This document shows positions 1 to 32,269 of a stretch of DNA of 32,269 nucleotides, in pieces (the stretch's first letter is position 1; the number at the start of each line of letters is the position of its first letter). The DNA comes from Psychrobacter sp. FME6 (GTDB lineage Bacteria; Pseudomonadota; Gammaproteobacteria; Pseudomonadales; Moraxellaceae): contig NZ_RRYW01000029.1 of NCBI RefSeq assembly GCF_014861365.1, forward strand, positions 1 to 32,269. Direction: 5' to 3'. The notes under the pieces are model-generated. The model ran no database searches and was not told where the DNA came from. It saw only the letters and a program-made list of their open reading frames with translations. The translations under genes and the position numbers were made by a program.

Positions 1-53
1 AACCGTTCGCTATTTTTTTTGCCATCAATTTGTCGCCAATGTTCAACACGCCC
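1..53. mobile_element. End of an insertion sequence entering the window from the left
   Basis: Read on the minus strand this stretch begins GGGCGTGTTGAACATT, immediately next to a TA dinucleotide (54-55) and the interrupted PepSY coding sequence. The same terminal sequence recurs, slightly diverged, at both ends of the element at 9109-9330. TA at the junction fits element families that duplicate TA on insertion (IS630/Tc1-mariner, or some IS5 groups). The transposase lies outside the window, so the family is not decided. Confidence 0.6.
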
Positions 54-1029
54 TAATCATACTTTGGTCAGTATTGGGATGATTAATACTGACACTGGTC
101 ACGGTATAATTAGGGTTGCGTTTTTGCCAATCAGATTGTGTCGTGGCAAGCAATGGAGCAATACTAGCCATAGGGGCAGCCTGTAACTCGGTTGCATCCG
201 CTGCCCGATAAGAGTAAATTTCCTTAAAAAACTGCTCATTATCTACCCCAGATACCATGCCTGCCCACGGCATATATAAGGTTATTAAGGTTATGATGCC
301 GGTAAAGGTAATCATCAAATGGAACGGTATTGGCAGCACAGAAAAAGCATTGTGCGCATCAAGCCACGAGCGTTGCCCCTTACCCCAACGAAAGGTAAAA
401 AAATCCGTAAATATCTTTTTGTGGACAATAACGCCTGTGATAATAGCAATCAACATCATCATAGAAGCTATACCGACGATAATTCTGGCCCATATCACAC
501 TCATATAATGCAAATCAAAATGCATACGATAAAAGAAGTGACCGCCTACGGTATCTCTTGGTGTATATGCCATTTGGGTTTGCGTATCAAACTGATATTT
601 TAGCCTTCTGTCATCTGTAGTCACATTAATATGTAGACGTTGAGCAATATTATCGCCATTAATATCTTTAGCAATAAACCAGTTTTTGGCATGGGCTTGG
701 GTTTGCTGTAAGTGAGCGATTGCCATAGCAAAACCATCTGACTTATCTTCTAGATTTGTCACATTTTGGTTGTGCGTAAATGTTGAAGACGTGAATGGCG
801 TTTGCTGAGAGCGTGCCGGAATTTCAGGTTGCATCCATGCTGTCAGCTCATTATTAAAATAACTGACCGTGCCCATCAGAAAAATGGTAAACAGCAACCA
901 ACCTAATAACAGGCCAAACCAAGTATGGACGTCAGATAAAATGACTCGATAGCCCTTCACTTTAGTTTTACCCTTTGTCTGAATATTACTCATTGTGGCA
1001 GTTTGGGTCTTAGTAGAGTCTGAGGGCAT
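43..1029 (-). pseudogene. PepSY-associated membrane protein, 3' end truncated by an IS
   Basis: This encodes the first 328 residues of a PepSY-associated transmembrane protein, a family of inner-membrane proteins common beside siderophore receptors and proposed to take part in periplasmic reduction or release of iron. Visible are a first membrane helix after the motif SDVHTWFGLLLGW, a periplasmic domain, a second helix around residues 180-205 (IIVGIASMMMLIAIITGVIV) followed by HKKIFTDFF, and a third around 235-257. Relatives usually continue through another periplasmic segment and a final helix. Here the frame ends in MIRAC, whose last codons come from the IS end at 1-53, so the C-terminus is lost. 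It lies 26 bp after the DUF3649 gene and 3' of the receptor in one operon. Start ATG 1029 is used; an in-frame ATG twelve codons later is an alternative. Function of the shortened protein is doubtful. Confidence 0.75.
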
Positions 1030-1055
1030 AATAACAGCCTGATGGTAAGAAAAAT

Positions 1056-1346
1056 CTAAATAGCGACATAATCAATCACCCCTAATATCCCTGCAATACC
1101 GACGATCAGTGTCCATGCCAGCCATAAACGACGCAAAGAAAATACTAAGACAAGGATGAGCGCACATACGACAACGCTAGCAATTTGACCCCAATAGATG
1201 GCAGAAATCTCATCTATAGGTAAGGTCAAAAACGTCAAACTCGTAAGCACCGCGATGCCATAGCTACCAATAATCGCTAAAAAAATACGACTGAGGACTT
1301 TAAACTCAGGTAGATAAAAACCATGACTGCTACGGCGCTTACTCAT
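1056..1346 (-). CDS. DUF3649 small inner-membrane protein, iron-uptake associated
   Basis: A 96-residue protein with three hydrophobic stretches (about residues 19-42, 50-68 and 72-94). The pattern of an amphipathic N-terminus, a short TM hairpin and a basic RRLWLAW turn matches the DUF3649 family, which is repeatedly found between TonB-dependent receptor genes and PepSY protein genes. Its exact role is not established; a part in siderophore-iron handling at the inner membrane is inferred from the neighbourhood. It lies 60 bp downstream of the receptor gene and 26 bp upstream of the truncated PepSY gene, so all three are probably one transcript under the Fur box at 3864-3885. Confidence 0.7.
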   Translation of the reverse strand: MSKRRSSHGFYLPEFKVLSRIFLAIIGSYGIAVLTSLTFLTLPIDEISAIYWGQIASVVVCALILVLVFSLRRLWLAWTLIVGIAGILGVIDYVAI

Positions 1347-1406
1347 GTGACTGCCTGCGTATGAAAGTGAAAGGTCATGATCGGCATAAAAGTGAAAAGC
1401 GAAAGA

Positions 1407-3692
1407 TTAAAAGCGATAGGTTAATCTGCCGACTACATTCAAAGGCTCACCGTAAGTCAATTCACTAAAAGTGCTGCCCGCAAGATACTTTTGATTGAAC
1501 AAATTATTCACATTAACCTGCGCTTCAAGATTGTCGTTAAAGCTATATCTTGCCATGATATTGGCAAGCGTCACGTCATCTTGACCGTACTTTTCAGATT
1601 GTTTCGTCACAGGGTTTTTGACAATACCATAGTATCCATTTGACCAGTCAACGCCGCCGCCAATAGTTAAATTAGGAATGATATGATCAAGATTATAAGT
1701 GGCAAACAGATTCAGCGTGGTATCAGCAAAGCCAGTATTGATGGTTTTGCCCTTGTTGTCTTCAGCATTAAAATGCGTATAACCAACACTCGCTTGTAGT
1801 TGGTCGCTGATTTGACCAGACACTTGTACTTCTACGCCCTGACTGGTGGCACCTTTTGCTCCGTAGTAGGCTTTTTCCAGATCGGTGCCGGGTATTATTT
1901 GACCGCCATCGAGTTGAGCAAGGTTGTCCTGCTCGATTCTGAAAATACTCACTTGGCTTTGTAATGTGCCATTATCTGACTCACTTTTTAGACCGATTTC
2001 ATAGTTTTTACCTTCGATAGGATCGAGGAATTTACCGTTTATATCACGCTGAGTTTGAGGTTTGAAGATATCACTGTAGCTGGTATAAAGACTGTGATTG
2101 TCATTAACCGCATAGGTAATCCCTGCGTATGGTGTCCAGATGTGTTTGGCTTCCGTGTTGACGTTACGGCCATACTGCACACCTGAGCGTTCAAAATCAG
2201 ACACACGCGCTCCCAAAATCACGGCTAAAGGATCCGATAATTTGAGCTGAGTTGCTGCAAAAATGGCTTTTTCTTTGGTTGTGACATCAGAGCTGCGATT
2301 GCGCGCTCCCCATTCTGGTTCAGGATAACTGCCATCCCAGTCAGAAAAATCTGGGAGCGGCAACATACCATCAGGCGGTGACTTATAAGTGAAAGTATCA
2401 AGATCACTTTTGCTATAGGAGCCGCCTACGATGAGCTTATGCGTTTTTCCCAACGCATCAAAGTTACCGGTTAACTTGCTTTTAACATTGAACTGGTTGC
2501 GTTCGGTATCGGCATGAAATGGGTTTAGGTTAAAAATCAGTCCGGTATCAGGATTCACGACTTGGTCGCCATTGGCATACATATAAAGCAGCTTTGGACT
2601 ACTGTCACTCTCGTTATAGCTGGCATTGGTGGTCAAGTTCCAATCGGCATTAAAATCATGGTCAATATCTGCAAAGTAATAGGTATTATCAGAATCCCAG
2701 TTTGTCCAATCTGCGCTGCCATTTTTACTGGTATCCCAATCCGCTTTTGACCCATCACTTAGATAGTTTGGCAAGCCGCCCCACATGGTTGATTTTGATT
2801 TATTGTGTTGACGGCTAGCACCCACACTGACCGTGGTGCTGTCGCCCACGTCCGCATCTACTGTGGCATAAAGCAGACTTTGACCCAATTCTTGACGGTC
2901 GATAAAGGTATCACCATCTTGATAGCTAGCCACCACTCGGCCTCGTACCGCGCCACTTTCTACTAAAGATTGACTACGATCAACACTGAGACCATATTGC
3001 CCATAACGATCAACATTGGCGGATAGCTCTGTTTTTGGAACGCTACTATCAGCCCGTTTACGTATTAAGTTAACATTGGCAGAAGGGTCGCCTGAGCCGC
3101 TCATCAAACCAGTCGCGCCGCGTACGGTTTCAACATGGTCAAACATCGCGGTATTGGCAGAGTATTCGCCCATGGCAGCTTGCTGGACAAAATCGGTATT
3201 TAAGCCGTCAATTTGGAAGCTATTGATAGCAAAGCCTCTTGATGAAAGACCATTACGCGCGCCATCAACGCTACTTACTTGGATAGCAGGCGTGCGTTTA
3301 AGCACATCTATTAGGGTGGTTGAGTTTTGATCTTTGATTTGCTGATTAGTAACCACACTGACCGCTTGCGGGGTTTCTTTGGCCGACAAGCCCATACCGG
3401 TGGCGCTACTGGTGACAGGGATTGTATAGCTGTCAGTATTTTCCGTGACCTGTTTGTTCGTTTCTGCCATGACCACGATAGTTGGTAGCGTGGTACTTGG
3501 TTCTGACCTATTGTCGCCACGATTGATTTCAATGCCATTGTCATTGATTGGTTGTTGCTGTGATACTTCAGCATGGATCATAGATGAGCTTACTGCCAAC
3601 GAAGCAATGGCTGAAAGGTGCATGGTTCGCTTAACGCTCCAACTTAAAGGGTTAGGTTTATGCTGTTTTCTACTTTGTGTAATCATAAACAT
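1407..3692 (-). CDS. TonB-dependent siderophore receptor (FpvA/FhuE-like)
   Basis: Outer-membrane receptor that binds a ferric siderophore and imports it using TonB energy. The protein (about 761 aa) has a signal peptide (basic start, hydrophobic AIASLAVSSSMIHA), a TonB-box-like stretch PTIVVMAE, and a plug domain with ETPQAVSVVT, IDVLKRTPAIQV, SSRGFAINSFQIDGL and VETVRGATGLMSGSGDPSANVN (split over about residues 105-210). A 22-strand-type barrel follows, ending NNLFNQKYL...GRLTYRF with the C-terminal phenylalanine needed for outer-membrane assembly. Start ATG 3692 is preferred over the upstream TTG at 3695; a further ATG two codons later is possible. It is first in the operon with DUF3649 and PepSY. 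A strong Fur box lies about 170 bp upstream. The ligand cannot be read from sequence; the FhuE/FpvA resemblance favours hydroxamate or mixed-type siderophores. Confidence 0.92.
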   Translation of the reverse strand: MFMITQSRKQHKPNPLSWSVKRTMHLSAIASLAVSSSMIHAEVSQQQPINDNGIEINRGDNRSEPSTTLPTIVVMAETNKQVTENTDSYTIPVTSSATGMGLSAKETPQAVSVVTNQQIKDQNSTTLIDVLKRTPAIQVSSVDGARNGLSSRGFAINSFQIDGLNTDFVQQAAMGEYSANTAMFDHVETVRGATGLMSGSGDPSANVNLIRKRADSSVPKTELSANVDRYGQYGLSVDRSQSLVESGAVRGRVVASYQDGDTFIDRQELGQSLLYATVDADVGDSTTVSVGASRQHNKSKSTMWGGLPNYLSDGSKADWDTSKNGSADWTNWDSDNTYYFADIDHDFNADWNLTTNASYNESDSSPKLLYMYANGDQVVNPDTGLIFNLNPFHADTERNQFNVKSKLTGNFDALGKTHKLIVGGSYSKSDLDTFTYKSPPDGMLPLPDFSDWDGSYPEPEWGARNRSSDVTTKEKAIFAATQLKLSDPLAVILGARVSDFERSGVQYGRNVNTEAKHIWTPYAGITYAVNDNHSLYTSYSDIFKPQTQRDINGKFLDPIEGKNYEIGLKSESDNGTLQSQVSIFRIEQDNLAQLDGGQIIPGTDLEKAYYGAKGATSQGVEVQVSGQISDQLQASVGYTHFNAEDNKGKTINTGFADTTLNLFATYNLDHIIPNLTIGGGVDWSNGYYGIVKNPVTKQSEKYGQDDVTLANIMARYSFNDNLEAQVNVNNLFNQKYLAGSTFSELTYGEPLNVVGRLTYRF

Positions 3693-3863
3693 CAATGGTA
3701 TCTCAATGAAAGTGAGGAGAATTTAAGGGAAGGCAGTTATTCAAGACAATAGTGCTTACTAATACATGTTAGCTTTGTAGAGCATCATGAGAAATGAGCT
3801 ATTTATTAATAGTCTTGTTGAATAAATATATGGTTTGTTACGTTAGAGTTTGTACATGATAAA

Positions 3864-3885
3864 GATAATAATAATGATTATCAAT
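3864..3885. promoter_or_regulatory. Fur box upstream of the 1407-3692 receptor operon
   Basis: GATAATAATAATGATTATC matches the Fur 19-mer consensus (GATAATGATTATCATTATC) in most positions and lies about 170 bp upstream of the receptor start. It implies repression by Fe2+-Fur under iron-replete conditions. The gap 3693-4069 otherwise holds only AT-rich sequence and the terminator of the neighbouring PepSY gene. Confidence 0.75.
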
Positions 3886-3978
3886 ACAGTATTGAAATAT
3901 TTTTGATACAGTGAAGGTCTACGTCATGAGATAGCACTACTTTTTTGTTAGCAAACACTATAGATAAAAATAGCACAG

Positions 3979-4010
3979 CAAAAAAAAGGCCACTTTTTAA
4001 AAGTGGCCTC
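3979..4010 (-). terminator. Rho-independent terminator after the PepSY gene
   Basis: An 11-bp perfect stem (AGGCCACTTTT / AAAAGTGGCCT, 3987-4009) is followed on the minus strand by eight T residues (A run at 3980-3987). It lies 60-90 bp beyond the stop of the 4070-5569 gene and insulates it from the receptor operon that starts at 3692 on the same strand. Confidence 0.85.
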
Positions 4011-4069
4011 AATTAAGCACAGTATCTGTTAAACCTTAACTATTGCCTACCTAAATTTAATCGTATCGT

Positions 4070-5569
4070 TTATTTCAACAGCTTCTGCATAAAGTGGGTT
4101 CGAGAAATTACTAAAAAATCCAATAACGCAATAGCCACAATGATAATAATTGCAGCTGGGAATATAATAGCCACCACAAGCAAGGGAATGGCAAACGGCC
4201 ACCATATAGAAAAACTTTGACCACGTGCTGGTGGATTTAGTCCAGTGATTTCGTTGGTATTACGAGGACGACGTTGCCACCACATGACATAACCGCTCAC
4301 ACAAATTGCAATCACAGATAAGCAAAACAGCACATTGGCTAACACGCTCCATAATCCTAGCGTTCCCATATGAATAGCCGCACCCGCTGCCATAAATTTG
4401 CCGAAAGCATTGTAATCCTCAAAGCGGATATCAGCCAATATCTTCCCCGAATAGCGGTCGATATGCACCGTACGGTCAGCCGTTGGACTTTTCATATCGT
4501 AGCTCATAGAATCTTGGCTAATCGTCCACACTCCTGTCTCGCCTTGTGGTAGATTCAGCTGATAACGTCCTGCAAAGCCAATCTCACGCGCAAACCTATC
4601 TACCGTATCAATCATAATAGGGATATTGGACGCGATACCGTTCTCACCTTTGGTTGTCCCTGACAGCGGCATTGGCGTCAGTTCTAGCACCCAAGGTACC
4701 TCTTTGGTACTGCCCGTATTTAATACACGACCATGAGTTGCTGCAGGCGTTGCTGCTGCTCCATGAATGTGCGGCGCGGCATCGGCATTATCCATATCCA
4801 TACCTGCATGATGCTGACTGTGGTCAATCGAAAGTGGCATGGGCGCGGCGCCCCATTTACCAGCGGGAAATTGACTCCAAGCCTGTACGATTCGCTCGCC
4901 CCAAATACCTGCCCAAGCCATTCCTGAAATGCAGAAAAATAATAATACAATGGATATCCAAGTGCCTAAGGTTGCGTGAATTGTACGAAAAAATGATCGC
5001 TTTTTCTTTAGGTTCGCATCATTAGCGAACAACATGGCTTTGACAGACTTACGTTTTTGCCACCACAAGTACCAACCCGTTAAAATCATCAAAATAGTTA
5101 ATGAGGCGGTGGCTTCCTGAATAAAGTCACCAACCTTCCCTAATAGCAAGTCGCCATGGATGCTATCAAAAGTATTGTACAAGCCCGAATTAGTGGGCGT
5201 ACTTTTAACAATATCAGCGGTATACGGATTTACCGCAACCATATTGTCATGCCCATCTGATATCACTTGAAACAAGGCCACTATCTCGGTATCACGAGGT
5301 GCGATATATTTAATCAGCGTGCTATTTGGTAAGGTTTTGAGGGCGTTTTTTGCTTGGTTGGCAATTGGGGCTTGAACCATAGACTGTGGAGGGGAAACCG
5401 TTAGACGGTCATTATCTCGGCCTGTTGTATTGGACATAAGCAGCATGCCAAGTCCTGTACCCGCTAAAATAATCAAAAAAGGGGCAATAAACATGCCTGC
5501 ATAAAAATGCCATCTCCATACTGTAAAATAGCGTTGATTGTTAGGGGATTGACGTGTGTCTCTACTCAT
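4070..5569 (-). CDS. PepSY-associated transmembrane protein with a His/Met-rich loop
   Basis: A 499-residue inner-membrane protein of the PepSY-associated TM family (FVWRWHFYAG-type opening; here FTVWRWHFYAGMF), with four to five helices: about residues 20-45, 145-165 (followed by WYLWWQKR), 195-225, 390-415 (followed by YVMWWQRRPR) and a hydrophobic C-terminal pair near 440-485. The loop at about residues 245-280 contains HSQHHAGMDMDN and HIHG, a cluster of His and Met that could bind metal ions. Family members near siderophore receptors are thought to act in periplasmic iron release or reduction; the loop could also mean copper. ATG 5569 is chosen because AAAGGT lies about 8 bases upstream; an upstream in-frame TTG (5602) lacks this. 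The gene is monocistronic, ends in a strong terminator, and is divergent from the 5985 receptor. Confidence 0.82.
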   Translation of the reverse strand: MSRDTRQSPNNQRYFTVWRWHFYAGMFIAPFLIILAGTGLGMLLMSNTTGRDNDRLTVSPPQSMVQAPIANQAKNALKTLPNSTLIKYIAPRDTEIVALFQVISDGHDNMVAVNPYTADIVKSTPTNSGLYNTFDSIHGDLLLGKVGDFIQEATASLTILMILTGWYLWWQKRKSVKAMLFANDANLKKKRSFFRTIHATLGTWISIVLLFFCISGMAWAGIWGERIVQAWSQFPAGKWGAAPMPLSIDHSQHHAGMDMDNADAAPHIHGAAATPAATHGRVLNTGSTKEVPWVLELTPMPLSGTTKGENGIASNIPIMIDTVDRFAREIGFAGRYQLNLPQGETGVWTISQDSMSYDMKSPTADRTVHIDRYSGKILADIRFEDYNAFGKFMAAGAAIHMGTLGLWSVLANVLFCLSVIAICVSGYVMWWQRRPRNTNEITGLNPPARGQSFSIWWPFAIPLLVVAIIFPAAIIIIVAIALLDFLVISRTHFMQKLLK

Positions 5570-5884
5570 AAATATGACCTTTACCCATCTTTGGCTGCTC
5601 AATTAACGTCTATCAACGCATTGACAATAGTAATATAAAATAGCTGATTGTTAGATTCGACCTAAAATACTTTCAAGACGATAACGTGATTCTAAGGATG
5701 GCAGCATCATACAAGAAAACTCCTTAAAACACTGCGAATTATAGGAAAAAATTGGCCTTATATGAGGTTATTTTTAACTTTTTATTATTAATGATTTTGT
5801 CCCATTCATGCTTTATTTGTCCTTTATAAGAACCGCCAATGACTGCCTCTAATGCTTGTATAAACACTCTTATTGTAATTTATT

Positions 5885-5917
5885 AATGATAACAATAATC
5901 ATTAGTGTTATCATTAT
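5885..5917. promoter_or_regulatory. Overlapping Fur boxes upstream of the 5985 receptor
   Basis: AATGATAACAATAATCATTA followed directly by a TGTTATCATTAT half site, 68-100 bp before the receptor ATG, fits two overlapping Fur-binding sites. The intergenic region 5570-5984 between the divergent PepSY gene and the receptor holds no other recognisable gene; it is AT-rich. Confidence 0.75.
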
Positions 5918-5919
5918 TT

Positions 5920-5935
5920 CCGTATTGAACATTCA
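5920..5935 (+). repeat. 16-bp copy of an IS-end-like sequence
   Basis: CCGTATTGAACATTCA here is identical to 9110-9125, the left end of the MITE-like element at 9109-9330, and resembles the IS end at 1-53. It lies between the Fur boxes and the receptor start, so it may be a relic of an element end that now forms part of the 5' leader of the receptor mRNA. Confidence 0.55.
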
Positions 5936-5984
5936 TATCTTTTAACTCAAGACCCTCAACTACTTCTATCTGAAAGGAAATACG

Positions 5985-8192
5985 ATGTCGTCTCTTTTAC
6001 GTTCCGAATCTGCCCGAAAAAAACAATTAAAAATGGCAGTCAGGATTGGCTTATTAATGAGTATTAGCCATGCTGCATACGCTGAAGAAACGGCAAATAA
6101 TATTGAAGATGTCCAAAACAAAGATGAGAATGTTGCTACGGTTAATCCGACCCCAGCGACGACCTTAGATACTATTACTGTTTATGCCGATAGCTACCGC
6201 AGTACAGGCACCAAAACTGCATTAGACCCTAACGATGCTCCAATGAGCTATAGCAGAATCAATCAAGAACTATTACAAAAACGTCAAGCAGATAGCGTTA
6301 ATGCGGCGTTACGTTATGAGCCCGGCGTGAGTGCTGAGAGCCGCGGTACAGTATCTATTTTTGATGAATACAACATTCGCGGTTTTAAGACTTACTCCAA
6401 TTTTTATGATGGATTACGCCTCCCCTATGACGGCGCTTGGAATTTGATGCCGCAAGTAGACATTTATGCGACTGAAGCGGTAGAAATATTAAAAGGCCCA
6501 GCATCCTCACTTTATGGCTACGCGGCTCCAGGTGGCATGGTCAATCAGGTCGCCAAAACGCCAAAAAGCACTCAAGAGTCTGAAGTACAGGTGCGCCTTG
6601 GCAATCAAAACCTCAAAGAAGTGGCAGTCGATACGACCGGCCCTATCTCAGATACGCTCAATTATCGCTTGGTGGCATTAAAACGTAAAAAAGATGGACA
6701 GATGCAGACCACAGAAGAAGAACGCACTTTAATTAATCCGTCACTTGAATGGCGACCGACAGAAGATGTCTCCGTTCTTGCCAATCTTTTTTATCAAGAC
6801 GATCCCGAGATGGTGCCTTCCACTCCGCTGCCGGCTGCTGGGACAGTCTACAATGCCAGCTATGGCAAGCTAGATAGTGATGCCTACGCAGGTGACGAGT
6901 GGAATCATTTTAGCAAAGAAGTACTGATGCCAAGTGTGACTGTCAACTGGGCTATCAATGACAAATTAACCTTCAAGAATATCCTACGCTATACCGATGC
7001 CGAAGCGCAGCAGCGTAATATGTATAATCAAGAAGGGTTTATCACGGGTAGCGATAATATTTTAAATCGTGTGGCCTATACCACCGATGAAAAGATGAAC
7101 AACTGGACCACAGACAATCAGCTGGCTTATCAGTTAGATACTGCCAACACCTCGCACAATTTATTATTCGGTGTGGAGTATCAAGAAACGGACAGTAGCG
7201 CTACATATTATGATGCTGGCGCAGATGGCACCCCAAACCTTGATTTGTCCAATCCCGATTTTTCGCAAATCAATGCTGGCACTTTGCCATTAGATATTTA
7301 TCGACAGAAACAAGACATCGAACAAAACCAGCTAGGATTTTATGTACAAGATGAGATGCAGTGGCAAGATTTAACGGTAGTAGCAGGCTTACGTCACGAC
7401 AATTTTGACAGTACCACTGAGCAAACCGACGCCTCTAAAGGTGCTGTTTATAGTAACAAGACGATTGATAACAGCGCATCAAAAACCAGTGGTCGCCTTG
7501 CTGCCATTTATGACTTTGATAATGGCTTCTCTCCTTATGCCAGCTACTCACAATCGTTTCAGCCTGTTGTCGGTAGCAACTTCGTTACTAACAAGGCATT
7601 TGAGCCCACCACCGCTGACCAATTAGAGGCTGGTATCAAATATCTGTCCCCAGATCGCGCCACACAAGGAACGTTGGCGGTGTTTGATATTACGCAAAAA
7701 AACGTCGTAGTGGCTGATGAAATCAATTACAGAAGTCAAACCCAAACGGGTGAAATTACCTCTAAAGGGTTCGAGGTTTCAGGCAGCCACATGCTAAGTG
7801 ATTGGGTAGATATTACTGCAAACTACAGCTATACCGACGCTGAGATTACCGAAGATGAATTCAACCCTGACGTGGTCGGTAACACTCCTGCCCAAACTGC
7901 TAAGCACAAGGCGACACTGTGGGCAGACTATTACGCCACAGATAAATTGACCCTCAATGCAGGGGTTCGCTATGAAGGCGGCATGCAGCTTGATAAGCAA
8001 AATTCAGACGAGCTGCCAAGTGTGACATTGGTAGATATTGGTGGCAGCTATCAAATCAATCCGATGCTCACTGTTGGCGCTAGTATCAATAATTTGTTTG
8101 ATAAAACCTATGTCGGTACTTGCTACGATAGCAATAACTGCTGGATGGGACCTGAGCGCCAGATGTCCGTAAGCCTAAAGGCCAACTTTTAA
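5985..8192 (+). CDS. TonB-dependent siderophore receptor (FhuA/FoxA-type)
   Basis: A 735-aa outer-membrane receptor. Signal peptide to about residue 33 (hydrophobic IGLLMSISHAAYA), TonB-box-like LDTITVYAD, and a plug domain with RQADSVNAALRYEPGV, YNIRGF, FYDGLRLPYDG and VEILKGPASSLYG, where the glycine-rich end is followed by GGMVNQVAK. The barrel ends with a cysteine pair (GTCYDSNNCWMGPERQ) and a terminal ANF. The C-terminal Cys-x(6)-Cys-x-x-Gly-x-x-Arg arrangement is typical of FhuA/FoxA-type receptors and points to hydroxamate siderophores such as ferrichrome or ferrioxamine; this is inference. AAAGGAAA precedes the ATG at good spacing. The SIP reductase gene follows 105 bp downstream on the same strand, and Fur boxes lie at 5885-5917. 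Confidence 0.92.
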   Translation: MSSLLRSESARKKQLKMAVRIGLLMSISHAAYAEETANNIEDVQNKDENVATVNPTPATTLDTITVYADSYRSTGTKTALDPNDAPMSYSRINQELLQKRQADSVNAALRYEPGVSAESRGTVSIFDEYNIRGFKTYSNFYDGLRLPYDGAWNLMPQVDIYATEAVEILKGPASSLYGYAAPGGMVNQVAKTPKSTQESEVQVRLGNQNLKEVAVDTTGPISDTLNYRLVALKRKKDGQMQTTEEERTLINPSLEWRPTEDVSVLANLFYQDDPEMVPSTPLPAAGTVYNASYGKLDSDAYAGDEWNHFSKEVLMPSVTVNWAINDKLTFKNILRYTDAEAQQRNMYNQEGFITGSDNILNRVAYTTDEKMNNWTTDNQLAYQLDTANTSHNLLFGVEYQETDSSATYYDAGADGTPNLDLSNPDFSQINAGTLPLDIYRQKQDIEQNQLGFYVQDEMQWQDLTVVAGLRHDNFDSTTEQTDASKGAVYSNKTIDNSASKTSGRLAAIYDFDNGFSPYASYSQSFQPVVGSNFVTNKAFEPTTADQLEAGIKYLSPDRATQGTLAVFDITQKNVVVADEINYRSQTQTGEITSKGFEVSGSHMLSDWVDITANYSYTDAEITEDEFNPDVVGNTPAQTAKHKATLWADYYATDKLTLNAGVRYEGGMQLDKQNSDELPSVTLVDIGGSYQINPMLTVGASINNLFDKTYVGTCYDSNNCWMGPERQMSVSLKANF

Positions 8193-8297
8193 ACAATATA
8201 GAGCTTATCATTACTAGAGAATGCCTGTCTTATATACTGGCGTTATCTAAACTGATCACTTGAAAAATGAAACACTTAAATTAAGAAAGGCATTAAA

Positions 8298-9041
8298 ATG
8301 GCAAAACCTGCTCCAAGAACATTGAATGTTGTTCGCACCAAATACATAACGCCACAGATGTGCCGCGTCACGCTTGGCGGTGCTGGACTGACTGATTTTC
8401 CGGCAGATCAAGAAAGCGCTTATATTAAACTCATATTTCCTCAAGACCATGGGGCTCGACCACTGATGCGCACTTATACCATTAGTAGTCAACGTGAGGA
8501 TGAAATAGATGTCGATTTTGCTTTGCATGACGCTGAAGGCCCTGCTTCAATGTGGGCACGTAATGCCCAAGTTGGTGAGCAAATATTGGTCGGCGGCCCA
8601 GGACCAAAGAAGCTGATTAATAATGAGGCAGATTGGTTTTTATTGGTTGGTGATATGACAGCGCTACCAGCCATTAGCGTCAATCTTGCCCAGCTACCTG
8701 CTAATGCCTGCGGCTATGCAGTCCTTGAAGTCACCAGTGAAGCGGATAAGCAACTACTCAAAAAACCAGACAACGTTGACATTCACTGGGTGATCAACTC
8801 ACATCCAAATACCGAAAGCAGCCCATTACTTGAAAGGGTTAAAACGCTTACGTGGCTAGCAGGCCGGCCTGCGGTGTGGGCAGCATGTGAATTTCATAGT
8901 ATGCGCGCCCTGCGCCATTACTTTAAAACATATTTCTCAATACCAAGAACGCATTTATACATATCCAGCTATTGGAAAGTCGATAGCACAGAAGACCAGC
9001 ATAAAATTGAGAAGCAGAAAGATGCAAAAAACCTAGCATAA
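8298..9041 (+). CDS. Siderophore-interacting protein (FAD-dependent ferric-siderophore reductase)
   Basis: A 247-aa cytoplasmic flavoprotein of the ViuB/SIP family, which reduces ferric siderophores with NAD(P)H so that Fe2+ is released. Visible are the FAD-binding motif R-T-Y-T (residues 58-61), the second FAD element DFALHDAEGPASMWARNA, the pocket VGGPGPKK, the nucleotide-binding strand WFLLVGDMTALPAI, AAGRP-like LAGRPAVWAACEF, and the C-terminal ISSYWK followed by a polar tail. Length is normal for the family. Start ATG is supported by AAAGG ten bases upstream. It follows the FhuA-type receptor and probably releases iron from the siderophore that receptor imports. No inner-membrane permease for the intact siderophore is encoded in the window. 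Confidence 0.9.
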   Translation: MAKPAPRTLNVVRTKYITPQMCRVTLGGAGLTDFPADQESAYIKLIFPQDHGARPLMRTYTISSQREDEIDVDFALHDAEGPASMWARNAQVGEQILVGGPGPKKLINNEADWFLLVGDMTALPAISVNLAQLPANACGYAVLEVTSEADKQLLKKPDNVDIHWVINSHPNTESSPLLERVKTLTWLAGRPAVWAACEFHSMRALRHYFKTYFSIPRTHLYISSYWKVDSTEDQHKIEKQKDAKNLA

Positions 9042-9108
9042 TATGCTATTTGTCTTTTAATAAATGGTAATGTAATTATCAGTTTTTAATATAATTATTA
9101 TAAACTAG

Positions 9109-9330
9109 GCCGTATTGAACATTCACAAATAGCCCCTAGTGATCGCTAAAATTGTTCCAGACAAGGCGCAAATTGACGATAATGCAGAAATCTTAGCTAA
9201 AGTTGCAACGCATTACGAGATAATTTTAGCATCAGCCCTTACTTAACAAACTGGTACAGGACTCTTTTTGCCACTTCATTGATAAAAAATATTTTCTGTC
9301 AGGGACATGGTTGAATGTTCAACACACCCA
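9109..9330. mobile_element. MITE-like miniature element (about 222 bp)
   Basis: The stretch starts GGCCGTATTGAACATTCA and ends TGAATGTTCAACACACCC, an 18-bp terminal inverted repeat with three or four mismatches and the same terminal motif as the IS end at 1-53. Inside is a second inverted repeat, GCTAAAATT (9145-9153) with AATTTTAGC (9222-9230). There is no coding frame of useful length, so it fits a non-autonomous derivative moved by a related transposase. A clear target duplication is not visible, which suggests an old insertion. The gap 9042-9403 holds nothing else recognisable. Confidence 0.7.
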
Positions 9331-9403
9331 GTTCATTTAGGTCATATTAACAAAATTAAGACTTGATAGCATATTCTAACTTTCTTCTGATTATATCCAC
9401 TCT

Positions 9404-10546
9404 TTAAGACGCTCGCCAATACACCTTCATGACCATATCCTGCCGAGATAAATCAAACTGAGCCTTTAGTTGACGCCTTAACACTTTGGCATCCGCTGCA
9501 CTAATTGCACCCCAGATTTTATCTATATGAATAGATGTGGCCTCTAAGCAGCTATCTATCGTAGAGATAATAGTGTCAGGGAGATTGATGGCTGGTGTAT
9601 TCAAAATATGCACTATGTTATGTTGTTTAAAATTATCTATCTGTGCCAACGTCTGACTGAATTCGATATCTTGTAGATAAACCCTATCTGCCACATCACA
9701 AGTAACGACAATGACAATTGGCGCTATCGGATTTTGCCAATTTTCTAATAAATTAGCGACTGTTGGTATAGACGTTTCGTCGCAGATAAGCAGACATTGT
9801 CCGTCATTTAAATGCGCAATCTTTTCAGGATAATCGCGAACACTTTTCAGTTGTGTGCCAGCTAGTGCCGCTCTCGCCCAATTACCACCAGGTGTATCAC
9901 CATGAATATAAGTATCCACCCAACCCTGTATTTGCTGAGTTTCTGCATCTTGCCATGCTTTTCGTAAGGTATAATAACGCTGTAATTTCTCCGAGGCGTT
10001 AGCAGAGGCGTTGGTAGATTCATGACTAATTGATACGTCAGCATTCATTTCAAACAGATAGGCATATCCTGCATGATTCAGTGGCGTATCAGCAGGTGCA
10101 GCGACTACCAATCGGAACATATTCGGGCTGGCGTAATAACCATCAATCACTGTGAAATGCCGCTCTTGCTGTTTTATCGCCTGCTTACCAAGTTTCTTTG
10201 AAGCCACTTGCAAGAGATTGATATATTGCGACTTCAAAGTAATGGTTTCATCAATAACATTTTCAAATTCAATAAAGAATTGACTGACAGCATCAGGCCG
10301 CGCGTCAGCTTCTAGATTTAGTAAAAGCCCTACATTTTGCACCGACGCTTCAAGTAATAGTCCATCGCTATAGACCTCTGCTACCACAACTGCCATCTCA
10401 TTACTAAGCTTGGTATCAGCAAATGCTTCTACAAACAGCGCCAGTTCATCTTGATGCTCTTCATTGACATGATTCATAAACTTGGTTTTGGTCGCCACGG
10501 GTAATGGTACTTTATCAGTATAAAGATTATCAACAACTTGGGACAT
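9404..10546 (-). CDS. DUF2470-SIP fusion, ferric-siderophore reductase
   Basis: A 380-aa cytoplasmic protein with two parts. Residues about 20-105 (FMNHVNEEHQDELALFVEAF and LLLNLEADARPDAV) match the DUF2470 fold, also found at the C-terminus of HugZ-type haem-utilisation proteins. Residues about 120-380 are a siderophore-interacting (SIP) domain: FTVIDGYYASPNMFRLVV, FAD motif RYYTLRKAW near 188, second FAD element IHGDTPGGNWARAALAG, nucleotide-binding CLLICDETSIPTVANLL, and a C-terminal KVYWRAS. It is expected to reduce ferric siderophores with an NAD(P)H/FAD system. AAGGGGT lies just upstream of the ATG. It follows the 10651 receptor by 104 bp. The window therefore has two SIP-type reductases of different architecture, one per receptor cluster. 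Confidence 0.85.
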   Translation of the reverse strand: MSQVVDNLYTDKVPLPVATKTKFMNHVNEEHQDELALFVEAFADTKLSNEMAVVVAEVYSDGLLLEASVQNVGLLLNLEADARPDAVSQFFIEFENVIDETITLKSQYINLLQVASKKLGKQAIKQQERHFTVIDGYYASPNMFRLVVAAPADTPLNHAGYAYLFEMNADVSISHESTNASANASEKLQRYYTLRKAWQDAETQQIQGWVDTYIHGDTPGGNWARAALAGTQLKSVRDYPEKIAHLNDGQCLLICDETSIPTVANLLENWQNPIAPIVIVVTCDVADRVYLQDIEFSQTLAQIDNFKQHNIVHILNTPAINLPDTIISTIDSCLEATSIHIDKIWGAISAADAKVLRRQLKAQFDLSRQDMVMKVYWRAS

Positions 10547-10576
10547 AACGGACCCCTTATAAAAAATAATTTCACA

Positions 10577-10611
10577 AAAAATATAAGGCGCCTGATCAAC
10601 TCAATGCGCCT
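10577..10611 (-). terminator. Weak hairpin between receptor and DUF2470-SIP gene
   Basis: AGGCGC (10586-10591) pairs with GCGCCT (10606-10611) across a 14-base loop. On the minus strand it is followed by an A/T stretch with a run of T. It could attenuate transcription between the receptor and the reductase gene. The stem is only 6 bp, so support is modest. Confidence 0.4.
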
Positions 10612-10650
10612 CATTTATTAGGCTTACGATATAGCAAGCCGTGATTCTAG

Positions 10651-12861
10651 CTAAAACTTATAAGACAGTGACGCTTTTACTTCACGTTCATCACCCGGTA
10701 TATTAAACGTATTGAGCGAACCGACACGGACGTAATGGTCTTTATTAAATAAATTATAAACGTTTAATTGACCAGTGAGCTGCTCATTAAATGGATAACT
10801 GACCATCGCATCCCAGGTATTATAAGAATCTGCCTTGATACCTTGCGAGGATGAGAATTCACCGACGGCGTTGACACCCAATCCCATTGTTAATGGACGA
10901 GCAAGCAAATTATCCGCTTTATAGCTTACCCAAAGATTAGCAGAGTGCTTGGGCATCAATAGGAAAATGCCATCATCCCTATCACTCGATGCCTGTTTGA
11001 TATCACTATCTAAATAGCTATAGCCACCAGATACTTGTAAGTTAGGCATAATTTCGCCATTAACTTCTACTTCTACGCCTTGCATTTGACGTTTTCCTAA
11101 TGCCACTTGATCGCCATCTGCTGTGGGAGCAGCAGCATTTTCATCGGTCAGACGGTAGCCACTCAGTCTCGCTGACAAGGTATCTTGCCAATGACCTTTT
11201 AGACCGATTTCTATCTGATCGCCTTCACGCGGTTTTAGTAATTCGCCGTCTTGATTGGCAACATATTGCGGGGTAAAGACTTGAGTATAACTGCCATAGG
11301 CATTGATATTCGGCGTCAGCTCATACACAGCAGCCCCATAACCAGTGGCTTTGCTACTACTGTCAGTACTGGCATCAGCATTGCTAATCTTATCATCACT
11401 TTCTATCTCATAATGACTCAAACGACCGCCGACAATTAGGCTTAATTTATCGATAGGCTTGTAATTCACTTTGCCGTATAAACCCGTTTCACTCAGGGTG
11501 TTCTCAGTATGGGCAAGCGCAAAGCCTTTTTCACCGCGACGTGCTTGCTCAATAATACTGACTTCGTTCAAATCATTGATTTGTCCGACCGTTAAACCTT
11601 GACCCAAGGCTTTAGTACGCGCGTTTTCATTATCAGTTTTAAAGCGTTTATAGTCAGCACCAATGACATATTCGCTTTGATGGTTGCCAATCTTAAACGG
11701 TTGGCTTAGATTGACATCAGCACTAAGCGACGTTTCGTGAATATCTGCACCAATACCGGCAACACTGGTTTTATTATCCTCAAGGGCGCCTCCTGCAAAG
11801 GCATAATTATAATCAGCTTCTCTATCAGAGTAGCGCATACCAGCACTGATGACGCCGGCACTAGCAAGACGATGCTCAAAATCGGCAAAAACATCATGGC
11901 TTTGACTGTTAAAATCGTTCCACTTGGCACCATAAAAATCATCACGTGGTAGCGATATTAATGATTTATCAGCAAAGGTAGGCAGACCATTATCAGGGGT
12001 AATTTGCCGATCTTGCATCAAGTAGCCAAAACCAAATTTACTGTTCTCATTCAATTGCTTGTCGGCACTGACGTAGACCGTACTGTTTTGATTGTCTTTC
12101 CCGCCGATATCATCGACTACTGGATTGGCACGCTGATTGTATTGCAGCACCGTGCGACCAACGAGACTGTCATCAGCACTTAAACTGCCCTGCAGATCAG
12201 CAGACACGCCGTAGCCTGTCGGATTGCTAACATTGGCTTCTAGAATTTGATCTCCATCGGCTTTACCGCGCTTTCGAACCAGGTTCACAACACCGCCCAT
12301 CTCTGACGCTGAATTAAACAAACCAGAAGGTCCGCGCATGACCTCCACTCGGTCGAATGCGGCTAAATTAGGCAAGGTGCCATTGATACTTGCCATGGGA
12401 GATGCGAGCCCATCGATACTGTATTGGTCATACTCATAACCACGAGAGTAAATAGACGAGCGCCCATCATCATTTTGCAGAACTCGTAAGCCTGTCGTGC
12501 GTTTGGCAATTTGATCTAAGGTATCAAGATTTAAGTCATCAATCTTTGCTTGGGTGATCACACTGATAGACTGTGGAATATTTTCTAGATAATCTGGTAT
12601 CTTGGTGCCGACCGTCGCGACATTGGCATTATATAAATCATTGTCTTCACTCGGATCAATGGCATATAAAGGGTTTGCGGTAACGACAATTGTATCTAAT
12701 GTGGTGCTAGGCTCTGAATCAGCATTATCTTGTAATTCAGCAGCAGTCGCTGGTACTGACATAAAGAGTAACGATAAAACAGAATAGCATAGCGGAGATA
12801 GTCGGAAATGCGAGGATTGATTTGAGGTATTATTAACCACGTGAGAATTCCTTAAAGCCAT
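10651..12861 (-). CDS. TonB-dependent siderophore receptor (FhuE/FpvA-like)
   Basis: A 736-aa outer-membrane receptor. A signal peptide ends near PATAAEL, then comes a TonB-box-like LDTIVVTAN. Plug motifs are ENIPQSISVIT, LDQIAKRTTGLRVL, SIYSRGYEYDQYSIDGL, FDRVEVMRGPSGLFN and MGGVVNLVRKR, followed by a barrel ending VNVYNLF-like LNVYNLFNKDHYVRVGS and LSYKF. The dipeptide order RTTGLRV and SRGYEYDQYSIDG is characteristic of FhuE/FpvA-type receptors. The listed ATG has no clear ribosome site, whereas AAGGAAT sits properly before an in-frame GTG seven codons later (12840), which is a credible real start. Upstream, 12900-12915 has only a half Fur site (GATAACGATT), so it may be co-transcribed with the lipoprotein gene 117 bp upstream. 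The nearby catecholate-type esterase gene suggests a related substrate, but this is inference. Confidence 0.9.
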   Translation of the reverse strand: MALRNSHVVNNTSNQSSHFRLSPLCYSVLSLLFMSVPATAAELQDNADSEPSTTLDTIVVTANPLYAIDPSEDNDLYNANVATVGTKIPDYLENIPQSISVITQAKIDDLNLDTLDQIAKRTTGLRVLQNDDGRSSIYSRGYEYDQYSIDGLASPMASINGTLPNLAAFDRVEVMRGPSGLFNSASEMGGVVNLVRKRGKADGDQILEANVSNPTGYGVSADLQGSLSADDSLVGRTVLQYNQRANPVVDDIGGKDNQNSTVYVSADKQLNENSKFGFGYLMQDRQITPDNGLPTFADKSLISLPRDDFYGAKWNDFNSQSHDVFADFEHRLASAGVISAGMRYSDREADYNYAFAGGALEDNKTSVAGIGADIHETSLSADVNLSQPFKIGNHQSEYVIGADYKRFKTDNENARTKALGQGLTVGQINDLNEVSIIEQARRGEKGFALAHTENTLSETGLYGKVNYKPIDKLSLIVGGRLSHYEIESDDKISNADASTDSSSKATGYGAAVYELTPNINAYGSYTQVFTPQYVANQDGELLKPREGDQIEIGLKGHWQDTLSARLSGYRLTDENAAAPTADGDQVALGKRQMQGVEVEVNGEIMPNLQVSGGYSYLDSDIKQASSDRDDGIFLLMPKHSANLWVSYKADNLLARPLTMGLGVNAVGEFSSSQGIKADSYNTWDAMVSYPFNEQLTGQLNVYNLFNKDHYVRVGSLNTFNIPGDEREVKASLSYKF

Positions 12862-12978
12862 AGTAGATAACCCATTGGGTTTGTTAGTGGTTTTAAAAAC
12901 AGATAACGATTAAACGGAAACGACTCTAGCTTCATCTAGTGAAGTCAGAGCCTGTTCTTACCAGTTAGCACTCAACAA

Positions 12979-13752
12979 CTAGAATCCTCTAGCATTATCA
13001 CTAGTCGCGGTATAAAAGATATTAAAAGCACTATTAGCGCCAGTTTTTATGACTTTACCATCTACTGTTGCACTGGCTTCGAAATTAACACCACCACCTG
13101 CACTTTCACCGCTAGCAATGTTAGGTAAGGTCAAAGAGTGTACGACCACTTTTTTATTGGTAACTGGTATATTTGCTTTGGTTATTTTGGTACCACGTGG
13201 TTTGACCACTTCGCCCTCTGCAACGACTGTTGATAAATCGTCATAAATGATATCGAAATTTAATAATTGTGCCTGATCAAGTTTTGCTTGACCATTGACA
13301 ACAGGGATACCAACAAGAGTTTTGCTGCCACGATGGATCATGCGATTATCGATAACTTTACCATTATCTAGCTTTCTGCCTTCTGCAGCCACTGAGTTAG
13401 TTCGAACCATCAACATCACTTTATAGCCTGGTACTGCAACTTTACCTTTTCCATCAAAAATATCAGCGACCAATTCTGGTACATTTTTCGCTTTATTGAT
13501 GACTACTCGAGCAGAGTTTTCAGAAACGGGATAGTCTTTGCCGTCAATCGTTAAATAACGGGTATCAGCATAGTTACTTTGAGTTTTCATGAGACCCGTG
13601 GTGACAGCATTAGAGGTAGATACAGGCGTTGCGCTAGACGATGACATCGTATTTTGACAGCCTGCAACCCCTAAAGATAATAGTGCAATAGATAAAATAG
13701 AAACTTTAGACAATAGGTTTTTGCTGAAACATGACTGAGTTGAACGTGACAT
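12979..13752 (-). CDS. Lipoprotein of unknown function, Fur-controlled
   Basis: A 257-aa protein with a lipoprotein signal: basic N-terminus, hydrophobic VSILSIALLSLG and the lipobox VAGC, giving a lipidated Cys at about residue 32. After a Ser/Thr-rich linker comes a mostly beta-predicted domain containing YLTIDGKDYPV, VPGYKVMLMVRTNSV, and a GGGVNFEASATVDGKVIKTG segment. I do not recognise the family. It sits head to head with the IroE-like esterase gene across two Fur boxes and directly upstream of a siderophore receptor, so a periplasmic or outer-membrane role in siderophore capture or receptor function is a reasonable inference, not an assignment. The ATG lies next to an AT-rich leader; the Fur sites are 60-120 bp upstream. 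Confidence 0.8.
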   Translation of the reverse strand: MSRSTQSCFSKNLLSKVSILSIALLSLGVAGCQNTMSSSSATPVSTSNAVTTGLMKTQSNYADTRYLTIDGKDYPVSENSARVVINKAKNVPELVADIFDGKGKVAVPGYKVMLMVRTNSVAAEGRKLDNGKVIDNRMIHRGSKTLVGIPVVNGQAKLDQAQLLNFDIIYDDLSTVVAEGEVVKPRGTKITKANIPVTNKKVVVHSLTLPNIASGESAGGGVNFEASATVDGKVIKTGANSAFNIFYTATSDNARGF

Positions 13753-13812
13753 AATTTAATCTCATAAGAAGGATTTTTGTGAAATACAGAACCACTAGAA
13801 AGCAATATTATT

Positions 13813-13831
13813 GATAACGATTATCATATGC
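13813..13831. promoter_or_regulatory. Fur box 1 in the lipoprotein/esterase divergent promoter
   Basis: GATAACGATTATCATATGC is a near-consensus Fur site lying 61 bp upstream of the lipoprotein ATG and 141 bp upstream of the esterase ATG. It is probably the main repressor site for the minus-strand unit. Confidence 0.8.
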
Positions 13832-13854
13832 ATTATTATTACTATATTGTAACT

Positions 13855-13873
13855 GATTGTCAATCATTATCAG
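13855..13873. promoter_or_regulatory. Fur box 2 in the lipoprotein/esterase divergent promoter
   Basis: GATTGTCAATCATTATCAG matches the Fur consensus less well than box 1 but in the same helical neighbourhood, about 100 bp before the esterase start. The pair suggests coordinated iron repression of both divergent units. Confidence 0.6.
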
Positions 13874-13971
13874 TGATATAAACTGCATTTGTTAATCCTC
13901 TTACAGCTTCAATATAAGCAACGCTATGTCTAAGGCTTTTTTCAATAAATTAAATATAATAAAGGATAAGT

Positions 13972-14994
13972 ATGTCAAGATTTCAGGGAAGCCTTGCAAT
14001 TATAACGATAACTATGGCAGGAATAATAATGTCACCAAGCTATGCTAAACCTGACTTGACCAAGACAGTAGATATGAGCTTATTGCATGCCAAAGATACC
14101 GGGTATCGTTTCGTATATCATACTTTCAGTGCACCTGCACCAGAACTACCCTCCTCTAGCGTAACCAATTTACAGTCAAAAATGCTGCAAGCCTATGCAA
14201 AACCTCGCCATTATCAAGTGTGGTTAGCTATTCCTGAGCAGACAACCGATCATCTACTCTCTAACAATTCTGTAAAAACTCCTAGTAAAGTGCTTTATAT
14301 GCTTGATGGCAATGCGGCTATTGATGATTTAGACAAAGATATCTTACTATCACTGGCTCATTCTTCGACACAGGGCACAGCACCTGTCTTAGTTTTTATA
14401 GGTTATCAGAGCCCTTATCGCTTTGATGTCGATGCCAGAGCATATGATTATACTCCACCCTTATTAGCCAACACTACAGATAACAATGCGTTTACAGAAG
14501 AAGGTAGAGAGCGATTAAATGGTGGTGCAGAGCAGTTTTATGAGCTGATAGAAAAAGAAATTAAACCGTGGGTATATGAACAGTTGGGCGAGAAACCGAA
14601 GCAAGAGGCGATTTGGGGACACTCTTACGGTGGTCTGTTTGTGTTATATAATTTGTTCAAGCATCCTGAAGCTTATCAGCAGTATTTCAGTGCAGATCCA
14701 TCACTTTGGTGGCAAAATGGAGAGATGATTAACTATTGGCAGGCATATCAAAATCTTCCTAAAGCGCAACTTGCAGATATATCCAATAATAAACACAAAC
14801 AAATACGACTCACTTTTAGTCACTCTGCAGAGCAAACCACTATGCCAGTAGTAGCGCCTACTCTGATGAGTAAAAAAGAATTCGCCAAGGAAGTCTGTGA
14901 GCACTTTGAGGAGCGTTGTAGCTATCAGTTTTACAACCAATCTCATGCAGAGGTATTTACAACCTCTCTATTAGAGAGCTTAAAGAACTTCTAA
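13972..14994 (+). CDS. IroE/Fes-type alpha/beta-hydrolase, probable periplasmic siderophore esterase
   Basis: A 340-aa protein with a cleavable signal peptide (hydrophobic IITITMAGIIM, cleavage after PSYA). The fold is the esterase family that includes IroE and Fes, which hydrolyse ester bonds of catecholate tri-lactone siderophores. Visible are YMLDGNAAIDDL, FIGYQSPYRFDVDARAYDYTP, the nucleophile elbow GHSYGG with Ser218, the family motif SADPSLWW close after it, and a candidate catalytic His325 in NQSHAEVF. The periplasmic signal favours IroE-like action before inner-membrane transport. Substrate identity is inferred. It is transcribed away from the lipoprotein-receptor-reductase set across Fur boxes, which suggests it processes the siderophore taken up there. 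A recognisable Shine-Dalgarno, AAAGGATAAG, precedes the ATG. Confidence 0.82.
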   Translation: MSRFQGSLAIITITMAGIIMSPSYAKPDLTKTVDMSLLHAKDTGYRFVYHTFSAPAPELPSSSVTNLQSKMLQAYAKPRHYQVWLAIPEQTTDHLLSNNSVKTPSKVLYMLDGNAAIDDLDKDILLSLAHSSTQGTAPVLVFIGYQSPYRFDVDARAYDYTPPLLANTTDNNAFTEEGRERLNGGAEQFYELIEKEIKPWVYEQLGEKPKQEAIWGHSYGGLFVLYNLFKHPEAYQQYFSADPSLWWQNGEMINYWQAYQNLPKAQLADISNNKHKQIRLTFSHSAEQTTMPVVAPTLMSKKEFAKEVCEHFEERCSYQFYNQSHAEVFTTSLLESLKNF

Positions 14995-15197
14995 GATTAA
15001 GTCTATTCAAGATTAGTTTATTACCCTGATCTTATCTCCTAGATAAGAAAAACCTCACTAGGTTACCCAAGCAAGGCGGGAGAGAAAGATTGTTATTATA
15101 TTTATTTTTATTATTATCTTAGTTATTTTTAATAATAGCGAGACGAGATTGATTATATAGAAAGCCAACTATGCTAAATGACTCCTATTTTTCATTG

Positions 15198-15599
15198 CTA
15201 TTCATTTACAAAGGCTATTTTGCTCAGCCCTGCTTGACTGGCTGCCGCCAGTACCTGCGCCACCGTATCATATTTGCTGTCTTTATCCGCGCGCAATTGA
15301 ATAGAAGGGTCTTTGCCTGAAGCACTTTCTTGCTGCAAACGAGTATCTAACTCTTCTATGCTAATAGGATCGCTATCCCAAAAAATACCGGCATCTTTAT
15401 CAATACTGATTTGGATTGCTTCAGGTGGCTGCTCATTGATTAGCGCACTGGTCTTGGGTAAATCAAGCGGTACTGTTGGGTTCAAAACAGTCGCTGTCAA
15501 TAAAAAGATAATCATCAATACCAACATGACATCAATAAGTGGAATGAGGTTCATCTCATTCATACTTTGAACGTCATCATCACCTAACTGAAATGCCAT
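15198..15599 (-). CDS. exbD: ExbD, TonB-system membrane protein
   Basis: A 133-aa ExbD/TolR-family protein: short cytoplasmic start, one membrane helix (about residues 17-38, LIPLIDVMLVLMIIFLLTATVL) holding the conserved Asp in PLIDVML that carries the proton, and a periplasmic domain with LPKT, IQLRADKDSKYDTVAQVL and a terminal KIAFVNE. It is third in tonB-exbB-exbD, 109 bp after exbB. Together with ExbB it uses the proton gradient to drive TonB and so powers the three receptors in this window. TolR is the alternative name for this family; the tonB gene upstream decides for ExbD. Confidence 0.9.
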   Translation of the reverse strand: MAFQLGDDDVQSMNEMNLIPLIDVMLVLMIIFLLTATVLNPTVPLDLPKTSALINEQPPEAIQISIDKDAGIFWDSDPISIEELDTRLQQESASGKDPSIQLRADKDSKYDTVAQVLAAASQAGLSKIAFVNE

Positions 15600-15708
15600 A
15601 ATATTCTCAATTGTGTATCAGTCTTATACAAAATCATAAATTTTTGCTTTGAAAAAAACCATGCAGTTCTATCGTTTACAACAGCTTTATAAATAAAGGC
15701 TAGCACTG

Positions 15709-16398
15709 CTACTGTTGATAAGCTTCTTGTTTATCAGTATGAATACTACTATTGCTATGAGCACTCTTACTACCAGTGACATTAGTGGTTATACCCTGCT
15801 TTTCAGCTACATTATGAGGCTCCATTGAAGGTTGCATTGCTGCTAAATCAACAGACTGCGCCAATAAATCATGGGCTCTATCATTGGCATGGTACATTAC
15901 CCGTCGATTGATACGTACGGCAAGGTTATAAAACACCACTGCTGGAATTGCGACGGCAATACCGAGACCTGTCATAATGAGCGCCTCGCCAACTGGCCCT
16001 GCCACTTGTCCAAGTCCTGCTTGCCCACTGGTACCGATATTATGTAACGCGTGAAAAATACCCCACACTGTACCAAATAACCCAATAAATGGTGCGATCG
16101 CTGCAGTGGTACCTAAAATAGGTAAGCCGCGTTCGCTAGCAAAACGGTAACGCCCTATATGCTTTAATAATGCTTGCTCAATGACTAATCGACGCATAGC
16201 AGCATCAGAGTTAATCACAGCTGAACGCTTCATCTCAACCTGCTGACTCAAATCATCAGCAACACAGGCGGCCAATTTTCGGCTTTGTAATATGCGAATA
16301 ATACCAGTTACCCAAGAGAGCACCGATAAGACCAATAGCAAGAAAAACAAGCTTTTGGTCACCAAATCGCTGTATTGCCAGTAGCTTGTAAAGTCCAT
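15709..16398 (-). CDS. exbB: ExbB, MotA/TolQ/ExbB proton-channel protein
   Basis: A 229-aa inner-membrane protein with three helices: about residues 12-34, 100-130 and 145-170. The conserved MotA/TolQ/ExbB segments are LPILGTTAAIAPFIGLFGTVWGI (split here as LPILGTTAAIAPF and IGLFGTVWGIFHAL), GEALIMTGLGIAVAIPAVVFYN and a short basic stretch RINRRVMY. The C-terminal tail is Ser/Gln rich. It assembles with ExbD into the motor that energises TonB. It lies between tonB (123 bp upstream) and exbD in a single operon. A short purine-rich site (AAGGAGTG) precedes the ATG. Confidence 0.92.
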   Translation of the reverse strand: MDFTSYWQYSDLVTKSLFFLLLVLSVLSWVTGIIRILQSRKLAACVADDLSQQVEMKRSAVINSDAAMRRLVIEQALLKHIGRYRFASERGLPILGTTAAIAPFIGLFGTVWGIFHALHNIGTSGQAGLGQVAGPVGEALIMTGLGIAVAIPAVVFYNLAVRINRRVMYHANDRAHDLLAQSVDLAAMQPSMEPHNVAEKQGITTNVTGSKSAHSNSSIHTDKQEAYQQ

Positions 16399-16521
16399 AT
16401 CACACTCCTTAATATGTTATGCAATCATATGAGTTCGTTGCGAGTACCGCATATCGACTTATCATGAAAAATTATAAATAGTGACGCTTTGAAAATAATG
16501 GGCTTGGTAAATAACTAACTT

Positions 16522-17472
16522 TTACGGCACTGCATAACTGATAGGTAAAGTTACATTACCCACCACTGGTACGCCATTTTTCGTAAAGGGTTTAAATTTA
16601 CCAGAACGTACTTGTTGCTGAGCTTCTCTATCGAGTGCAGCGTTGCCAGAAGATTGCGCTAAGCTCACATTATCAATGCCGCCTTGCTTATTAACTTGTA
16701 ATATCAAAACCACCCTAAAGGTTTCGCCTGATTTGGCAGCTCGTCTGGCACGAGCAGGAAAACTAAAACTCGGTGCTGAGGCCCAGTTGGCGTTAGTGGC
16801 AGTAAAATTGACGGGGGTATTACTTGCGGCGGCGGCAGCTTGTTGATTGGCTTTCTCACGAGCAGCGGCTTGTGCGGCTTCTCTTGCCGCTTTGGCATCG
16901 GATTCGGCTTGCGCTTCACGATCTGCCTTTGCTTTGGCATCTGCCGCTGCCTGAGCCTCTCGCATAGCTTTGGCATGCGCTTGTTGAGTAGCCTTTTCAG
17001 CCTGTACTGCCAATATCTTACGTTCGTTATCGGCTGCTAAAGCGCTTGCTTGAGCTGCTGCGTCTGATTCTTGTGATTTTATTGGTTGTTTGATGACAGG
17101 CTTGCTATTTACTACCTTTGTTGTCGCAGTAGCTGGTTTAGTATCAACTTGAGGCTTTGGTGTTTCTTTTTTCACAACTGGTTGCACGGCTTTTTTAGGC
17201 TCTGGTTTTGCCTCAGGTACGCTAACAGATTGTGGTTTAGGCGCTTTAATAGGTTCGACTTCTGCGGCTGCCGTCACCGGCTCTGCAATTGTCGTAACTT
17301 CTGACACCAACTGTATTTCTATAGGTGGCGTTATTTTAAGTGGCTTAATAGTAGTCACAGGGGTTTTGACCATCACCAATGCAATTGCTGTCAGCAAATG
17401 TAATGCGACAACACAACCCATAACTGTTGATGTTAATTTAAGTGATGGCACATTGAAACTTGTTGAACCCAT
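16522..17472 (-). CDS. tonB: TonB energy transducer with a TolA-like linker
   Basis: A 316-aa TonB-family protein. A single N-terminal anchor (VMGCVVALHLLTAIALVMV) is followed by a periplasmic Pro/Lys/Glu-rich stretch (PIEIQLVSEV, then repeated KP and EPKKAVQP) at about residues 45-135. A charged Ala/Gln/Lys-rich segment, ERKILAVQAEKATQQAHAKA to AAREKANQQAAAA (about 150-220), looks like the long helix of TolA. The C-terminal TonB_C domain (about 235-316) has FSFPARARRAAKSGETFRVV, GGIDNVSLAQSSGNAALDREA and FKPFTKNGVPVVGNVTLPIS. It contacts the receptor TonB boxes and transmits ExbBD energy. It heads tonB-exbB-exbD, with a Fur box 45-63 bp upstream. The long helix may span a wide periplasm. Confidence 0.9.
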   Translation of the reverse strand: MGSTSFNVPSLKLTSTVMGCVVALHLLTAIALVMVKTPVTTIKPLKITPPIEIQLVSEVTTIAEPVTAAAEVEPIKAPKPQSVSVPEAKPEPKKAVQPVVKKETPKPQVDTKPATATTKVVNSKPVIKQPIKSQESDAAAQASALAADNERKILAVQAEKATQQAHAKAMREAQAAADAKAKADREAQAESDAKAAREAAQAAAREKANQQAAAAASNTPVNFTATNANWASAPSFSFPARARRAAKSGETFRVVLILQVNKQGGIDNVSLAQSSGNAALDREAQQQVRSGKFKPFTKNGVPVVGNVTLPISYAVP

Positions 17473-17516
17473 AACAGCCTAATAAGTCTATGAAATAAAA
17501 TTGTAATTATAATGCA

Positions 17517-17535
17517 AACGATAATTATTATCAAT
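17517..17535. promoter_or_regulatory. Fur box upstream of tonB
   Basis: AACGATAATTATTATCAAT lies 45-63 bp before the tonB ATG and matches the Fur consensus well, so tonB-exbB-exbD is probably iron-repressed together with the receptors. Confidence 0.75.
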
Positions 17536-17665
17536 AAATTTCTTTTAAATATTAATTTCCGCTTACAAATTACCCTCTCTACTTTAAATAGGTTGAAGAG
17601 GAAGGCAAGCTGTTTTTTAAAAGCTGTCAGAAAGATGAGTACCTCTATTTATGAAAATAACCAAT

Positions 17666-17696
17666 ATAAATAATGACAATAATAAATAATGACAAT
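17666..17696 (+). repeat. Tandem 15-bp repeat in the tonB upstream region
   Basis: ATAAATAATGACAAT occurs at 17666-17680 and again at 17682-17696, directly before the second Fur-like site. It may be a duplicated half site of a regulator or simple slippage. Confidence 0.6.
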
Positions 17697-17713
17697 AGTT
17701 CTCATTATCATTG
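17693..17713. promoter_or_regulatory. Second Fur-like site upstream of tonB
   Basis: CAATAGTTCTCATTATCATTG contains an intact ATTATCATTG half and a weaker left half. It is about 220 bp from tonB, so it may serve a promoter on the plus strand (a TATAAT at 17908-17913 precedes a 34-codon frame at 17923) or be an accessory site. The rest of 17473-17968 holds no recognisable gene. Confidence 0.5.
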
Positions 17714-18014
17714 ATATGTATCACTAACTCCTTTATGATAATCGCTGTTTACTTATCTGACCTTACAAAAAACGAAATAAGCAATAATATTGAAGATTGA
17801 AGGCAAAATAAATAGCGAAGAGCACTGTTGTTAATACAGTTATGCAGACTCTTTACTACCCTTCCTATATTTGGCAGTCGTTTGATTAACCAACTTTCTA
17901 TAACCTGTATAATGAGTTATTTATGTTTACCACTTTACTCTCTACACCAGTACCTGTATTCAAGCGTCTGACCCCTGCCGTCAAATCCGTAGAACCAAAC
18001 TTGGGAGATTTTAA

Positions 18015-18358
18015 TTACGCAGCTTGACGATAATAATCAAACCACACCTGTCTTGGCGATTTATAGCTCAAGCCCTTTTGAATTCTAGTCTCACTGCGAG
18101 CACAGCTCTTGCCTTGCGTCGCTGCAAAGCAGTGCTTTGCTAATCGTTCCTCATGTAGTACAGCTCGATGTATCTAATGACATCGGTAATAGCGGCAAAT
18201 CTAGTTTTATAATCTCTATGATATACCATCTCATTCTTCAATATGCCCCAGAAGCTTTCTATCGGAGCATTATCAAAGCAATTGCCTTTGCCACTCATTG
18301 AGCCTATAAACTGGTGCTGTTTAATGATCTTATGATACGCATGGCTACAGTATTGACT
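18015..18358 (-). pseudogene. IS3-family transposase OrfB, C-terminal fragment, interrupted
   Basis: The minus strand reads SQYCSHAYHKII, GSMSGKGNCFDNAPIESFWG, ILKNEMVYHRD and VIRYIELYY, the C-terminal part of the IS3-family rve integrase domain, including the catalytic Glu in NAPIESFW. The expected last residues (IQKGLSYKSPRQVWFDYYRQ, then AA and stop at 18015) follow only after about 67 bp of unrelated hairpin-rich DNA (18087-18153) that breaks the frame with a stop. The N-terminal two thirds of OrfB, all of OrfA and the left IS end are missing. Upstream of SQYC the usual HSDRG is replaced by other sequence, so this is a dead fragment. Confidence 0.88.
18087..18153. repeat. Hairpin-bearing insertion inside the transposase fragment
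   Basis: About 67 bp separates two contiguous pieces of the OrfB coding sequence. It contains the near-perfect palindrome GCAAAGCAGTGCTTTGC (18124-18140) and a GC-richer stretch CACTGCGAGCACAGCTCTTG. It has the size and structure of a small dispersed palindromic element. Confidence 0.6.
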
Positions 18359-18360
18359 AC

Positions 18361-18386
18361 TGGCTCCTGTCGTCAAATCCATAGAT
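18361..18386 (+). repeat. Second copy of the IS-end sequence, next to the recombinase trio
   Basis: TGGCTCCTGTCGTCAAATCC with ATAGAT after it matches 17969-17993 (TGACCCCTGCCGTCAAATCC GTAGAA) in about 21 of 25 positions and in the same orientation, 392 bp away. It lies 17 bp from the stop codon of the 1044-aa recombinase. It could be the end of a second IS copy or the left boundary of the trio element. Confidence 0.6.
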
Positions 18387-18402
18387 ATAAAATTGAGAGG
18401 TA

Positions 18403-21400
18403 TCAATTAGTCAAACCATCAACAATCAGCAAAAAATGCAAAACATAACTCATCAGAGCCGAAGATAATTTTGAATTACCCTTCTGCTTCAGCGGACTAA
18501 TAACCGTTAGTGCATAACCATTATAGGTTCCCAAGCTAGTAAGCTCGCTTTCAAAACTAGGAACTTTTTGTCTAAACTCTTCTATACGTTTGATCTGAGC
18601 AGCCTTATTGACAACAGGACGATACGCTTTTTTATTCTTCTCATTAATATAAGGCTCCGACTCAATACAGCTGATATTTACCCGCCAATGTTTACTGGGT
18701 AGAATTTGACACATGATTTTTAGATAGCTATAAAACAGCTTTTCTTGCTTAAAGCTAAAGCGAATCTCACTTTTTGAAGTATTGGTTTTCTCATAAAATA
18801 CCTTAAGCATTTGTTTTATTTCACGCCTACTCGCTTTGGATGTATAAAGCACCTCAAGGTTATCAAAACATTGATACACCAGCGCTTGCTCTTCACGATA
18901 ATGCAGCGGCGTTGGCGCGATTACAATATGATTGGAGCCTTGTTTACGCCTTTTTGAGATGAGCTTATGATTAAGCGTTCCATCGTCATTTTTTACTAAG
19001 CTCAGTGCGCGCTCATAAATCATTAACGCATCATCATACCTAAAGTTTAAACGACTAGCGTCCCCGAGTGTTTGACCATCTTCAAGGTCGCATAAAAGCT
19101 TTTCTATCGTCTCACGGCTATATCTACCAAACACGGCTGAAGACTGCTCTTTATCCGTATCGATAATACGGCTAGTTGAGTGAGGTGCTTTTACCTCATA
19201 ATCAGCAAGCTTTAGTTTCTTACACTCAATCTTACGATTCACATATGATCTGATCTTACTAAGATTGACCTTGTCATCTCTACTCTCTAAAGCAAGCGTA
19301 TTATGCTGTTTTAGATCCATACGACTGGTGCCAATCAGCTTGTTAACTACATCTAAAGGTAGAGTCAATTTCGCCTGCTGCAATTGATGGCTTGCGATAA
19401 GATCAGCAACGTGTATATAAGAACTAAAGGTAGTATTGAGGTCAGCATGACCTGCAAACTCCATGAGAGCATCCCAATGGTTGGTTGAGACACGACGCTT
19501 TTTACCTAAAAAGTGGGTTTTAATCTTGACGATTTGCATCTCATCATAACCTGTAAATTGCTGAGCAAATGTAGGATTGCATCTGAGTATGAGCGCCATA
19601 TTAGATATTACATTATGGCGAAAGCTGTGCATGGTTAGATCATGATAAGCGGTGTTTTCTAGTATGCGTTTTAGTGGCTGCTCAATACTATGACGAGACA
19701 ATGGAGAGGACTGATATGCCAAAGTAAATAAGTAGCGAGAAGACTGATTCTCTTTTAGATGAAAGAGTTTTTTAAACATCTCTATTTCTTTTGGCAAGAG
19801 TAGTAGGGATAAACAAATTCGCCGGGTACCATCATCTGATTTCAAGTCACGATGGGCATTTGAGCGAACAATAACGTTGTATTCCTTAAATCCTTGATTG
19901 TCGTATTCAATATCTTTAACTTGTAGCCCTAATATCTCGCTGATACGCATGCCGGTACGGTATAGCAATATTGTGACGATACTAAGTGCTTGCTTATAGT
20001 AATCACTCAGCCTCTCTTGCTCAGCGATACAATTAAGAATATTGTGATAAACCTGATTAGGTATGAGATAACTGGATACTATCTGTGGATCACCGCCACC
20101 TCTAATGTCGATATCAGGCGCTTGGTAATACCTTTTCAAAGAGTGATGCAGTGAGCAGATAACCGTTTTAGTAAACCCTAATTTATTTGGGTTCTTCTCA
20201 GCAATGATTTCGTTATATAGATAGTGGTAGTCATGCTTTGAGCATTGCATGAAATCAGTTGTACGCGTCCCTGCAATGAAGCCATTACCAATCTCAGACA
20301 AGTATCGTTTTAAAGTATTGATTTTATTACCACTGGTGAGTAAATCTAGCATCCATCTCACCAGTCGTTCTTGATTTGGATATAGGTTTTGGGTCAATAG
20401 ACTTTCTAACTGTGATTCAACTTGTCTTTTATCATTATTGAGTATGCTGCGTATTTCTTTAACCGCATCGGACCTAAATCTTTCAACCTTCACACCAACA
20501 AGTGAGTCCTTAGCACTATTACTAGATTCAATGACTAATTTACTAACGTGTTCATCTGATAAAATAGCATTGGGCGTTTTAATACTTTGAAAGTATCTAA
20601 TCCACTGGTCTATTGGCATTGAGGTTTGCTTTTGCTGACCTATTAGTACTTGCACCAGTTGAATGTCTAAATACACTTCTGGCATAGTCTGCCAATAGAT
20701 GGCAATGTGCCGTAAGTAGCTAGACTTATGGATGGAATTAACCGTAAAATTTTCTCCAATATACTCCCCTAGTCTTCTGACTACTTGATGATATTTAGGA
20801 AACTCGTTTTGCACTTGATACTGGCATTGTAGTTTGAGCAGCCATAAGCGACTGATATCATCTATGATGATCAGGCGTGTGTGATACACTTCATCTAAAT
20901 CGTTTTCTGTAGTAACAAGCTCATTGCCATAGTCGGATGATAGTAGCCTGATCGGCATGACCAGCATGTCATCAGTCATCTGATAGATAGGCTTTTTTTG
21001 CTCTAAATGCTCGTAAACCTTTTTGAGTAACTTTTCATCGTTATATCCTGCAAAACTAATGAGTGAGAATAAAAACCAGCTGACGCTATCAAGTAATGAA
21101 AAGGTATTTTTCTGCTGCCACTTATCAAACGCTTGTGCGACAATACTCTGGGCTGTAGATAAATATAGAAACGTCTCAAAATCATTGATATTTTTAGGAC
21201 GCTGCGGACGTACCGCAATTATTGGCTTTGGTAGTAACGGCAGCTGTCTTTTTTTACGCGCATCATTAATTCTATCAAAAAAGCGCTTGCGCTCGAATAA
21301 TGCAAATGGGATAAGATACGCTGAAACGCACTTTTCAATCTCGTCATAAAGCGCTTCATATAAACCGTATATCTGCTTGTCTGTTATTACCTCTGACGAT

Positions 21401-21537
21401 TGATACTCTTTAATAAAAGCATCCCAAGCGTTTTGACACAGCTCTTTTGTATGCTGTAATGCCTGCTTGCGCCGATCTTGCGCTTGTTCTGAGCGCCTCA
21501 AGTGACCATGTAGACTATCCGGCTGCATCTTTGTCAT
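18403..21537 (-). CDS. Large tyrosine recombinase, third gene of the recombinase trio
   Basis: A 1044-aa protein whose central domain (about residues 500-715) is a tyrosine recombinase: YRTGMRISEILGLQ supplies the first catalytic Arg (near 529), HSFRHN the HxxR (near 637), and FAGHADLNTTFSSYIH the second His and the nucleophile Tyr (near 707). All catalytic residues are present. The 500-residue N-terminal part is helical and of no recognised family. A 330-residue C-terminal part (RLNFRYDDALMIYERALSL and beyond) is also unassigned. The ATG overlaps the stop of the 747-aa gene by 4 bp (ATGA), so translation is coupled. Three-gene recombinase operons are known from Tn554-like, RIT and gamma-mobile-trio elements; size and order best recall the last (integrase GmtZ), an assignment from memory that needs a profile search. 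Confidence 0.85.
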   Translation of the reverse strand: MTKMQPDSLHGHLRRSEQAQDRRKQALQHTKELCQNAWDAFIKEYQSSEVITDKQIYGLYEALYDEIEKCVSAYLIPFALFERKRFFDRINDARKKRQLPLLPKPIIAVRPQRPKNINDFETFLYLSTAQSIVAQAFDKWQQKNTFSLLDSVSWFLFSLISFAGYNDEKLLKKVYEHLEQKKPIYQMTDDMLVMPIRLLSSDYGNELVTTENDLDEVYHTRLIIIDDISRLWLLKLQCQYQVQNEFPKYHQVVRRLGEYIGENFTVNSIHKSSYLRHIAIYWQTMPEVYLDIQLVQVLIGQQKQTSMPIDQWIRYFQSIKTPNAILSDEHVSKLVIESSNSAKDSLVGVKVERFRSDAVKEIRSILNNDKRQVESQLESLLTQNLYPNQERLVRWMLDLLTSGNKINTLKRYLSEIGNGFIAGTRTTDFMQCSKHDYHYLYNEIIAEKNPNKLGFTKTVICSLHHSLKRYYQAPDIDIRGGGDPQIVSSYLIPNQVYHNILNCIAEQERLSDYYKQALSIVTILLYRTGMRISEILGLQVKDIEYDNQGFKEYNVIVRSNAHRDLKSDDGTRRICLSLLLLPKEIEMFKKLFHLKENQSSRYLFTLAYQSSPLSRHSIEQPLKRILENTAYHDLTMHSFRHNVISNMALILRCNPTFAQQFTGYDEMQIVKIKTHFLGKKRRVSTNHWDALMEFAGHADLNTTFSSYIHVADLIASHQLQQAKLTLPLDVVNKLIGTSRMDLKQHNTLALESRDDKVNLSKIRSYVNRKIECKKLKLADYEVKAPHSTSRIIDTDKEQSSAVFGRYSRETIEKLLCDLEDGQTLGDASRLNFRYDDALMIYERALSLVKNDDGTLNHKLISKRRKQGSNHIVIAPTPLHYREEQALVYQCFDNLEVLYTSKASRREIKQMLKVFYEKTNTSKSEIRFSFKQEKLFYSYLKIMCQILPSKHWRVNISCIESEPYINEKNKKAYRPVVNKAAQIKRIEEFRQKVPSFESELTSLGTYNGYALTVISPLKQKGNSKLSSALMSYVLHFLLIVDGLTN

Positions 21538-23774
21538 AAGATAACCTGCTCTAATTCCAGCTCTATTGCCAACTGCTGGTAAGGTTTTTTAGCGTCTAAT
21601 ATATGCCCTATAGACAGTGCTGAGTTTTTTCGCCACGCTTCTTGCCCCATCATTTCATGACCAAAAACTGCCAAAATGACAGCTTCATCTACTCCCCGTT
21701 CATGTAAAAACCGTTGTCCCACATGGCGTGTCCAATCTGGCTTAAAGCGAAAATGAGTATCTAACTCTTGAATAATAATAGCTGGTCTAAGCGCATGAAA
21801 TCTGCCTTTCTTATCTATAAAGTTGAGTAGCGGCCTTTGGTAATCAAAAACCTTACTCACCTCTATACTAATGTTAGTATCTAAGCGTCCATAACGCCGA
21901 GCAAAGCTTCTTAAGTAACGTAAGAAGTTTTGAATAGCTTCCTGTAGAAATGCACAAATAGGCACTAAGCGCTGACTACTCGCTGTCGCCCGCTCCTCCT
22001 TATCAGAAATCCACATGATACCGGCTTGCAAGTTTATTTGGCTGAGATAACCTGGTGCGCCTTCTACCGCTCTTATTGAAGTCAGCAAAAGACACACATG
22101 CCATAACCATAAGTTATAAAAATTAAACTTTTCCCTATAGTTGTTAGTAGTTACTACCTTTTGCTGTAGGTAACTCATGAATTGCTTCACTATTGGATAG
22201 TCAGGGCTGTTTTGACTACCTATAGCCTCATCATTTGGTGCGACCTTGGATAGATAATCAACCAAGCTAGATTTGTTTTTATAACAGCGGTCAGTGAGAA
22301 TCTTAATCGCATTATAGTAAACCTCTTCTACCTCTTTAATCTCATGCGAGCTATACCAAGTATCTGCTCTTTTTTTACTGTTGCGTGAGGTGATGATAGT
22401 AGCCAGTTGAGTGCTACTGACTTGATAAATTAAAATGGTGTAAAGTGACTTTTTAATCCGACCCAAACTAATCAGCGGTAACTGTAGCGATACTCGTAGC
22501 TCAGCAATAACTTCATTAACCAACGCTGAATCTGGGTATCCTTTATAGGTTAAAAAAACCCCCAAAGCTTCAGGTAATGGTAGTTTGAACTGTGTTAGCC
22601 GATTAGCAATAACAGACTCTACCCCTACCGTTCTAATGCGCAGCGGCGTAATATCTAAATTGATAATGAATTCGTACCTTGTCCTGCGATTACTGATATC
22701 AGTGATTTTTTTATAATTGTTATTGATATCTTCAGCAAGTCTAGCGACTGAATGACCGGTGTATAAAGCAAGCAGCAAATAAACAATCGCGCGCTTTTTG
22801 TCCCTATCGCCTCCACCATCTTTGCAATCGTCAAACCATTGCCACAGCTTAGCGGTTATGTTTTGAATAGTAATGAGCGATAACTGACGAATATTGCTGC
22901 TTACAAATCGCTCATTCTTATTAGCATGAGCATACTTCGCCCTTGTTCTTCGAGACATCTGATTGTATGAGAACTTTTCATGATCCGCTAACTTTGTCTG
23001 ATCGAGATGAAAAAAATCAGGGACCGGATCATCTAAACGTTCACGATAAATATCGTTATTATTTTTTGTTTGCTCAAAGCTTGTGACTGATATTAGCTCA
23101 TCCGCATCATCATCGACGTCTGTGTGCATGACGTGCTGGATACTAGGTTTATCAATTCTGCTTCTTTTGGTCTGTTTTCTGCCGGAGGAAGTGCGCGTTA
23201 TGCTATCTCTATTATTAAACGCAAAATCAATGGTTCGATATATTTTGATAAATGATTTGAGATTAGGGTCATTCGTATTCTCAAGTTCGATTCGATAACT
23301 CTCAAACCTCTCATAGGTAGTCTGTAAGCTATCAGCTTGTAGCATCAAGTAACAGTGATCCCAAAGACTGTGATTACCACTATTTGGATTCATCCATTTT
23401 CTAGCTTCAGCAGTAGTCTCACTAATACGATTAGGTAGTTCATTCTGAGCAAAATAGATAAGCAGATGGCATAATTTTGCGACCCACAGCCATTCTTCAC
23501 TTGGATTGTTGATATCAAGGTTTGGTAGATGATAGGTACTGGCGATAAAGGCTCGAGTGAGATTTTCGGGCTTAGTCAACTTACGATCATAGGATTGGTA
23601 TATTTTTTTAAGATACGCTGAAGTCAAAGCTTTTGACTGTTCCGCTTCTACGTTGATGTCCATAAAGGCATTCGAGACTAAACTAGCGACGGTTATAAAG
23701 AAATGACGGACATCAGTAGTATAGATGTCCTTAGTATCTGGTATCAGCGTCTCTACGTTATTAATTATTATCAT
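21534..23774 (-). CDS. Recombinase-like protein lacking the nucleophile Tyr, second gene of the trio
   Basis: A 747-aa protein with a C-terminal tyrosine-recombinase-like domain (about 530-720). TSIRAVEGAPGYL fits the first Arg box. PDWTRHVGQRFLHERG occupies the HxxRH box with the first His replaced by Asp. FGHEMMGQEAWRKNSAL fits the GH box, but no Tyr is found where the nucleophile should be. It may therefore be a structural or DNA-binding partner, or use another residue. The N-terminal 500 residues are unassigned. ATG 23774 is chosen because GAGG lies close upstream; an upstream in-frame TTG (23789) is less likely. It overlaps the end of the first gene by 14 bp and the start of the third by 4 bp. 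The counterpart in gamma-mobile-trio elements would be recombinase GmtY (inference). Confidence 0.78.
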   Translation of the reverse strand: MIIINNVETLIPDTKDIYTTDVRHFFITVASLVSNAFMDINVEAEQSKALTSAYLKKIYQSYDRKLTKPENLTRAFIASTYHLPNLDINNPSEEWLWVAKLCHLLIYFAQNELPNRISETTAEARKWMNPNSGNHSLWDHCYLMLQADSLQTTYERFESYRIELENTNDPNLKSFIKIYRTIDFAFNNRDSITRTSSGRKQTKRSRIDKPSIQHVMHTDVDDDADELISVTSFEQTKNNNDIYRERLDDPVPDFFHLDQTKLADHEKFSYNQMSRRTRAKYAHANKNERFVSSNIRQLSLITIQNITAKLWQWFDDCKDGGGDRDKKRAIVYLLLALYTGHSVARLAEDINNNYKKITDISNRRTRYEFIINLDITPLRIRTVGVESVIANRLTQFKLPLPEALGVFLTYKGYPDSALVNEVIAELRVSLQLPLISLGRIKKSLYTILIYQVSSTQLATIITSRNSKKRADTWYSSHEIKEVEEVYYNAIKILTDRCYKNKSSLVDYLSKVAPNDEAIGSQNSPDYPIVKQFMSYLQQKVVTTNNYREKFNFYNLWLWHVCLLLTSIRAVEGAPGYLSQINLQAGIMWISDKEERATASSQRLVPICAFLQEAIQNFLRYLRSFARRYGRLDTNISIEVSKVFDYQRPLLNFIDKKGRFHALRPAIIIQELDTHFRFKPDWTRHVGQRFLHERGVDEAVILAVFGHEMMGQEAWRKNSALSIGHILDAKKPYQQLAIELELEQVIL

Positions 23775-24309
23775 AGCGAACCTCACCAATTAGTTCAGAG
23801 AAAGATGGTATTTTCTTGGACTGCTGATTACGGTATAGACTGGTTTGGTAGTCATAATGATGACGCTTGAGACCTTTAATATCTAGAATGTGCTGTATGG
23901 TCAGAGGTTTATTAAATAGCGCTTGTTGCACTTGAGTAGGCATATCACTTTTTATAGCCTCAAATATTTTTGGGTCAATAGGATCTACATTGGTAAACTC
24001 GTTCATCAGACAAGACCAAGCACGTCGCTCAATTTCTGCTTTAGAAGGGTTTACTCTTCTAATTGAGATTTCAGTGCCGTCCATTAGCAAACCTACTTCT
24101 CTAAAACCTTCAAAAAAATAATACCGCTCGTCTATCTCAACGACTTCTAATAATAGTGTTCTATCTGAGAAAAACGCATTAACCTCAGCTTCGAACAATT
24201 CGCAGAATATCTGATAAGGTTTACCGGCACATTCGTGCACTACCAAATTGTTTTTTATGGCAATGCTTTTGACGCTTCGCCTCACTACTTTTTTGGTACT
24301 CTTCGCCAT
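23761..24309 (-). CDS. First protein of the recombinase trio, function unknown
   Basis: A 182-aa protein starting MAKSTKKVVRRSVKS, with a strongly basic N-terminus. Further on are ECAGKPYQIFCELFEAEV, YYFFEGFREVGLLMDG and a C-terminal LTIQHILDIKGLKRHHYDYQ that could be a helix-turn-helix-like DNA-binding segment. ATG 24309 is preferred, with AGGT about 8 bases upstream; the frame is open for 39 more codons but without support. The stop overlaps the next gene, so the three form one operon. It may be the accessory DNA-binding subunit of the recombination complex, comparable with TnpC of Tn554 or GmtX; this rests on position only. Confidence 0.7.
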   Translation of the reverse strand: MAKSTKKVVRRSVKSIAIKNNLVVHECAGKPYQIFCELFEAEVNAFFSDRTLLLEVVEIDERYYFFEGFREVGLLMDGTEISIRRVNPSKAEIERRAWSCLMNEFTNVDPIDPKIFEAIKSDMPTQVQQALFNKPLTIQHILDIKGLKRHHYDYQTSLYRNQQSKKIPSFSELIGEVRYDNN

Positions 24310-24891
24310 GATCAATGACCTATATATCAGAGGTATATCCCATACAAAATTATTCACCCACGATAGGGTAGGCATGCTAAAATATCTTTGGTTGGTGTCA
24401 TAATACCACACTAAACTAGTGACCAAAAATATGTTTAATACGCCAATCTACTTACTATTTGAAAATAATTAAGTATAATAAAAATCTTGAAACCTTTTAG
24501 AATAAAGGTTTACAGACTAATACAATCTAATATCATTTTGGTTTACGCCCTTGCCAAGGTTGGGGTTTCATACTTACTCCTGTTTGTTGTTTTTTATATT
24601 TCTTTATTCAAACTATCCAAGGCAGCAATTACTTTTTTTATAGTATAAGAGGATTAAAGTAACTAATTCCATTTCATCAATTATGTTAATGGATGGCACG
24701 CCCTAAGGCAATGACAGTACCCTTTTATGTTGTTATTCATCTTATCTTGCCGATAATCGACTATTTTGACTATGTGTTGCAAAGTGGGCTACAAGTGGTA
24801 CAGTAGAGCTATGCAGGCCATCGCTTTAATATCATAGCTTCAAGATAAGTTACGACAGAAACTTTGATTTTGTAAAAGGAGTTCACTACTG
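24310..24891. other. Intergenic region between recombinase trio and RHH gene
   Basis: Divergent promoter region. It contains a small hairpin, AAACCTTT (24490-24497) with AAAGGTTT (24504-24511), and a solitary GCACGCCCTAA at 24697-24707 that resembles the ends of the TA-flanked miniature elements. No clear right-hand boundary repeat matching 18361-18386 was found. If the trio belongs to a mobile element, its right end is probably in here or further on. Confidence 0.5.
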
Positions 24892-25176
24892 ATGAGTAAA
24901 TCTAAACAGGCGTCCATTCATATTCGTTGTGATTACGATTTAGCCAATGAATTTAAGCAAGTAGTCGAGCAAAATGGCTACAGCAAGTCACTTGTTCTAC
25001 GCGAGTTGATGCAAGATTATATTAACACCTCTAAAAACCACAGTATGCAATCCGAACAAGACGTGATAAGACAGGTTCTAAAAAAAGACGATACAATTAA
25101 AGCAGCGCCTTTAAAAGATATGACAACCGATGAGCTGTTGAAGCTAGCTATAAGAATGGCTGAAAAACATATATAA
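24892..25176 (+). CDS. Ribbon-helix-helix DNA-binding protein
   Basis: A 94-aa protein. Residues 6-44 (ASIHIRCDYDLANEFKQVVE, then NGYSKSLVLRELMQDYI) have the strand-helix-helix pattern of Arc/CopG-type ribbon-helix-helix domains. The C-terminal half is charged and helical (LKDMTTDELLKLAIRMAEKH). AAAAGGAG precedes the ATG by ten bases. Such proteins are typical of plasmids and mobile elements, as repressors, antitoxins or relaxosome accessory factors. No toxin frame follows it within 300 bp, so an autonomous regulator of the neighbouring recombinase operon, transcribed divergently, is the most economical reading. Confidence 0.75.
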   Translation: MSKSKQASIHIRCDYDLANEFKQVVEQNGYSKSLVLRELMQDYINTSKNHSMQSEQDVIRQVLKKDDTIKAAPLKDMTTDELLKLAIRMAEKHI

Positions 25177-25231
25177 CTTAGCTACTTATACCCTACTTAT
25201 CTATCTGATAGTCGAAGACAAGGTTGTAGCT

Positions 25232-25257
25232 AAAAAACACCGAAACCCATGTTTTTT
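25232..25257 (+). terminator. Possible terminator after the RHH gene
   Basis: AAAAAACA pairs perfectly with TGTTTTTT around a 10-base loop, 55 bp after the RHH stop. The T tract is part of the stem and the stem lacks GC, so termination strength is uncertain and it may work in both directions. Confidence 0.4.
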
Positions 25258-25527
25258 GATTTCCACCGTCAGGCTACGTACTTAAAACTTCCCAAATATC
25301 ACCCAAGTTTTAATATCTGCAGGTTCGACAGCATTTCTCAGTTGCCTTGACAACCCTCATAGAGATGGCGATACTCTGTTCCGGGAGTACGAAGCCAGGA
25401 AGCTTAGAACCCTTACAAAAGTACTGTCTACAGCTTATTAAGTATGTTCATATGACAACAGCTGTAGTGGTTACTTTAGTTGAATATTGAAATAAAAATA
25501 ATACTTATTAATGGAAAAGGAAAAATA
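25258..25527. other. Non-coding stretch before the deaminase gene
   Basis: No gene is recognised. The sequence is less AT-rich than the surroundings in 25260-25420 and includes an inverted repeat CTACAGCT / AGCTGTAG (25428-25467). It could be a decayed element or an unannotated RNA; there is no firm sign of either. Confidence 0.4.
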
Positions 25528-26004
25528 ATGGACGCTCAGTTAACCGATTTTGATAAAGAAATGATAAAAAGATCTATTGATCTTGCGATTGCCAACGTAG
25601 AAAAAGGCGGTGAACCTTTTGGCGCAGTTTTGACAAAAGGCCAAGAAGTGATTACTGAAGCGGTCAATGAAGCTTATATAGATCAAGACCCTACAGCGCA
25701 TGCAGAAATGCAAGCCATTCGCCAATCTGGAGAAACTCTGAATCTTCCACGTGACTCTGACATTACTATGTATGCGAGCGGCAAGCCTTGTGGTATGTGT
25801 ATGGCAGCCATGTTACAAGTTAAAATATCACGTGTAATATTCGCAGCAGATGAAGCGTTAGGCGATGCCTATGGGTGGGGTACAACACCTCTATATGAAA
25901 GCTTGAAGAAAGACTTTGGACAGCAAGGTATTGAGGTTATAAATTGTCCAGACCCTAAAAGTAAAGACGCGTTTGAAGCCTACGAGAAAAAGAATAAGAC
26001 CTAA
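25528..26004 (+). CDS. Nucleoside deaminase (guanine/cytidine deaminase-like)
   Basis: A 158-aa zinc-dependent hydrolase of the CMP/dCMP deaminase superfamily. The zinc motifs are HAEMQAIR (His and catalytic Glu at about residues 55-57) and PCGMCMAAM (two Cys near 85-88), with GGEPFGAVL upstream and DEALGDAYGWGTTPLYE following, close to the GuaD/nucleoside-deaminase group rather than TadA. It probably deaminates a free purine or cytosine-type base or nucleoside in the cytoplasm. The common PCPMC is PCGMC here, a mild change that leaves both Cys. ATG 25528 follows AAAAGGAAAAA; an upstream TTG frame is ignored. It is isolated, with a terminator at 26231-26262. Confidence 0.88.
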   Translation: MDAQLTDFDKEMIKRSIDLAIANVEKGGEPFGAVLTKGQEVITEAVNEAYIDQDPTAHAEMQAIRQSGETLNLPRDSDITMYASGKPCGMCMAAMLQVKISRVIFAADEALGDAYGWGTTPLYESLKKDFGQQGIEVINCPDPKSKDAFEAYEKKNKT

Positions 26005-26050
26005 AAGAATAAGGCCTAGATGGTAAGTTTATTAGGAGACGCTGGATTTA

Positions 26051-26212
26051 ACTATACTATAGCTGATTCACTTTAAAACTGATACGAGTGCTACTGGAGT
26101 AAATTTTTCGCCGCCTCTGTCACGCCTGCGAACAGCAAGCAAGAAAAATTAGCACCAGTAGCACGGGATTATTGACGTGTCGATTTTATTTAGAACTGAC
26201 TATATCTTTATG
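26051..26212. repeat. Dispersed hairpin repeat, copy 1
   Basis: The segment contains AGCTGATTCACTTTAAAACT, then GATACGAGTGCTACTGGAGT and AAATTTTTCGCCGCC. A diverged copy lies in reverse orientation at 29040-29153. Within it, CTACTGGAGTAAATTTTTC (26091-) and the complement near 26140-26161 (GAAAAATTAGCACCAGTAG) form an imperfect inverted repeat of about 70 bp. It lies in the untranslated gap between the deaminase and the NADAR-like gene. Confidence 0.75.
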
Positions 26213-26230
26213 TCGTCTTGCATTTCAATG

Positions 26231-26264
26231 AGCCAGATACCCTTGTGTAGCTGGCTTTTTTATT
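26231..26264 (+). terminator. Rho-independent terminator between convergent genes
   Basis: AGCCAG (26231-26236) pairs with CTGGCT (26251-26256), extended by TAC/GTA after one mismatch, and is followed by T6. It lies in the gap between the deaminase (plus) and the NADAR-like gene (minus), 26-58 bp from the stop of the latter. Confidence 0.7.
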
Positions 26265-26288
26265 AAAAGAATAATACTGGTTTAGCTA

Positions 26289-27023
26289 TTAGATCCAACC
26301 CGGCTCCAAAAGGTGCTCGGTGTTACTCATTTTAAATTCATGATATAAGTCAAAAAATACTGCTGGGTCTTCAACATTGTCAAGCAACTCGCGTTTATTG
26401 AGCGCCACAAACATTGCCAGCGCATACGCAGCACAATGGATAGATTTTTTTGGATTAAACTCACGATCTGTAAAGGCCTGATATTGCATGACCTCCTCAT
26501 GCAGATGCGGGTTTTGCTTTAGGGCATTCACATACAGCCAGTCATAAAATGTAGTCAATGGCTCTACGCTCCACTCCATGCCAAAGTAGTCATAGCCAAT
26601 CAGTTCCCCCGAGGTTATTAAACGCTCGTCCTTTTTGGCTTGTCTTGGCGGCGCGGTTAGCAAGTCAGTATAGGGGCCACCGTCCTCAAAAACCATACTG
26701 CTTTGAAAGGCATTTTCGACACTATACTGCTTGCCATCATGCTCATTCGTGAGCTTTAAGCTCGATGGACTGAGCGGAAAACTCAATTTATTGCCAGATT
26801 TACTAGATAGCTCTAAGACATGACTAAAGCCATACTTTTTGCGAATAACTTGATGCATATCATTGATGGATTTTTTCTTTTGTCTACTCGCGAACCCCAC
26901 ATGCCGCTCAAATCTAACCATGTCCGTTTTTACCAAATTGTCACTATTGACTCTAGGCATTAATACCGGTCTGTGCTCTACAGCATCTTGTCTTTGATCC
27001 ACAGAGTTCTGTGTTTGTTGCAT
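26289..27023 (-). CDS. DarT1-associated NADAR-like protein, orphan
   Basis: A 244-aa protein. Residues about 36-225 read RFERHVGFASRQKKKSI, VLELSSKSGNKLSFPLSPSS, VENAFQSSMVF (102-112), GGPYTDLL (115-122), TTFYDWLYVNAL (157-168) and FTDREFNPKKSIHCAAYALA (184-203). I recognise this as the NADAR family that serves as antitoxin to the DNA ADP-ribosyltransferase DarT1. Characterised members are glycosidases that remove ADP-ribose from guanine. The match is from recall of the family pattern, not a search. No DarT1-like gene is adjacent: upstream is an acidic protein of unknown type, downstream a convergent deaminase. AAGGCAC precedes the ATG. It may be a retained orphan antitoxin or part of another ADP-ribose pathway. 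Confidence 0.65.
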   Translation of the reverse strand: MQQTQNSVDQRQDAVEHRPVLMPRVNSDNLVKTDMVRFERHVGFASRQKKKSINDMHQVIRKKYGFSHVLELSSKSGNKLSFPLSPSSLKLTNEHDGKQYSVENAFQSSMVFEDGGPYTDLLTAPPRQAKKDERLITSGELIGYDYFGMEWSVEPLTTFYDWLYVNALKQNPHLHEEVMQYQAFTDREFNPKKSIHCAAYALAMFVALNKRELLDNVEDPAVFFDLYHEFKMSNTEHLLEPGWI

Positions 27024-27138
27024 AGCAATGTGCCTTATATCAATCGTCTTGTATAAATGTTCTTTTATAGCAGGTCTTTTATAGCTGTTTTTTACAACTA
27101 CTCTGGCATAAACAGTATTTTAAGATAACTGTCGTTCG

Positions 27139-27160
27139 AAATTAGGGCATGCCCTAATTT
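27139..27160. repeat. Perfect 22-bp palindrome between two minus-strand genes
   Basis: AAATTAGGGCA followed directly by TGCCCTAATTT is a perfect palindrome. It is 8 bp beyond the stop of the 27169 gene and carries the TTAGGGC[AG]TG motif of the TA-flanked element ends. It could be a joined pair of element ends, an operator, or a weak transcription stop. Confidence 0.65.
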
Positions 27161-27168
27161 CTTGCTGA

Positions 27169-27873
27169 CTACTCAGCAGCATCCAATAATTTGTTAAGCT
27201 CGTCCACCATGGCATCATCTATGATGTTGTCTTCCACATAGCTGACTATCTCATCTATGGTGGTCAAATCCATTTCTCGAATATCTAAGTGAGCTAATTG
27301 CTTATTAATAGAGTCTAAACTGTCATTGTCTTCAGAGTCATCTAATAGACTTTCTTCGAATCGTCCCCTGACGAACCAGTACATTTTTTCTAGCACGGTT
27401 TCTTTTTTGGTCAAAGTAGAATAACCGTCACCATAAATAAATAAGTTGAAATGGTAAGGCATCTCTACCTCATTAATAAAAAAAGTACGCTGGCATTCTA
27501 GTGTATAGGCTTTAATGTCTTTATCTTCAACGGCTTCTTCATCTTTATCGTCTTCATCATATTCAATCGCCTCCTCTACCAATTCACCTAGTATTTGATA
27601 GCCCCCTACTTTAATCTTATGATTATAAATGATAGAGGAATCGGCGATTGCGTCAAAGATAATGGCACTGACATCTAACGTATGATTGTCAATATCATAG
27701 AAGCTCTTTAAAGCGGGTAAAAATTCAGTCAGCTTTTCTTCAGGTACTTGAATGAGGAACTGCTGCTCATATATTTTAATCATATCTTCAGGCGCATAGG
27801 TATTGGCAGTATCAGTCTCGTTTCTACCGGTAGGCTGCAAAGGTAAAAAATTATACGGGTTAGTATTGGTCAT
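27169..27873 (-). CDS. Acidic protein of unknown function
   Basis: A 234-aa, strongly acidic protein with clusters of Asp/Glu (EYDEDDKDEEAVEDKD around residues 105-120 and LLDDSEDND near 176). There is no signal peptide or membrane segment. It has mixed alpha/beta pattern with YEQQFLIQVPEEKLTEFLPA, HKIKVGGYQILGELVEEAI and CQRTFFINEVEMPYHFNLFI. I do not recognise the family. It lies 145 bp upstream of the NADAR-like gene on the same strand, the place where a DarT1 toxin might be expected, but nothing in it resembles DarT. AAAGGCC precedes the ATG. Acidity and position are compatible with a DNA-mimic or regulatory partner, which is speculation. Confidence 0.75.
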   Translation of the reverse strand: MTNTNPYNFLPLQPTGRNETDTANTYAPEDMIKIYEQQFLIQVPEEKLTEFLPALKSFYDIDNHTLDVSAIIFDAIADSSIIYNHKIKVGGYQILGELVEEAIEYDEDDKDEEAVEDKDIKAYTLECQRTFFINEVEMPYHFNLFIYGDGYSTLTKKETVLEKMYWFVRGRFEESLLDDSEDNDSLDSINKQLAHLDIREMDLTTIDEIVSYVEDNIIDDAMVDELNKLLDAAE

Positions 27874-27979
27874 TCAGGACGGCCTTTTATTTGGATTAAC
27901 TTTGATGGGCGTATTGTCTCTTATTCAGCTAATTTTAGATATACAGCGCATAGATTATTACCCTTATATATTGATATAC

Positions 27980-28834
27980 CTATTTACCTAATAATTGCAG
28001 ACAACGTTGAATGACCGGTGCATCTATCATATTACCTTCTACTTTAAATACTGCCTTTCCAGTTCTTTCGTACTCTGCTATAACACGTTTTGCAAAATCA
28101 ATCTCGGCGTCTAAAGGCCTGAGGGACTCTTTGACGGTGGCGACTTGTTTAGGATGGATACAGAGCATGCCTGACATGCCCATTTGTGACCACAACTGTA
28201 CGCGCTGACTAAGGCCTTCGCTGTCATTAAATTCTGGATAGACCGTGTCGATAGGCGCCGATAATTGATGTACTTTTGAGCTAATAAGTAACTGATAGCG
28301 AATTTGATTGGCGATAATATCCGCCGCTGCCGTACCTACTTGTACCTGCAAATCATTGCAAAGATCCAGAAATCCATAACTAAAAGCGACCAACCCTGAA
28401 GCGCTGGCCATGTTATCAAGGTTATACAAGCCAACAGCGCTTTCGACTAACGCTATTACTGATAAGCCACTGAGATGATGAATATATTCAATATCTGCAG
28501 CCTGCTCTGCTTTAGGCAGTATTATCCCAGCAAGATTGGGCAGCTGCTCGCATAGTTTTATATCTTCAGCATAGTCTGTGCTACCAGCTTGATTGATGCG
28601 TATCCAGACCGGTTGATATTCGCTGCTGAGATAATATTCTCGTAATGCGTCGCGAGCCTGTGCCTTGTCGGCTTGAGCAATAGTATCCTCTAAATCGACA
28701 ATCACCGCATCTGCGCCACTAGCGAATGCTTTTGTGACTCGTTCCATTCTCGTGGCAGGGACAAATAACCAAGTATGAATATTGCTCAAACCAACCGTCA
28801 AAGCAGTGGTGTCTTTATCAATAGAGGTTTGCAT
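27980..28834 (-). CDS. CitE-like CoA-ester lyase (HpcH/HpaI family)
   Basis: A 284-aa TIM-barrel protein of the citrate-lyase-beta/malyl-CoA lyase group. Visible are TWLFVPATRMERVTKAFASG, ADAVIVDLEDTI (substrate and metal site), VWIRINQ (the family R-x-N), IILPKAE, a metal-binding Glu in VIALVESAVGL, FSYGFLDLCNDL, CIHPKQV and a C-terminal MIDAPVIQR. This set cleaves or forms C-C bonds in CoA esters such as malyl-, citramalyl- or related CoA; the exact substrate is open. No citrate lyase alpha or gamma subunit lies nearby, so it is probably a stand-alone enzyme. ATG 28834 is chosen because AAGGA sits 8 bases upstream; an upstream TTG frame (28864) is not supported. Confidence 0.85.
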   Translation of the reverse strand: MQTSIDKDTTALTVGLSNIHTWLFVPATRMERVTKAFASGADAVIVDLEDTIAQADKAQARDALREYYLSSEYQPVWIRINQAGSTDYAEDIKLCEQLPNLAGIILPKAEQAADIEYIHHLSGLSVIALVESAVGLYNLDNMASASGLVAFSYGFLDLCNDLQVQVGTAAADIIANQIRYQLLISSKVHQLSAPIDTVYPEFNDSEGLSQRVQLWSQMGMSGMLCIHPKQVATVKESLRPLDAEIDFAKRVIAEYERTGKAVFKVEGNMIDAPVIQRCLQLLGK

Positions 28835-28902
28835 GCTTTGTTCCTTAAGTATGGTGATAGTCAATACTAAATAAAATAGGTACGTTACCTTATAGACTGA
28901 GA

Positions 28903-29153
28903 CTGGTATAAATTTTTCTGGCTTACTGTACCTATGCCGTTTCGATGCTGCAAAAATTTTATACCAGCCCCACTGTATCGTTTTTACCTTGAACTGACTA
29001 TATTCAGATAGTCAGTTCAAGGTAAAGTAAGGTTAAATATTATAACGCACTATGGGTATAAGTTTTCCTTACTTGATGTTAGCAAGCGCGACGGAGGCTG
29101 CGAAAAGTTTACTCCTGATAGCACTCGTATCGGCTTTAAAGTGAATCAACTAT
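28903..29153. repeat. Dispersed hairpin repeat, composite copy 2
   Basis: This block contains three parts: an inverted repeat CTGGTATAAATTTTTCT / AAAAATTTTATACCAG (28903-28967), a perfect 17-bp hairpin (28985-29024), and a segment (29040-29153) that is the reverse-complement relative of copy 1 at 26051-26161, including GATTCACTTTAAAGCCGATA read on the minus strand. It fills the gap between the CitE-like gene and ppc and is probably non-coding mobile-repeat DNA. Confidence 0.75.
28985..29024. repeat. Perfect 17-bp stem hairpin
   Basis: TACCTTGAACTGACTAT and ATAGTCAGTTCAAGGTA are exact complements around the 6-base loop ATTCAG. Part of it (GAACTGACTAT) is also at 26192-26202 in copy 1. No run of T follows, so it is more likely a repeat-family structure than a terminator. 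Confidence 0.8.
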
Positions 29154-29166
29154 ATCCATGGCACTA

Positions 29167-29223
29167 GGGCATGTCCTCAATCTGAACGAAATCAACTAAA
29201 TGGGTTAAAATGAGGACACGCCC
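29167..29223. mobile_element. 57-bp TA-flanked miniature inverted-repeat element
   Basis: GGGCATGTCCTCA at the left pairs with TGAGGACACGCCC at the right in 12 of 13 positions, and both sides are flanked by TA (29165-29166 and 29224-29225). That fits a minimal non-autonomous element that duplicates TA. It lies about 120 bp upstream of the ppc start and might affect its promoter. Confidence 0.7.
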
Positions 29224-29340
29224 TAAAATATAGCACTCAACCGTAAAATTCTTGCTATGGTAGAGAGCGGAATTGAGGGAATTTACAGATTCAACATTAC
29301 TTCTATTTTTTTACCCACTAATTTGATGAGAAGGTTAAGG

Positions 29341-32121
29341 ATGACTATAGATAACGACGTATTACGTGAGCGCATCAGCTTATTAGGATCATTTCTAGGG
29401 GATGCGATTTCTCGCCAGACTGGTGAACAGACGCTCGAGACGATTGAAACCCTGCGCAAAGGTTTTATTCAACAACGACGCGCGCCTAACGAAGCGAACC
29501 AGCAACAACTCATCGACTTCATAGCCTCGTTAGACAATCAAACCTTAAAAAATGTCATCCGCAGCTTTTCTATCTATTTCTTCTTAGCCAATCTCAGTGA
29601 AGAAAATTACTTACGCGAGCAGCGTCAAGCCTTACGTATGCAATCGGAGCACAGCTGGGAAGGATCGTTTCGCCGTACTTTACTGGAGTGTCGTGAACGC
29701 AATATTGAACCTGCCCAAATGCAAGAGCTGATTGATCAGCTGAAATTTATCCCAGTATTTACCGCCCACCCGACCGAAGCACGTCGCCGTACGACCATGA
29801 ATCTATTGCAAAGCCTATTTACGCATAGCGATGCCTTAAACAATCTTTCTGAAAACAGTTTCGCCTACGAGCAAGCGAAAGAAAAAACGGCACAAACGAT
29901 TGATTTATTATGGTCATCGGATGAAGTACGTACGCGTAAGCCTCTAGTCTATGACGAGATAAATAATGGTCTGCACTATTTCAATGCCAGTTTATTTAGC
30001 GCCATCCCAAAGGTTTATCGCAATATTAAAGACGCCATTGTTGATATCTATCCAGAGTTAACAGATTACCCATTACCGGCGTTCATGAGCTTTGGTTCTT
30101 GGATCGGTGGCGATAGAGACGGTAATCCCTTTGTCACTCATGACACCACAGAAATGGCCGTATTAATGCATGCCAATGCCGTTTTGCGGCACTATCAAGT
30201 CTTGCTCAAGAAACTGCGCCGTGAACTGATTCATAGCGATACCATTATTGAAATTGCACCAGACGTTTATGCTCGTATAAAGAAATACGCCGGTCTCGAT
30301 CAAAAAGTATTCCATTATAACCCTGACGATTACAACAATGAGCCGTACCGAAGGCTGTTATCGATTATCCTGGCCAAAATAAAAGCGACTAATAGCCATA
30401 TTCAAAGCAAAGGTACAGATCTTGAAGCTGCCCAAGATGCTTATCCCAACCCACAACAGCTATTAGAAGATTTACGCATCATCCGAAAAAGCGTCAATAC
30501 TCATGACAAAGCACATGGCGAAGGCTTATTGCTCGATATGATTCGTCTGGTCAAAACTTGCGGCTTTCATTTAGCAGCGCTCGATATTCGTCAAGAGTCG
30601 TCTTATCATAGTGAAGTGATAGCCGATATTTTCGCCAATGCCTCAAATTTACCAGACTATCACGCCCTCACTGAAACCGAGCGCCAACAGTGGCTGACGC
30701 GTTTGCTTGAAAAGCCGGGCACACCGCTTATTTATACCGATAACTTAACCGATAAAACACGCGAACAATTGGCCTTGATGAACTCTGTGGCCACATTACG
30801 TAAACTGGTCGGACAAGATACTTTCGGCAGTTATGTTATTTCGATGACCAATAATGCCAGTCAATTATTGGAAGTTTTACTATTAATGCGTTTTGCAGGC
30901 TTATGCAAGATTGATGATAAGGGGCAACTGTCTGCTGACTTACCAGTAGCTCCCTTGTTTGAAACCATCGAAGACCTTAAAAATATCGATAAAATTTTAC
31001 CTGCCGTGTTGGACAATCCACTGTATCGCGGGTTGCTTGCGCACTCAGATAACACCCAAGAAATCATGTTAGGTTATTCAGATTCATCAAAAGATGGCGG
31101 CATTATTACCTCTGCATGGCAGCTGTATAGCGCCCAGCAAACCATTAACCATATCGCTGCTGAATATGGCATCAAAACCCGCTTGTTCCATGGTCGCGGT
31201 GGCTCTGTCAGTCGTGGTGGCGGCTCAACACATAACGCGATTGCCGCGCAACCTGCCGGTACACTGCACGGACAAATCAAAGTCACCGAGCAAGGCGAAG
31301 TCCTTTATGCCAAATATGCCAACACTGATACGGCGGTGTTTGAGCTAACCATGGGCATTACCGGTACGCTTAAAGCTTGCTCCTCAAGATTCGTGGTGCA
31401 ACCGCCTGAATTGCCAAATTATGAAGCGCTCTTTGCGCGTTTAGCAGATGCAGGTGAGCAGCGTTATCGTCAGCTGACTGACCACACCGAAGGATTTTAC
31501 CCATTCTACTCCCAAGCGACTCCTGTGGCAGAAATCTCTTTATTAAATATTGGTTCACGTCCAGCACACCGTAACAAAGGTTTGCCAAGTAAGACGACTT
31601 TGCGCGCAATTCCTTGGGTATTTGGCTGGTCATTAGCACGCTTTACACTGCCTGCTTGGTATGGCGTCGGTAGTGCTTTACATAGTGTCAAAAAAGACGA
31701 AGCCCTGATGAAAGAGATGAATGACTGCTGGCCGTTTTTTAATGTGTTTATTAGCAATATTGAAATGGCGTTTACCAAATCTGAGATGAGTATTGCTCAG
31801 GCTTATAGCCAGTTATGTGACGATGAGGCTTTACGTGAACAGATTATGAGCGCGGTAATCGATGAACACCAACTGACCTGTTCAGGTTTAAATTCTTTGC
31901 TTAACCAGACATCGTTATTGGCGCACCAGCAGAACCTTGCTGCTTCCCTTGAATGGCGCGACGCTTATTTAGATCCGATTAATTACATCCAAATCGAGCT
32001 ACTAAAACGTGCCAGGCAAAAAGATGCGACAGGTGACGTTAACCATGGTGATCTTGCCGTTGAAGATCCATTAATACGTAGTATCAATGCGTTGGCAGCA
32101 GGGCTGCGTAATACAGGTTAA
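29341..32121 (+). CDS. ppc: Phosphoenolpyruvate carboxylase
   Basis: A 926-aa cytoplasmic enzyme that makes oxaloacetate from phosphoenolpyruvate and bicarbonate to refill the citric-acid cycle. The family hallmarks are all present: FTAHPTEARRRT with catalytic His143, GGDRDGNPFVT near 256, LDIRQESSYHSEV, GYSDSSKDGG, FHGRGGSVSRGGG near 616, the C-terminal block with MAFTKSEMSIA, and the terminal LRNTG. Length and N-terminus (LRERISLLGSFLGDAISRQTG) align with the E. coli-type enzyme. ATG 29341 is preferred over the in-frame ATG at 29257, because a purine-rich AGAAGG and AAGG precede it and family proteins start here. A terminator follows at 32171. It is monocistronic and marks the return to core genome. 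Confidence 0.97.
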   Translation: MTIDNDVLRERISLLGSFLGDAISRQTGEQTLETIETLRKGFIQQRRAPNEANQQQLIDFIASLDNQTLKNVIRSFSIYFFLANLSEENYLREQRQALRMQSEHSWEGSFRRTLLECRERNIEPAQMQELIDQLKFIPVFTAHPTEARRRTTMNLLQSLFTHSDALNNLSENSFAYEQAKEKTAQTIDLLWSSDEVRTRKPLVYDEINNGLHYFNASLFSAIPKVYRNIKDAIVDIYPELTDYPLPAFMSFGSWIGGDRDGNPFVTHDTTEMAVLMHANAVLRHYQVLLKKLRRELIHSDTIIEIAPDVYARIKKYAGLDQKVFHYNPDDYNNEPYRRLLSIILAKIKATNSHIQSKGTDLEAAQDAYPNPQQLLEDLRIIRKSVNTHDKAHGEGLLLDMIRLVKTCGFHLAALDIRQESSYHSEVIADIFANASNLPDYHALTETERQQWLTRLLEKPGTPLIYTDNLTDKTREQLALMNSVATLRKLVGQDTFGSYVISMTNNASQLLEVLLLMRFAGLCKIDDKGQLSADLPVAPLFETIEDLKNIDKILPAVLDNPLYRGLLAHSDNTQEIMLGYSDSSKDGGIITSAWQLYSAQQTINHIAAEYGIKTRLFHGRGGSVSRGGGSTHNAIAAQPAGTLHGQIKVTEQGEVLYAKYANTDTAVFELTMGITGTLKACSSRFVVQPPELPNYEALFARLADAGEQRYRQLTDHTEGFYPFYSQATPVAEISLLNIGSRPAHRNKGLPSKTTLRAIPWVFGWSLARFTLPAWYGVGSALHSVKKDEALMKEMNDCWPFFNVFISNIEMAFTKSEMSIAQAYSQLCDDEALREQIMSAVIDEHQLTCSGLNSLLNQTSLLAHQQNLAASLEWRDAYLDPINYIQIELLKRARQKDATGDVNHGDLAVEDPLIRSINALAAGLRNTG

Positions 32122-32170
32122 AGTAATGAACCGTGCAATATTATCGTTTAAGCTAAATGATAATGATAAA

Positions 32171-32200
32171 ACCGCCAAACACTAAACAGTGTTTGGCGGT
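32171..32200 (+). terminator. Hairpin terminator after ppc
   Basis: ACCGCCAAACACT and AGTGTTTGGCGGT form a perfect 13-bp stem around AAAC, 50 bp after the ppc stop. The following T content is modest on the plus strand (CTTAT), and TTTT follows on the minus strand, so it may act for a convergent gene as well. Confidence 0.75.
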
Positions 32201-32269
32201 CTTATAAACAGAAAGGCTCTGTTTTAATAGTGTGTTGATATAACTTATTGATAAATGATATAATGACTC

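Follow-up and report, generated by a model that had tools for sequence, protein, structure and literature searches.

The window analyzed here, 32,269 nucleotides that form an entire contig of the 3.36-Mb genome of Psychrobacter sp. FME6, contains three tightly overlapping genes, here called A, B and C, whose products include two recombinase-like proteins. The locus raises the question of what this trio is, and whether it takes part in moving the DNA around it. An initial annotation had likened it to the Gamma-Mobile-Trio, a system reportedly described by Mahata et al. in 2024. We judge it slightly better than an even bet that the trio forms a module for site-specific recombination, located at one end of genomic islands; sitting at an island edge beside tRNA-derived sequence, such trios probably help these islands to move.

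Table 1. Features of the window (positions are those of the whole stretch).
Feature	Position	Strand	Basis
Iron-uptake genes: PepSY_TM x2, TonB receptors x3, SIP x2, esterase, ExbD, ExbB, TonB	43..17472		Pfam; ExbB and TonB named from sequence; DNA match to trio-free G075, G010 and G052
IS3-family remnant separating the trio from a truncated gene	17969..18358	-	NF033516 E 9.8e-23 (ORF 18140-18406); DNA match to IS3 in L096
6.2-kb block shared with differently placed trio copies (G051, G093, G020, G014)	18359..24569		DNA comparison
Gene A, 1044-aa tyrosine recombinase	18403..21537	-	PF00589 E 1.7e-15; invariant residues; predicted fold
Gene B, 746-aa recombinase-fold protein without nucleophile	21534..23774	-	Alignment, predicted fold, dN/dS
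Gene C, 182-aa small protein	23761..24309	-	Without family match; alignment of 19 sequences
CCCCAACCTTGGCAAGG, 17-bp core identical to the tRNA-Gly(GCC) anticodon region, reverse strand	24549..24565	-	Sequence match; genus-wide association with B genes
NADAR gene (26289-27023) and acidic gene (27169-27873), flanking core genes	26289..27873	-	PF22397 E 4.6e-83 (NADAR); adjacent in trio-free loci

All three genes lie on the minus strand. The first 14 bp of B are shared with the end of C, and the stop codon of B overlaps the start of A by 4 bp (ATGA). These overlaps bear out the tight coupling noted at the outset, as do the lengths of 182 and 1044 residues for C and A; B, given initially as 747 residues, has 746 when counted from its ATG, and the ORF caller extends it to 751 from an upstream TTG. 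C was described as a small basic protein and is indeed small, but only mildly basic, with a computed pI of 7.7 (B, 8.9; A, 9.1). Comparison of the window with genomes G051, G014 and G100 (G and L numbers are our handles for genomes and loci) gives dN/dS values of 0.14 for A, 0.16 for B and 0.18-0.23 for C, indicating that all three are maintained genes and not chance open reading frames.

Our alignments comprise 22 A, 21 B and 19 C sequences, the distant clades being 19-25% identical to the A and B proteins of the window. In A, residues R531, K566, R640, H641, H697 and Y707 are invariant across the 22 sequences, in agreement with the initial annotation of one tyrosine recombinase with a complete catalytic set, and A is thus predicted to be active. 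A predicted model (mean pLDDT 77.7) places the core-binding and catalytic domains at residues ~385-722, with further N- and C-terminal regions outside them, and finds a structural match in 3nkh (Z 14.1, rmsd 3.5 over 193 residues). The Pfam Phage_integrase profile that recognizes A (Table 1) matches B marginally (E 0.044) and C not at all. B keeps R569, K593, R684, H685 and H707, but in none of the 21 sequences is the nucleophile position a Tyr, as had been proposed for the second recombinase-like protein; a conserved GHE...QE motif occupies the nucleophile region in its place. The catalytic fold of B, which in the predicted model (mean pLDDT 75.6) runs from residue ~520 onward, matches 4a8e (Z 16.6, rmsd 2.4 over 169 residues), with Foldseek alone giving weak hits (best E 0.011). 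This nucleophile-less fold, taken with a dN/dS of 0.16, identifies B as a maintained dead recombinase. Tyr475 and Ser477, in the region 300-500 ahead of the catalytic fold, are likewise invariant in B; residues 300-500 may form a second, degenerate domain. C matched no family in any profile search run on the window proteins, nor any recombinase, and a putative helix-turn-helix near its C-terminus was read by eye.

Relatives of B, fragments counted, occur in 69 of the 105 genomes of the genus and in 5 of 369 gammaproteobacterial genomes, the window's own among the 5. The 80 loci kept out of 93 relatives carry the labels Psychrobacter (66), Acinetobacter (10), Moraxella (1), a gammaproteobacterial MAG (1) and Streptomyces (2); the trio relatives at L142 and L197 lie in contigs labelled Streptomyces cinereus JCM 3040, which are probably assembly contamination. 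B also matches 71 plasmid records, 69 of them from Acinetobacter, with the gene order C-B-A on one plasmid and B-A on a second. The 262 plasmid records matched by A overstate the number of trios, because one further plasmid match, found with A, proved not to be a trio.

The trio and the relatives of B move horizontally. G051 and G014 are 95.3% identical in the trio and 80.0% in the neighboring NADAR gene, and the order is reversed between G051 and G020, with 82.1% identity in the trio and 94.3% in NADAR. Four copies of the 776-aa clade share a 6.3-kb block at 83-95% identity, and their C-side flanks are unlike. The comparison of strains suggested initially did find sites without the trio: among 20 stretches around the acidic gene, 6 have a trio relative and 6 others have an intact tRNA-Gly and no trio, although the 6 of 20 is not a frequency, the stretches having been drawn from the 81 genomes with the acidic gene and 3 of them picked for a nearby trio. 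At positions 9628-9845 of L082 (G014), a fragment of gene A from another clade directly adjoins the end of the trio, which suggests stacked insertions at this site.

A short tRNA-derived sequence marks one end of the trio. The 17-bp core (Table 1) lies at the outer, C-side end of the window's trio and is the sole match in the window at up to 2 mismatches (0.01 expected). Genus-wide, 17 of 150 core matches among those listed fall within 6 kb of a B gene, where ~0.9 would be expected by chance for a presumed 3.2-Mb genome. Among the matches listed, most genomes have two, as expected from two tRNA-Gly genes, and 15 of the 16 genomes with at least three have one beside a B gene; an 'ATG' core (G041:C28) and the third core of G003 have no B gene within 6 kb. 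In five cases of the 811-type the core is on the A side and the trio is inverted. Outside the core, the window, G014 and G062 have non-tRNA sequence. Next to the trio, the tRNA remnant frequently has no T arm, and G039 and G045, 99.7% identical over 7.5 kb, differ there.

These cores occur in pairs that delimit islands. In G020, 49.9 kb lie between the two copies of a 51-bp direct repeat consisting of the tRNA-Gly 3' half; a broken trio stands at one of these ends and an intact tRNA-Gly at the other, and G050 contains the uninterrupted counterpart of this site. Same-strand core pairs on one contig, among the matches listed, are separated by 51.7 kb in G069, 53.8 kb in G029, 60.6 kb in G006, 66.0 kb in G030, 71.1 kb in G013, 71.7 kb in G062 and 84.1 kb in G065; such pairs are also present in G100 (54.4 kb) and G092 (35.1 kb). 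Overall, paired cores 35-84 kb apart were found in at least ten genomes. The idea that the mobile unit is the trio without cargo, which came from the shared 6.2-kb block, was dropped after the paired cores showed larger islands. In 7 of 18 genomes (G000, G009, G014, G021, G046, G051 and G093) the trio and the far end are on different contigs, so their linkage there is assumed.

What the islands carry differs from place to place. The iron-uptake cluster beyond gene A in the window is probably island cargo; parts of it lie between NADAR and tRNA-Gly in G010, G052 and G075, where the trio is absent. The NADAR and acidic genes, put forward initially as possible cargo, are flanking core genes instead: they turn out to be present in genomes without the trio as well, side by side in trio-free loci, and the acidic gene is found in 81 of the 105 genomes of the genus. 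This NADAR belongs to a DarT1-associated family and lies beside the tRNA-Gly site in many genomes; a scan of window proteins found no DarT1. The stretch 24892-26004, with a ribbon-helix-helix-like gene and a deaminase gene between the end of the trio and NADAR, is missing from the other trio copies compared and is possibly a second small insertion. A dispersed repeat of ~100-150 bp occurs at 26058-26205 and 28902-29003, and also near the core of G092 and the NADAR gene of G026. On the other side of the trio, the ~40 bp after the A stop codon (18359-18402) and the stretch 17967-18005 resemble IS3-family inverted repeats; by eye, this likeness is seen in nine trio copies, in two versions like the two ends of an IS3, and 5 of these copies are recovered with a motif that tolerates 2 mismatches at most. 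That the end of A is itself a product of IS3 truncation was rejected, as the A protein of G051 has an identical C-terminus.

Defence genes recur in the islands of trio relatives. Sampled proteins of the G020 island include a type IIG enzyme, ZorC, ZorD, PDC-M26 and an McrBC component; those near relatives elsewhere include Ssp proteins in G062 and MkoA-like and restriction proteins in G092, and in G084 Avs3a/Avs3b lie beside a trio of the 776-aa clade. The sampled proteins were picked by size, 10 in each of three sets, and PADLOC matched 9 of 10 and 7 of 10 in two sets, counts that stand without a background control. The kind of cargo looked for in a Gamma-Mobile-Trio is thus present in the trio relatives of G020, G062, G092 and G084, whereas the window's own neighbors are iron-uptake genes.

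How might such a module work? We infer that A, B and C together catalyze island integration. A would cut and rejoin DNA, B, as a dead recombinase subunit, would most likely complete the DNA-protein complex, and C could be a small factor that binds DNA or sets directionality. For the clade of the window, the module's target would be the core identical to the tRNA-Gly(GCC) anticodon region; integration would leave the tRNA 3' half as a copy next to the trio, and the island, 35-84 kb long, would have the intact tRNA gene at its opposite end. Several observations count against this model: the cores flanked by non-tRNA sequence in the window, G014 and G062, the two cores with no B gene within 6 kb, the inverted trios of the 811-type, the ends of the 776-aa clade, which do not carry this core, and the seven genomes in which linkage is assumed; no excised circle was seen.

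At that far end, an ordinary integrase competes for the same role. In the G020 island, an integrase with Arm-DNA-bind_2 and Phage_integrase domains (Pfam), missed by a simple motif scan and found later by Pfam, lies ~1.1 kb from the intact tRNA-Gly. Its relatives adjoin the intact tRNA-Gly in 17 of the 18 island ends checked (counted after dropping L266 in G045, which has no core, and L268, the second tRNA-Gly of G021), which leaves the part of the trio in integration unproven and makes the integrating enzyme a matter of inference. This integrase could move the island by itself, in which case the trio would be carried along as a passenger, or be a second element added at the attachment site of the far end, a reading that we consider distinctly less probable than a recombination module, yet worth taking seriously. 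In favor of this reading, none of six trio-free intact tRNA-Gly sites has the integrase, and G010 and G004 have it at a site that lacks the trio. Counting against an integrase acting alone are trios that lie beside the core, in two orientations, in clades just 19-25% identical, the lack of any core at four trio-free loci beside NADAR (L065, L068, L075 and L081), and G092, the exception among the 18 ends, which has a trio and in whose 35 kb no such integrase was found by a widened motif and similarity to the G020 integrase, a search that could miss another type. Moreover, G051 and G010 match the ordinary integrase in two different frames, and the gene may be broken in both; the trio of G051 is open.

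Two further readings dispense with the tRNA-bounded island. The trio might be a transposon-like unit with many insertion sites, comparable to Tn554-like elements, for which tRNA-Gly is one favored target in some clades. Trios are indeed found on plasmids, and the four copies of the 776-aa clade end sharply on the C side, each against a different flank; tRNA-Gly is not among these flanks, and the core is absent from that end. The strong association with the core in other clades argues against this reading, as does the failure to find a second end for the 776-clade insertions or a usable empty site in G084 and G053, and we regard it as improbable. Less plausible still, and in our view very unlikely, is that the trio serves a purpose other than island movement, such as regulation or defence: recombination by the trio is still a prediction and, as a point listed in its favor, PADLOC models match none of A, B or C, but the active site of A is complete and invariant and the trios sit at island ends.

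Taking the recombination module as our working model, we tentatively propose an unnamed class of integrative elements centered on the Moraxellaceae, with a very large active recombinase, an obligate dead partner and a small DNA-binding protein, that would target a tRNA anticodon region and build defence and metabolic islands there alongside an ordinary integrase; we would not yet bet on this proposal. If it is correct, one active recombinase, one dead recombinase and one small protein would be another composition among multi-protein recombinase elements, and the trio would serve to mark where islands end in Psychrobacter and Acinetobacter. With a dead partner that is conserved, one could also test why inactive recombinases are retained in systems of this kind. 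The literature on such elements, of which coverage was partial, yielded no description of the trio.

Several known systems resemble the trio in part. SE combine two complete recombinases, IntA and IntB, with Tfp and Srap, and have imperfect inverted repeats of 13-19 bp with a 6-bp spacer, as described in the available part of one source (PMC10214605). The trio shares with them an overlapping recombinase operon, a recombinase-fold protein without the catalytic motif, a small protein and a gammaproteobacterial host, but has one complete recombinase, A, where SE have two. In profile comparisons made with single sequences, hhalign gave the window proteins probabilities of at most 0.5% against the pAQU1 genes of 545, 614, 671 and 161 aa, which we take to be an SE, and profile comparison gave below 1% against Gamma-Mobile-Trio proteins; the same method scored A against B at 0.2% despite their shared fold, so these profile negatives are weak. 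GInts, with the operon ginABCD, have complete GinA and GinB, a GinC without the first arginine and a small GinD in the portion of the description available (PMC5385486). Like the trio, they have a recombinase operon at one island end, large cargo, one degenerate member and one small protein; their two complete recombinases set them apart by composition as described, and B, unlike GinC, keeps both arginines and lacks the Tyr. Tn554-type elements, with complete recombinases TnpA and TnpB plus TnpC, and RIT elements, with three tyrosine recombinases, also have three-gene recombinase operons (PMC10214605, as far as available). By composition as described there, the nucleophile-less B and single complete recombinase distinguish the trio from the former, and a C without a recombinase match from the latter.

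A further parallel is to the Gamma-Mobile-Trio, which consists of GmtY, GmtZ and GmtX in the available part of its description (PMC12715929). A, B and C match none of its models at E<=1. A locus in G216, the positive control and the one locus above cut-off in 229 genomes, passes all three, with GmtY (NF040693) at 508.9 bits (cut-off 340), GmtZ (NF047926) at 765.1 (cut-off 600) and GmtX (NF040692) at 210.9 (cut-off 40); NF040694, considered as GmtZ, was rejected as another family. The trio, which the initial annotation had taken for a possible Gamma-Mobile-Trio, is thus not one. Nor do its proteins give an equivalog match to an ordinary integrase set, consistent with that annotation. The G216 genes encode proteins of 441, 908 and 200 aa, in that order, with recombinase matches in both large proteins, whereas here the order is small protein, pseudo-recombinase and active recombinase, with one complete recombinase. 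Both systems nevertheless have a tight trio, a very large recombinase, a small protein and island cargo with defence genes. The part of the earlier comparison that survives is the unusual trio with anti-phage genes in the islands of its relatives, and because of those genes it is reasonable to say that the trio works like a Gamma-Mobile-Trio. A similar way of life would then have been adopted by an unrelated trio and, if this is true, GMT-like carriers of defence islands exist in an unrelated protein family.
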